From the NCBI GenBank assembly GCA_020848745.1, contig JADLHM010000115.1:1-50848 (forward strand): a DNA stretch of 50,848 nt, given 5' to 3'. The notes under the pieces are model-generated. The model made no database searches. It had not been told where the DNA came from and was given only the letters and a program-made list of their open reading frames with translations. This DNA comes from Deltaproteobacteria bacterium. Its GTDB lineage: Bacteria > Desulfobacterota > Binatia > UTPRO1. Each line of letters opens with the position of its first letter. Position 1 is the first letter of the stretch. Of the stretch, positions 1 to 50,848 are shown piece by piece. A program made the position numbers and the translations under genes.

Positions 1-2176
1 GCACGTGCAGGTTCTCGTGGCCGTGGCGGCGGTAGGTCAAGCGGTGGATCAGCCACGGGTAGCCGTGGAAGGCGAAGATCACCGGCTTGTCGGTCGTGAA
101 GAGCGCGTCGAACTCGTAGTCGGGGAGGCCGTGCGGGTGCTCGTGCGGCGATTGCAGCTTCATGAGGTTCACGACGTTCACGACCCGCACCTTGAGACCG
201 GGGACGTGGGTGCGCAGGAGGTCCACGGCCGCGAGTGTCTCGAGCGTCGGCACGTCGCCGCAGCACGCCATCACCACGTCGGGCTCGGAGCCGCGGTCGT
301 TCGACGCCCATTCCCAGATGCCGATGCCGGCGGTGCAGTGCCGCTCGGCCTCCTCCATCGTGAGCCATTGCGGCGCCGGCTGCTTCCCGGCGACGACGAC
401 GTTCACGTAGTTCCGGCTCCGCAGGCAGTGGTCGGTCACCGACAGCAGGCAGTTGGCGTCGGGCGGGAGGTAGACGCGGATGACTTCGGCCTTCTTGTTT
501 ACGACGTGGTCGAGGAAGCCCGGGTCCTGATGGGAGAAGCCGTTGTGGTCCTGGCGCCAGACGTGCGAGCTCAGGAGGTAGTTGAGCGAGGCGATCGGCC
601 GTCGCCACGGGATGTGGTTGCACACCTTCAGCCACTTCGCGTGCTGGTTGAACATCGAATCGATGATGTGGATGAACGCCTCGTAGCAGCTGAAGAAGCC
701 GTGGCGCCCGGTGAGGAGGTAGCCTTCGAGCCAGCCCTGGCACTGGTGCTCGCTCAGGACCTCCATGACGCGGCCGTCGGGAGCGACGTGGTCGTCGTAG
801 GGGTAGATCTCGGCGACCGAGCAGCGGTTCGTCACCTCGAGAATGTCCTGCCAGCGGTTCGAGTTGTTCTCGTCGGGGCTGAAGACGCGGAAGTTCCGTG
901 ACGCGAGGTTCTGCTTCATGACGTCGCGGAGGAAGGTGCCCTGGACGCGCGTCGCCTCGGCGTCGACCGCGCCGGGTGCCGTCACCTCGACGGCGTAGTC
1001 GCGGAAGTCGGGGAGGCGGAGCTCTTTCAAGAGCAGGCCGCCGTTGGCGTGCGGGTTGGCGCTCATGCGCCGCTCGCCGACGGGCGCGAGCGCGGCGATC
1101 TCGGGAAGGAGGCGACCGCTGCGGTCGAAGAGCTCCTCGGGACGGTACGACTTCATCCACTTCTCGAGGATCTTCACGTGGGCGCGGCTCTCCATGTCGC
1201 CCATGGGAACCTGGTGGCTCCGCCAGTAATCCTCGGCGCGCTTGCCGTCGATCGTCGGCGGGCAGGTCCAGCCCTTCGGCGTGCGGAGCACGATCATCGG
1301 CCAGGTCGGCCGGCCGGTGAATCCCGAGCGGCGCGCCCGCGTCTTGATGTCGGCGATCTTGGCGAAGACGGTGTCGAGGGTCGCCGCCATCTGCTGGTGG
1401 ACGGCGGCAGGTTCGTGGCCCGTGACGAAGTGCGGCTCCCAGCCGTAGCCCTCGAAGAGCTTCCGGAGCTCGCTCTCGGGGATGCGGGCGAGCACCGTCG
1501 GATTGGCGATTTTGTAGCCGTTGAGATGGAGGATCGGCAGCACGGTGCCGTCGCGCGCGGGGTTCAGGAACTTGTTCGAGTGCCAGCCGGTCGCGAGCGG
1601 CCCGGTCTCGGCCTCGCCGTCCCCGACGACGCAGGCGACGACCAGATCCGGGTTGTCGAAGGCGGCGCCGAAGGCGTGCGAGAGCGCGTAGCCGAGCTCG
1701 CCGCCCTCGTGGATCGAGCCCGGCGTCTCGGGCGCGACGTGGCTCGGGATGCCGCCCGGGAAGCTGAACTGCTTGAAGAGGCGCTGCATCCCCTCGGCGT
1801 CCTGCGACACGTCGGGGTAGATTTCGCTATAGGTACCCTCCAGGTAGGCGTGCGCGACGATCGCGGGGCCGCCGTGCCCGGGGCCTATGACGTAGATCAT
1901 GTCGAGGTCGCGCTCTTTGATGATGCGGTTCAGGTGCACGTAGACGAAGTTCAGGCCCGGCGTCGTGCCCCAGTGGCCGACCAGACGCGGCTTCACGTGC
2001 GCGCGCGTCAGCCGTTCGCGCAGCAACGGGTTCTCGAAGAGGTAGATCTGCCCGACCGCGAGGTAGTTCGACGCCCGCCAGTAGGCGTCCATCGTGTCGA
2101 GCAGCTTCGCCGGCAGCGGGCCCGAAGGCCGCCGATCATGCGTGCGCTTCGCCGTACGCCTCGTGTTCTTCGCCAT
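1..2176 (-). CDS. xfp: Phosphoketolase (xylulose-5-P/fructose-6-P), 3' end outside window
   Basis: Thiamine-diphosphate enzyme that cleaves xylulose-5-phosphate or fructose-6-phosphate with phosphate to acetyl-phosphate plus an aldose phosphate in the cytoplasm. The reverse strand reads open from ATG at 2176 to the window edge, about 725 codons; the family is about 790-820 residues, so roughly the last 70-90 residues are missing. Family signatures are plain: [20 protein letters not shown] near residue 55, GPGHGGPAI near 80, the ThDP/Mg motif GDGEAETGP near 184, and [10 protein letters not shown] followed by [15 protein letters not shown] near the cut end. A GGGAGG ribosome site lies about 10 bases upstream of the ATG, which decides this start. 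It is divergent from the beta-helix gene at 2402, with 225 bases between in which I see no other gene. Whether it prefers Xu5P or F6P cannot be read here. Confidence 0.95.
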
Positions 2177-2401
2177 GCGCCACCATCCTCCCTCGAGCGC
2201 GCGCTACGCGCCGCGCGGCGTGCGAGATGGGGAACACTACGCCGCCGGCACCATGCTTGCGAGCAAGGACGAGCTTCCGAGCGACAGAAAGCAGTTGATC
2301 ATCGGCGCGCGCCGTGCAATGACCGCTCGCGAATCGCCCCGCCCGGCGACCGGCTCGTCCGTCGAACGAACCTCAAAAGAATCCACCGGAGGCCACCACC
2401 C

Positions 2402-5400
2402 ATGCCGTCGAAACGACTCCGCACCTCGGCGTTTCTCTCCCTCGTCCTGCTCACGGCCGCTTCGATCCGCGAAGCACGCGCGGCGACGACCTGGGGCGTT
2501 CCCGGAGACAGCTCGAATACCTGCACGGTCGTCGTCCCGAGCTGCAATACGATCGCGCAAGCCGTCACGGCATCGAGCAGCGGCGATACGATCCTGATCG
2601 GCGCCGGGTCGTTCCCGGTCCCCTCGTCGATCGCGCTCACCAAGTCGCTCACCATCACGGGCGCGGGCATCGGCACGACGTTCGTGCAGCCGACGACGAC
2701 GGCGTTCTCGGTCCGCACCAGCAACATCGTGTTCAGCGACTTCACGTTGCAGAACGGCGCCATCGGCATCGCCTTCCAGAGCGCGTCCAGCAACAACACG
2801 CAGATCACGCGGGTCGCCTTCAGCGGCCAGACCTCGCGCGGCATCGACGTTTCGCTCGGGGCGGCCTTCCCGGTGACCAACGTGGCGATCACGGACAGCT
2901 CGTTCGCCACCGCCAACATCGGCATCCGCACCTCGTCCACGGCGCAGGTGGCCGGGCTCACCATCACCGGCACCAGCTTCACCGGGAACAAGTTCGGCAT
3001 CTACGTCGCCAACGACAACAACACGTCGAAGTTCTCGGGCCTGACGATCCAGAACTCGACGTTCACGAACAACGTCAACTGGGCGATCTACGCCGAGGAG
3101 ATGCGCGACGCCCTGATCGAGGACTCCACCTTCACGGGCGGCGGGACGGCGATCGGCCTGTTCAAGTTCTACGGAAGCAGCGGGGTGGCGATGTCCAACA
3201 TCACCATCCGTGAGAACACCTTCAGCGCCTTCACGGGCAATGCGCTCGATCTCGAGGTCTATCTCGGCGGCACGGCTCCGGCCGGCGTGGGTCTGGAGAA
3301 CCCGGTCGTCGTGCAGAACAACACCATCCAGAAGGACGTCGGCATCGCCACGTCGAGTACGGCCGTGTTCGTGCGCCTGCCGCCGGCGCTGACCAACGCG
3401 CCGGTCAACATCCTCGACAACGACATCCTGATCTCCGGCACGTTCTCGGCGGGGACCCGGGCGTACGGCGTCACGCTGCGTGGCAACGGTCCCGTCGTGA
3501 TGACCGGCAACGTCATCGACGGTGGCAACGTCGGCGGGTCGGGTACGACCCCGCCGACGTCGGGCATCTTCATCCAGTCGCAGAGCGCGCCGATGAGCCT
3601 GCCCTCGGGAACGTTCCCGAACGTGATGCCGGCCACCGTCAGCATCACCGCCAGCTGCAACCGGATCCAGGGCTTCCGCAACGGCGTCAGCGTCTTCGAC
3701 TCGATCGGCAACGCGTACGGCGGCCTCCAGGTCGGCGCCACCGTGACGATCGAGGACAACGCGATCCTCGGGAACGACAGCGGCCTCGTCACCGGAGCCG
3801 CCGCGCCGACGATCGACGGGGAGAACAACTACTGGGGCTGCCCCGCGGGCCCGAGCGACGCGGCGTGCGACGACGTCGTCGGCGACGTCGACGCCGATCC
3901 CTTCCGGATCGTGATCGCTCCGTGCGTGCCATGTCTCCAGAACTCGGAGTGCAATGACGGCCTCTTCTGCAACGGCGCCGAGACCTGCGACCTCCAGACC
4001 TCCCAGTGCGTCGCCGCCGTCGATCCCTGCCTCGGAGGCCCCGCCTGCGGGAACACCTGCAACGAGGTCACGGACGATTGCTTCGTCCCCGCCGGAACGG
4101 TCTGCCGCGCCGCCGTCGACGCGTGCGATGCCGAGGAGACCTGCAGCGGGCTCGGCGGACCGTGTCCCGGCGACGTCCTCCTCACCGCCGGGTCCACCTG
4201 CCGCCCGGCCACGGACGTCTGCGACGCCGCCGAGACCTGTGACGGCGTGAGCGCCGCTTGCCCGGCCGACGCCTTGCAGGGTGCGGACGTCGTATGTCGT
4301 ACAGCCGCCGGATCCTGCGACGTTGCCGAGAATTGCAGCGGATCCGCCGCCGCCTGTCCGGTCGACGGCTTCGCGCCTGCCGGACAGGAATGCCGCGCCA
4401 GCGCCGGCGTTTGCGACGTCGCCGAGAGCTGCACGGGAAGCGGTCCGAACTGCCCGGTGGACGCTTTCCAGCCGCCGGCGACGGTCTGCCGGGCGGCGGC
4501 CGGCGTCTGCGACATCGCCGAAACCTGCGCGGCCGGGAACCCGAGCTGTCCGCCGGACGCCGTCGAGCCCGCGACGACCGTGTGTCGCGCGGCTGCCGGC
4601 GCCTGCGACGTTGCGGAGAACTGCAACGGATCAGGGACGACATGTCCGAGCGACGGGTTCGCCGCCGCCGGGACCAACTGCTCCGACGGAGACTTCTGTA
4701 CGCAGCCCGATGTCTGTGACGGCAGCGGGATCTGCGACGGTCCGGCGGTCGATTGCGACGACGCGAATCCGTGCACGGACGACGCCTGCGACTCCCAGGC
4801 GGGCGGCTTCCTTTGCGTCTACACCAACAACGGTAGCTGCATCGGGCCCAATTGCGGCAACGAAGTGGTGGATGCGGGCGAGACCTGCGACCCGCCGAAT
4901 CTCGCGATCGATCCGATCACGAATCAGGCCGAGTGCCGTCTCGACTGCACCTCGTGCGGCGACGGTGTGGTGCAGGCCAACGATCAGGAGACCTGCGACG
5001 ACGGCAACACGATCGGCGGCTGCCGGCTCGACAAGCCGCAGAAGCCGATCGACGATTGCCTCAATAGCTGTCGCTTGCCGATCTGCGACGACCCGTCGCG
5101 CATCAAGCTGACGAGCGGACTCGACCAGCTGGCGTTCCACGGCCGCCTGATCACGTCTGCCGGCATCGACTTTTCGAGCGAGCACCTGGTGATCCAGCTT
5201 TCCAGCAGCGACGGGACCGTGCTCTATCGCGACTCCCTGTTGGCCGGCGCGATTTCCCAGACGACGGCCACCGCATGGAAGTACCGCAACAAGCTCGCCA
5301 AGCAGCAGGGTGGGGTCTATGCCCTCAAGGTTCGGGGCAAGGACGGCGCTTACGCGTTCACGATGCAGGCCTACGGAGACGGCAGCGCCGCGGTGGCCGA

Positions 5401-5518
5401 CATGCGGACACAGGTCTTCGTGGGGTCGAACGAATGGGCGCTACGCGGTCGGTGGACGGAGCTGCCGGGCGGTAAGGGTTGGCGGCTCAACAAGAAGTCC
5501 GAGTTCCTGGAACCCTGA
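2402..5518 (+). CDS. Secreted beta-helix protein with six disintegrin-like Cys repeats
   Basis: A 1038-residue exported protein of unknown function. Residues 1-27 are a signal peptide (cut near EARA/ATTW). Residues about 30-490 are a right-handed beta-helix rich in Asn/Ser/Thr turns, ending with the NYWG...GP motif (near 476) typical of NosD/pectate-lyase-like helices. A Cys-rich segment follows (CNDGLFCNGAETCD), then six perfect-length 32-residue repeats at residues 568-759 of pattern CRxxxxxCDxxExCxxxxxxCPxD, then a DUF4215-like CGDGVVQ...CDDGNT segment near 855-870. The last 140 residues form a Cys-free beta-rich domain that resembles the tail of the protein at 6865-10353. The open frame extends far upstream, but ATG 2402 is the only start that gives a signal peptide. 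Adhesion or cell-surface binding is an inference from the architecture only. Confidence 0.88.
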   Translation: MPSKRLRTSAFLSLVLLTAASIREARAATTWGVPGDSSNTCTVVVPSCNTIAQAVTASSSGDTILIGAGSFPVPSSIALTKSLTITGAGIGTTFVQPTTTAFSVRTSNIVFSDFTLQNGAIGIAFQSASSNNTQITRVAFSGQTSRGIDVSLGAAFPVTNVAITDSSFATANIGIRTSSTAQVAGLTITGTSFTGNKFGIYVANDNNTSKFSGLTIQNSTFTNNVNWAIYAEEMRDALIEDSTFTGGGTAIGLFKFYGSSGVAMSNITIRENTFSAFTGNALDLEVYLGGTAPAGVGLENPVVVQNNTIQKDVGIATSSTAVFVRLPPALTNAPVNILDNDILISGTFSAGTRAYGVTLRGNGPVVMTGNVIDGGNVGGSGTTPPTSGIFIQSQSAPMSLPSGTFPNVMPATVSITASCNRIQGFRNGVSVFDSIGNAYGGLQVGATVTIEDNAILGNDSGLVTGAAAPTIDGENNYWGCPAGPSDAACDDVVGDVDADPFRIVIAPCVPCLQNSECNDGLFCNGAETCDLQTSQCVAAVDPCLGGPACGNTCNEVTDDCFVPAGTVCRAAVDACDAEETCSGLGGPCPGDVLLTAGSTCRPATDVCDAAETCDGVSAACPADALQGADVVCRTAAGSCDVAENCSGSAAACPVDGFAPAGQECRASAGVCDVAESCTGSGPNCPVDAFQPPATVCRAAAGVCDIAETCAAGNPSCPPDAVEPATTVCRAAAGACDVAENCNGSGTTCPSDGFAAAGTNCSDGDFCTQPDVCDGSGICDGPAVDCDDANPCTDDACDSQAGGFLCVYTNNGSCIGPNCGNEVVDAGETCDPPNLAIDPITNQAECRLDCTSCGDGVVQANDQETCDDGNTIGGCRLDKPQKPIDDCLNSCRLPICDDPSRIKLTSGLDQLAFHGRLITSAGIDFSSEHLVIQLSSSDGTVLYRDSLLAGAISQTTATAWKYRNKLAKQQGGVYALKVRGKDGAYAFTMQAYGDGSAAVADMRTQVFVGSNEWALRGRWTELPGGKGWRLNKKSEFLEP
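4103..4678 (+). repeat. Six tandem 96-bp coding repeats (disintegrin-like)
   Basis: Six consecutive in-frame units of exactly 96 bp encode the 32-residue Cys motif CR-x5-CD-x2-E-x-C-x6-CP-x-D. DNA identity between units is only moderate, while Cys, Asp and Glu positions are fixed, so the protein pattern is under constraint. There are no spacers and no palindromes, so this is not a CRISPR array. Confidence 0.9.
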
Positions 5519-5530
5519 GCGCACCTCGGT

Positions 5531-5572
5531 TCGCCAGGGCGGCGTTGCCATCGAGGCGCGCCGCCCTGGCGA
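5531..5572 (+). terminator. Strong GC hairpin after the beta-helix gene
   Basis: A perfect 14-bp stem (5531-5544 with 5559-5572) and 14-base loop starts 12 bases after the stop at 5518. No T tract follows, so it may act as a Rho-assisted terminator or a 3'-end stabiliser. Confidence 0.5.
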
Positions 5573-5710
5573 GACACGCATGAGAACGCTCCGCGCCCGT
5601 GCCGACGTGACGCTGGTCACTTGGGTGTGTGATCTCCATCAGGGCGGATAGGCCAGGGGGTCGTAGCCTCTCCTGATGCCGGGAACGCACCGGCGAAGGA
5701 GGGTAGCGCC

Positions 5711-6760
5711 ATGCATGTTGTGTTCCGCGTCTCGCGCCTTCGAGTTCGCAGCGGGAGGACGATCGCGGCCGCCGTCGTTCTCGCCGCGCTGGCGGTGACG
5801 TCCGCATTCGCGGCCCCGTGCACCGCCCCCGACAGCGGCGGCAGCGCCGCTTTGCCGCCGGCGGCGCCGACCGTGGCGTGCCCGGACGGCTACCTGAGCC
5901 CGTCGGACAAGCTCGAGATCATCGACGGCCTGCCCCTCGGGACGACCATCGAGATCACGGGCGAGCTCACGGGCTTCGCCGCCATCATGGCGAGTCCGGG
6001 CGGCAGCCTCGGCGGCGAGGTCCAGGATTTCGGAGCGCAGCTCGCGATGCAGATGCAGGGCACCGGCACGCTCGCCGGCTATACGCGCTCCCTGACCATG
6101 ACCAACGTGACCGGGCAGACGCACAGCGCACCGCGGTCCCCCGGTGCGGCGGTACAGAGCTTCGACACCGACTTCCATCAGCTCAACGGTCAGCTCCCGC
6201 CCGGCGATCCGGACTTCGACCTCCTGCGGATCACGGCCGGAACCGATTTCGGCTTGCCGAGTCCGGGACACACGACCCTCACGCGGATGGGAGGGGATTG
6301 GAACGTCGACAGCTTCTTCGACATCACCTACCGCATCGACTTTGTCGGCGCGCCGGGTGGTACCCTCGCCGGAAGATCGGGCAGCACCACGGGAACGATC
6401 CGCATGCAGCTCGGCCAAGAGGCGATCTTCGACCACCTCGAATGTTTCGGCGTCAAGGACCCGCTCAAGCTGAAGGGCGTCGTCAGCCTGCCGTCGCTCG
6501 CCGGCGGACTCTACGATGCGGTGGGGTGCAAGATCGGGAGGGCCAAGAAGTACTGCACGCCGGTCGCGAAGCTTGTCACCGCATCGAGCGTGCCGGTCGT
6601 CCCGCTCGCGGGCCAGGGCCTCGTCGACGACTACGTCTGCTACCCGATCACCTGCCCGAAGGTGAAAATCACGCAAGGCATCGTCGATCAGTTCGGAGCG
6701 CGCGTCCTCGAGAAGCTGAAGCAGAAGGAGCTCTGCGTCCCGGCGCAGCGCGCGCCGTGA
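5711..6760 (+). CDS. Secreted protein of unknown function with DQFG-type C-terminal domain
   Basis: A 349-residue exported protein. Residues 1-35 are a signal peptide (Arg-rich start, AAVVLAALAVTSAFA core). The middle is beta-rich and Gly/Thr-rich (GTTIEITGELTGF, SFFDITYRIDFVGAPGG). The last 110 residues hold paired Cys motifs: HLECFGVKD...VGCKIGRAKKYCTPV and DDYVCYPITCPK...DQFGARVLEK...LCVP, a layout I associate with the DUF7450-like domain of deltaproteobacterial secreted proteins (from memory). The start is supported by GGAGGG about 8 bases before ATG 5711. Function unknown. It shares the plus strand with secreted proteins on both sides but has its own leader of about 190 bases. Confidence 0.75.
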   Translation: MHVVFRVSRLRVRSGRTIAAAVVLAALAVTSAFAAPCTAPDSGGSAALPPAAPTVACPDGYLSPSDKLEIIDGLPLGTTIEITGELTGFAAIMASPGGSLGGEVQDFGAQLAMQMQGTGTLAGYTRSLTMTNVTGQTHSAPRSPGAAVQSFDTDFHQLNGQLPPGDPDFDLLRITAGTDFGLPSPGHTTLTRMGGDWNVDSFFDITYRIDFVGAPGGTLAGRSGSTTGTIRMQLGQEAIFDHLECFGVKDPLKLKGVVSLPSLAGGLYDAVGCKIGRAKKYCTPVAKLVTASSVPVVPLAGQGLVDDYVCYPITCPKVKITQGIVDQFGARVLEKLKQKELCVPAQRAP

Positions 6761-6864
6761 GCACGGGATACGACGCGTGGCCATCGCTGCGACCGCGAGC
6801 GCCGCGATGCTTCGTTCCCGATGTGCCGGTTTCGCCAGCGGTGACCCCTCCTCCGCAACAGCGC

Positions 6865-9800
6865 ATGCCGAGCCCGGCTCAGACGACGTCCAGGCGGTTC
6901 CGACGCGCAGGGAACGTACTGCTGCCGATTCTCATGATCGCGATCCTGTCGGTCTCGCCCGGCTCGGCTGAGCCCGGACCATCTGTGCCGGCATCTTTTC
7001 GAGCCGGTCCCCCCGCGCAATTCGCCTACACCGTCACCGACCTGGGCACGCTGGGGGGCGCCAGCGAGGCGCACGCCATCAGCGAGAACGGCAAGGTGGC
7101 GGGTATGTACAACCCCGGCGGCGGGTACCAGGCGTTTCTCTGGGATGATGGGGTGATGACGGGGCTGGGCACGCTCGGCGGCAGCAGCAGCGAGGCGCAC
7201 GGTGTCAACGACGCCGGGCAAGTTGTTGGCTATTCCGTCACCGGCAACGGTCGCACGCATGCTTTTCTGTGGCAAAACGGCGCCATGCAAGACCTGGGCA
7301 CGTTTCCCGGCGGCCTACAGAGCCATGCGCTGGCCATCAACAACGCGGGCCAGATTGCAGGCCACTCAGACAATGCCGCCTACAAGTTGCGCGCCTTTCG
7401 GTGGAGTGGCGGCATGGCGGATTTGGGCTCCCTGGGCGGGGATGGCAGTTGGGGCAATGCCATCAACGAGAGCGGGCAGGTGGCGGGCTTTTCGACGATT
7501 GCTCCCTATCCAGACAATACCCATCACGCCTACCTGTGGAATGGCGGGATGCAGGACCTGGGCACAGGGGGCTGGGCGAAAAGTCTGGGGTTTGGCATGA
7601 ACGACCATGGGGATGTGGTCGGCCGTTTGGTGAACGCGGGTCTGGACGACTGGCACGCCTTCGTGTCGCAGGGAGGCGGGGTGCAAGACCTGGGCGGCAC
7701 CAACTCCACCGCTTACGACATCAACAACGCCGGGCTGATCGTCGGCGAATCGGGTGCGGCTCCGCACGTATACGACGGCCGAGCCATGCTGTGGGAAAAC
7801 GGCCAGATGAAGAACCTGAACAGCCTGATCGACCCTGGTTCGGGTTGGGTCTTGCAATCTGCCCGTGCCATCAACGAACAGGGGCACATCGTCGGCATGG
7901 GTTCCTTGAACGGCCAGACGCGCGCCTTCCTGCTCGAGCCTGGCACCTATTACTGGATCAACCCGAGCGGTGGCTCGTGGCACACGGCCACGAACTGGGA
8001 TCCGCAAGGCGACCCCGGTCGCGGCGCTGCGGTCGTCTTCGCTCTGAACGGACAGTACACCATCGACGCCGGCCCTCGGGGCCGCGCGGGCCAGTTTCCG
8101 GTGGGCCGCATGATCGTCTCGGACACCAACACCGTCGATTTCAACAACCTCGCCTTGAATCTCCTGAACGATTCGGTGACGGAGCCGGCGTTGACTGTCA
8201 ACGACGGCGCGACGGTGAAGATCACCTCGGGCACGGGCACCTACATCCACGCCGTGGTCGGCGGGGTGTCTCCGGCGAATCCCTTGAGTCCGCCCACCGC
8301 TCATCTATGGGTGTTCAACGGCGGCACCACCCTGAACGGCACGGGCCGCTTGAGTATCGGCGACAAAGGCCCGGGCGACCTGTTCGTGGCCAACGGCGGT
8401 CAACTGAGCAGCGCCGAGTCACGACTGGGTGGCCTGTCCACGGCGCCCGGCACGGCGGTGGTGGGCGGAGATGGCTCGCTCTGGGAGACGGGCAACATCG
8501 CCGTCGGTCATGGCACGACCGGCGAATTGACCATCGAGAGCGGCGGGCGCGTGAGCTCGAACGACGGCTACGTGAGCTTCGGCGCCATCAGCGACGATTC
8601 GCGAGTGGACGTCGAGGGCATCGGTCTCGGCAACCATCAAGCCTCACTGTGGGCGCTCTCGGGCAATTTGTTCATCGGACAAAGTGTGCGTGGGTTTGTC
8701 TCCGCGGAGAATGGCGGCGACGTGTATGTCGGCCAGGATGTTCACATCAAAGAGGGCTCACTCTGGATTGAAGGCCGCCATGCCAACGGAGACCCGTCAG
8801 AGCTCGACGTATTGGGCAGTGTGTTCGTCGGCGGCGTGGACAACCCGCTCTTGTACTTGAGCCGCGGGGCGGAGGGCGACATCGAAGGCGATCTGCACGT
8901 TGGCAAGGACGGCGGCGGTGTCGTGGCGCTGTTTGGCTTTGGGAGTACCACGCGGTTGGACGTAGTGGATCCGCAAGCGGGTCTCTGTGTCATCGGGCGC
9001 GAGTTCGACGGCGAAGTGGGCCTCGACGACGGCGGCTCGCTGCGCTGTCGAATCATCCAGCTCGGCTGGGCCGGCACGAACGGCGCCGGCGCGATCGGCG
9101 TGGACGGCGGCGTCGTGCACGCGCTGGAGGTCTTGCGGGTGGGCCAGGTCGGGGGCGGCGGCGGCGTGGTGAGGATGCAGGCCAACGCGACGATCACGAC
9201 CGACATCGGGATGAACGTCGCTGCCAACGGCACGGTCAGCGGCTCGGGGACGCTGCAGGTGGGATCCGTCGGGTTGATCAACGACGGAACGATCGACCCC
9301 GGCATCACCGTTCTCTCCCCGATCGTCGTTCCCCGTTCTGCGGGACGGCTGCGGCGCGACGCCGCGACGCCGGCGGTCGGCCGGAGCGGCCTCGGGGCCG
9401 GCGCGCTCGGAACGACGCCCGGCACGATCGTCGTCGACGGCGACTTCACGCAGGACCAGGCGGGGGTCCTCGTCATCGAGGTGGGCGGGAGCACGCCCGG
9501 AGCGTTCGACGTCCTCGACGCGCGCGGCGCCGTCCGCCTCGGGGGCACGCTCACGCTGCGCTTCCTCGACGGCTACCTGCCGCAGCCGGGAGACGCGTTC
9601 GCAGTCCTCCCCGGCAAGAAGTTCAAAGGCGTGTTCGACGCCGTGGAGGTCGAGAACGTCGGGCCGGGCTTCGACTTCGCGCTCGCACCCACGGGTGCAG
9701 CCCTCACCTTGACGGCGCGCTCGGCCGCGACGCCGCCACCCTGCCGCGACCCGGCCGACGGCGATGCGGACGGCGTCACCTGCGCGGACAACTGCCCCGC

Positions 9801-10353
9801 CGTCGGCAATGCCGATCAAGCCGACGCCGATGGGGACCGGAACGGCGACGCCTGCGACGCCTGCACGGGCGGTTCTCCGGTGAGGAAGCCGGTCCTCGGG
9901 CTGAAGAAGGAGAAGCTCGTCCTCAAGGGGGCGCTCTCGCTTCCGGGGGCACCCTTGCTGCAGCCGGCGGTCACGGGGGCGCGCGTGACCGTCGAGGACG
10001 GTACCGGCGCCGCCGTCGCAACCTTCGACGCGCCGCCCGGCGCGTTCGACGCCGCCACGAAGACCGGCTGGAAGAAGCTCGCGTACACGAGTCGAACGGG
10101 CGGCCTCCGCGGGCTCAAGATCGGACAGGCGAAGAAGAAGCCGGCGGCGGTGAAGATCACGCTCAAGGCCGTCCTGCCGGGCATCGACCCGTCGACGATC
10201 GTGCCGCCGGTTACGGCGCGCATCCTGCTCGAAGGGCTGAAGCCGACGTCGTCGCTCTGCGGGCAGGTCCGCTTCGCGGGTCCGCCCGGGGTGAATCCGG
10301 TCTGCGCGCTCAAGCGCGGTGCGCTCGACTGCCGGGTACGCAAGAGCCAATGA
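6865..10353 (+). CDS. Secreted mosaic protein: HAF repeats, PEP-CTERM-associated repeats, TSP3, C-terminal domain
   Basis: An 1162-residue exported protein of unknown role. A signal peptide (VLLPILMIAILSVSPGSA) is followed from about residue 53 to 362 by at least six HAF repeats (DLGTLGG...HAINxxGQVVGxS...AFLW). Next come GSWHTATNW and passenger-like T5SS/PEP-CTERM-associated repeats (ELTIESGGRVSSNDGYVSF) at about 490-640, a thrombospondin type-3 calcium motif (DxDxDGVxxxxDNCP) at about 961-1002, and a Lys-rich beta domain to the end. There is no C-terminal barrel and no PEP-CTERM sorting tail. Codon choice changes near 9000: before it Leu is mostly CTG/TTG and Gln often CAA, after it Leu is CTC-rich like the neighbours. 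ATG 6865 gives the signal peptide; an in-frame GTG at 6841 is an alternative. Confidence 0.85.
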   Translation: MPSPAQTTSRRFRRAGNVLLPILMIAILSVSPGSAEPGPSVPASFRAGPPAQFAYTVTDLGTLGGASEAHAISENGKVAGMYNPGGGYQAFLWDDGVMTGLGTLGGSSSEAHGVNDAGQVVGYSVTGNGRTHAFLWQNGAMQDLGTFPGGLQSHALAINNAGQIAGHSDNAAYKLRAFRWSGGMADLGSLGGDGSWGNAINESGQVAGFSTIAPYPDNTHHAYLWNGGMQDLGTGGWAKSLGFGMNDHGDVVGRLVNAGLDDWHAFVSQGGGVQDLGGTNSTAYDINNAGLIVGESGAAPHVYDGRAMLWENGQMKNLNSLIDPGSGWVLQSARAINEQGHIVGMGSLNGQTRAFLLEPGTYYWINPSGGSWHTATNWDPQGDPGRGAAVVFALNGQYTIDAGPRGRAGQFPVGRMIVSDTNTVDFNNLALNLLNDSVTEPALTVNDGATVKITSGTGTYIHAVVGGVSPANPLSPPTAHLWVFNGGTTLNGTGRLSIGDKGPGDLFVANGGQLSSAESRLGGLSTAPGTAVVGGDGSLWETGNIAVGHGTTGELTIESGGRVSSNDGYVSFGAISDDSRVDVEGIGLGNHQASLWALSGNLFIGQSVRGFVSAENGGDVYVGQDVHIKEGSLWIEGRHANGDPSELDVLGSVFVGGVDNPLLYLSRGAEGDIEGDLHVGKDGGGVVALFGFGSTTRLDVVDPQAGLCVIGREFDGEVGLDDGGSLRCRIIQLGWAGTNGAGAIGVDGGVVHALEVLRVGQVGGGGGVVRMQANATITTDIGMNVAANGTVSGSGTLQVGSVGLINDGTIDPGITVLSPIVVPRSAGRLRRDAATPAVGRSGLGAGALGTTPGTIVVDGDFTQDQAGVLVIEVGGSTPGAFDVLDARGAVRLGGTLTLRFLDGYLPQPGDAFAVLPGKKFKGVFDAVEVENVGPGFDFALAPTGAALTLTARSAATPPPCRDPADGDADGVTCADNCPAVGNADQADADGDRNGDACDACTGGSPVRKPVLGLKKEKLVLKGALSLPGAPLLQPAVTGARVTVEDGTGAAVATFDAPPGAFDAATKTGWKKLAYTSRTGGLRGLKIGQAKKKPAAVKITLKAVLPGIDPSTIVPPVTARILLEGLKPTSSLCGQVRFAGPPGVNPVCALKRGALDCRVRKSQ

Positions 10354-10382
10354 GCGCGGCGCGCGTACGGGCTACGTCGTGC

Positions 10383-10841
10383 TCACCAAGGCACTCCGCG
10401 CACCAACATCACCCCCGCGGCGACGAGGATCAGCGCCAGGACGACGTTCACGCGACCGAGGACGGAGGTTCGCCGCCGTAGACGCTGTGCTCCGGGCGAC
10501 CGGGGGTCTGCGGCGATCGCCCGGGTCGCTCGCGGCCCCACGACGAAGTCGTGGACGGCGCTCACCACGAGCACCAGCAGGAAGACGCCGAGCTTGAGGA
10601 CGACGGTCTCCCCCAGCGGAGACGCCAGCCACTCCGCGCGCCCGAAGTCCGACAGGCGAACGCCCCGAACCCACAGGTTGAACGTGCCGGTGATCAGGAG
10701 CAGGAGGAAGCAGCTCCAGCCGACGTTGCGAAAGCGTACTCCGGTCTCACGCAAGAAGACGCCGGCCTCGATCTGTCCGCCGCCCCGCAGCCAGGGCACG
10801 ACGACGAGGACCAGGAACAGCATGCCGCCGATCCAGACCAT
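10383..10841 (-). CDS. CopD-like integral membrane protein
   Basis: A 152-residue membrane protein with four hydrophobic segments, matching the copper-resistance D (CopD, PF05425) style: WIGGMLFLVLVVVPWL at the start, SCFLLLLITGTFNLW, VLKLGVFLLVLVVSAVHDFVVGP, and LALILVAAGVMLVRG at the end. The ATG at 10841 cuts the first helix; the same frame upstream reads ALYLFAVWIHILAA, which is normal for the family, but no ATG, GTG or TTG lies there. A GGAGG (10895-10899) stands 5 bases before an in-frame ACG at 10889, overlapping the stop of the DUF488 gene. Copper handling is a family-based guess. It is the last gene of the four-gene minus run starting at 12220. Confidence 0.75.
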   Translation of the reverse strand: MVWIGGMLFLVLVVVPWLRGGGQIEAGVFLRETGVRFRNVGWSCFLLLLITGTFNLWVRGVRLSDFGRAEWLASPLGETVVLKLGVFLLVLVVSAVHDFVVGPRATRAIAADPRSPGAQRLRRRTSVLGRVNVVLALILVAAGVMLVRGVPW

Positions 10842-10891
10842 CGCGGCGAGGATGTGGATCCAGACAGCGAACAGATAGAGGGCGTGCGTCG

Positions 10892-11275
10892 TTACCTCCG
10901 CTCGCCCCGGGTGCCGAGCTGCCCATCCAGGTACTCTTTGAGCGCCACGGCGTTGTTGTGCAGCTCGTCCTTGGCCGCGAACAGCAAGGTGATCGTCTTT
11001 CCGCGCGCGGCGTCCGCGAGCTGCTCGACGATGCCGTCCTGCCGACGGAGCTCACGGAAGTACTTGCGCTTGAAGGACGCCCACTTCGCGGGGTCGTGAC
11101 CGAACCACGAGCGAAGCTCGGCGCTCGGAGCCGCGTCCTTCAGCCACGCGTCGAGCTTCGCCGCGTCTTTCGAGATGCCGCGGGGCCATATGCGGTCCAC
11201 GAGGATCCGGCAGCCATCCGAGCGCGCGGGAGCCTCGTAGATTCGCTTCACCTCGATCGTGAGGCGCCGTCTCAT
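10892..11275 (-). CDS. DUF488 family protein
   Basis: A 127-residue cytoplasmic protein of the DUF488 family: IEVKRIYEAPARSDGCRILVDRIWPRGISK at the N-terminus, WFGHDPAKW in the middle, and LLFAAKDELHNNAVALKEYL near the end are the usual blocks. The family is often called uroporphyrin-III C-methyltransferase-like by transferred annotation, but its biochemical role is not established. I start at ATG 11275 (MRRRLTIEVKRIY) because the residues upstream are not family-like. It lies 16 bases after the cupin gene, and its TAA touches the ribosome site of the CopD-like gene, so the four genes are probably co-transcribed. Confidence 0.85.
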   Translation of the reverse strand: MRRRLTIEVKRIYEAPARSDGCRILVDRIWPRGISKDAAKLDAWLKDAAPSAELRSWFGHDPAKWASFKRKYFRELRRQDGIVEQLADAARGKTITLLFAAKDELHNNAVALKEYLDGQLGTRGERR

Positions 11276-11291
11276 GGCATCCCCCCCCGCG

Positions 11292-11654
11292 CTACTGGCC
11301 CGTCCGCCAGCCCAACGTGAGCAGAAACGCGCCGTCGGTCTGGGCGTGCACGTCATGCGCGAGGCCGGGGCCGAGCACCAGGAGCTGGCCGGCCTCCAGC
11401 TCCACGGCTCGATCGGGGAGCTGCAAGCGAATCCGCCCGGAGAGAACGTGCACCGCGGCGGTGACGTTCGCGTGGTGCTCGGAGATCGTGCTCCCCGCGC
11501 GGACCGCGATCAGGACGACGCGAAGGTCCGATGCCCGAAGGAGCGTCCGGGCCGTGTGCCCTTCGCGGACGTACGGCTCCTCGTTTCGAAGCTCCTGCGC
11601 GATGGTCGCGAGATCGAAGGTGACGCCGTGCTCCGCCGATTCGGGTGTGCTCAT
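11292..11654 (-). CDS. Small cupin-domain protein
   Basis: A 120-residue single-domain cupin. The first cupin motif is visible as GSTISEHHANVTAAVHVLSG (metal-ligand His pair HH, acidic ligand replaced by Asn/Thr), the second as LLVLGPGLAHDVHAQTDG with a His ligand. This class of mini-cupin binds a metal and is often a sensor or dioxygenase-like protein; no substrate can be inferred. Its ATG overlaps the TGA of the hemerythrin gene (ATGA, 11651-11654), so translation is coupled. Confidence 0.82.
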   Translation of the reverse strand: MSTPESAEHGVTFDLATIAQELRNEEPYVREGHTARTLLRASDLRVVLIAVRAGSTISEHHANVTAAVHVLSGRIRLQLPDRAVELEAGQLLVLGPGLAHDVHAQTDGAFLLTLGWRTGQ

Positions 11655-12220
11655 GGTTCGTCCTCCTGTGCCGGGGTCGATCGAGGTTGCCGCTGCGAGG
11701 CGCGACGTCGCTCCCGGAGCTCGTCCACGATCGATGTTTGCGTCTCCGCGGGCACCTCGTGGCGAAGGGCGGGAAAGATCACGCGCTCCTCGAGCGCCAG
11801 GTGCTCCTCGAACTCGGTCTGCAACGGCTCGGCGACCGCGGCGAGCCGGCTCTTCGCGGCCTCGTCGAGAGGCGCGCGCCGCACCTCGGCGAGCGCGCGG
11901 AGCAACAGCTCGATCCGGGCATCGTGCCGTAGGTGCTGAGCGCTCAGAGCGTCGAGGACGTCGTTCACGGCGGGGCTTCGATCACGAAGACGCGGCGCGA
12001 TGCTCTGCTCCTCGTCCGCTACGTGCAGCGGCAGCGCCTCGCTGAAGTAGCGCATCGCATCGGCGCAAGCCTGCGCCGCCTCGACGGCCGGCACATCCCG
12101 CCGCCGGGCGACTGCGCATGCGAGGCCAATGAAGTGGCGGATCCGGTGGTGACACTCGCCGAGGAGATCCACCAGGCTCGATGCTTCGGCGGCGGGCCGC
12201 GACGACAGATTGATTAGCAT
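11651..12220 (-). CDS. Hemerythrin HHE domain protein
   Basis: A 189-residue four-helix protein with the iron-ligand pattern of hemerythrins: CHHRIRHF (helix A His), LPLHVADEEQSIAPRL (HxxxE), SAQHLRHDARI, and FEEHLALEERVIFPAL (HxxxE) near the end. Such proteins bind O2 or NO or sense redox at a di-iron site. ATG 12220 (MLINLSSRP) is chosen because GGAG lies 8 bases upstream; the frame is open to 12292 but the extra residues are unlike the family. First gene of a tight run with cupin, DUF488 and CopD-like genes, which suggests a small redox/metal stress operon (inference). Confidence 0.85.
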   Translation of the reverse strand: MLINLSSRPAAEASSLVDLLGECHHRIRHFIGLACAVARRRDVPAVEAAQACADAMRYFSEALPLHVADEEQSIAPRLRDRSPAVNDVLDALSAQHLRHDARIELLLRALAEVRRAPLDEAAKSRLAAVAEPLQTEFEEHLALEERVIFPALRHEVPAETQTSIVDELRERRRASQRQPRSTPAQEDEP

Positions 12221-12334
12221 GCGTCGGTCTCCGCTCGCGGCTCCTGGCAGCCCGGAGAAGACCCCGAGCCGCATGGGAGGCGTGTAGCCCATGCGGCTCG
12301 TACGGACAAGGTGGGTGTGCGGGCGGGCTCAGAT

Positions 12335-12375
12335 GACACGGGCCGAGGTCGCCAGCGGCGGCCTCGACCCGTGTC
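12335..12375 (-). terminator. Long hairpin downstream of pectinacetylesterase-like gene
   Basis: A 19-position stem (12335-12353 with 12357-12375), one C-A mismatch, one G-T pair and a 3-base loop, 33 bases after the minus-strand stop at 12408. There is no T tract. Probably the 3' end of the 12408-14390 transcript. Confidence 0.5.
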
Positions 12376-12407
12376 GCTTTCCTGGGGCGCCTCGTGATGC
12401 CCGCGGC

Positions 12408-14390
12408 TCAGGGGCAGGTGATGACGATGTCCGGGCCCACCACACTGAACGGAGCTTCGTAGCCGCAGACGCCGCTCGGGCACTCCGCATCGGTGCTGCA
12501 TGACGCACCGTCGTTGCTCCCGCCCTCGCACTGGCGAATGGTCGGAACGAAGTCACCCGGGAGGAGAGTGCCGCACGACGTCGGGCTGTCGCACTCGACG
12601 TTGTTCCAGCCGGGCGTGCGATGCACCATCGCGCTCACCCAGTCGACGATCGTCGGAACGTTGCCGCTCGTGTCGGTGTAGACCTTGCCGGATCCCCACA
12701 TCGTATGCAGGTCGCCGGCGCCGATGTAGTAGCGGTAGTTTGACGGCGCGGCGGCGGCCATGGCGTGCGCGCCCGCCACCATCGCCGAGTTCCACGCGCA
12801 GGTCGCGTGCCACCAGTTGGTCCACTCGAACACGTTGCCGGGGTTCAGCATGATGTTGTAGAAGCCGGTCTGCCCGCCGATCGCGCCGTCATAGGCCGTC
12901 GTGTAGTGCGCCCAGCGCGTGTTCGGATAGTACGCGGCAACCGCCTCCGTGTAGGCCCGGATTCCCGTCCCGTCCGAAATGGATTCCGCGACGCCCGGGA
13001 TCGCCGGAAGATGCCCCTCGAAGTTCCACTGCTGCAGGCCATAGCCCGGCGTGTTCAAGAAGTCCGGCGGAATGATGCCGTTCTCGGCGTCGGCGAGCAC
13101 CGCGGACCGCGCCGCCGGCCACACCTCGAGGTTGTGCGGAGCGTTGAACAAGGCGCCGAGAGCACCCGCGCTCGAGCCGGTCACGAGGAGATCCTCGGGA
13201 GCGACGAAATGCTCGCGCGCCCACTTCTCCGCGATGAGAGCGTTGTGCCAGCCCTTGTGGCGGATCGGCGTCCCGCCGTAGCTCCACGTCGTGTCGCCGA
13301 AATGCACGTCGCCCGTGCAGTACGGGACGAAGACGATGTTCCAGTCCTTGAACGGGTTCAGCGGGTTCGTGAGATCGTTGAGGCCGCTCGTGGCGTTGTT
13401 CGGGTTGTCGCCGTAGCACAAGGTGCCCGCGCTCTGGTCCGGACAGTCCGCGATCGTGGTGCAGGACTCTTGCGCGTTGGTGCCTCCGAGGCACAGCCCC
13501 GTCAGCGAAACGTCCTGGTCGAACGTCCCGAGCGTGGCGCAGGTGAGCGTGCTCCAGCACGCACCGCCGCCCTGATAGTAGACGAGGAGCCTGTTCGTCG
13601 ATCCCTTCTTCACGAAGAAGTGGTACGGCGTGCCGTGCGAGCAGACGGGGTGCAGCTCGGTGCCCTCGTAGACGACCCCGTCGTTCTCCCCGGGCGAGAT
13701 CATGGTGAACTGGGTGTCGTCGACGACGGGGGAAACGATGCTGTTGCCGACGACGTCCTCGGTGAGCCCGTCCACGTCTTCGTCGAGGGACGCGAGGGTC
13801 GCCGCCGTGGGGCAGCCCGCGAGCGCGGCGGTTACCGTGCTGTCGAACTTGTCGTCCGCCTTGTCGTTGCCGGCGTCGCGTTTCGCGGTGCCGGCCGACT
13901 GCTTGCCGACGAAGCCCGCTTCGTTTTTCAGCAGGCTGGCGCAATACCCCGCGGCCGCCTTCAGGAGCGTGGCGCCGCACTTGGCGTCGCCCGGGTTGCC
14001 GAGCGTGAGGCCGGTCGTGACGTCGGTGACGATGTCCGAGACCGCGTTGGCGACGAGCGCCTGCATGGCGCCGTCGGCGAGCGTTGTGTCGATGCAGTCC
14101 GCGCCCTTGGCGGTCGCCTTGGTCTCGGCCTTGCTCCAGGAAGCGGTCATCTTGGCGGCGGCCTTCGCGAGCGCGTCGTCGCGCTTCGCCGTGTCGGCGC
14201 CACCCCCGCCGACGAACTTGGACCACGCGCCGAGCACCGCCTTGCAGTTGCCGCTCGCGGCCTTGAGCTTGTCGGCGACGCACTTGGTGCCCGGATAGGT
14301 CGCGGCGTGGAGCGCTTTGGGAACGATCAGCGCCGGAGCGGCGATCACGAGCGCGGCGAACGCGCCGGACAGAACTCTGGAACGAGCCAT
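12408..14390 (-). CDS. Secreted pectinacetylesterase-family hydrolase with N-terminal Cys-helical repeats
   Basis: A 660-residue exported esterase-like protein (PF03283 style). After a signal peptide (GAFAALVIAAPALIVPKALHA), residues about 25-210 hold two copies of a helical module: KCVADKLKAASGNCK...GTxKRD and KCGATLLKAAAGYCA...GTAKRD. The hydrolase part follows: LLVYYQGGGACWS (oxyanion loop), NIVFVPYCTGDVHFGD, the nucleophile motif GSSAGALG, and a late HRTPGWNNVECDS that may give the His. The tail CEGGSNDGASCSTDAECPSGVC is a short Cys motif. ATG 14390 with AGGTGG upstream is preferred to starts further out. Family members deacetylate pectin or other acyl-sugars; the real substrate is unknown. 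Divergent from sdhCAB. Confidence 0.85.
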   Translation of the reverse strand: MARSRVLSGAFAALVIAAPALIVPKALHAATYPGTKCVADKLKAASGNCKAVLGAWSKFVGGGGADTAKRDDALAKAAAKMTASWSKAETKATAKGADCIDTTLADGAMQALVANAVSDIVTDVTTGLTLGNPGDAKCGATLLKAAAGYCASLLKNEAGFVGKQSAGTAKRDAGNDKADDKFDSTVTAALAGCPTAATLASLDEDVDGLTEDVVGNSIVSPVVDDTQFTMISPGENDGVVYEGTELHPVCSHGTPYHFFVKKGSTNRLLVYYQGGGACWSTLTCATLGTFDQDVSLTGLCLGGTNAQESCTTIADCPDQSAGTLCYGDNPNNATSGLNDLTNPLNPFKDWNIVFVPYCTGDVHFGDTTWSYGGTPIRHKGWHNALIAEKWAREHFVAPEDLLVTGSSAGALGALFNAPHNLEVWPAARSAVLADAENGIIPPDFLNTPGYGLQQWNFEGHLPAIPGVAESISDGTGIRAYTEAVAAYYPNTRWAHYTTAYDGAIGGQTGFYNIMLNPGNVFEWTNWWHATCAWNSAMVAGAHAMAAAAPSNYRYYIGAGDLHTMWGSGKVYTDTSGNVPTIVDWVSAMVHRTPGWNNVECDSPTSCGTLLPGDFVPTIRQCEGGSNDGASCSTDAECPSGVCGYEAPFSVVGPDIVITCP

Positions 14391-14597
14391 TGAGAGACCA
14401 CCTTTCGACCGTCGTTGCCTGGGATTGAGCGGCCCGCCGAACGAAGGGGCCACCTCGACGGAGGTTCACACCCGCGAGGTGCACGGGTCAAGAAGAAATC
14501 GACGCGTGCGCTCGGCGTCTCGGTGCCGGACGGACGCGCCTCGCGCTGGTCTGCCGATCTGATAATACCGATCAACCCATCTAATGCGCCGCGTTGC

Positions 14598-14626
14598 TTG
14601 CGGACCCGAAACCGCCTCTTTATAGT
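14598..14626 (+). promoter_or_regulatory. Putative sigma70-type promoter of sdhCAB
   Basis: TTGCGG (14598-14603), 17-base spacer, TATAGT (14621-14626). Transcription would start within a few bases of ATG 14636, which has no clear ribosome site, so sdhC mRNA may be leaderless. Prediction from sequence only. Confidence 0.4.
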
Positions 14627-14635
14627 CCGCCGCCC

Positions 14636-15460
14636 ATGGCTCCCCACCCGTCCGCGGTCGGCGGACACGTCGAAGGTTTCGGCGCCACCGAGCGGAAGGA
14701 CGGCTGGTGGGTCGAGCCGGCCGTCACCGCCGTCGTCTTCCTCACGTTCGTCGTCTACACGACGTGGGCCGCGCTCCAGGGCGTGCACTATCACTGGGGA
14801 CCGTATCTCTCGCCCTTCTATTCTCCGCTCCTGTTCGCCGCACCGGGGGACGAGGCAGGGCTGCACCATGCGTGGTTCGGCGCCTGGCCGACCTGGTGGC
14901 CGTCGTTCCTGCCGGCCTCGCCGGCGGTGCTGATCCTGGCCTTTCCCGGGAGTTTCCGGTTCACCTGCTACTACTACCGGAAGGCGTACTACCGCTCGTT
15001 CGCGGGCTCGCCGCCGGGATGCGCGGTCGGTCCGCTCGCGGGCAACCGCCCGTACCGCGGCGAGACGTTTCTGCTCCTCTTCCAGAACCTCCATCGCTAC
15101 GCGATGTACTTCGCGGTGCTCTTCGTCTTCATCCTCTCCTACGACGCGATCGTGTCGTATTGGTGGGACGGCCGCATCGGGGTCGGCGTCGGCTCGATCA
15201 TCCTCACCCTGAACGCCGTCCTGATCGGCGCGTACACGTTCGGCTGCCATTCCTTCCGGCACATGATCGGCGGCGGTACCGACTGCATGTCCTGCGGCAA
15301 GGCGACGCTCAAATACGGGGCCTGGAAGAAGGCGACCTGGTTCAACGAGCGGCACATGGAGTTCGCGTGGCTGAGCCTCGTCTGGGTCATGGTCACCGAC
15401 CTCTACGTCCGCCTGCTCTCGGCGGGCGTGATCACCGACCTCAACACCTGGAGCCGCTGA
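14636..15460 (+). CDS. sdhC: Succinate dehydrogenase membrane-anchor subunit, Sdh1-like
   Basis: A 274-residue membrane subunit that would pass electrons from the SdhAB head to quinone. About five hydrophobic segments, with signatures GPYLSPFYSPLLF, FRFTCYYYRKAYYRSF, NLHRYAMYFAVLF and a Cys/His cluster (C204, H205, H209, C217, C220). Length and motifs match the single-polypeptide anchors of actinobacterial Sdh1-type complexes rather than the short SdhC/SdhD pair of E. coli. I start at ATG 14636; an upstream in-frame TTG at 14594 would add 14 non-conserved residues. It lies 13 bases before sdhA in the order C-A-B. Confidence 0.9.
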   Translation: MAPHPSAVGGHVEGFGATERKDGWWVEPAVTAVVFLTFVVYTTWAALQGVHYHWGPYLSPFYSPLLFAAPGDEAGLHHAWFGAWPTWWPSFLPASPAVLILAFPGSFRFTCYYYRKAYYRSFAGSPPGCAVGPLAGNRPYRGETFLLLFQNLHRYAMYFAVLFVFILSYDAIVSYWWDGRIGVGVGSIILTLNAVLIGAYTFGCHSFRHMIGGGTDCMSCGKATLKYGAWKKATWFNERHMEFAWLSLVWVMVTDLYVRLLSAGVITDLNTWSR

Positions 15461-15473
15461 GCCCGGCGCCGCC

Positions 15474-17321
15474 ATGCTGAACGTCTCCGAGATCCAGACG
15501 ATCGATCACGACGTGCTGGTGGTGGGCGCCGGGGGCGCCGGCCTCCGCGCCGCGATCGAGTGCAGCGCGCAGAAGCTCTCGACGGGCGTCATCTCGAAGA
15601 GCCTGCTCGGGAAGGCGCACACGGTCATGGCCGAGGGCGGCATGGCCGCCGCCATGGGCAACGTCGACCAGCGCGACAACTGGAAGGTCCACTTCCGCGA
15701 CACCATGCGCGGCGGCAAGTTCCTGAACGACTGGCGCATGGCCGAGCTGCACGCCAAGAACGCGCCGGCGCGCGTGCGGGAGCTGGAGGAATGGGGCGCC
15801 GTCTTCGACCGCACGAAGGAAGGCCTGATCTCGCAACGCAACTTCGGCGGCCACCGCTATCCGCGCCTCGCGCACGTCGGTGATCGCACCGGCCTCGAGC
15901 TCATCCGGACGCTTCAGGATCACGGCGTGCACTCGGGCATCTCGTTCCACATGGAATGCAACGGCCTCGAGATCCTGAAGGACGGAGACCGGGTCGCGGG
16001 GCTCCTCGCCTACTGGCGCGAGACCGGCCGCTTCGTGATCTTCCGCTGCAAGGCGGTGATCCTCGCCACGGGCGGCGGCGGCAAGGCGTGGCCGGTCACG
16101 TCGAACTCGTGGGAGTACACCGGCGACGGCGGCGCGATGGCGTACGGCGCCGGCGCCGAGCTCATGGACCTCGAGTTCACGCAGTTCCACCCGACCGGCA
16201 TGGTGTGGCCGCTCTCGGTGCGCGGCATCCTCGTGACCGAGGGCGTGCGCGGCGACGGCGGCGTCCTCAAGAACAACAAGGGCGAGCGGTTCATGTTCAA
16301 CTACATCTCCGAGCGCTTCGCGCCGGAGACCGCCGACACCGTCGAGGAGGCCGATCGCTGGCTGAAGGGCGACAAGACCGCTCGCCGCCCGCCCGAGCTC
16401 CTGACGCGCGACGAGGTCGCGCGCGCGATCACCGCCGAGGTGAAGGCGGGACGCGGGTCGCCGCACGGCGGCGTCTTCCTCGACATCGCCTCGCGCCTCC
16501 CGGCCGAGACGATCAAGCGGAAGCTCCCGTCGATGTACCACCAGTTCATGGAGCTCGCCGAGGTCGACATCACCAAGGAGCCCATGGAGGTCGGACCGAC
16601 GCTCCACTACTTCATGGGCGGCATCAAGGTCGATCCCGACTCGCAGATGTCGTCGGTGCCCGGGCTCTTCGGGGCCGGCGAGTGCACCGCGGGCATGCAC
16701 GGCGCCAATCGCCTCGGCGGCAACTCGCTCTCCGACCTCGTCGTGTTCGGGAAGCTGGCCGGCGAGGGCGCCGCCGCCTACATCCGGAAGCTCGCGTCGG
16801 CGCCGCAGGTGCAGGACGCGCAGGTCACGACCGCCGTGCGGTCGGCGACCGACATCCTGAATCGCGCAAAGGGCACCAATCCGTATCTCCTCCACGAGAA
16901 GCTCCAGGACACGATGTCGAAGGGCGTCGGGATCGTGCGGGTGAAGAACGAGCTCGAGCAGGCGATCGCCGAGATCGAGCAGCACAAGAAGGAAGCCGAA
17001 ACGCTGAAGGCGCCCGGCGCGAGCCAGTACAACCCCGGCTGGCACGAGGCGCTCGCGATGCGGTCGCTGCTCGTCACCGCGGAAGCCGTCGCGCGTTGCG
17101 CGCTCATGCGCGAGGAGAGCCGCGGCGCCCACACCCGTCTCGACCATCCGGGCGAGAGCAAGGAGTGGGCGAACTTCAACTGCGTCGTGAAGCGCGGTCC
17201 CGACGGGACCATGGAGATCGAGAAGCGGCCGAAGCCCGCGGGCCCTCCCGGTCTCGTCGCGATCGCCAATGCCAAGATCGAAGACCTGGAAAGCGGCGCG
17301 GTCGGCGCGGACGTGAAGTAG
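15474..17321 (+). CDS. sdhA: Succinate dehydrogenase/fumarate reductase flavoprotein subunit
   Basis: A 615-residue FAD subunit that oxidises succinate to fumarate (or the reverse) on the cytoplasmic face. The dinucleotide fold VVGAGGAGLRA is at residues 16-26; the covalent-FAD histidine is H49 in KAHTVMAEGG; substrate-site blocks EFTQFHPTG, VTEGVRGDGG, and GAGECTAGMHGANRLGGNSL are intact. Length fits the family. Middle gene of sdhCAB, 13 bases after sdhC and 10 before sdhB. Direction of the reaction in vivo cannot be read from sequence, though the Sdh1-like anchor argues for respiratory succinate oxidation. Confidence 0.96.
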   Translation: MLNVSEIQTIDHDVLVVGAGGAGLRAAIECSAQKLSTGVISKSLLGKAHTVMAEGGMAAAMGNVDQRDNWKVHFRDTMRGGKFLNDWRMAELHAKNAPARVRELEEWGAVFDRTKEGLISQRNFGGHRYPRLAHVGDRTGLELIRTLQDHGVHSGISFHMECNGLEILKDGDRVAGLLAYWRETGRFVIFRCKAVILATGGGGKAWPVTSNSWEYTGDGGAMAYGAGAELMDLEFTQFHPTGMVWPLSVRGILVTEGVRGDGGVLKNNKGERFMFNYISERFAPETADTVEEADRWLKGDKTARRPPELLTRDEVARAITAEVKAGRGSPHGGVFLDIASRLPAETIKRKLPSMYHQFMELAEVDITKEPMEVGPTLHYFMGGIKVDPDSQMSSVPGLFGAGECTAGMHGANRLGGNSLSDLVVFGKLAGEGAAAYIRKLASAPQVQDAQVTTAVRSATDILNRAKGTNPYLLHEKLQDTMSKGVGIVRVKNELEQAIAEIEQHKKEAETLKAPGASQYNPGWHEALAMRSLLVTAEAVARCALMREESRGAHTRLDHPGESKEWANFNCVVKRGPDGTMEIEKRPKPAGPPGLVAIANAKIEDLESGAVGADVK

Positions 17322-17331
17322 GGCGGGGCAC

Positions 17332-18078
17332 ATGGCGACGACACGGACATTCAAGGTCTGGCGCGGCGACGCGAAAGGCGGCGAGTTCCAGCGGTTCGAG
17401 ATCGAGGTCGACGAGGGCATGGTCGTGCTCGACGTCCTCCATCGCATCCAGGCGCGGCAGGCGAACGACCTGGCGCTGCGCTGGAACTGCAAGGCCGGGA
17501 AGTGCGGGTCGTGCAGCATGGAGATCAACGGCAAGCCGAGGCTCGCCTGCATGACCCGCATGAACTCGCTGCCCGAGGGCGAGACCATCACCGTCCAGCC
17601 GTTGAAGACGTTTCCGGTGATGAAAGACCTCGTGACCGACGTCTCGTGGAACTACGAACAGAACCGGCGCATCCCGAAGTTCCAGCCGAAGCCGCGCGAT
17701 TCCGACGGCGCGTACCGCATGTACCAGGAAGACGTCGATCGGGTGCAGGAGTTCCGGAAGTGCATCGAGTGCTACCTCTGCCAGGACGTCTGCCACGTCC
17801 TGCGTGATCGCGACGGCCGCGAGCAGAACAGCTTCGTCGGCCCGCGCTTCATGATCCGCCTGGCGTCACTCGAGATGCATCCGCTCGACACCGCCGATCG
17901 TATCCCCGCCGTGCGCGACGAGTTCGGCTCGGGCATGTGCAACATCACCAAATGCTGCACCGAGGTCTGCCCCGAGCACATCCACATCACCGACAACGGC
18001 ATCATCCCGCTGAAGGAGCGCGTCGTGGACCGCTTCTACGACCCGATCGCGATGCTGATGCGCAAGATCTTCGGGTAG
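17332..18078 (+). CDS. sdhB: Succinate dehydrogenase iron-sulfur subunit
   Basis: A 248-residue electron-transfer subunit. The plant-type 2Fe-2S ligands are C53, C58, C61 and C73 (CKAGKCGSC...AC); the C-terminal ferredoxin half has CIECYLCQDVCH and CNITKCCTEVCPEH for the 4Fe-4S and 3Fe-4S clusters. All ligands are present. The length is typical of Sdh1-type SdhB. Last gene of the sdh operon, followed by two adjacent hairpins. Confidence 0.95.
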   Translation: MATTRTFKVWRGDAKGGEFQRFEIEVDEGMVVLDVLHRIQARQANDLALRWNCKAGKCGSCSMEINGKPRLACMTRMNSLPEGETITVQPLKTFPVMKDLVTDVSWNYEQNRRIPKFQPKPRDSDGAYRMYQEDVDRVQEFRKCIECYLCQDVCHVLRDRDGREQNSFVGPRFMIRLASLEMHPLDTADRIPAVRDEFGSGMCNITKCCTEVCPEHIHITDNGIIPLKERVVDRFYDPIAMLMRKIFG

Positions 18079-18080
18079 CC

Positions 18081-18114
18081 GCGCGCGTTCGGCGCGCGCA
18101 CCGGAAGCCGGTGC
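18081..18114 (+). terminator. Two adjacent hairpins after sdhB
   Basis: GCGCGC-GTTCG-GCGCGC (18081-18097), then GCACCGG-AAG-CCGGTGC (18098-18114), start 2 bases after the sdhB stop. No T run. Likely the operon 3' end or an mRNA-stabilising structure separating sdh from yghU. Confidence 0.4.
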
Positions 18115-18163
18115 CGCGGCTCCGGTTGTGCGGCGGCACGCGGGCGTAATGGAGGGGATCCGT

Positions 18164-19030
18164 ATGGCCGACACGTCCGAGTACACGCCGCCGAAGGTCT
18201 GGACCTGGAACAAGGACGCCGAGCACCGCTTTTCGAGCATCAACCGGCCGATCGCCGGCCCGACGCACGAGAAGGAGCTGCCCGTCGGCAAGCATCCTCT
18301 CCAGCTCTATTCGCTCGCGACTCCGAACGGCGTGAAGGTCACCGTGATGCTCGAGGAGCTGCTGGCGAAGGGTCATACGGGCGCCGAATACGACGCCTGG
18401 CCCATCGTGATCCTCACCGGAGAGCAGTTCGGCTCGGGATTCGTCGCGGTGAACCCCAACTCGAAGATTCCGGCGCTCCTCGACCGCTCGAACTCCGAGA
18501 AGCCGATCCGCGTCTTCGAGTCGGGCGCGATCTTGATGCACCTCGCCGAGAAGTTCGGCGAGTTCCTGCCGACCGAGACGGCGGCGCGTGCGGAGTGCCT
18601 GTCCTGGCTTTTCTGGCAGATGGGCGCGGCGCCCTTCCTCGGCGGCGGCTTCGGGCACTTCTACGCGTACGCGCCGGTGAAGCTCGAGTACCCGATCGAC
18701 CGCTACGCGATGGAGGTGAAGCGGCAGCTCGACGTGCTCGATCGCCGGCTCGCCGAGAGCGAGTACGTCGCCGGTCCCGAGTACACCATTGCCGACATGG
18801 CGATCTGGCCCTGGTACGGGGCGCTGGTGAAGGGGGAGATCTACGGCGCGGCGGAGTTCCTGAGCGTGCTCGAGTACACGCACGTCATTCGCTGGACCGA
18901 TCGGATCCTCGCGCGTCACGCCGTGAAACGCGGCGTCATGGTGAACCGCATGTGGGGCGAGCCGTCGGGCCAGCTCCCCGAGCGCCATGACGCCAGCGAC
19001 TTCGACACGATCGCGAAGCCGCCGCTCTGA
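18164..19030 (+). CDS. yghU: YghU-type (Nu-class) glutathione transferase-like disulfide oxidoreductase
   Basis: A 288-residue cytoplasmic protein, the same length as E. coli YghU, which reduces disulfides and organic peroxides using two glutathiones. Family blocks: TPPKVWTWNKDAEHRFSSIN, LQLYSLATPNGVKVTVMLEE (thioredoxin-fold start with the conserved TPN), NPNSKIPALLD, VFESGAILMHLAEKF and YTIADMAIWPWYG. A GGAGGGG ribosome site (18151-18157) six bases before ATG 18164 fixes the start and rejects the longer frame from 18128. Stands alone between the sdh operon and the TPR gene. Confidence 0.95.
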   Translation: MADTSEYTPPKVWTWNKDAEHRFSSINRPIAGPTHEKELPVGKHPLQLYSLATPNGVKVTVMLEELLAKGHTGAEYDAWPIVILTGEQFGSGFVAVNPNSKIPALLDRSNSEKPIRVFESGAILMHLAEKFGEFLPTETAARAECLSWLFWQMGAAPFLGGGFGHFYAYAPVKLEYPIDRYAMEVKRQLDVLDRRLAESEYVAGPEYTIADMAIWPWYGALVKGEIYGAAEFLSVLEYTHVIRWTDRILARHAVKRGVMVNRMWGEPSGQLPERHDASDFDTIAKPPL

Positions 19031-19097
19031 GTCCGGGAGCGATCGGCGCCGCGGTTGACCTCGCGCGCGGGGTCGGGTCATATCGATCGCGCCGCCG

Positions 19098-19592
19098 ATG
19101 CTCGAGCTGAAGAAGATCTCGCCGCAAAGCATCCCGCACGCCCTGGAGAAGGCGGAGGGCTATCGTCTCCGCAACGACCCGGCGCAGGCCGAGAGCATCT
19201 ACCGGGACGTTCTCGCCGTCGATGAGCGCAACGCGGACGCGCTTCGCGGTCTCGTGCTCTCGCTCACGGATCAGTTCGGCGTCTCCGGGCCCGCGGGGGG
19301 AGCCCGCGAGGCGCGGAGTCTCATCGAACGCTTGAGCGACCGGTACGAGCGCGCCTACTACACCGGGATCGTCTGCGAGCGGACGGCACGGGCGCTCCTG
19401 AAGCAACGCAACGCGGTGCGCTCGTCGGTCTATGACGGGCTCCGGCAGGCCATGGAGTGGTACGAGCGCGCCGAGGCGATTCGTCCGCCGGGCAACGACG
19501 ACGCGATGCTGCGCTGGAACAGCTGCGCGCGCGCGATCGAAGCCGAACGTCTCGAGCCGGCGGCTCGCGGCCGCGAGCTCCCGCTCGAATAG
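19098..19592 (+). CDS. TPR-repeat protein
   Basis: A 164-residue soluble helical protein with tetratricopeptide character: ALEKAEGYRLRNDPAQAESIYRDVLAVDERNADALRGLVLSL is a clear TPR pair, and QAMEWYERAEAIRPPGNDDAMLRWNSC another. Such proteins are usually scaffolds; partner unknown. Sixty-seven bases separate it from yghU, and a weak TTGACC at 19055-19060 with no good -10 may be its promoter. Convergent with the next gene, 28 bases away. Confidence 0.8.
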   Translation: MLELKKISPQSIPHALEKAEGYRLRNDPAQAESIYRDVLAVDERNADALRGLVLSLTDQFGVSGPAGGAREARSLIERLSDRYERAYYTGIVCERTARALLKQRNAVRSSVYDGLRQAMEWYERAEAIRPPGNDDAMLRWNSCARAIEAERLEPAARGRELPLE

Positions 19593-19620
19593 GGTCGGTC
19601 GCGCGGCGATTCCGGTCGCT

Positions 19621-22242
19621 TCAGGGGAAGCCGCCGCCGCTCTGCAGGAGCTCGTCGAGACGCGGGAGCTCGCGTTCGACGAGCTGCCGCGCCCGGCACG
19701 CGTGATGCCGCTCGAGGCAGTCGCTCACCGCGGTCACGGAGTCGAGGCTCGCGACGCCGAGCGCCTTGCAGAGCGGCGCCGCGGCCTGGAACCCGGCGCC
19801 GGTCGCGCCGAGGATCTCGCCGATCGCGAGAGGCGGCGCGCCGCATCGCTTCGCCACCGCGTCGGCGACCCGCGCGGCGAGCGCGGCGATCGCGGCCGCC
19901 CGCTTCGGGCACCAGGTCCGGGCTTTCGCGATGCAGTCCGGGTCGCTCGGCTTCGTCTGCCGGCACGCGAGCACCCGACCGGCGCAGGACCGGAGCGCCG
20001 CCGCCGCTCCGCTCGCGAGCTTGGTCCCGGCCTTTTGGAGCGCGCGCGTGCACGCATCGACGACCTTGCCGCGCGCGCCGAGCCCGCTCCCGCCCGCGCT
20101 TACGGCAAGCGGCGGGCAGCGGAGCGCGCCGGGCGACACGGCGCCGAGCGCCAGGAGCTCGCCGAGGCGCGGCGTCTCGAGCGCGACCAGGCGATCCGTG
20201 GCGCAGGCGTGCTCCGCGAGGAGGCAGCGCGCCACGTCGTCCGCTCCGGCGAGCGGGGCGACGTCGAGCTCGGCGCAGCGGCCGGCCTCCGCGCTCCAGC
20301 CGAGGCCCGCCGACCCGAGGAGCTCGCCGCTCGCGAGCGTCTCGCAGCGCGCCACGATCGTCGCGCGCGCCTTCGCGCCACCGGGCGCGAGCTCCGCGAG
20401 CGCCGCGCCGCAGGCCTCGCCGGCCTTGGCGGCGCACGCCGCGTCGCCGGGCTTCTTCTGGACGCAGGCGGCGAGGCGGGCGACGCAGCCGCGGAGCGTC
20501 TTCGCGCGCGCCGCGCCCGCCTTGGCGCCGGCCTTCTGCAGCGCGGCGGCGCACTTCGCGACGAGCTTCCCCCGCGCGGCGTCGCCGACGCCCGCATCCG
20601 CGCCGTCGGCGCGCGGCGGGCAGTCCGCGTCGTCGCGGTCGACGGCGCCGTCGCCGTCGTCGTCGATGCAGTTGGCGCAGCGTTCCGGACAGAATGGATG
20701 GCCGGCGCACGCGAGATCGTCGCAATCGACGAGTCCGTTGCCGTCGTCGTCGAAGCCGTTGGCGCAGTTCTCGATCGCCGCGGCGAGCTCGAAGGCGCCG
20801 GCGTCGCAGCGCGCGGCGCCGTCGCCGTCGCCGTCGGCCGGGCGCGGGTGTCCGCGCTGGTCGACCGCGTCGCACGCGGCGTCGCTGCCGGCGTCGACGG
20901 CGGGGCTCGTCGGGTCGAGCGCATGGGTCGCCGTCGGGCCGCCGTTGTCGGCGAGGGGGCCGAGGAGCGGATCGACGCTCACGAGATCGCCCATGCCGGC
21001 GAGGGGACAGGATGCGTCGCCGCTCACGTTGCCGCCGTTCGAGACGAGCGGATCGGTGCCGGCGGCGATGCCGCAGTTCGCCGCGGTCGCCGGCGGCTCG
21101 ACGTTGTCGGCGAAGATCACGTTCGCGAGGGTCGTCTGGAGTCCGTCCTCATAGAATCCGCCGCCGCGGCCTCCCGTGTTGCCGGCGATCGTGACGTTGC
21201 GCATGACGAGCACGTCCTCGTTGTCGATGCCGCCGCCGTCGCGCCGCGCCTGGTTGCCGCTGAGCGTGCTGTCGACGAGCAGGACCGCGCCTTCGCCCTC
21301 GATGCCGCCGCCGGTGCCCTGGAACGTCCCCGCGCCGAGCGCGCGGTTCCCGCGCACGGTCGCGCCGTGGAGCGTGACGAGCGTGTTCAGCGATTGTCCG
21401 CAACAGGCATAGATGCCGCCGCCCTGCGTGGGGCCGTCGTTGTCGCTGACCGTGCTGTCGCTGACCGTCAGTGAGGTGTCGTTGCAGCAGTGGTAGATGC
21501 CGCCGCCCTCGCCGTGCAGGCCCGCCACGCTCGGGTCGTCGACGGCGGTGTTTCCGGTGATGGTCGTGCGCTCGATCGCGACCGTCAGGTTCTCGCAGCA
21601 GAGGTGGAGGCCGCCGCCGTCGCCGTCGGCGAGCGTGTTGCCGCTGATCGTGCTGTCGCTGATGGTCACGGACGACGCCAGGGGTCCCTCCTGGTCGATG
21701 CGGATGCCGCCGCCGCCGTCGAGGCCGCGCCCGCCATCGTTTCCGGTGACGATCACGTCCGCGAGCGTGAGGGTGAGCGCGCGTCCCGTGTCGGGCTCGT
21801 TCCAGAGGAGGCCGCCGCCGCCCTGGGTGTCGCCGTCGGGCACGCGGCCGTTGCGAATCGTGAGGCCGCGTAGCGCGACCGTCGCGGTCGCGACGACGTC
21901 GAAGACGCGGTCGCCGCCGCCGCCGTCGACGATGGTGAGGTCGGCGCCCGCACCCGTGATCGTGACCGACCCGGCGAGATCGAGGTCGCCGCTCGCCGCC
22001 AGATCCTCGAAGCCGGCGCCGCCGAGGACGTAGGTGCCGGCCGGGAGCAGGATCGTGTCGGCGTCGGGCGCCGCGTTGGCGGCGATTACCGCGTCGCGCA
22101 GTGAGCAGTCGGCGTCGCAGGCGCCGTCGGCACCGTCGGCGATCTTGGTGACGGTGAAGGTCGCGGCGCCCGCCCCGGGTGCGATGAGGCCGGTCACGAG
22201 CACGGCGGCGAGCGGGAGGCTACGGAGGATCGGGCGAAGCAT
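19621..22242 (-). CDS. Secreted CSLREA-domain beta-helix protein with duplicated Cys-helical tail
   Basis: An 873-residue exported protein. Signal peptide (LPLAAVLVTGLIAPGAGA), then the CSLREA-type motif CDADCSLRDAVIAANA near residue 45, a parallel beta-helix with many SxxxxNxA turns (choice-of-anchor Q type), and the closing DGDGAARCDAGAFE near 480. A calcium-type FDDDGNGLVDCDD...CIDDDGDGAVDRDD stretch follows. From about residue 560 to the end there are two copies of a 140-residue Ala-rich helical module with fixed Cys (KCAAALQKAGAK... and DACTRALQKAGTK..., each ending ...PRLDELL or similar). Function unknown; a surface-exposed structural or adhesive role is an inference. The start at 22242 gives the signal peptide. 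Confidence 0.85.
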   Translation of the reverse strand: MLRPILRSLPLAAVLVTGLIAPGAGAATFTVTKIADGADGACDADCSLRDAVIAANAAPDADTILLPAGTYVLGGAGFEDLAASGDLDLAGSVTITGAGADLTIVDGGGGDRVFDVVATATVALRGLTIRNGRVPDGDTQGGGGLLWNEPDTGRALTLTLADVIVTGNDGGRGLDGGGGIRIDQEGPLASSVTISDSTISGNTLADGDGGGLHLCCENLTVAIERTTITGNTAVDDPSVAGLHGEGGGIYHCCNDTSLTVSDSTVSDNDGPTQGGGIYACCGQSLNTLVTLHGATVRGNRALGAGTFQGTGGGIEGEGAVLLVDSTLSGNQARRDGGGIDNEDVLVMRNVTIAGNTGGRGGGFYEDGLQTTLANVIFADNVEPPATAANCGIAAGTDPLVSNGGNVSGDASCPLAGMGDLVSVDPLLGPLADNGGPTATHALDPTSPAVDAGSDAACDAVDQRGHPRPADGDGDGAARCDAGAFELAAAIENCANGFDDDGNGLVDCDDLACAGHPFCPERCANCIDDDGDGAVDRDDADCPPRADGADAGVGDAARGKLVAKCAAALQKAGAKAGAARAKTLRGCVARLAACVQKKPGDAACAAKAGEACGAALAELAPGGAKARATIVARCETLASGELLGSAGLGWSAEAGRCAELDVAPLAGADDVARCLLAEHACATDRLVALETPRLGELLALGAVSPGALRCPPLAVSAGGSGLGARGKVVDACTRALQKAGTKLASGAAAALRSCAGRVLACRQTKPSDPDCIAKARTWCPKRAAAIAALAARVADAVAKRCGAPPLAIGEILGATGAGFQAAAPLCKALGVASLDSVTAVSDCLERHHACRARQLVERELPRLDELLQSGGGFP

Positions 22243-22485
22243 GAGAGGCGGGCCAGTTCCGGGAGTAGCAGCGCGCTCCGCCGCGGTGCAACGGTGATTC
22301 GGCGCCGGGTGCGCGCCGACTCCCGACTAGCGCATTCGCTCGGGCGTCGGCCGTGCGCCGAGCGATTCCTTCCGACCACGCGGCCGCCATGGCCGCCAGC
22401 GCGCCGGCCGGCGCGACCATGGCGCGACCGCGACCCCTCCCGTCGCGGTTGAGGCAGGGTTCCCCGCCTGGTACGCCATCGCCCC

Positions 22486-23640
22486 ATGCCCAAGACCCAA
22501 GGCCCCCTCTCCGGAATCAGAATCGTCGAGCTCGTGGGCATCGGCCCCGGCCCCTTCGCGTGCATGCTGCTCGCCGATCTCGGCGCCGACGTGATCCGCG
22601 TCGACCGCGCCCAGAACGTGAGCGGCGGCGATCCCGAGTCGCCCCCGGCCGACCTGCTCGCACGCGGTCGCCGCTCGATCGGCGTCGACCTGAAGTCTCC
22701 GGCCGGCGTCGAGACGGTGCTGCGCCTGGTCGAGAAGGCCGACGTGCTGATCGAGGGTTTCCGTCCCGGCGTGATGGAGCGCCTCGGGCTCGGCCCCGAC
22801 GTCTGCGCGAAGCGCAATCCGCGTCTCGTCTACGGCCGCATGACCGGGTGGGGACAGGAGGGTCCGCTCGCGCACGCGGCCGGCCACGACATCAACTACA
22901 TCTCGCTGACGGGTGCGCTGCACGCCATCGGCCGCTCCGGCGAGGTGCCGGTGCCGCCGCTGAATCTCGTCGGCGATTTCGGCGGCGGGACGATGTACCT
23001 CGTCATGGGCGTCCTCGCGGCGCTCGTGGAGCGCCAGGCGTCGGGGAAGGGGCAGGTCGTGGACGCCGCGATGACCGACGGCGCCGCGTCGCTCATGACG
23101 ATCTTCTACGGCATCAAGGCCATCGGGTTCTGGAAGGACGAGCGCGGCGTCAACATGCTCGACAGCGGCGCCCATTTCTACGACGTCTACGAGACCAAGG
23201 ACGGCCGGTACGTCTCGATCGGCTCGATCGAACCGCAGTTCTACCAGCTCTTGCTGAAGCACACGGGGCTCGCGGGCGAAGAGCTTCCGGTGCAGTTCGA
23301 TCGCGACCAGTGGCCGGCGTTGAAGGAGCGGATGGCGGCGATCTTCCGCACCAAGACCCGCGACGAGTGGTGCGCGATCATGGAGAACACCGACGTGTGC
23401 TTCGCGCCGGTGCTCAGCATGAGCGAGGCGCCCCGCCACCCGCACAACGCGGCTCGCGGCACCTTCACCGAGGTGAAGGGGGTCGTGCAGCCGGCGCCTG
23501 CCCCGCGCTTCAGCCGCACGCCGGGCGCGATCCAGTGCCCGCCCGCGCATCCGGGACAGCATACCGACGAGGCGCTCGCCGACTGGGGCTTCTCGGCCGC
23601 GGACATCGCGAAGCTCCGGGAGGCGAAGGCGATCGCGTAG
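22486..23640 (+). CDS. mcr: Alpha-methylacyl-CoA racemase (CaiB/BaiF family)
   Basis: A 384-residue family III CoA-transferase-fold enzyme. The racemase catalytic set is intact: H134 in AAGHDINY, D164 in VGDFGGG and E249 in IEPQFY. They correspond, with a constant offset of 8, to H126, D156 and E241 of M. tuberculosis MCR, so racemisation of 2-methylacyl-CoA is favoured over CoA transfer. [34 protein letters not shown] at the start is typical. This would feed branched-chain fatty or steroid side-chain beta-oxidation. Monocistronic, divergent from the CSLREA gene; the 243-base gap holds no gene I can support. Confidence 0.93.
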
Positions 23641-23655
23641 CCGCCGGCGGCGACG

Positions 23656-24840
23656 TCAGCGGACCTCGGCCTGATCGAAAACGGGCGTGGCCGCTCGGTC
23701 GTACGGCCAGGGCTCCGCGCCGAGGGCCACGGCGAGCGCTCCGACGAGCGCGTCCTGGCGCCGGCGCGCCTCGGGCACCGGCACGCCGCGATTCAGGATG
23801 GCGAAGGTGACGACACCGTGATGCGCCGTGCGGAGCGCTCCCGCGAGTCCCGAGGCGCCCTCCGAGCCGTAGGTGCCGGTCTTGCCGACCACCAGCCCGC
23901 GGCCGGCCGGCGGTTCGAGGAGACGTTCGCGCAGCGTCCCGGGGTCGATCCCCGACACGGGCAGCACCGCCGTGAGGTCGCGCCCGAGGCTCGCGACCTT
24001 CCGGCGGAGCGCTTCCAGCAACGCCACCGCCGCCCGCGGGCTGATGCGGTTCACGGTGCCGGCGCCGGCGCCGTTCTCGATGAGGATCTCGCCGCGGAAC
24101 TCGGGCGGCACCGCGGCGCGCGCCGCCGCCTGCACGGCGGCCGCGCCGCCGATCGCGTCGGCGGCGAAGTGGAAGACGTTGTTGGAATAGCCGTTCAAGG
24201 CCTTCACGATCGCGAGCAGCGGCGGCGAGCGATACTCGACGAGCGCCGTCGGCGCGGCGCTCCACTCGGCGTGCGGTACACCTCCGAAGGCGAGTGCGGC
24301 GGCGCGGAGCGACGGCCAGTCGGGTGCGGTCGGCCACTTCGTGATGGCGCCGCCGAGGGCGCGGGCGAGGGCACGGCCCGTAGGATCGCGTTGCCAGTCG
24401 AAGAGGAGCGACCCGCGCACGACGAGCCGACCCGTGACGCGGCGAACGCCGAGCGCGTGCAGGCGACGGAGGATGAGCGCCGCACCCTCGTCGACGAGGA
24501 AGGGGTCCCCGCCTGCCGCGACCACGAGGTCGCCGCGGAGCACGCCGCCTGTGACCTCGCCGTCGGCGAGGATGCGGGTGGTGAAGCGGTGGTCGGGACC
24601 GAGGCGTTCGAGGAGGGCCAACGTCGTCGCGATCTTCGTGACCGACGCGGGATGGACCGCCCGCGCAACGGCCTCCGACGCGAGTACGGTGCCGTCCTCG
24701 GCCACCGCGTAGACCCCTTGCCCCGTGCCGACGACGTCACGGGCGAGCGCCGTGTACGGCGCGTCCGCCGCCCGCGCGGGTCCGGCGAGCGCCGGGCCGA
24801 GCGCGAGCGCGAGCAGCATCCCGACCCGTGCGCCGATCAC
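23656..24840 (-). CDS. dacB: D-Ala-D-Ala carboxypeptidase/endopeptidase, PBP4 (peptidase S13)
   Basis: A 394-residue exported serine peptidase that trims or cuts cross-links in peptidoglycan. Signal peptide (MLLALALGPALAGPARA), catalytic SxxK at S66-V-T-K69, SxN as YSNNVFHFAADAIG, and KTG as VVGKTGTYG. At 394 residues it is shorter than E. coli PBP4 (about 477), consistent with a reduced insert domain. I use GTG 24840, which overlaps the stop of the tiny upstream ORF (GTGA); ATG 24819 is an in-frame alternative that keeps the signal peptide. It is the last gene of a three-ORF minus operon. Confidence 0.9.
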   Translation of the reverse strand: MIGARVGMLLALALGPALAGPARAADAPYTALARDVVGTGQGVYAVAEDGTVLASEAVARAVHPASVTKIATTLALLERLGPDHRFTTRILADGEVTGGVLRGDLVVAAGGDPFLVDEGAALILRRLHALGVRRVTGRLVVRGSLLFDWQRDPTGRALARALGGAITKWPTAPDWPSLRAAALAFGGVPHAEWSAAPTALVEYRSPPLLAIVKALNGYSNNVFHFAADAIGGAAAVQAAARAAVPPEFRGEILIENGAGAGTVNRISPRAAVALLEALRRKVASLGRDLTAVLPVSGIDPGTLRERLLEPPAGRGLVVGKTGTYGSEGASGLAGALRTAHHGVVTFAILNRGVPVPEARRRQDALVGALAVALGAEPWPYDRAATPVFDQAEVR

Positions 24841-24968
24841 CCGACCCCGAGCTGCGCGAGGAGTCCGGCCATCGCGAAGACCTCCGCCACCGCGCCGGCA
24901 TCGTGCGCGTTCCACGCCGCGGAGGTCGCGTCGTTGATTCGGAGCGTCTGCTCGCGCGAGGCCGGCAT
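24837..24968 (-). pseudogene. 43-residue SnoaL-like remnant (internal deletion)
   Basis: An open frame of 43 codons starting directly after the TGA of the SnoaL gene (TGAATG) and ending inside the GTG of dacB. Residues 1-32 (MPASREQTL..., AAWNAHDAGAVAEVFA) look like the first helices of a SnoaL/NTF2 ester-cyclase-like protein, and the last 11 (MAGLLAQLGVG) look like the C-terminal end of the same family. The 100 or so residues between are absent and the frame is kept. It cannot fold as SnoaL. It may survive only to couple translation to dacB. Family reading is from memory and needs an alignment. Confidence 0.5.
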
Positions 24969-25481
24969 TCAGGCGAGCGCCGTGGGATCGTAGAAGAACG
25001 CCTCGCGTGCGATCTTGCCGTCGCGGATCTCGTGCACGGCGACCTCGTGCAGCTCGGCTCGGCGCCCGGACGCCGCGAGCGTCGCCCGCCCGAGCCACTC
25101 GATCACGATGACGTTGCCGTCGACCATGATCCGGCGCGGCTCGAAGGCGGTCTCGGTGGTCATGCTGCGCCACCCGGCGAACTTGGCGCGGAGTGCGTCC
25201 TTGCCGATCGCGGGCAGACCGCCGGCTTCGCTCGATTCGACGTCGTCGGCGTAGAGCGCGAGGATGGCCTCGTCGTCGTCGCCGAGCGAGACGTCGACGA
25301 TGTGCTGCGCGAGGGCGCGCATCGCCGCGGTCGGGTCGACCGTGCGGGCCGGCTTCGGCTTTCGCGCCGCCCGGACGGCGGCGCGTTTGCGGGGTTTCGT
25401 CGCGACGGGTCGTTTCGGCGCCTTCTTGGCGGCGGCCTTCCTGGCGGCGATCGTGCGGGTCTTCGTCTTGCGGCGTGCCAT
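24969..25481 (-). CDS. SnoaL/NTF2-like protein with basic histone-like N-terminal tail
   Basis: A 170-residue protein. Residues 1-48 are almost only Lys, Arg, Ala, Pro and Thr (RKAAAKKAPKRP, KPRKRAAVRAARKPKPA), like histone H1-type tails. Residues about 50-170 are a SnoaL/NTF2-like cone domain (AQHIVDVSLGDDDEAILALYADDVE, GKDALRAKFAGW, HEVAVHEIRDGKIAREAFFYDP). The ribosome site GAGGAGGA precedes ATG 25481. Family members are small-molecule isomerases or binding modules; here the tail suggests nucleic-acid or polyanion binding (inference). First gene of the operon with the SnoaL remnant and dacB. Confidence 0.82.
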   Translation of the reverse strand: MARRKTKTRTIAARKAAAKKAPKRPVATKPRKRAAVRAARKPKPARTVDPTAAMRALAQHIVDVSLGDDDEAILALYADDVESSEAGGLPAIGKDALRAKFAGWRSMTTETAFEPRRIMVDGNVIVIEWLGRATLAASGRRAELHEVAVHEIRDGKIAREAFFYDPTALA

Positions 25482-25654
25482 GGCGTCCTCCTCGGGGTGG
25501 CAGTCGGGGTAGCGCGCCGGCGCGGGCGCGGCAAGCGGGCCGGGGCGGCGGGGGGGCGGCCCGTGAGGCGGGTGGGTCGGGTGCCGCCCCCGCGTGCTTG
25601 TCCGACGCGGCGGCTCTCGGTTAGGGTCCGGTCCTCTTCGAGGAGGCTCCCGCT

Positions 25655-27229
25655 ATGACCCTTCGCGCCCCGCAGGTGATGGTTGCCGTGCTTCTGCTGC
25701 TCGTATCCGTTTCGGCGCGCGCCGATTTCCCTCCCGGATTCCTCTGGGGAACCGCGATCAGCGGCTTCCAGACGGAGGCGGGCGGGGTGCCCGCGAACGG
25801 TGATCCCGGGTCCGACTGGTGGGTGTGGGTCCACGATCCGACCAACATCACGAGCGACTTCGTGAGCGGCGATCTTCCCGAGAACGGTCCCGGCTTCTGG
25901 GATCGTTATCCCGGCGACTTGAAGCTCGCGCAGAAGCGCTTGCGCAACAACGCCTTCCGACTCGGCATCGAGTGGAGCCGGATCTTCCCGAGTTCCACGG
26001 CGGGCGTCGACGCGAGCGGCGGCATCACGCTCCCGGTGCTCCAGCAGCTCGACGCGCTCGCCGATCAGACGGCGGTCGGGCGCTACCGCGCCGTCTTCGA
26101 CGAGATCCGCGCGCGCGGGCTCACGCCCTTCGTGACCCTCGTCCACTTCACGTTGCCGCTCTGGATTCACGACCCGATCGCGGCGCGCGACGCGCTCGCC
26201 GGCACCGATCCCAGTGCTCCGCCGCCGAGCGGGTTCGGACCGGCGGGGTGGCTCGACGCCGCGACCGTCCCGGAGCTCGCGAAGTACGCGGCGTACGTCG
26301 CGTGGAAATTCGGCGACCAGATCGACTTCTGGACGCCGCTGAACGAGCCGATCGTCGTCGCGGTGAGCGGCTACGCGAACATTCCCGGCGCGCTGGCGGC
26401 GTACTTCCCTCCGGGGGCGTTCAGCTTCTCGGGAGCGCTCGCCGTCATCCTGAACGAGGTCGCCGGCCACGCGGCGGCCTACGACGCGGTGAAGCTCTGG
26501 GACACCGTGGACGCGGACGGCGATGCCGATCCCGCGCGCATCGGCCTGGTCCACAACATGGTCTATTTCGTACCCCAGCGCGCGGGGCAGGCGGTCGACA
26601 TCACGGCCGCGCAGCACGCCGATTACATCTACAACCGGGTCTGGCTGAACGCGACGATCCACGGCGACGTGGACGCGAACGTGAACGGCGCGATCGATTC
26701 CGGCGAGCACCACCCGGAGTACGTCGGCAAGGCAGACTTCATCGGCGTCAACTACTATTTCCGCGGGAAGGCGCTCGGCCTCGGCGGGCCGGTGACGCCG
26801 GTGGTGCCGCTCTTCGACTTCTTGCCGACCACCGCCTTCGAGAACTGCCAGCCCGGATGCAGCGACCTCGGATGGGAGACGTTCCCGGAAGGGTTGCGGG
26901 TCGTCCTGAACACCGCCGCGGGCTACGGGCTCCCGCTCTACGTGACCGAGAACGGCATGGCCGACGCAGACGACCAACAGCGGCGCGGCTACCTCGTGAA
27001 CCATCTCCGGGTCGTCGAGGAGGAGATCACGAACGGGCTCGACGTCCGCGGCTACTTCCACTGGTCGCTCGTCGACAACTTCGAGTGGGCGCTCGGTCTC
27101 GCCCCGAGGTTCGGGCTCTTCGGCTACGACCCGGTCAAGCAGCGGCGCAAGCTCCGCCGGAGCGGGCAGATCTACGCCCGCATCATCAAGAAGAACACGG
27201 TGCCGCAGCAGCTGCGCGACCGCTACTGA
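25655..27229 (+). CDS. Secreted glycoside hydrolase family 1 (beta-glucosidase-like)
   Basis: A 524-residue GH1 enzyme. Unlike most bacterial GH1 it carries a signal peptide (MVAVLLLLVSVSARA). The N-terminal signature FPPGFLWGTAISGFQTEAG, acid/base E231 in TPLNEP and nucleophile E432 in LYVTENG are intact; FHWSLVDNFEWALG near the end forms the aglycone side. DADGDADP near 290 is an Asp-rich insert that could bind calcium. Retaining hydrolysis of beta-glycosides is the family reaction; substrate unknown. GAGGAGG precedes ATG 25655. Divergent from the SnoaL operon. Confidence 0.93.
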   Translation: MTLRAPQVMVAVLLLLVSVSARADFPPGFLWGTAISGFQTEAGGVPANGDPGSDWWVWVHDPTNITSDFVSGDLPENGPGFWDRYPGDLKLAQKRLRNNAFRLGIEWSRIFPSSTAGVDASGGITLPVLQQLDALADQTAVGRYRAVFDEIRARGLTPFVTLVHFTLPLWIHDPIAARDALAGTDPSAPPPSGFGPAGWLDAATVPELAKYAAYVAWKFGDQIDFWTPLNEPIVVAVSGYANIPGALAAYFPPGAFSFSGALAVILNEVAGHAAAYDAVKLWDTVDADGDADPARIGLVHNMVYFVPQRAGQAVDITAAQHADYIYNRVWLNATIHGDVDANVNGAIDSGEHHPEYVGKADFIGVNYYFRGKALGLGGPVTPVVPLFDFLPTTAFENCQPGCSDLGWETFPEGLRVVLNTAAGYGLPLYVTENGMADADDQQRRGYLVNHLRVVEEEITNGLDVRGYFHWSLVDNFEWALGLAPRFGLFGYDPVKQRRKLRRSGQIYARIIKKNTVPQQLRDRY

Positions 27230-27253
27230 GCGTCGCCGGTCCGGTGCACGGGG

Positions 27254-28465
27254 TTACGGGACGATCTGGCCGGCGAGCGCGAAGAGGTTCGTCAGCAAGA
27301 GCTGCGTGCCCGGGCTGCCGTTCCCGGCGAGGTCGCCGTCGGCGAGGAAGACGGTGAACACGCCCGAAGCGTAGGCGGGAGCGCTGATGTTCGCGGGGGC
27401 GTCGGTGACCTGCACGATGACGTTCTTTTTGAGGTCGTAGGAGTAGAGCTCCGGACCGACGCTGGAGTTGTTGAGCAGATCGTCGGGGGACAGGAACGCG
27501 ACGGCGTGGCCGTTGCTCGACATGGACGGGGAGGTGCTGCTGCCGCCGGGCGAAGTGGTGAGCTGGCGGAGCGTCGCTTTGTTGCGTCGATAGAGGAAGA
27601 GCTGCGTGCCGCCAGTCGCGAGGCCGGTGAGATCCGCCTCGGACTCGAACACGAGCCGACCGCCGTCGCGCGTCACCGTCGGAGTGCGGGAGGCCCCGGG
27701 CCCGTGGCTCACGATCGAAAGTCCCTGACCGCGGTTGTCGTACAGGTAGATCTGGTTCTCGGTCTGGCCGATGTTCAGGAGATCCGCATCCGATTGGAAG
27801 TAGATGAACTTACCGCTGTTGCTGGTGACGGCGTTGCGGTTGTTGCCGGTCTTGTTGGTGAGCTGGGTGAGGCCGGCGTTGCCGCTCGCCGCACAGGGAA
27901 ACGGGCACCCGAGCAGCGCCTTGCGGAGATCGAGGCGGTAGATCTGCGTGCCGCCCGCGCCGCTGCCGAAGAAGTCGGCCGCCGACTCGAAGACGACGAC
28001 CCGCTCGCCGTCGTCGATCCTGGCGTTCGTGCTGTCGCCGCTGCCGTTCGTCAACTGATGATGCGCGCCCGTGTGGCGATCGAGCAGCATGAGCTGGCGC
28101 GCCCCGATGCCGCCGAGCCGGGCGTCGTACACGACCGTGACTGCTTTCCGACCGGTACGCCCGCGCTGATTGTCGTCGGCGGCGGCGGTGGTGAGCTGGG
28201 TGAGCGCGAGGACTCCCTGGACGTCGCGGGTCTGAAGATCGAACAGGAAGATCTGCCGGCCGGTGCTGCCATTGGCCAGGAGATCGGCATCGCTGTCGAA
28301 GAGGACATAGCGAAGGCCGCCCCAGGACGGATTCCGGATCGTGCCGGGGTCGTTTCCGACCGGCGGAATCTGCACGAGCGGCGGCGTGATGTAGTGGAAT
28401 GCGGCCACCGGGACGGCGCACAGACCAAGGGCGAGGACCAGCAATAGGCGGACGGCACGAGGCAT
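27254..28465 (-). CDS. Secreted TolB/PD40-like beta-propeller protein
   Basis: A 403-residue exported protein. Signal peptide (LLLVLALGLCAVPVAA), then about seven blades with the recurrent pattern V(V/Y)FxSxADLLxxGxxxxQIYLYD: FESAADFFGSGAGGTQIYRL, FQSDADLLNIGQTENQIYLY, FESEADLTGLATGGTQLFLY and FLSPDDLLNNSSVGPELYSY. Asp/Ser positions fit PD40/WD40-like TolB propellers. No enzymatic motif. ATG 28465 gives the signal peptide; the frame upstream to 28546 is not leader-like. Convergent with GH1 (24 bases). The 200 bases between its start and 28667 hold no gene I can support. Confidence 0.85.
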   Translation of the reverse strand: MPRAVRLLLVLALGLCAVPVAAFHYITPPLVQIPPVGNDPGTIRNPSWGGLRYVLFDSDADLLANGSTGRQIFLFDLQTRDVQGVLALTQLTTAAADDNQRGRTGRKAVTVVYDARLGGIGARQLMLLDRHTGAHHQLTNGSGDSTNARIDDGERVVVFESAADFFGSGAGGTQIYRLDLRKALLGCPFPCAASGNAGLTQLTNKTGNNRNAVTSNSGKFIYFQSDADLLNIGQTENQIYLYDNRGQGLSIVSHGPGASRTPTVTRDGGRLVFESEADLTGLATGGTQLFLYRRNKATLRQLTTSPGGSSTSPSMSSNGHAVAFLSPDDLLNNSSVGPELYSYDLKKNVIVQVTDAPANISAPAYASGVFTVFLADGDLAGNGSPGTQLLLTNLFALAGQIVP

Positions 28466-28667
28466 GGGGGGGCGCTCCGGCGAAGCGAGAGTCCGCCAAG
28501 GATGCCTGAGTGGCTCGGGCGTTGGCAAGCCCCGACTACACGCCAAGACGCATAAGAGAGGAGGTGCGGCCGTGCGTCGTACCAGAGGATCGGCCCAGCG
28601 AGGCTTTCAAGCGGCAAACCCACTGAAAAGCCGATGGTGCCGACGAAGGACGAGCGTGCGGCCCGAC

Positions 28668-28754
28668 TCAGTACGTGAAGGTCGCGTATCCGACGGTGAG
28701 CCCGGCCGCGCCGACGCCGGCCAGGATGCGCTGTCCCCGCCGGAGGCGCGGCAT
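28668..28754 (-). CDS. Possible 28-residue single-span membrane peptide
   Basis: ATG 28754 opens a 28-codon frame with a basic head (MPRLRRGQR) and one hydrophobic stretch (ILAGVGAAGLTVGYATF). It begins 6 bases after the stop of the 84-residue ORF and so lies at the tail of the ABC exporter run. The charge pattern fits a small membrane protein. There is no homology argument, and it could be a chance ORF. Confidence 0.35.
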   Translation of the reverse strand: MPRLRRGQRILAGVGAAGLTVGYATFTY

Positions 28755-28760
28755 TCAGGA

Positions 28761-29015
28761 TCAGAATGCGCTTGCGGCGCGCGCGAGCGCCGCGCGAGCC
28801 GCGTCGACCGCGAGCGCGATCGCGCTCTCCCCGTCGGCCAGCTGGCAGCGCACCTTCGTACCGCCGATGCTCAAGAGGCTCTCGACCTGCGCTACGAGCC
28901 GCGCCAGCTCGGACGGCGGCAACAGCGCCGCATTCTCGGCTCGGATGCGATCCAGAATCCACTGATTCGTGATCGTGCGTGAGAGCAGTCGGTGCTCGAC
29001 GGCGGCGATCAGCAT
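28761..29015 (-). CDS. Hypothetical 84-residue protein after ABC permease
   Basis: A short helical protein with no family I recognise. Visible traits: NQWILDRIRAENAALLPPSE, LVAQVESLLSIGG, and an Ala-rich C-terminus. Codon use is like neighbouring genes (GC-rich third positions). The ATG lies 9 bases after the permease stop at 29025, so it is probably co-transcribed and perhaps coupled to the exporter. Function unknown. Confidence 0.5.
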   Translation of the reverse strand: MLIAAVEHRLLSRTITNQWILDRIRAENAALLPPSELARLVAQVESLLSIGGTKVRCQLADGESAIALAVDAARAALARAASAF

Positions 29016-29024
29016 CGATGCGAT

Positions 29025-31601
29025 TCAGTCTGCGCGGATGCCCTGCAAGATGGGTTCCTGGGTGGCGTAGCGGGCCGCGAAATACCCGGTGGCGAGCGTC
29101 ATGAGGAGGACGATGCCAACCGACAGGGCAACCGTCGAGAGCGCAACGTGAAAATCGAGGTCATACCCGAGGAGGTAGCGGTAGTTGATGGCCACCCACA
29201 TCCACGACGTGATGAGGCCGACGGGGACACCGAGCAGGGTGCCGAGCCCTCCGATCGTGGCGGACTCGAGCACGATCGTCCGCCGCACGGTCCCGTCGTC
29301 GGCGCCGATCACCCGCCAGAGCGCGAGCTCTCGCTGGCGCTCCACGATGCGGGCGAGCAGCAGATCGAAAATCCCTGCGACGGTCACGATGATCACCAAG
29401 AGCTGGATCGCATCCGTGAACGCGAACGCCTCCTTCACCTTGTCGTCGAGGTAGCGGATCACCTGGGGCATCGTGACGATCTTCAGACGGTATCGGGCGC
29501 CGAGGTGCGCGGTGACGGCCTGGCGAACCGCGGCCGGGTCGGCGTTCGGCGTGAGGAAGAGGTGGACCCGGCTCACCCCAGGCTCGAGCCAGCGGGTGGT
29601 GAGGACGTTGCGATTCACGATGACGGCGCCGCGGTCGGAGATGTAGTCGCGGACGACGCCGACGATCGGAAGGGTCAACGGCCCCGTCGGCGTGTCGAGC
29701 GTCAACGCGTCGCCGACGTGCAGGTCGAAGCGCTCGGCCATGGCCGACGACACGTTCGCTCCGGTCCCGCTTCGCAGCGCGGCGGCGGCGGCGGCGGGAT
29801 CACCTTCGCGGTACCAGCGCGCACCGTAGCGGCGGGCATCGATGAAGCGCTCTCCGAGCCCGAAGAGCGCCACGCGCTCGTCGCGGAACACTTGTCCGGG
29901 GATCGCTCGCCAGGCCTCGGCCGCAGCGACGCCCGGAACCTCCGACAACCCGACGACGACTTCGGGCGGAAGCGGCGTCTCGAGCCAGCCGCCCTCGGTC
30001 GTGGTCGCGCTCACGACGAGATCCCCCGGTAAGAATCCGCCTTCGCGGTAGTAGCTCGTGACCGAGCGCTGGAAGCTGACGCTCAGCGAGGATACGGTCA
30101 CGGCGAGCGTCAACACACCCGCTACCGCCGCGACGGTGAGCCCGGTTCGCATCGGCGAGCGAAAGACACCCTCGGCGGCCATGCGGCCCGACGCTCCGAA
30201 CGCCCGTGGAAGCAAGAGGGAGAACAGGCGCGCCGACCACGCGACGAGCGGAACCGCGAGCACCACCGCCGACGCGTTCCAGAGGTTCGAGCCGAGATTG
30301 CCCCACGCGAACGACTTGAGGCGTACCTGTGCGTAGAGGGCGATGCCGCTGGCCGCGATCATGGCGCTCCACCAGAGCAGAAGCCGGCGTGAGTCGAAGT
30401 GTCCCGACTCGGTTCGGGTGCGGCCGCGAATGATGTCCGCCGGATCGACGCGGGACATGCGCCGGGCCGCGAAATAGGACGCGAAGCAGGCGGTTCCGAT
30501 GCCGAGCGAGAGGATGGCGGCGACGTGCCGGAGATCGATGGCGAGCGACTCGACCGGGAAACGGAGCTGGAAGATGACCCCCATGGAGTCCGACACCATG
30601 CCCGTCAGCAGGTGCGCGAGGCCGATGCCGTACGCGACCCCCAAGAGCGAGCCGATGCCGCCGAGGAGAGCCGCCTCCAGCATGAGCAAGCGAAACAGGA
30701 CGCCTTCCGTCGCGCCCGTCACGCGCAGCTCGCCCATCACGGCGGCCCGCCGTACGGCACCCGTCGACGTGGTGTTGTAGATGATGAAGACGCCGACCAC
30801 GAGGCAGAGGGCGCTCAGCCCCGTCAACATCGCCTGGAAGGCGCTGACGATGCGTTCGTAGTTGGCACTGCGCTGCTCCGGACGGGAAACGCTCAGGGTC
30901 TCCGGCACGACCGAAGCCACGCGTTTCTGCACGTCGGTCACGCTCTTGTCCGGAGCGACGACGACGTCGATCTGATCGACCCGCCCCGTCTTGTCGAGCA
31001 ACATCTGCGCCGCCGGCAGATCCATGACGGCGAGGGCGCCGTCGAGCGCGGCGGCGAGGCCATGGACCTCGAGCAGCCCGGCGACGGTGAGGCTCTCGAG
31101 CCGCGGCGTCGTGACCTGGACGACGTCTCCGACTCGGATGCCGTGCCGTTCAGCGAAGGCCGTCGTCAGGAGGAGTGCGCGCGGATCGGCCAAGCGGCGC
31201 AGGATGTCAGCTCGGTTCGCGGGATCGATCTGGTAGCGCTGGAGCTCCTCCTCGGCCGTCAGGTCGGCACCGAAGAGCTGGAGCGCGTCGTCCGGATCCT
31301 TGGCGAGCGCGATCGTGCCGCGGACGAGCGGGACGGAGGCGACGACGTCCTCGACGCCCCGGACCTGTTCCACGAGGGACTCGGGGAACCCGACCTCCCC
31401 GACCCCGAGCGTCACCTGGAGTTGCGCGGGTCCGGCCATCAAGTCGATCGTCCGCTGGAAGTTCGCGAGGACGCTCGTGTTGATGATGTTGATCGCGACG
31501 ATCAAGGAGACGCCGGTCGCGATCCCGCCGACCACCAGCAGTGTTCGCCCCCAGCTGGCGCGAAGCTGCGGGTAGCTGATCAGGCGGAGAAGACGCAGCA
31601 C
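29025..31601 (-). CDS. ABC transporter permease, FtsX/LolC-E or YbbP type
   Basis: An 858-residue inner-membrane permease with two FtsX-MacB units. TM1 (LLVVGGIATGVSLIVAINII) is followed by a large periplasmic domain, three helices (LCLVVGVFIIYNTT, ALLGGIGSLLGVAYGIG, AILSLGIGTACFASYFAAR), a second TM group with another periplasmic domain, and a final trio (IQLLVIIVTVAGIFDLLLARI, GGLGTLLGVPVGLITSW, VGIVLLMTLATGYFAARY). Such permeases work with a LolD-like ATPase to extract or export lipoproteins, lipids or peptides. GTG 31601 (MLRLLRLISYPQLRAS) is the start; no strong ribosome site is visible. It lies 95 bases after its ATPase gene. Confidence 0.92.
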   Translation of the reverse strand: MLRLLRLISYPQLRASWGRTLLVVGGIATGVSLIVAINIINTSVLANFQRTIDLMAGPAQLQVTLGVGEVGFPESLVEQVRGVEDVVASVPLVRGTIALAKDPDDALQLFGADLTAEEELQRYQIDPANRADILRRLADPRALLLTTAFAERHGIRVGDVVQVTTPRLESLTVAGLLEVHGLAAALDGALAVMDLPAAQMLLDKTGRVDQIDVVVAPDKSVTDVQKRVASVVPETLSVSRPEQRSANYERIVSAFQAMLTGLSALCLVVGVFIIYNTTSTGAVRRAAVMGELRVTGATEGVLFRLLMLEAALLGGIGSLLGVAYGIGLAHLLTGMVSDSMGVIFQLRFPVESLAIDLRHVAAILSLGIGTACFASYFAARRMSRVDPADIIRGRTRTESGHFDSRRLLLWWSAMIAASGIALYAQVRLKSFAWGNLGSNLWNASAVVLAVPLVAWSARLFSLLLPRAFGASGRMAAEGVFRSPMRTGLTVAAVAGVLTLAVTVSSLSVSFQRSVTSYYREGGFLPGDLVVSATTTEGGWLETPLPPEVVVGLSEVPGVAAAEAWRAIPGQVFRDERVALFGLGERFIDARRYGARWYREGDPAAAAAALRSGTGANVSSAMAERFDLHVGDALTLDTPTGPLTLPIVGVVRDYISDRGAVIVNRNVLTTRWLEPGVSRVHLFLTPNADPAAVRQAVTAHLGARYRLKIVTMPQVIRYLDDKVKEAFAFTDAIQLLVIIVTVAGIFDLLLARIVERQRELALWRVIGADDGTVRRTIVLESATIGGLGTLLGVPVGLITSWMWVAINYRYLLGYDLDFHVALSTVALSVGIVLLMTLATGYFAARYATQEPILQGIRAD

Positions 31602-31696
31602 GGAGGGACCATAGGTGGCGTGTCGGCAAGCGTCAAAGCACGGTTTCCGCTGGAGCCGTCCACCCCGACGGCCGCGTGCTCACGCTACCAGCGACG

Positions 31697-32422
31697 TCAA
31701 CCAGCCATGCCTCGCTCGCTCGCCGCCAGCGCCTCGTCGTCCTCGTCGAAGTCCGTCGTGTGCTCGAGCGCACCGTCGACCAGGCGGAGCACCCGCTTTG
31801 CCATCGCCGCGAAGACCGGGTCGTGGGTGACGAGCAGAATGGTCACGCCGAGCCGCTCGTTGAGATCGGCCATGAGATCCATGACGGCGCGGCCGTTGGC
31901 GCGGTCGAGGTTGCCGGTGGGCTCGTCGGCGAGGACGATCGCGGGATTGATGACCAGGGCGCGCGCGATGGCGACCCGCTGCTGCTCGCCGCCGGAGAGC
32001 GTGGTCGGGTGGTGCTTGGCGCGGTGGGCCATCTTCACGAGCTCGAGGGCCTCGACGACGCGCCGGTCGACCTCGCGTTGCGGCACGTTGTCGAGGACGA
32101 GCGGCATGCCGACGTTCTCCTCGGCGGTGAGGAAGGGCAGAAGGTTGAAGGTCTGGAGCACGTACCCGACCCGGCGGCGCCGGAGCTCGGCAGCCTCCTT
32201 GCTGGTCATGCGGGCAACGTCGCGGCCTTCGACGAGGACCGCGCCGCTCGTCGGCGTGGTGAGCCCGGCGATCAGGTGCAGCACGGTGCTCTTGCCCGAG
32301 CCGCTCGGCCCCATGAGCGACCAGAAGTCGCCGCGCTCGATGATGAAGGAGAGATCGTCGACGGCGCGGACGGCGGTGTCGCCGCTGCCGAAGATCTTCG
32401 TGACTTTCCGGAACTCGATCAT
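31697..32422 (-). CDS. ABC transporter ATP-binding protein, LolD/MacB type
   Basis: A 241-residue ATPase. Walker A GPSGSGKST, Q-loop LQTFNLLPFLTAEENV, signature LSGGEQQRVAIARAL, Walker B IVLADEPTGNLD and the H-loop THD are intact, in the order and sequence style of LolD/YbbA/MacB ATPases. It powers the FtsX-type permease encoded downstream. ATG 32422 overlaps the TGA of the tiny PadR-like ORF (ATGA), which fixes this start; the longer frame to 32479 is not conserved. Confidence 0.93.
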   Translation of the reverse strand: MIEFRKVTKIFGSGDTAVRAVDDLSFIIERGDFWSLMGPSGSGKSTVLHLIAGLTTPTSGAVLVEGRDVARMTSKEAAELRRRRVGYVLQTFNLLPFLTAEENVGMPLVLDNVPQREVDRRVVEALELVKMAHRAKHHPTTLSGGEQQRVAIARALVINPAIVLADEPTGNLDRANGRAVMDLMADLNERLGVTILLVTHDPVFAAMAKRVLRLVDGALEHTTDFDEDDEALAASERGMAG

Positions 32423-32574
32423 GCCGAGGCCGAAGCTCCGTAGCGGTCTTGGAGCCGCTTCGCGACCTCGTCGAGCCAAGCGAGCTCGGCGCGGGCCGCA
32501 TAGCCGTGGATGCCTTCCGGGTTGCAGGACACGACGCCGAGAACCGCGTGCTGGATTCCGTGAGAGTGACGCAT
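32419..32574 (-). pseudogene. 51-residue PadR-like regulator remnant (internal deletion)
   Basis: Residues 5-25 (HGIQHAVLGVVSCNPEGIHGY) match the first helices of the PadR winged-helix domain, and residues about 28-45 (ARAELAWLDEVAKRLQ) look like the C-terminal helix of PadR proteins. The recognition helix and wing, about 120 residues, are missing, so DNA binding is not expected. The frame is intact and its stop overlaps the ABC ATPase start. PadR regulators often control such exporters; here the regulator seems lost while the coupling end is kept. Alternative: a real micro-protein. Confidence 0.5.
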
Positions 32575-32770
32575 CGTACGGCTCCAGGGGCCCAACCGAC
32601 CGGAGGCCGACCCCGCTACTGCGTTCGGATTCGACCGTTCCACGCTGCCTCGCGAAGTGTCAACCGAATCCCGCGCGCTCGGGGCTACTTCCTATTCTGG
32701 GCCGGAATGGTCCACGGCGTTCCATGAGGCCCGTACAGCCGAAACCAGTGGATCGTCGCGGCGGTGCGCG

Positions 32771-34093
32771 TCAGGCGTAGTGGGCGCGGACCCAGGCGAG
32801 CGCGGCCTCGCGGTCGGCGAGCGCGCCTTCGAGCTGCTGCTCCTCGACGGCCTGGAGGATTTCGCTGAAGCGCGGGCCGGGCGCGAGGCCGATCGCGATC
32901 AGGTCCCGCCCGGTCACGAGCGCCGGCGGGTGCATCTGCTCGGCGGAGAGGCTCGCGAGCTTCGCGCGGCAGAACTCCCAGTACCGGAGGTCGCCGCTCG
33001 AGGCCGTGGCGTCCATGCGGGCGAGCTCGAGGAGCTCGTCGATGCCGTCCTCGCGCAGGAAACGGGTGAGCGTCGAGCGGCGCATCTGCGGAGCGCTCAC
33101 CAGCCGCAGGTGGTTGCGGACCAGGTACGCGACGCGCTCCCAGACCGCGCGGCTCCGCTTCAGGCGTTGGCAGATCGCGACCGCCATCTCGGCGCCGCGC
33201 TCCGGGTGCCCGTAGAAGGTGATGCGCTCGCTCTCGGCCGTGCTCTTGCGCCCGGCGCAGGAGGGCTTCGCCACGTCGTGCAGGAGGGCGCCGAGCGCGA
33301 GGGTCTCGGTCGGCGCGCGCAGCTGCTCGATCACGAGGAGCGTATGCGTCCAGACGTCGCCTTCGGGGTGATGGATCGGCGTCTGCGCGACCCCCCGCAT
33401 CGCGAGCAGCTCGGGGACGATCGCCGCGAGCAGTCCCGAGGCGTGCAGCAGCTCGAAGCCGCGCCGCGCCGGTCCTTCGCAGAGGATCATGCGGATCTCC
33501 TCGCCGATCCGTTCCCAGGCGATGCGGTCGATGAGCGGCGCCTCGCGGCGGATGGTGTCCCAGGTTCGCGCCTCGATCTCGAAGCCGAGGCGCGCGGCGA
33601 TGCGCACCGCGCGCAGCATCCGGAGCTTGTCCTCGTCGAGTCGGTCGGCGGGGTCGCCGATCGCGCGGACGATGCCGCGGGCGAGATCCTCGCGGCCGCC
33701 GACGTAGTCGATCACGCGTTCCTCGATCGGGTCGAGGAACATCCCGTTGATGGTGAAGTCCCGGCGCGCGGCGTCCTCGCGCGCACTCCCGAACGTCACC
33801 GTGACCGGGTGGCGCGAGTCGAGGTAGACGCCGTCGCGGCGGAAGGTCGCGACCTCGACGCGGTCGGCGCCCGACGGCACCAGCACGACGCCGAACTGGG
33901 CGCCGACCGGGAGGCTGCCGGCGAAGAGCCCGAGCACGCTCGCTGCCGGTGCGTCGGTCGCCACGTCGTAGTCCTTGGGTGTACGCCCGAGCAGCTCGTC
34001 GCGCACGCATCCTCCCGCGAGAAGCGCCTGGAATCCCGCGTCGCGCAGGCGCTGCACGACGGCGACGGCGTTGGCGCGCGCGGGTAAGGACAT
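32771..34093 (-). CDS. CCA-adding enzyme / poly(A) polymerase family nucleotidyltransferase
   Basis: A 440-residue class II tRNA nucleotidyltransferase-type protein. Head motif LLAGGCVRDELLGRTPKDYDVATDA (GG-x3-RD and the DxD-like metal site), RRDFTINGM, the neck RMLRAVRIAARLGF, and an HD domain with GALLHDVAKP. It would repair or build tRNA 3' CCA ends, or tail RNAs; the two activities cannot be separated by eye. ATG 34093 (MSLPARANAVAVV) matches the usual start. The 196 bases before the PadR remnant contain no gene I can support. Confidence 0.92.
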   Translation of the reverse strand: MSLPARANAVAVVQRLRDAGFQALLAGGCVRDELLGRTPKDYDVATDAPAASVLGLFAGSLPVGAQFGVVLVPSGADRVEVATFRRDGVYLDSRHPVTVTFGSAREDAARRDFTINGMFLDPIEERVIDYVGGREDLARGIVRAIGDPADRLDEDKLRMLRAVRIAARLGFEIEARTWDTIRREAPLIDRIAWERIGEEIRMILCEGPARRGFELLHASGLLAAIVPELLAMRGVAQTPIHHPEGDVWTHTLLVIEQLRAPTETLALGALLHDVAKPSCAGRKSTAESERITFYGHPERGAEMAVAICQRLKRSRAVWERVAYLVRNHLRLVSAPQMRRSTLTRFLREDGIDELLELARMDATASSGDLRYWEFCRAKLASLSAEQMHPPALVTGRDLIAIGLAPGPRFSEILQAVEEQQLEGALADREAALAWVRAHYA

Positions 34094-34279
34094 CGGGTCG
34101 GATCATGCATGGCGCCGGAGGGTCGGGCAACGCGCGGTCCGAGGCCTCGGACCCGAACGGCGCCGCGGGGAGCCATCCCCGACCCGCCTGCCTGCTGCCA
34201 CCGATTGCTCTGCCGCGTACAGAAGAAGTGCGATACCACCGCCGCGGCGCCCGTCTTGTGCACTCGGAGCGCGCGTGGC

Positions 34280-34786
34280 ATGTCGCGCGCCATGCGTGCC
34301 GTCCTCGCGCTCGTCCTCGTGCTCCTCGCGCCGCCGCTCGCCGGCGCCCACGTCGTCGTGTTGCCCGCGAAAAGTCAGGCGGGCGGGTGGGAGCGCTATA
34401 CCGTCCTCGTTCCGACCGAGAAGGAGTCGCCGACCGTGCGCGTCGAGGTGCGCCTCCCGAAGGGGATGGACGTCATCGCCGTCGAGGCGAAGCCCGGGTG
34501 GGAAGGCCGCTACGAGCCCTTTCCGATCGGCGCGGCGCGCGTCGAATGGAAGGGCGGGCGCGTTCCGAACGGCGAGTTCGTGAGCTTCGAGTTCCTGGCG
34601 TGGAATCCCACGGCGCCGGGTGACCTGCCCTGGCAGGCGACGCAGTGGTACGAGGACGGATCGAGCGACCGCTGGGGCGCCGCCGGGACCGACGCTCACC
34701 ACGCCTCCCGAACGACGCTCGAGCCCGGCAAGGGCCCGCGGGGCGGCCTGCACCGCCACGCGCCGACCGAGCCCGTCAGGCGCTGA
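34280..34786 (+). CDS. YcnI-like DUF1775 exported protein
   Basis: A 168-residue exported protein. The signal peptide (AVLALVLVLLAPPLAGA) should leave an N-terminal His (HVVVLPAKS), the copper ligand position of the YcnI/DUF1775 family, with the conserved Trp in GWERYTVLVP. The family beta-sandwich follows: PTVRVEVRLPKGMDVIAVEAKPGW and SFEFLAWNPTAPGDLPW. Family members bind Cu(II) and often sit near CopD/CopC; here a CopD-like gene is present, but 24 kb away. ATG 34280 with GGAG 10 bases upstream; ATG 34292 is nearly as good. Confidence 0.85.
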   Translation: MSRAMRAVLALVLVLLAPPLAGAHVVVLPAKSQAGGWERYTVLVPTEKESPTVRVEVRLPKGMDVIAVEAKPGWEGRYEPFPIGAARVEWKGGRVPNGEFVSFEFLAWNPTAPGDLPWQATQWYEDGSSDRWGAAGTDAHHASRTTLEPGKGPRGGLHRHAPTEPVRR

Positions 34787-34795
34787 GTGCGCGGC

Positions 34796-35731
34796 TCAGT
34801 GCCCCGTGATCTCGGGAGCGGCGTTCGCGCCCGGGGGAGGGTTCGGTAGCTCGACCTTGGCGAGCGCGTCCTCGTCCACCGTGATCTTCGCGTCCGCCTT
34901 CACCTTGTCGAACCGCTGCGTCACCAGCTCCTGCCGGCGCTGGTTGGTGAGCGCCACCCGGATGCGCTCCTTCACGTCCTCGAAGGGCTTGGCGGGACCG
35001 TCCTTGCGCTCGATCAGCTTGATGATGTGGTAGCCGAAGGGGCTCTGGATGACCTGGCTCAGGTCGCCGGGCTTGTCGAGGGCGAACGCCGCGCGTTCGA
35101 ACTCCGCCACCATCCGGCCTTGCCCGAAGAAGCCGAGATCGCCGCCGCGCGCCGCGGTCGCGGTGTCGGTCGAGTTGGTCTTGGCGAGTTCCTCGAACTT
35201 GTCTGGCGCCGCGTCGAGCTCGGCGCGCAGTCGCTTCGCGAGCGCCTCGTCCTTCACGAGAATGTGCGCCGCGTGGACCTGGGCGCCCGAGAAGAGGCGC
35301 TGATTCTGGTCGTAGTAGGCCTTGATGTCGGCGTCGCTGAGGACGGGCGCCTCCTGGTAGTCCCGCATCACCCGCTGCACGACCAGGCGTTGGCGGAGGT
35401 CGTCGATCTGTCGGACGATGTCGGGGTCGCGGTCGTAGCCCTTGGCGCGCCCCTGCTCCGCGAGCAGCTCGTTCAGGATGTAGTTGTCGACGAACTGGCG
35501 ACGGCGGTCGGGCGTCGTGAGCTGCGCGCGCGAGCGCGGCGGAAGGCGCTCCACCTCGCGGCGAAAGTCCTCCGTGGTGAACTTCTTGTCGTCGTACGTC
35601 GCGATGACGGCGCCCCCCGCGGCGGGTGCGGGCGCCGGCGTCGACGCGTTGTCATTGGCGCATGCTGTTGCGAAGCACACGAAGACGATTGCCCACCGCG
35701 AGGTCCGTGCCACGCGGCGGGCATACCGCAA
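34796..35731 (-). CDS. Lipoprotein parvulin peptidyl-prolyl isomerase (PpiC/PrsA-like)
   Basis: A 311-residue periplasmic foldase. Lipobox FATAC-AND near residue 24, Ala/Pro linker, a SurA-like N-terminal helical part (TTEDFRREVERLPPRSRAQL), and a complete rotamase domain: HAAHILVKDEALAKRL, FEELAKTNSTDTATAARGGDLGFFGQGRM, and SPFGYHIIKLIERK. A charged C-terminal helix and a Pro-rich tail follow. It assists folding of exported proteins, of which this window encodes many. It ends 10 bases from the convergent ycnI-like gene. Confidence 0.92.
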   Translation of the reverse strand: MRYARRVARTSRWAIVFVCFATACANDNASTPAPAPAAGGAVIATYDDKKFTTEDFRREVERLPPRSRAQLTTPDRRRQFVDNYILNELLAEQGRAKGYDRDPDIVRQIDDLRQRLVVQRVMRDYQEAPVLSDADIKAYYDQNQRLFSGAQVHAAHILVKDEALAKRLRAELDAAPDKFEELAKTNSTDTATAARGGDLGFFGQGRMVAEFERAAFALDKPGDLSQVIQSPFGYHIIKLIERKDGPAKPFEDVKERIRVALTNQRRQELVTQRFDKVKADAKITVDEDALAKVELPNPPPGANAAPEITGH

Positions 35732-35738
35732 TCATTCG

Positions 35739-35767
35739 TTGACTGCCAAGAGGGGCCCGGGTTAAGT
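35739..35767 (+). promoter_or_regulatory. Putative promoter of the 87-residue gene
   Basis: TTGACT (35739-35744), 17-base spacer, TTAAGT (35762-35767), 50 bases before ATG 35817. Good -35, weak -10. It lies in the divergent region with the parvulin gene. Confidence 0.4.
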
Positions 35768-35816
35768 CTGGTCTCCCAACGCTCGCACTACACCCCCGCT
35801 CAGGAGGAACACCCCG

Positions 35817-36080
35817 ATGGAACAGATGCTCGAACAAGCCGAAGCCGTCCTTCGCTTCTCCGGTGAGCTACAGCGGCGCATGTCCGAAGTCGGCGTCGAG
35901 GGCATCGGCGGTGTGATGAGCCTGTACGCGCAGCTGCGCAGCGCCCTCGAAAAGGTCTCGCACGACGAGCTGGATTGGGCGGCCGCCGAGGTGAACCGGG
36001 TGTTGGAGAGCCTCACGAAGATCAGCGACGAGGTGCGCCGCTTGAAGGGATTGAAGCTCTCGCTCGAAACCGGTCACTGA
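35817..36080 (+). CDS. Small coiled-coil protein of unknown function
   Basis: An 87-residue acidic helical protein without signal peptide. Heptad-like leucines run through VLRFSGELQRRM, LYAQLRSALEKV and VNRVLESLTKISDEVRRLKGL, so it probably oligomerises. A strong AGGAGG (35802-35807) stands 9 bases before the ATG, which supports real expression. No family recognised. Its last 7 bases overlap the convergent VanZ gene. Confidence 0.7.
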   Translation: MEQMLEQAEAVLRFSGELQRRMSEVGVEGIGGVMSLYAQLRSALEKVSHDELDWAAAEVNRVLESLTKISDEVRRLKGLKLSLETGH

Positions 36081-36568
36081 TCCGGTTCCGGCCCTCCGCG
36101 CCCGCGGCAGCGGGCGAAGATCAGCGTGCCGAGCGCGGCGCCCGTGGTGTCGATCAGCACGTCGACGCCCGAGCCCGTGCGGCTGGGCACGAGCGCCTGG
36201 TGCGCCTCGTCGAGCAGGGCGTACGCGGCGCAACAGGCGACCGCTCTGAGCGCCACCGCGCGCGAGATGCGCGCTCCGGGCTCGGTCATGGCGCGGCAGA
36301 TCAGCCCGCCGAGGATCGCGTACTCGGTGAGGTGCGCGCTCTTGCGTATGATGCTGTGCGCGAGCCGGAACCCGGCCGGCGTCAGCTCGCCGAAGAAGAA
36401 GCGGAGAACCGGGTCGATGTAGCTGTTCGTCGAGCGCGCCGAGAACGCGTCGGTCGAGAACCACGAGATGAACGCGGCCCACGCGACGACCGGCAACCAG
36501 CGCTGGATGCCGGCCGCCCACGCGGACCGCGGCAGCTCAGACGATCTCGTTGACGGCTCGCTGGACAA
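36074..36568 (-). CDS. VanZ family membrane protein
   Basis: A 164-residue protein with the VanZ pattern: WLPVVAWAAFISWFST (TM1), HSIIRKSAHLTEYAILGGLICRA (the conserved KxxHxxEY block and TM2), ALRAVACCAAYALLDEAHQALVPSRTGSGVDVLIDTTGAALGTL (DE-HQ and D-DT motifs with TM3/4). The family is linked to low-level teicoplanin resistance and envelope functions, with no certain biochemistry. Its start overlaps the upstream small ORF by 32 bases, so the two are co-transcribed. Confidence 0.88.
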   Translation of the reverse strand: MSSEPSTRSSELPRSAWAAGIQRWLPVVAWAAFISWFSTDAFSARSTNSYIDPVLRFFFGELTPAGFRLAHSIIRKSAHLTEYAILGGLICRAMTEPGARISRAVALRAVACCAAYALLDEAHQALVPSRTGSGVDVLIDTTGAALGTLIFARCRGRGGPEPDQ

Positions 36569-36812
36569 CCGCCAGGACCTCTTCTCCGTACTCCGCGTCG
36601 AGAAAGTCCTCGAGCTTCTCGCGTTGACTCACGTACTGGCGAGCGTCCCCGGGCTTCTGCTCCTCGGTGAGATGCGTACCGGACATGAGGTCGAGAAAGG
36701 CGAGCACGCCGCCGCAGTCGCCCTTGCCCCAATCGCGTTCGAGCTTCTGGTCGATGGCGAGGCGAAGCGTGAGGTAGCACAGGCGGTAACGCATCTCTTC
36801 GGTGAGTTCCAT
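36537..36812 (-). CDS. Hypothetical 91-residue acidic protein
   Basis: A soluble helical protein I do not recognise: MRYRLCYLTLRLAIDQKLE, GDCGGVLAFLDLMSG, REKLEDFLDAEYGEEVLAVV. No signal peptide or membrane segment. It lies 24 bases after the VKOR-DsbA gene and overlaps VanZ by 32 bases, suggesting one three-gene transcript. The overlap region serves both frames, which is unusual but common in compact operons. Confidence 0.65.
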   Translation of the reverse strand: MELTEEMRYRLCYLTLRLAIDQKLERDWGKGDCGGVLAFLDLMSGTHLTEEQKPGDARQYVSQREKLEDFLDAEYGEEVLAVVQRAVNEIV

Positions 36813-36836
36813 GACGGGTCCTTTCTCTGGTTCGGG

Positions 36837-38108
36837 TCAGTCGCGGCGTTCGAGGGCGATCACGTACTCGTAGCGGCTGCGCTCGAGCGCGCCCTCGACT
36901 TTGCGGCCGTTGATGACCAACGTCGGGGTCGACTTGACGCCAAGTCGGCCGCCGGCGTTCGCGTCGGCGAGGACGCGTGAGCGCGCCGCCGGGTCGTCGA
37001 GACACGCGGTGAACTGCTCGGCCGGAATGCCGAGCCCGACCGCCTTCGCGACGAGATCATCGCGCCCGAGCTTGTCCTGCCCGCGAAAGAGGAGGTCGTG
37101 ATACTCCCAGAACTTGCCGCTGCGCGCGGCGCATTCGGCGGCGATCGCCGCCTGGCAGGCGGATCGGTGCATGCGGGTGGTCACGTTCGGATTGCAATCC
37201 GCGTCGAGCGGGAAGTGGTGGAACACGATGCGTACGCGGTCCGGATGGCGCGCGGCGAGCTCGTGGAGGTCGCGAAACGCCATGGCGCAGGCCGGGCACT
37301 CGAAGTCGGAAAACTCGATGATCGTGAGCGGGGCGCTCTCGGGGCCCTTGGCGTGCGTGCTCGGCGGGAGGTCTGTGGTGACCGGGAGCGTCGTGTACCA
37401 GTCGAAGAACTCACGGTCGCGCGCCTTCACGTCGTCGGCCGTCATGGTCGCGCCCGAGATCGGCCGCGCGGCGAAGTGCAGGGCGGCGATCACGGCGATG
37501 CCCGCCAGGATGATGCCGACGCCGCCGAGCGCGCGCCGCGATGTGAGCACGGGCCGGGCGCTCCGCGCCAGATCGACGCGGACGAGGCGCCACACGAGCA
37601 CGGCCGTCGCGATCACGAGCAGGTACATCGCGGCGCAGAGAAGGCAGAAGGCGCCGATCGCGAACGTCGAGATGCCCGCCATGTACACGGACACGGCCAC
37701 GTTCCAGAGCGCGAGCCCGAGCGTCAGGAGGCTCGCGTGCGAGCGGGCGTCGCCGACCGCCTGCCCGCGGCGATACAGGAGAACGGCGAGCGTCACGTAG
37801 CTCAGGAAGCCCCATGCGGCCATCGGGACGCCGAGCAGCACGCTGTACGGGCTCATCAGCACGGCGTCGCAATTCACCGCCGCGTTGACGTTGCAGAAGC
37901 TCGTGTACGAGCCGTGGGTCGCCGCGAGCTGCGCGTGCAGATAGAGCTGGATGAGGGCGATCGCAGCCGAGAGCCCGGTCAGGATCCAGAGGGCGCGTTC
38001 GAGGCCGCCGGTGCGTGCCGCGGGGATCCGCAGGCGGGTCGGCGCCGGCGTCGGCCCGCCCCGGCGACGCCCGGAATTCCGCTGCTGCGTCGCCCCTTTG
38101 TGCGCCAT
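36837..38108 (-). CDS. VKOR-DsbA fusion: disulfide-bond formation protein
   Basis: A 423-residue two-domain enzyme that would make disulfides in exported proteins and pass electrons to quinone. N-terminal vitamin K epoxide reductase domain with four helices: loop cysteines in CNVNAAVNCDAV and active-site CxxC in AFCLLCAAMYL. After a linker comes a periplasmic DsbA-like thioredoxin domain with CPAC in FSDFECPACAMAF and the cis-Pro in KSTPTLVING. All redox cysteines are present. A basic 35-residue N-terminal tail precedes TM1. It fits the large number of Cys-rich secreted proteins here. ATG 38108. Confidence 0.93.
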   Translation of the reverse strand: MAHKGATQQRNSGRRRGGPTPAPTRLRIPAARTGGLERALWILTGLSAAIALIQLYLHAQLAATHGSYTSFCNVNAAVNCDAVLMSPYSVLLGVPMAAWGFLSYVTLAVLLYRRGQAVGDARSHASLLTLGLALWNVAVSVYMAGISTFAIGAFCLLCAAMYLLVIATAVLVWRLVRVDLARSARPVLTSRRALGGVGIILAGIAVIAALHFAARPISGATMTADDVKARDREFFDWYTTLPVTTDLPPSTHAKGPESAPLTIIEFSDFECPACAMAFRDLHELAARHPDRVRIVFHHFPLDADCNPNVTTRMHRSACQAAIAAECAARSGKFWEYHDLLFRGQDKLGRDDLVAKAVGLGIPAEQFTACLDDPAARSRVLADANAGGRLGVKSTPTLVINGRKVEGALERSRYEYVIALERRD

Positions 38109-38242
38109 GAGCGAGGCATACTAGCGACGGGGGCACGCGCTTTCAATTGAGGCGAGTGGCGTCGTCCTTCACGCCAGCCTGGCGGTTCGCGAGATCCGCG
38201 CTCTTCCACGACGTGCCCGTGAAGGGCCAATGTGGACCGACC

Positions 38243-38515
38243 TCAGTAGTGGTACCGCGCTTGCAGAAAATCGACGCGATCCGCACTCACCGTATAGACC
38301 AGGCGGTGTTCTTCGGTGATCCGGCGCGACCATGCCCCCACCAGAACGTATTTCAGCGGCTCAGGCTTCCCGATGCCTTGGAAAGGATCCCGCATCACCG
38401 CCTCCACGAGATCGAGCGTACGAAGCGCCACGCGCCTGTTAGTCTCGACCCACCATCGAAGATCCTGACGAAATTCCGGCTGGAATACTGGGAGGCGTTC
38501 AGCCTTCCTTGGCAA
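38243..38515 (-). CDS. yoeB: Txe/YoeB toxin (ribosome-dependent mRNA interferase)
   Basis: A 90-residue RelE-fold toxin that cuts mRNA on translating ribosomes. The catalytic block is almost identical in pattern to E. coli YoeB: KPEPLKYVL (Glu), WSRRITEEHRLVY (Arg and basic cluster) and the C-terminal RYHY (His and Tyr). Its ATG overlaps the antitoxin stop by 17 bases, so translation is coupled. Codon use is less GC-biased than in neighbours, consistent with acquisition. Confidence 0.93.
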   Translation of the reverse strand: MPRKAERLPVFQPEFRQDLRWWVETNRRVALRTLDLVEAVMRDPFQGIGKPEPLKYVLVGAWSRRITEEHRLVYTVSADRVDFLQARYHY

Positions 38516-38786
38516 GGCCGAAGTCCCGTCTGAGTTTGTCGATCGTCTGGGGCTTCAACCTCTTGCCTTGGGCGCGCCGAAGAGCCGCGATCAGCCGCTT
38601 GACGTTCTTGGGAGACCGAAGGAGGTGGGCGGTTTCGATGAGGCTCTCGAGCTCATCGGCCGCCACGAGCGCCACGTTCCGAGCCCCGCGACGATGGATG
38701 ATCACGGCCTCGCGGGAGTTTGCCACGTCGTCGCACAGCGAAGCGAGGTTTGCGCGCGCATGGGTGTACGTGGTCTCTCTCGGCAT
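38499..38786 (-). CDS. yefM: YefM/Phd-type antitoxin
   Basis: A 95-residue antitoxin, first gene of the pair. The N-terminal Phd/YefM fold is clear (TTYTHARANLASLCDDVANSRE, VIIHRRGARNVALVAADELESL, ETAHLLRSPKNVKRLIAAL), followed by a basic C-terminal tail (RRAQGKRLKPQTIDKLRRDFGL) longer than usual that would wrap the toxin. It represses its own operon through the palindrome just upstream. Confidence 0.92.
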   Translation of the reverse strand: MPRETTYTHARANLASLCDDVANSREAVIIHRRGARNVALVAADELESLIETAHLLRSPKNVKRLIAALRRAQGKRLKPQTIDKLRRDFGLAKEG

Positions 38787-38799
38787 AGGTAAGTCGCCG

Positions 38800-38816
38800 G
38801 TACAGGATTGCTGTAC
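38800..38816. promoter_or_regulatory. YefM operator palindrome
   Basis: GTACAG-GATTG-CTGTAC, a perfect 6-bp inverted repeat, 14 bases upstream of the yefM ATG. Known YefM operators are built on a TGTAC(A) core (from memory), so this is the likely autoregulation site. A further TGTACG occurs inside yefM at about 38765. Confidence 0.6.
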
Positions 38817-38834
38817 GCTCTCGACGCCTACCGG

Positions 38835-39026
38835 TCAAGCAGCCCACCAGTTCCGATCCGAGGCATTTTGCCGCATCGAGGGGAGAACTCGCTCGGAGCT
38901 CTCCCCTCTTGTTTCGACGATCGATCCATCTCCCGGCCCCACCGCCCGATTTCGCGCACATACCGACCGGCAGCCATGCATCGGCTGCTCGGCGAGCAAG
39001 CCGAGGATGGCGTGGCGGATCGACAC
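38835..39026 (-). pseudogene. 5' fragment of a PadR regulator gene
   Basis: From GTG 39026 the first 18 codons read as a textbook PadR start (SIRHAILGLLAEQPMHG). After HG the reading frame no longer resembles PadR in any frame and ends at 38835. So only the first helix and turn remain. It lies between the TA pair and the DUF1302 gene, in a gap that holds several inverted repeats. Confidence 0.55.
38878..38914 (+). terminator. Orphan intrinsic-terminator-like hairpin
   Basis: GAGGGGAGA (38878-38886) pairs with TCTCCCCTC (38900-38908), with an inner CTC/GAG stem, followed by TTGTTT on the plus strand. No plus-strand gene precedes it. It lies in the 417-base gap 38787-39203. Confidence 0.45.
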
Positions 39027-39080
39027 GCCGGGTGTGGTGTCAGACCGCGAGGCCCGCGATCAAGAAGAAACGCGCGCGGG

Positions 39081-39142
39081 GTGCGGATTTTTCCTCCGCA
39101 CGAAAATACGGCTGGGCGGAATACTCGTCGTGCGCCGCCCAG
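39081..39142. repeat. Two tandem inverted repeats in intergenic gap
   Basis: GTGCGGA/TCCGCAC (39081-39087 with 39095-39101, T-rich loop) and CTGGGCGG/CCGCCCAG (39112-39119 with 39135-39142) precede the terminator-like stem at 39152. Function unknown. Confidence 0.5.
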
Positions 39143-39151
39143 AAGCGAAGC

Positions 39152-39180
39152 GGGGGAACGGTCGCTGGGACCGTTCCCCC
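39152..39180 (-). terminator. Hairpin after DUF1302 gene
   Basis: A perfect 12-bp stem (39152-39163 with 39169-39180) and 5-base loop, 24 bases after the minus-strand stop at 39204. No minus-strand T run. Confidence 0.55.
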
Positions 39181-39203
39181 CTTCTCGCAAAACGAACCGA
39201 GAC

Positions 39204-40979
39204 CTAGAACTGGTACGTCAACCGCAGCGCCGTTTCCGAACGGCCGCGATTCGTACCGAGGAGCCACGGATCGAACACGCCCTTCTGCACGTCGCTCTGG
39301 CCCGGGATGAAATAGCGCTGGGTCAGGTTCACGATGAAGTTCGGCGTGACGACCCAGTCGACGTTCCAGAACGGGTACAGGCTGTTCGAGTTGACCGGAT
39401 CGTAGATCATGCCGAGCAGCGGGACGACCGATCCGCCCTTGTAGAAGGTGAAGATCGCGAGCGTGACCAGCGACTCCCAGCTCCGGACGTCGTCGCGGAA
39501 GCTGCCGTTGCCGTTCGGATCGTTGCAGGGCTGGTCCTTCGGCGCGCCGCAGTACGGACGGGAGCGCGCGCCGGCGGTCGGCAGGTCGAGCGCCGACGTG
39601 AGCGTGTCCTCGTTGTGCATGATGTGGTGCAGGAACCACTGGCCGGTGATGAAGAAGGTGGTCTTCTTGTTGAGCGAGCGGATCCACGTGGGGCGGTCGA
39701 AGGCGATCATGCCCTTCCACATGTCCTTGCGCGTGGTGCCGGGAAGGAGCGGCGCGAACGTCGTCTCCTTGTCGCGGTCGAGCATGTAGATGCCGAAGTC
39801 GTAGACCGTTTCCAGGCGGAAGATCGCCTGCGTCCAGTCGCCCTCGAAGTAGTTGGCCGAGATGCCGACGGTGTGGATGTACGGCGTGATGTACTCGACC
39901 GGGAGCGTGCCCTTCGCGAGGAGCTGCTGGGTCCGGATCTGGCCTTCCGGGGTCGGCGTGATGCCTCGGACGGGCGAGAACGGCGAGCCGTCGTCGCCGG
40001 ACCAGCGCTGGTAGAAGTAGTGCAGGCCGACCTGCAGGCCGTTCGGGAAGACGCCCGAGAATCGCACGCCGACCTGGCTGTTGTCGACCGGATTGCGGTC
40101 GTAGTCGCCCTGCTTGAAGAGCGCCGAGCCCTTCATCAGGCGCTCGAGCGGACCGCCCGTCGTCGGGTTGCGGAACGGGGCCAGGAAGGCGCCGTCCTCG
40201 CGGTTGAAGAGGGGGTTCTGGATGCGCAGACCCCACGGCCTCGGCAGATAGCTCACCTTCACCGGGCGCCAGTCGCCGGGGTTCCAGTACGCTTCGAGGA
40301 AGACGTTCGAGACCTTGCCGATGTTGCCGATGTCCCAGAGGCCCTTCGCCATCCAGAGCGGGATGCGGAGGTCGTCCCAGCCGAAGGACGGCGGCGGGAC
40401 CTCCATGATGAAGTGCCACGAGGTGTCGAGCGGGTTGGCGCGGTCGAGCATGCGGAAGTCGTCCGCCTCGCCCCAGATGATCTGCTGCTTGCCGAGCCGG
40501 AAGCTCAGCGGCGCGTCGGCGAGCTTGATGTCGACGTAGAGCTCGCGGAGCTGGTTCTCGAACTTGACGGCGTCGCGCGCGCCGTTCGACATGTCGTTGA
40601 TGTCGCGGAGGGCGGCGCGCCCCGGCTTCCGACCCCGGAAATCACGCTCGCGGAGCGTCGGCTCGTAGTCGTAGATGCTGTCGTAGACGCCGCGATACAG
40701 CAGGAAGAACTTCGAGCTTTCGATGAAGGGGAGGTCGATGCGATCGATCCATTTCCCCCGGTCGATCCAGTTCCAGTCGACGCGGGCTCGCATCGTGTTG
40801 CGCTGCTGGACGAAATGGTACTCGTCCACGTCGGGATGCCGCACGATGTTCTGCGACTGCAAGCTGCCCGATAGCTCGAGCGGACCGTACTTCATCGTCG
40901 CCGATGCCGGCGACGCGCTGACCAGGGTGAGCGCCGCCACAGCAACTGCGCGGCGCCAGGTCTGACCCGTTCCCGTCAT
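39204..40979 (-). CDS. DUF1302 outer-membrane beta-barrel protein
   Basis: A 591-residue porin-like protein. Signal peptide (AVAVAALTLVSASPASA), then long alternating beta-strand segments and DUF1302 blocks: LRELYVDIKLADAPLSFRLGKQQIIWGEADDFRMLD, DPLDT-like NPLDTSWHFI, SLNKKTTFFITGQWF. It ends in aromatic TYQF with the terminal Phe typical of Bam-inserted barrels. DUF1302 members are often linked to uptake or export of hydrophobic compounds. A GGAGG precedes ATG 40979. It follows the stalk lipoprotein on the same strand, with a strong hairpin between. Confidence 0.92.
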   Translation of the reverse strand: MTGTGQTWRRAVAVAALTLVSASPASATMKYGPLELSGSLQSQNIVRHPDVDEYHFVQQRNTMRARVDWNWIDRGKWIDRIDLPFIESSKFFLLYRGVYDSIYDYEPTLRERDFRGRKPGRAALRDINDMSNGARDAVKFENQLRELYVDIKLADAPLSFRLGKQQIIWGEADDFRMLDRANPLDTSWHFIMEVPPPSFGWDDLRIPLWMAKGLWDIGNIGKVSNVFLEAYWNPGDWRPVKVSYLPRPWGLRIQNPLFNREDGAFLAPFRNPTTGGPLERLMKGSALFKQGDYDRNPVDNSQVGVRFSGVFPNGLQVGLHYFYQRWSGDDGSPFSPVRGITPTPEGQIRTQQLLAKGTLPVEYITPYIHTVGISANYFEGDWTQAIFRLETVYDFGIYMLDRDKETTFAPLLPGTTRKDMWKGMIAFDRPTWIRSLNKKTTFFITGQWFLHHIMHNEDTLTSALDLPTAGARSRPYCGAPKDQPCNDPNGNGSFRDDVRSWESLVTLAIFTFYKGGSVVPLLGMIYDPVNSNSLYPFWNVDWVVTPNFIVNLTQRYFIPGQSDVQKGVFDPWLLGTNRGRSETALRLTYQF

Positions 40980-41038
40980 GACCGCCTCCTTGCACGTGGC
41001 TCGAGAGCCGAGCGCTACTTCGATGTGAGGTACCGGAG

Positions 41039-41069
41039 GAGGGGTGCCCGCATCACGCGGGCACCCCTC
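41039..41069 (-). terminator. Hairpin between lipoprotein and DUF1302 genes
   Basis: A perfect 13-bp stem (41039-41051 with 41057-41069), 5-base loop, 21 bases after the minus-strand stop at 41091. Same build as the stem at 39152. No T tract. Confidence 0.55.
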
Positions 41070-41090
41070 GGAGCTGCAGAGAAAAGACTA

Positions 41091-42326
41091 CTAACGCGGC
41101 GTACGGACCTGCGACGCCGGGATCAGCGCCGCGCCCGGACCCGGCAGACCGGCCACCGTGTTGATGGCGGCGGCCTGCGTCGCCGGGATGCAGAAGATCG
41201 AGGCGAGCGTCCCCTGCTGCGTGCCGCACTGACCCGTCCGCGAGATGGTCGTGCCGAAGCAGGGCTGGAGCTGCGACTCGCACGTGCCGGCGCCGGGCGA
41301 GAGGTCCTCGCAATCGGTCGTCGGCCCGCTGCTGAGGAAGCACTGCCGGAAGGGCTGCCCGGAGCAGACGCCGATCGGCGGGTTGTTCTCGCAGAGGCCG
41401 CTCGCGGGACAGACGCCGTTCGGGTTGATGCAGGAGTTCGGCTGGATCTGGCCCGGGCAGAAGCAGGTGGCTCCGAACGTCGAGTTGAGGCAGGCGACGT
41501 TCGCGTCGACCGAGACCGTGCCCGTGGTGAGCGGGTTCAGGTCGATGTTGAGGTTGCCGACGGGGCTGCCGTTCGGCTCGCAGTCGTTCGAGGTGCTGCC
41601 GGCATCCGGCGGCGCGCCGCCCGCGTTCTGGAAGAGATCGCTGATGCCGCCCACGTCGCACGGCGCGCCCGGCGTCTTGCCGCCGTCGCAGGTGCCGCCC
41701 TTCACGCCGTCGTTCGGCGTCGGGTCACCGACGCAAGGCGGGCAGGGCTTGTTCTGGTCGACGACCAGGTACACCTTCGAGAGCAGCTTCACGCTGCTCT
41801 CGCCGCACCCGCTCTCGCAGTTGTACGTGCCGGTGATCGCCTCACGGAACTGGTTGATGACGCAGGAGGAGACGCCGCCCGACGAGAGCGGCAGCGGCGA
41901 GCCGAAGGTCGTGCCGACGAGCTCCGAGCCGTCGACCGTGCAGTTCACGCCGTCGGCGCAGTCGAGCTTGGTCGTGACCTTCGCTTCGCGGGTCGCGACC
42001 GAGTCGTGCGCGATGCCTGTCCAGCCGGTGTCGAGGTCGGAGCCGCCGAGGCTCGTCACGGTGACGTTGAGCGCGGTGCCTTCGCACACGGTGCCGGTCG
42101 AGGTCGCGGTCGGTTCCGGCGTTGGCGCGACGGTGCCTTCGGTCTCGACCGGTGTCGTGGTCGGCTCGACGTCGGTCGCCCCCGGCGTCGCGGTCGGCGG
42201 CTTCGGGGTCACCGTCACTACGGGAGTGCCCTTGGGATCGTCGTTGTCGTTGTTGTCGTCACCACAGCCCGCGATGGCCAATGCCGCGACCATGGCGAGC
42301 GCGAAACATCTCGTCCGTGTGCTCAT
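41091..42326 (-). CDS. Lipoprotein with Thr/Pro stalk and Cys-rich domain
   Basis: A 411-residue predicted lipoprotein of unknown function. Lipobox ALAIAG-C21 followed by an acidic Asp/Asn run, then residues 31-79, a Thr/Pro/Val stalk (TPVVTVTPKPPTATPG, VEPTTTPVETEG, PTPEPTATSTG) that looks like an O-glycosylation target. The rest is a Cys-rich beta domain (about 24 Cys; CFCPGQIQPNSC, CSGQPFRQCFLSSG) ending in a hydrophobic INTVAGLPGPGAALIP. A homologous C-terminal half occurs in the partial gene at 50274. AGGAGGAG precedes ATG 42326. It is divergent from the GT-C fusion gene. Confidence 0.85.
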   Translation of the reverse strand: MSTRTRCFALAMVAALAIAGCGDDNNDNDDPKGTPVVTVTPKPPTATPGATDVEPTTTPVETEGTVAPTPEPTATSTGTVCEGTALNVTVTSLGGSDLDTGWTGIAHDSVATREAKVTTKLDCADGVNCTVDGSELVGTTFGSPLPLSSGGVSSCVINQFREAITGTYNCESGCGESSVKLLSKVYLVVDQNKPCPPCVGDPTPNDGVKGGTCDGGKTPGAPCDVGGISDLFQNAGGAPPDAGSTSNDCEPNGSPVGNLNIDLNPLTTGTVSVDANVACLNSTFGATCFCPGQIQPNSCINPNGVCPASGLCENNPPIGVCSGQPFRQCFLSSGPTTDCEDLSPGAGTCESQLQPCFGTTISRTGQCGTQQGTLASIFCIPATQAAAINTVAGLPGPGAALIPASQVRTPR

Positions 42327-42375
42327 GAAAACTCTCCTCCTTGAGGGGTCGACCACTCCCGTTGGCGTGCGGGGC

Positions 42376-42405
42376 TCGATAGCAAATGGGTGATTTTTCT
42401 GTCAA
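42376..42405 (-). promoter_or_regulatory. Promoter of the stalk lipoprotein
   Basis: On the minus strand TTGACA (42405-42400), 18-base spacer, TATCGA (42381-42376), 50 bases before ATG 42326. The -35 is a consensus match. Confidence 0.5.
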
Positions 42406-42556
42406 GGAACGGCACTCGCCTTTGCCGGAAGTATGACGCTCGCGCAGCGTCCGAGGCAACGCGAACCTCCGCCGCGCGGCGGGGGAAGTATTCCGCACCG
42501 GACGTCGTCCGCCTTTCTTTCAATTTGGAATGCCCTGTGCTTAAGACTCGCCCCGC

Positions 42557-45500
42557 ATGCGACCCGTGAAGCGATGGTTCGGCGCGGCGGCACTCGTGTG
42601 GATCGGATGCGTCGCGGCGGCGGACGTCGCCGGTGCGCAGTTCATCAAGAACGGCGACTTCTCGCAGGGATCCGCCGGCACCCCCACCGACTGGCGCATC
42701 GACCGCTGGGACACCAATACGGGCACGACGGAGTTCCTCTGGAAGGCTCCGAGCGGGTCCGAGCCGGGGCAGGCGGGCATTCGCAACACCAAGCCCAACG
42801 ACGCCCGCTACGTGCAGGATCTGCACGTGAAAGAGGAGACCTGGTACCACATCGCGGGCAAGATCCGGACGGAGAACGTCGGGCAGGGGGCGATCGGGGC
42901 CTACCTCTCCCTGATGGAGGGGTTCCAGAACTCCCAGGATCTCAAGGGCTCGCAGGATTGGCAGCCGGTCGAGCTCTGGGTGAAGACCGAGAAGTGGCAG
43001 GACCGCCTCACTCTGGCGCTCCGCGTCGGCGGGTACAGCAGCCTCAATACGGGCGAGGCCTGGTTCTCCGACATCACCGTCGAGGCGGTCTCCGGCCCGC
43101 CGCCGAACGCGAAGAATGTCTATCAGCCGGCGTCGGGGGGCGGCGGCTTCGCGCCGCTCAGCCTCTGGGCCCTGATCCTGCTCCTCGGCCTCATGACGGC
43201 GGCGCTCTGGTACTACCTCCGGCCGCCGCCCGGCGGCGGCGATCGTGGCACGCCGGCGGAGAAGCTCGGGCTCCTCGCCTTCCTGCTCGCGCTGCTCGCG
43301 ATCAAGATGGCCGTGGCGCCGCACTTCGGCTTCGACACCGATCTCGGCACCTACAAGGCGTGGGCGATACGCCTCGCCGACCGCGGCCCGGCGGATTTCT
43401 ACGCCCCCAACTACTTCTGCGACTACCCGCCCGGCTACCTCTACGTTCTCTGGCTGCTCGGCAGCATCTACCAGGGGATGCACCTCGCGACCTCGGGGCC
43501 GCTCTCGACCCTCATCATCAAGATGCCGGGCCTGATCGCGGACCTCCTGTCGAGCGTGCTCCTCTACGCGCTGCTCCGCCCGCGCGCCGGGCAGCGGACG
43601 ACCTGGCTCGTCGTGCTCGCGTACTCGCTGAATCCGGCGGTCATCTTCAACTCGGCGATCTGGGGGCAGACCGACTCGCTCTTCACGCTCGAGCTCTTCC
43701 TCGGGGCGCTCCTGCTCTTCGAGGGCCAGATCGCGTTCGGCTGGGCCGTCCTGATGATCGCCGCCATCACCAAGCCGCAGGCGCTGATCTTCCTGCCGCT
43801 CTTCGCGTCCTGGCGGGGCAACTGGGACCGGCCGGAGCGGCCGATCGTCGCCGCCGCCACGGGGCTCGCCGTCGCCGCGGTGCTCACGCTTCCCTTCGTC
43901 GAGCCGCTCGGACTCGCCGCCCACTACCAGAAGGGCGCCGCGTACTACGCCGAGACGTCGGTGAACGCCTTCAACCTGATGGCGATCCTCGGCGGCTTCC
44001 GGCAGTCCGATAGCGCCATCCTGCTGTTCATGAGCTACAAGGCGTGGGCCACCGCTCTGGTGGTCCTCTTCTTCGTCTATCTCGCCTTCCTGATCTACCG
44101 GCGCCGCGACGCCGAGATGTACGTGTACCTGATGTTCCTCTTGCCGCTCGGCTTCTTCATGCTGTCGACGCGCATGCACGAGCGCTACCTCTTCCCGTGC
44201 CTCCTCTTCCTGACGCCGCTCTTGCCCCGCCGCAAGCACCTGTGGGCCTTCTACGGCGTCCTCACCGCCACCTACTATTTGAACCTCTGGTACATCCTGC
44301 GGGCGTTGAACTCCGAGGTCTTCCTCGACAAGTACGATCCGTTCGGGATCGCGGTCTCGATCGTGAACGTCGGGCTCTTCGCCGCGGCGCTGGCCGAGGG
44401 CTGGCGGATGACGCGGCTGGCGCCCGAGCCCCTGCCGCTGCCGTGCGGCGACGGCGACACGACGCTCGCGCCCGCGGCTCCGGTGGTCGCGCGCGCGGCG
44501 GCGCCGGCGGCGAAGCCCGTGCCCGCGAGGGCGATGGCCAAGGCGGCGTCCGCAAAGGCGCGGGACGAGCGCGGGCCGGAGGACGTTCCCGCGGCGAAGC
44601 CCCGCGGCTGGGTGTCCTTGCCGCAGTGGGAGATCGAGGCGGGGGCGTCCTGCTATCGCATCACCCGGCGCGACCTCGCCCTCGCCCTCCTGCTGGTCGT
44701 CGTCGCCGGCGGACTGCGCTTCTGGAAGCTCGAGCAGCCGAACGAGCTCGTCTTCGACGAGGTCTACTTCGTCGAGCAGGGCAAGAACTACCTCCGCGGC
44801 AAGGAGTTCATGGACCCGCATCCGCCGTTCGCGAAGCTCGCGATCGGCGCCAGCGTGGCCCTCTTCGGAGGCGAGGCGAACGGCTACCGCATCTTCAACG
44901 CGGTGTGCGGCACGCTGCTCGTCGGCGTCGCGTACCTGACCGGCCGGAAGCTCCTCGGAGACGGCCTCGCGGCGTTCGCGACGGCGGCGGCCGTCGCGTT
45001 CGACGGGCTCTTCATCGTCGACTCGCGGATCGCCGTCATCGACATCTGGTACGTTACCTTCGGAGCGATCTCCTACCTCCTGTTGTTCCAGTATTTGCGG
45101 ACGCCGCCGGTCGAGCGCCGCCCCGGGATCCTGGTGCTCCTCGGGCTCGCGCTCGGACTGAACCTCGCGAGCAAGCTCTTCATTCCCGCGTTCACCTGGA
45201 TGACGGTGGTGTTCTTCCTCGCCGTCATCTCGGTGCACGCGGAGCGCTTGCACCGCAGCCGGCAGCCGCTGGCGCGCGGGCTCGCGCCCGCGGCGCTCGT
45301 CACGTGCGCGGCCGCCGCGATGTACCTGGCCGTCTTCCTGCCGCACTACTGGCTCGGCTGGTGGCACAGCATCTGGGACATCCCCAAGTACTTCAAGGAC
45401 GTGGTCGGGTACGAGGCGGCGGTCGCCGACGCGACCCACCCCTACTCGTCGAAGTGGTACACCTGGCCGTTCCTGCTGCGGCCGGTCTGGTACCACTTCA

Positions 45501-46087
45501 AGGACGTCCCGAACGATCCGTCGCACGTGGTCGGCGTCTGGGGCGGCGGGAACCCGATCCTCTGGTGGGGCGGCTTCGCGGCGATCCTGGTCGCGCTCGC
45601 ACGCGGCATCCGCGAGCGTCATTTCGCGAGCGTGTTTCTCTGCACCGCCTTCATCCTCCACTACATCGTCTGGTCGTGGATCGGTCGGACGCTCTTCCAG
45701 TACCACTATCTCCCGTCGCTCTACGCGAGCCTGCTCGCGCTCGGGATGGCGCTCGGGATGCTGTGGCGTGCGCCGGCCGACGACGGGTTCTGGGTCGGCG
45801 CCGGCGTCGCGCTCCTGGTGCCGCTGTTGCCGACCCTGATCGGGCCGTTCCCCCGCTGGGGGGTGCTTCTGTGGGCCGCGATCGCGGGCGTCTACGGCGC
45901 GGCGGTTGTCTACCGGCGGCTGCCGACGTTCCAGTGGCCGCCCGGCCGCGTCGTCGTGGTGGCGTACGGGGCGGTGACGATCGCGCTCCTCGTCTATTTC
46001 TATCCCCTCTGGTCCGGCATGCCGATCGGCCGGGACGGCTACAGCGTCCGCATGTGGTTCCAGAACGGGCCCGCCCGCTGGATCTAG
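42557..46087 (+). CDS. Fused double GT-C glycosyltransferase with PMT-type C-terminal half
   Basis: An 1176-residue membrane protein. Residues 1-27 signal peptide; about 28-185 a jelly-roll, carbohydrate-binding-like domain (FIKNGDFSQGSAGTPTDW, GEAWFSDITVEA); about 195-620 a first GT-C transferase with FDTDLGTYKAW after its first core helix and about ten helices (NPAVIFNSAIWGQTDS, STRMHERYLFPCLLFL); about 630-700 an Ala/Pro/Arg linker; about 705-1176 a PMT (PF02366-like) half with the DE motif in NELVFDEVYFVEQGKNYLRG, DPHPPFAKLAIG, LNLASKLFIPAF and FQYHYLPSLYASLL. PMT enzymes move mannose from polyprenol-phosphate to Ser/Thr of exported proteins. The sugar and acceptor here are inferred. Two active GT-C cores in one chain are unusual. 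Confidence 0.88.
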   Translation: MRPVKRWFGAAALVWIGCVAAADVAGAQFIKNGDFSQGSAGTPTDWRIDRWDTNTGTTEFLWKAPSGSEPGQAGIRNTKPNDARYVQDLHVKEETWYHIAGKIRTENVGQGAIGAYLSLMEGFQNSQDLKGSQDWQPVELWVKTEKWQDRLTLALRVGGYSSLNTGEAWFSDITVEAVSGPPPNAKNVYQPASGGGGFAPLSLWALILLLGLMTAALWYYLRPPPGGGDRGTPAEKLGLLAFLLALLAIKMAVAPHFGFDTDLGTYKAWAIRLADRGPADFYAPNYFCDYPPGYLYVLWLLGSIYQGMHLATSGPLSTLIIKMPGLIADLLSSVLLYALLRPRAGQRTTWLVVLAYSLNPAVIFNSAIWGQTDSLFTLELFLGALLLFEGQIAFGWAVLMIAAITKPQALIFLPLFASWRGNWDRPERPIVAAATGLAVAAVLTLPFVEPLGLAAHYQKGAAYYAETSVNAFNLMAILGGFRQSDSAILLFMSYKAWATALVVLFFVYLAFLIYRRRDAEMYVYLMFLLPLGFFMLSTRMHERYLFPCLLFLTPLLPRRKHLWAFYGVLTATYYLNLWYILRALNSEVFLDKYDPFGIAVSIVNVGLFAAALAEGWRMTRLAPEPLPLPCGDGDTTLAPAAPVVARAAAPAAKPVPARAMAKAASAKARDERGPEDVPAAKPRGWVSLPQWEIEAGASCYRITRRDLALALLLVVVAGGLRFWKLEQPNELVFDEVYFVEQGKNYLRGKEFMDPHPPFAKLAIGASVALFGGEANGYRIFNAVCGTLLVGVAYLTGRKLLGDGLAAFATAAAVAFDGLFIVDSRIAVIDIWYVTFGAISYLLLFQYLRTPPVERRPGILVLLGLALGLNLASKLFIPAFTWMTVVFFLAVISVHAERLHRSRQPLARGLAPAALVTCAAAAMYLAVFLPHYWLGWWHSIWDIPKYFKDVVGYEAAVADATHPYSSKWYTWPFLLRPVWYHFKDVPNDPSHVVGVWGGGNPILWWGGFAAILVALARGIRERHFASVFLCTAFILHYIVWSWIGRTLFQYHYLPSLYASLLALGMALGMLWRAPADDGFWVGAGVALLVPLLPTLIGPFPRWGVLLWAAIAGVYGAAVVYRRLPTFQWPPGRVVVVAYGAVTIALLVYFYPLWSGMPIGRDGYSVRMWFQNGPARWI

Positions 46088-46212
46088 GCAGGTTGCTGAA
46101 AAAGAGCCATCTGCTGCGTTGCTCGGTCGCTCACTGGTGCGGCGTAGCTTCCGCTACGCCTTCGCGTTCGCTCCCTCACGCCTTGCAACTGACCCTTTTT
46201 GAGCAACCTGCC
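46087..46212. mobile_element. MITE-like element, left copy (18-bp TIRs)
   Basis: A 126-bp unit bounded by GGCAGGTTGCTGAAAAAG (46087-46104) and its inverted partner at 46195-46212 (17 of 18 match), with an internal hairpin GGCGTAGC-TTCC-GCTACGCC (46141-46160). It has no ORF of its own and begins on the last base of the GT-C fusion stop codon. Confidence 0.65.
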
Positions 46213-46307
46213 GGGGGTGCCACTGGCGCATGGTGGGACGCTCGCTGCGCTCGCGTTCATCAATCGCATTGGGTGGATGGCCCCATTGTGCGAGTAAGAA
46301 ACGAGTA

Positions 46308-46428
46308 AGAATGAATGCGCGGAGCGCAGCGAACGCGGAGGCGTAGCGAAGCTACGCCGCACCCGCTCTGAGCACGGCAAGTGAGCGACCGAGCAACGCA
46401 GCAGATGGCTCTTTTCCAGCGACCTACC
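46308..46428. mobile_element. Inverted, decayed second copy of the MITE-like element
   Basis: Positions 46381-46428 repeat 46087-46134 in reverse orientation with 3 mismatches in 48; the internal hairpin GGCGTAGC-GAA-GCTACGCC recurs at 46340-46358, and a shared GCGAACGC word follows. The far TIR is not recognisable, so the inner boundary is approximate. Confidence 0.55.
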
Positions 46429-47601
46429 AGGCGTCGCATCGCCGCGCTGGCCGTGTTCCTCGGTGTGACGGCGCTCTACTACGCGTCGAACCCGCGCCTG
46501 CCGGACGCGTACAAGCACCACGTGTACGTCGCCGACGCGTGGCTGCACGGCCGGCTCTGGGTGCAGGGCTACCCGGGGCACTATCACGACTGGATCACCG
46601 TGAACGGCCAGGTGCACTCACCGTTCGCGCCGACGCCGGCGATCCTGCTCGTACCGTTCGTCTGGTGGTGGGGCACCGCGTTCAACATGAACTTCTTCAG
46701 CATGGCGGTGGCGGGCCTGAACGCCATGCTGTGCTGGCTCGTGTTGTTGCGGGCCGGGGTCGGCGCGCGGCGTGCGGCGCTCGGCACGATGATCTTCGCC
46801 TTCGGCACCGTGAACTGGTTCTCCGCGGTCATCGGCACCACGTGGTTCCTCGCGCATCTCTGCGTCGAGCTCTTCCTGCTGTTGGCGCTGTTCGAGGTGT
46901 TCGGCCGGGGGCGGGCCTGGCTCGTCGGCGCGGCCTTCGGCTTCGCGATGCTGGCGCGCGCGAACGTCGCGACCGCCGCTCCCGGCGTGTTCCTCCTGTT
47001 GGTGCATCGCCACGCCGTCCGGACGAGCTTCTTCCGCTTCTGCGATGGGCGCGCGATCGTGCGCGGCCTGCTCTTCGGGCTCGGGTTCGCGTTGCCGATC
47101 GCGATCGAGCTCGGGCTGAACTACGCCCGCTTCGGGAACGCGTTCGACACGGGGTACGGCAAGGCCTCCGAGATCTACATGGCGGGGAAGAAATACGGCT
47201 GGTACGACTGGCACTACATCCCGCAGCACGTCCACATCGCGATCTTCAAGGGCTGGGAGTACATCGAGGAGTTCCCGTTCTTGAAGCCGTCGCCCGAGGG
47301 TCTGTCGATCCTGCTGACGAGCCCCGTGCTCCTCTACGCGTTCGCGGCCTCGCGGCGCGACGCGACGGTGCGCCTGCTCTGGCTCGCGACGGCGCTCACG
47401 GCGGCGGCGCTGATCCCGTACTTCTACCAGGGCTGGGTGCAGTTCGGGTACCGCTACCTGCTCGACGCGCTCCCGTACGTGATCGTGCTAGCCGCGATCG
47501 GCATGCGCGATCGCGGCTCCGGACCGCTCCTCTTCCTGGCCGAGTCGTCGGCGCTACTGAACGCGCTCGGCGTGTACTGGGGGAAGAAACTGGGCTGGTA
47601 G
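46405..47601 (+). CDS. GT-C-like polytopic membrane protein (putative glycosyltransferase)
   Basis: A 398-residue protein with about nine membrane helices. The first helix (AALAVFLGVTALYYAS) is followed by a periplasmic loop HVYVADAWLHGRLWVQGYPGHYHDWITVNG, with acidic and His residues where GT-C enzymes bind the lipid-phosphate sugar, then SPFAPTPAILLVPFV. ATG 46405 is used. The frame stays open upstream to GTG 46381, but those 8 codons and the next several lie in the inverted repeat, and no good ribosome site is present for either. The last 48 bases overlap the convergent GT2-methyltransferase gene. Specific sugar unknown. Confidence 0.75.
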   Translation: MALFQRPTRRRIAALAVFLGVTALYYASNPRLPDAYKHHVYVADAWLHGRLWVQGYPGHYHDWITVNGQVHSPFAPTPAILLVPFVWWWGTAFNMNFFSMAVAGLNAMLCWLVLLRAGVGARRAALGTMIFAFGTVNWFSAVIGTTWFLAHLCVELFLLLALFEVFGRGRAWLVGAAFGFAMLARANVATAAPGVFLLLVHRHAVRTSFFRFCDGRAIVRGLLFGLGFALPIAIELGLNYARFGNAFDTGYGKASEIYMAGKKYGWYDWHYIPQHVHIAIFKGWEYIEEFPFLKPSPEGLSILLTSPVLLYAFAASRRDATVRLLWLATALTAAALIPYFYQGWVQFGYRYLLDALPYVIVLAAIGMRDRGSGPLLFLAESSALLNALGVYWGKKLGW

Positions 47602-48915
47602 CGTGAAGCCCGGCGAGGGCGGCGTGACCGCGGCCGGGCCCGCGTCGCGGCGGAGCGCCAGCACGAGCTCGCTCTGGAACACGTAGGCCGTGTCCTCGAG
47701 CGCGAAGCCCCATTCGCGGCAGAGCTGGATCAGGCGGCCGCGGGTGTAGTGCGTGATGTGCTCGTCCTTGTAGCCCCCCGGCGCGAAGAAGCCGTAGAGC
47801 GGCTCGATCGTGCGCCAGCCGACGGTGTCGTAGTCGGGCGTGCCGAGGACGAGGAGGCCGCCGGGACGCAGCACGCGCCGCAGCTCGGCGAAGATGCGGT
47901 CGTCGTAGGGAATGTGCTCGATCACCTGCGAGCAGACGACGCAGTCGAAGGTGGCGTCGCGCACCGGCAACGCGAAGATCGATCCCCGGACGAGCGGCAC
48001 GTCGTAGCGCCGCATGTAACGGAGCTTGTTGTGCAGGATGTCGAGCCCCACCACGTCGTTGATCGACTGCAGGATCACGCTCGAGCCGCAGCCGATGTCG
48101 AGGGTCTTGCCGGCGCCGCGCGCCCACGCGCAGATGATCTCGTGGCGCCGCCGCTGCCACCAGCGTTGCAGCGGGATCGGGCTGTAGAACGCGCGTTCGT
48201 CGTAGTCCGCCGACTCGATCGAGCTGCGAAGCTTCCACAGCCGGACGAAGGCCTTCAGGAACGCGACGCCGAACGCGACGATGCGCGCGTGCGACGACCC
48301 GCGCTCGCGCGGGTAGTAGGTGAAGGGGATCTCGATGATGCGCCACCCTTCGGCGTGGATCTTGACCAGGATCTCTTCCAGGACCTCGAAGTTGGTGCCT
48401 TCGAGATCGAGGCCCCGCACGGCGTCGGCGCGGTAGAGCCGGAATCCGCTCGAGAGATCGCGCACCGGCAGTCCGAGCCCGCGCGCGAAGAAGGCGTTCA
48501 GCACGCGCGACAGGATCAGGCGGTTGCGCGGCATGTACGCCACCCCGCCGCGGACGTAACGCGACGCGATCACCACCTCGGCGCGCTCGCGGCTGCGCCA
48601 GAGCTTCACGATGAAGTCCGGGTCGTGCGAGAGGTCGGCGTCGAGCGTCAGGATGTAGGTTCCGGCCGCGGTCGCGAGCCCCTCGCGGAGCGCGCCGCCG
48701 TATCCCGGCAACGTCTGGCGGATGACCCGGGCTCCGCCGGCCGCGGCCGCCTCGGGCGTACCGTCGGTGGAGCCGCCGTCGACCACCACCAGCTCGTAGG
48801 TGCAGCCGATCGCGCGCAGCACGCCGACGGCGCGCGGGAGGAGCCGTTCGACGTTCTCGCACTCGTTCAGGACCGGGAGGACGACGCTGAGATCGAGCGG
48901 CCGGGGCGCGGACAT
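47554..48915 (-). CDS. GT2 (DPM1-like)-SAM methyltransferase fusion
   Basis: A 453-residue cytoplasmic protein in two parts. Residues 1-230: GT2 fold of the polyprenol-phosphate mannosyl/glucosyltransferase kind (SVVLPVLNECENVERLLP, VVVDGGSTDGTPE, LDADLSHDPDF with the metal DxD, VRDLSSGFRLYR). Residues about 260-420: class I methyltransferase with TLDIGCGSSVI (SAM loop), VVGLDIL, FDCVVCSQVIEHIP and LRRVLRPGGLLVLGTPD. ATG 48915 (MSAPRPLDLSVVLP) is chosen; the frame further upstream is antisense to another gene. A lipid-linked sugar made by the first half may be methylated by the second (inference). Confidence 0.88.
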   Translation of the reverse strand: MSAPRPLDLSVVLPVLNECENVERLLPRAVGVLRAIGCTYELVVVDGGSTDGTPEAAAAGGARVIRQTLPGYGGALREGLATAAGTYILTLDADLSHDPDFIVKLWRSRERAEVVIASRYVRGGVAYMPRNRLILSRVLNAFFARGLGLPVRDLSSGFRLYRADAVRGLDLEGTNFEVLEEILVKIHAEGWRIIEIPFTYYPRERGSSHARIVAFGVAFLKAFVRLWKLRSSIESADYDERAFYSPIPLQRWWQRRRHEIICAWARGAGKTLDIGCGSSVILQSINDVVGLDILHNKLRYMRRYDVPLVRGSIFALPVRDATFDCVVCSQVIEHIPYDDRIFAELRRVLRPGGLLVLGTPDYDTVGWRTIEPLYGFFAPGGYKDEHITHYTRGRLIQLCREWGFALEDTAYVFQSELVLALRRDAGPAAVTPPSPGFTLPAQFLPPVHAERVQ

Positions 48916-49029
48916 ACGACGGCCGAGGCTAGCAAAGGACCGCTCGATCGTACACCGCGCGAATGCGAAGGAGCCGTTCGATGCACCGAATAGACTCGCC
49001 GACGGCGGGGTGGTACTTGAGGCGCGCGC

Positions 49030-49746
49030 GTGTCCCGTCTCCCCGGCATTTCGGCGTTCTTCCCCGCGTACAACGAAGAGGCAAACGTCGGCGCCATGGT
49101 CGAACGCTTGCACGGCGTCTTGCCGCGGGTGAGCGACGACTACGAGATCATCGTCGTCGACGACGGCAGCCAGGACCGGACCGCCGAGATCGCCGACGGC
49201 CTGGCGGCGGCCGACCCGCGGGTGCGCGTCGTGCACCATCCGCAGAACCGCGGGTACGGCGGCGCGCTCAAGTCGGGATTCGCCGCCAGCCGGAAGGCCT
49301 ACGTCTTCTTCACGGACGGAGACGGGCAGTTCGACGTGAACGAGATCGAGAGGCTGCTGCCGTACGTGCCCGAGCACGACGTCGTGATTGGCTATCGCAT
49401 CGACCGCGCCGAAGGCGGCCTCAGGCGGGTCAACGCCGGAGCGTGGAACTGGCTCGTGCGACGCCTCTTCGGCATTCCGTCGCGCGACGTGGACTGCGCC
49501 TTCAAGCTGTTCGACCGCCGGGTGTTCGACGTCGTGAAGCCCGAGGCCGAGGGCGCCATGATCAGCACCGAGATCCTCGCGCGCACGGTGCGCGCCGGCT
49601 TCCGGATCACCGAGGTGGGCGTCCATCACTTTCCGCGCCGGCACGGGAAGCCGACCGGGGCGAACCCTCTCGTGATCGCGCGGGCGTTCTATGAGCTCTT
49701 CAAGCTGTACCGGCGCATCACCCGCGAATCCGCCGCGCGAGGGTGA
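49030..49746 (+). CDS. GT2 glycosyltransferase, DPM1-like polyprenol-phosphate sugar synthase
   Basis: A 238-residue cytoplasmic GT2 without membrane helices. Motifs: AFFPAYNEEANVGAMV, IIVVDDGSQDRT, HPQNRGYGGALKSGF, FTDGDGQFDVNEI (DxD-type site) and SRDVDCAFKLFDRRVF, all typical of dolichol/undecaprenol-phosphate mannose synthases. It would load a sugar from its nucleotide donor to polyprenol phosphate, supplying the GT-C enzymes. GTG 49030 with GAGG 7 bases upstream. Divergent from the GT2-methyltransferase gene and convergent with the next. Confidence 0.92.
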   Translation: MSRLPGISAFFPAYNEEANVGAMVERLHGVLPRVSDDYEIIVVDDGSQDRTAEIADGLAAADPRVRVVHHPQNRGYGGALKSGFAASRKAYVFFTDGDGQFDVNEIERLLPYVPEHDVVIGYRIDRAEGGLRRVNAGAWNWLVRRLFGIPSRDVDCAFKLFDRRVFDVVKPEAEGAMISTEILARTVRAGFRITEVGVHHFPRRHGKPTGANPLVIARAFYELFKLYRRITRESAARG

Positions 49747-49755
49747 TGCGCCGGG

Positions 49756-50208
49756 CTAGCTGACGACTCGCGGCAGCGAGCCGCGCAAAGAGCCCGGATG
49801 AAATCGTAGGCCACCGTGCTCGAGCGCTTCTCGCAGCGTCGCGACGGTGCCGCGAAAGAGCTCGGACCGTGCATTCAGTACGCAACGTCCCGCCTCGGCC
49901 GGCGGCAGGAGCTTCACCACCGCGCGAGCCGAGTCGAGAATGAGGTGCCAGCGATGCGAAAGTACGGCGGCATCCGGCGGCTCGCCGTCGAAATCCAGGG
50001 CGGAACTCGGTGACAGCCATCCCCGGATTTCCCCTGCGCGCATGAACGCTGCCCGGTCACCATGGCGCTCGATGTAGTCGAGAACTCGCAGCGTTTCCGT
50101 TTCGGTCGCGGGATAGTAGTCGGCTCGCAGAGACCACAGGCAGCGATCACGATAGTCGTCCACGAGCCGGCGGACCGCAACCTCGATTGCTTCCGCCTCC
50201 GGCCGCAT
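49756..50208 (-). CDS. Conserved hypothetical protein
   Basis: A 150-residue soluble protein with no family I can name. Visible blocks: VDDYRDRCLWSLRADYYPATETETLRVLDYIERHGDRAAF, AGEIRGWLSP and LLPPAEAGRCVLNARSELFRG. The YIERHGDRxAF block recalls small bacterial proteins that often stand alone or beside toxin-like genes, but I cannot assign a function. ATG 50208 is used; a GTG at 50253 would add 15 residues. Confidence 0.65.
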   Translation of the reverse strand: MRPEAEAIEVAVRRLVDDYRDRCLWSLRADYYPATETETLRVLDYIERHGDRAAFMRAGEIRGWLSPSSALDFDGEPPDAAVLSHRWHLILDSARAVVKLLPPAEAGRCVLNARSELFRGTVATLREALEHGGLRFHPGSLRGSLPRVVS

Positions 50209-50273
50209 GACGGCAACGGGAGCAGGCCCGCCGGCGGGGCGACAATGCTTCACGCGCCTGTCTGCTGCGTTTG

Positions 50274-50848
50274 CTAGGGACAGCTCGTCGCGATGCAGGT
50301 CCTCGTCGGGAGGACGATCGATCCGGGGCCCGGTAGGCCCGCGGCGGCGTTGACGGCGCCGCTCCGCGTTTCGCCGATGCAGAACGTTCCGACCTGGATC
50401 GGCCGCGTCTGACTCGGCGTGCCCGTGCGGGTGACCGGCCCGTTCGGCGCGCCAGCGGCATCGGTCGGTCCGAGGCAGCCGCGGGGCCTCGTCGAGCAGC
50501 CGTCGCCGTCCATGGGGCAGTCAGCGTCGGTCGTGCACGAGCGGAAGGTCTCGATCGCGCACAGCGAGTCGATGGGTCCGGCGTCGCACGCGCCCTCGCC
50601 GCCGCCGGCGACGCTGCAGACGCCGTCCTGGCACTGGTTCGGCTGGAGCTGGTTCGCGCAGTAGCAGGGCGCTCCGCTCGCCGCCGCGCCGACGCAGCTC
50701 GCCGCCGGGGCGAGCTCGCGGGTGCCGGTCGTGAGGTTCAGGGGGAGAGTCGAGCTGCCGATGTCGGCGCTCGCGCTCGGCGGGCAGTCGAAGCTCGTGT
50801 TCCCGAAGAACGGCGTCGTGCCGTCGGTGGTGCAGGGTTGGCCGTCGC
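50274..50848 (-). CDS. Partial Cys-rich secreted protein, paralogue of 41091-42326 (5' end outside window)
   Basis: The minus strand is open from the window edge to TAG 50274 (191 codons). The Cys pattern and spacing follow the C-terminal half of the stalk lipoprotein: CYCANQLQPNQC for CFCPGQIQPNSC, CAIETFRSCTTDADCP for the CSGQPFRQC region, and VGTFCIGETRSGAVNAAAG LPGPGSIVLP for FCIPATQAAAINTVAG LPGPGAALIP. The N-terminus, including any lipobox or stalk, is not in the window. Function unknown. Confidence 0.8.
   Translation of the reverse strand, partial: DGQPCTTDGTTPFFGNTSFDCPPSASADIGSSTLPLNLTTGTRELAPAASCVGAAASGAPCYCANQLQPNQCQDGVCSVAGGGEGACDAGPIDSLCAIETFRSCTTDADCPMDGDGCSTRPRGCLGPTDAAGAPNGPVTRTGTPSQTRPIQVGTFCIGETRSGAVNAAAGLPGPGSIVLPTRTCIATSCP

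Follow-up and report, generated by a model that had tools for sequence, protein, structure and literature searches.

Does a bacterial locus that combines sugar transferases with Thr/Pro-stalked lipoproteins form a closed protein O-glycosylation system made for its own substrates, or does it serve secreted proteins more generally? The question is raised by a contig of Deltaproteobacteria bacterium GCA_020848745.1 on which genes for a PMT-type transferase, for a donor enzyme resembling DPM synthase and for lipoproteins with Thr/Pro stalks do lie together, as had been recognized in a preliminary description of the sequence. The enzymes are a co-occurring PMT-based set, and the locus is better read as a general machine whose genes adjoin some likely substrates in one bacterial family. 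Here we describe the locus, its occurrence in 58 genomes of the class, belonging to 15 families (labels such as f1), and a possible mechanism.

Organization of the locus

The window, that is, the whole stretch of DNA analysed, is the complete contig C115 (JADLHM010000115.1, positions 1 to 50,848) of a genome assembled into 155 contigs totalling 4.88 Mb. Its final 127 bases are identical to the reversed end of contig C25. From left to right, the locus comprises the following features, with the parts of the larger proteins given below them.

36074-36496, VanZ-like gene (gene calls and profile scans)
36837..38108, minus strand, VKOR-DsbA fusion, disulphide-forming enzyme (Pfam VKOR, DSBA and Thioredoxin_4)
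39204..40979, minus strand, DUF1302 protein (Pfam DUF1302)
41091..42326, minus strand, Cys-rich lipoprotein, likely substrate (lipobox IAGC with the start at 42326)
42087..42263, minus strand, Thr/Pro-rich stalk of this lipoprotein (59 residues, 16 Thr, 11 Pro)
42557..46087, plus strand, fusion protein, 1176 aa (gene call, Pfam, alignment, predicted fold)
42662..43096, plus strand, beta-sandwich domain of the fusion, residues about 36-180 (CBM-like predicted fold)
43151..44410, plus strand, GT87-like GT-C half of the fusion, residues about 199-618 (predicted fold)
44453..44644, plus strand, linker of the fusion, predicted disordered, residues about 633-696 (pLDDT mostly <50)
44666..46084, plus strand, PMT half of the fusion, residues about 704-1176 (Pfam and predicted fold)
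46381..47601, plus strand, GTC2, membrane protein of GT-C fold (predicted fold)
47554..48915, minus strand, GT2-methyltransferase (GT2 half 48211-48915; methyltransferase half 47557-48210)
49030..49746, plus strand, lone GT2 of the polyprenyl-phosphate-sugar-synthase type (ArnC 1.6e-15)
50274..50848, minus strand, second Cys-rich lipoprotein (C-terminal portion, truncated at the end of the contig)

The lipoprotein start at 42326 was picked by eye from the open reading frame translation. For the GT2-methyltransferase the gene caller placed the start at 48915, against 49644 for the longest open reading frame. The frame at 49756-50253 was not called as a gene, and in the relative L040 merely some 25 bases separate the genes that flank this position. 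Neither Rfam, at its gathering threshold, nor a tRNA scan returned a match in the window.

The fusion protein

The fusion joins a PMT-type transferase to a second GT-C enzyme, as the preliminary description had proposed; Pfam identifies the C-terminal half and the predicted fold the other. The C-terminal half exceeds the cut-offs of Pfam PMT (89.5 bits, cut-off 22.7), PMT_4TMC (59.3 bits, cut-off 32.4) and PMT_2, and its predicted structure lies clearly nearest to Pmt4 and Pmt1-Pmt2, a PMT fold and not another GT-C fold. The motif HPP..K, a mark of PMTs, is invariant in 52 aligned fusions together with the acidic DE of the first loop and R-xx-F/Y, and these motifs align with those of solved PMTs; their roles are described for MtPMT (PMC12331936). 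Against the NCBIfam equivalog model NF058602 (protein O-mannosyltransferase) the fusion scored 32.5 bits with a cut-off of 800 and hence does not count among the equivalogs on which this model is based.

The first GT-C half has a predicted fold like that of ALG3, ALG6 and PimE. Pfam did not match the window's own copy, even with E relaxed to 0.5; Pfam GT87 scored above its cut-off in 4/5 scanned relatives, four of which had been picked since the database already listed GT87 for them. As neither this half nor GTC2 found a sequence match in the PDB, predicted folds were used for both. The N-terminal domain is predicted to be a beta-sandwich of the carbohydrate-binding-module kind, for which the Pfam scan gave no CBM match. 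How the two halves are placed relative to each other is uncertain in the predicted structure (pTM 0.55). Sequence and structural model together establish the domain order, the PMT motifs, the two GT-C cores and the CBM-like domain. The same frame recurs among 540 database proteins, as seen in the best 120 of 540, and both halves contain residues that never vary among the 52 aligned sequences; judged from sequence, this recurrence and invariance are more than chance.

In fold, the first half is best matched by ALG3 and ALG6, whose substrates are lipid-linked glycans. This lends some weight to an alternative in which the enzymes modify an envelope glycolipid or polysaccharide in a Gtr-, ArnT- or ALG-type manner and the stalked lipoproteins are bystanders. 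It gains further from the fusions of f6 and f9, which lack stalked neighbours, and from precedent, GT2 and GT-C pairs building polysaccharide side chains in systems where a GT-C enzyme with a CBM also occurs (PMC11127046). We consider this alternative unlikely. We favour, with moderate confidence, the reading of the fusion as a general protein O-mannosylation enzyme on a single polypeptide, the PMT half starting and the GT87-like half lengthening the chain; the main reason for a two-step reading is that both kinds of enzyme are present in one chain.

Partner enzymes

Neither Pfam nor NCBIfam matched GTC2 at E 0.01. Its predicted fold is GT-C, in line with its earlier listing as a further GT-C-like protein. 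Both GT2 domains had been called DPM1-like, which holds for the one fused to the methyltransferase, with DPM synthase 5mlz as best solved relative (1.9e-27; next ArnC, 1.1e-13), and fails for the lone GT2, whose best solved relatives are ArnC (1.6e-15), the GtrB-type sll0501 (2.6e-10) and DPM synthase (2.2e-9) ranking lower. By these sequence scores the lone GT2 is nearer to ArnC/GtrB than to DPM synthase.

Cys-rich lipoproteins and Thr/Pro stalks

The Cys-rich proteins at 41091-42326 and 50274-50848 match each other with 52 bits, which confirms one family on each flank. The stalk of the first, earlier given as 49 residues, measures 59 between the lipobox Cys and the following one, 16 of them Thr and 11 Pro. 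The N-terminus of the second lies on contig C25 (L119, 19237-19998) and also has a lipobox and a Thr/Pro stalk. Next on that contig come two Cys-rich proteins of 564 and 831 aa that are likewise stalked, then a DsbA-like protein, one of 311 aa, and another two of the Cys-rich kind (822 and 878 aa). The family is large and dispersed, with 15 matches within the genome itself.

These stalks could be mere flexible spacers unrelated to the PMT, which we think doubtful. In its favour, families f7, f11, f13 and f15 are rich in TPTPTPT-coding DNA and have no PMT_4TMC match, and runs of Thr occur in 10/29 Cys-rich proteins of PMT-less genomes (f4 9/15, f8 1/10). The conservation pattern speaks against it: composition is kept while sequence drifts, the five orthologues sharing 49-57% identity with the window in the stalk against 57-94% in the Cys-rich domain, with a small gap for the two farthest (51 against 61 and 49 against 57). 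Among the database relatives of the lipoprotein (best 120 of 185), 69 passed filters for length, lipobox and stalk length, and 66 of these 69 have at least 30% Thr plus Pro in the stalk, the domain median being 19%. In P0334 the stalk is almost pure Thr; the gene would neighbour that of P0027, a fusion 50% identical to ours, a placement that we infer solely from equally long longest contigs.

A TP-rich stretch was found in 24/47 Cys-rich proteins from f1 and in 0/29 from f4, f8, f10 and f14, as counted in fetched subsets with six proteins below 250 aa left out. Within the own genome, TPTPT is coded at 249 places, compared with 21 for a reversed control. Thirty overlapping loci containing it code chiefly for large proteins with Cys-rich or repeat-like parts; their secretion was judged by eye and with a crude hydrophobicity score, and many are truncated by the end of the locus. 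The repeats are thus coded at many places in a genome with a single PMT_4TMC match, which counts against the claim that the locus brings its own substrates.

Distribution in 58 genomes

PF16192 was taken as PMT marker in place of PF02366 and may miss remote PMTs (f7, f11, f13, f15). PF02366 was dropped, as it matched 14/14 genomes tried, including families without TPTPTPT; it also matched 8/14 control genomes, seven of them above the cut-off. PMT_4TMC was found in 21/58 genomes, namely in all members of f1 (6/6), f6 (8/8) and f9 (7/7), and in 0/37 genomes of the other 12 families. GTC2 accompanies it in 16/21 PMT-bearing genomes (f1 6, f6 8, f9 2/7) and is found in 0/37 PMT-less ones (Fisher's test, p 2.5e-10). 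With identity of at least 60% required, the methyltransferase half is found in 13/21 and 0/37, respectively (f1 6, f9 7, f6 0/8; p 6.4e-8). Genomes of the same family are not independent and three families hold all positives, so that these small p values overstate the case. Since the GT2-methyltransferase is missing from 8/8 f6 genomes and GTC2 from 5/7 f9 genomes, neither is required wherever the fusion occurs.

The Cys-rich family is distributed differently. It was found in 20 genomes (f1 6/6, f4 5/5, f8 5/7, f10 2/2, f14 1/1 and one of f6, a weak match at 1.4e-4) and shows no association with PMT (7/21 against 13/37, p 1.0; outside f1, 1/15 against 13/37). A dedicated enzyme-substrate pair was rejected from this distribution, enzyme and substrate family being together in f1 only.

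TPTPTPT-coding DNA has a median of 21 occurrences per PMT-bearing genome and of 1 per PMT-less genome. This association argues against the spacer reading of the stalks (p 4e-6, uncorrected for kinship); over the 15 families it gives p 0.064, with f9 poor in TPTPTPT despite its PMT_4TMC. VKOR-DsbA was rejected as a partner by presence, as it matched in 47/58 genomes, with PMT or without, some of these matches covering the DsbA part only.

Gene neighbourhoods

In f1 the lipoprotein gene adjoins the fusion gene, divergently, in 6/6 genomes; in G005 only the first 102 lipoprotein residues are on the contig, at its start. GTC2 adjoins the GT2-methyltransferase in all six (in G005 by coordinates), Cys-rich genes follow the GT2 in all five genomes where that side was visible, and a DUF1302 gene adjoins the lipoprotein in 5/5 fetched loci. 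In f6 the VKOR-DsbA gene lies next to the fusion, divergently, in 8/8 loci, with VanZ near; it is not beside the fusion in the seven f9 loci. VKOR-DsbA is informative only by its position next to the fusion in f1 and f6. In all loci of f6 (8/8) and f9 (7/7), a stand-alone homologue of the beta-sandwich domain is encoded after the fusion.

Away from the fusion, f6 genomes carry a GTC2 homologue paired with a lone-GT2 homologue (4/4 loci fetched; 8 genomes), with a DsbA-like gene near these pairs. The two modules are thus separate in f6 and combined in one locus in f1. In the 7 genomes of f9 the methyltransferase is fused to the same GT2, again away from the fusion gene; no close lone-GT2 homologue was seen at the two f9 GTC2 loci fetched.

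These neighbourhoods bear on the reading of the locus as self-contained, with the Cys-rich lipoproteins on its flanks as the dedicated targets of glycosylation. The linkage in relatives is conserved, the adjacency of lipoprotein and fusion being kept in G003 despite genes inserted between other members of the locus, and 10/29 fusion clusters in the database (P0001-P0029) equal a lipoprotein cluster in the length of the longest contig, which suggests shared contigs. This linkage holds within the family f1. Against dedication, no Cys-rich homologue was present in 15/15 f6 and f9 fusion loci (13.5-20 kb each), where 0/237 genes code for a Thr/Pro stalk compared with 13/94 in f1 loci, all 13 of them members of the Cys-rich family. 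The family moreover occurs in the 13 PMT-less genomes counted above, and one PMT per genome faces many stalk-coding places. We judge such dedication very improbable. For the general O-mannosylation machine, the two flanking lipoproteins are likely substrates in f1, among other stalked proteins of the genome.

Proposed mechanism and comparison with known systems

In the general reading, the PMT-type half would initiate the glycan by mannosylating Thr or Ser in Thr/Pro-rich stalks of secreted proteins, and the tethered GT87-like half would lengthen the O-mannose chain. Lipid-linked mannose for both halves may be made by the GT2 half of the GT2-methyltransferase, and the carbohydrate-binding-like domain could hold the growing glycan. 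GTC2 and the lone GT2 would be a second donor-plus-transferase pair adding a further sugar, and the methyltransferase domain may methylate a sugar of the glycan or of its donor.

According to a 2025 review (PMC12757957), mannose chains on actinobacterial proteins are begun by GT-39 and extended by PimE, a GT-87 enzyme, from a lipid-linked donor; bacterial chains contain one to three mannoses and no other sugar, and Pro-Thr linkers are heavily mannosylated. MtPMT prefers proline-rich sites (PMC12331936). The present locus is similar in its PMT half, GT87-like half and DPM-synthase-like GT2, and here too secreted proteins and lipoproteins offer candidate sites rich in Thr and Pro. It differs in that PMT and GT87-like enzyme, separate proteins (PMT and PimE) in actinobacteria, form one polypeptide with a carbohydrate-binding-like domain, that the donor enzyme carries a fused methyltransferase, and that a further GT2/GT-C pair is present. 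Unlike the eukaryotic PMTs (Pmt1-Pmt2, Pmt4), the fusion gave no MIR-domain match in the Pfam scan, and its PMT half shares a chain with another GT-C enzyme. In combining a GT2, the would-be loader of a lipid carrier, with a GT-C enzyme, the pair of lone GT2 and GTC2 resembles the three-component systems, both GtrA/GtrB/Gtr and the GT136 system (PMC11127046). Among the matches listed, the open-access literature contained no report of a PMT-GT87 fusion and nothing on protein glycosylation in Binatota; organism names on the database homologues include Candidatus Binatia and Binataceae.

A more elaborate version, to which we attach a low probability, has one polypeptide starting and lengthening the chains while the CBM-like domain takes the mannosylated stalk at the PMT site and delivers it to the GT87-like one; the second GT2/GT-C pair and the methyltransferase would cap the chains with a further, methylated sugar, and folding would be coupled through the neighbouring disulphide enzymes. 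If true, it would represent a PMT-initiated hetero-oligosaccharide on bacterial surface lipoproteins and O-mannosylation coupled to oxidative folding. In the simpler two-step reading, a natural fusion of initiating and extending enzymes would give evolutionary support to GT87 enzymes extending PMT-started protein chains, and would make initiation and extension testable in one construct, the locus adding candidate sites and a candidate capping module.

The Cys-rich proteins and their stalks

The Cys-rich proteins form a large, dispersed family of secreted-looking members, and neither of the two in the window was matched in Pfam or NCBIfam profile scans. Members were located as follows, and at many other loci:

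41091-42293, window, Cys-rich family member
14828-17323, locus L119 (contig C25 of the same genome), Cys-rich family member

Positions 50722-50848 of the window coincide with the end of C25 in an exact overlap of 127 bases, joining two contig ends of one genome, and the Cys-rich gene cluster carries on across this end into C25, with a DsbA-like gene among its continuation. An apparent ABC-transporter and MlaD-like pair, recognized by eye, accompanies it there too.

Outside family f1, to which the window's genome belongs, the genomes with the Cys-rich family are almost only those without PMT. DNA coding for TPTPTPT is abundant (17-64 places) in seven genomes of families f7, f11, f13 and f15 (G011, G023, G043, G050, G030, G036 and G057), none of which gave a match to the PMT marker PMT_4TMC. 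These genomes may be served by a different O-glycosyltransferase, or by none.

P0334, a database relative of the window's lipoprotein, has a stalk of nearly pure Thr rather than Thr/Pro. A lipoprotein-like protein that does carry a Thr/Pro stalk, and differs from that of the window, is encoded in G010 (family f6), two genes from its GTC2-GT2-DsbA group:

11324-12553, locus L223, stalked lipoprotein-like protein

Additional genes around the fusion loci

An extra GT2 gene lies immediately behind the fusion in two of the five f1 loci fetched with that side:

13492-14292, locus L038 (G004), GT2
2369-3145, locus L067 (G003), GT2

A membrane protein of 663-673 aa adjoins the fusion and a free-standing beta-sandwich gene in four of seven f9 loci; by eye it appears GT-C-like, with a PA14-like C-terminus:

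12279-14270, locus L051
11373-13394, locus L055
11864-13882, locus L056
6149-8167, locus L057

The beta-sandwich domain of the fusion also has a homologue encoded as a separate gene in the window's genome, on contig C43:

7999-8667, locus L060, beta-sandwich homologue

It lies immediately behind a gene identified by eye as 3-oxoacyl-ACP synthase, and loci L061, L062, L070 and L071 show arrangements resembling it, as judged by gene length.

Taxonomic placement

NCBI taxonomy places UTPRO1 in Myxococcota, Polyangiaceae (L037, MWST01000025.1), whereas the names assigned to other homologues are Binatia; the NCBI position may be out of date.
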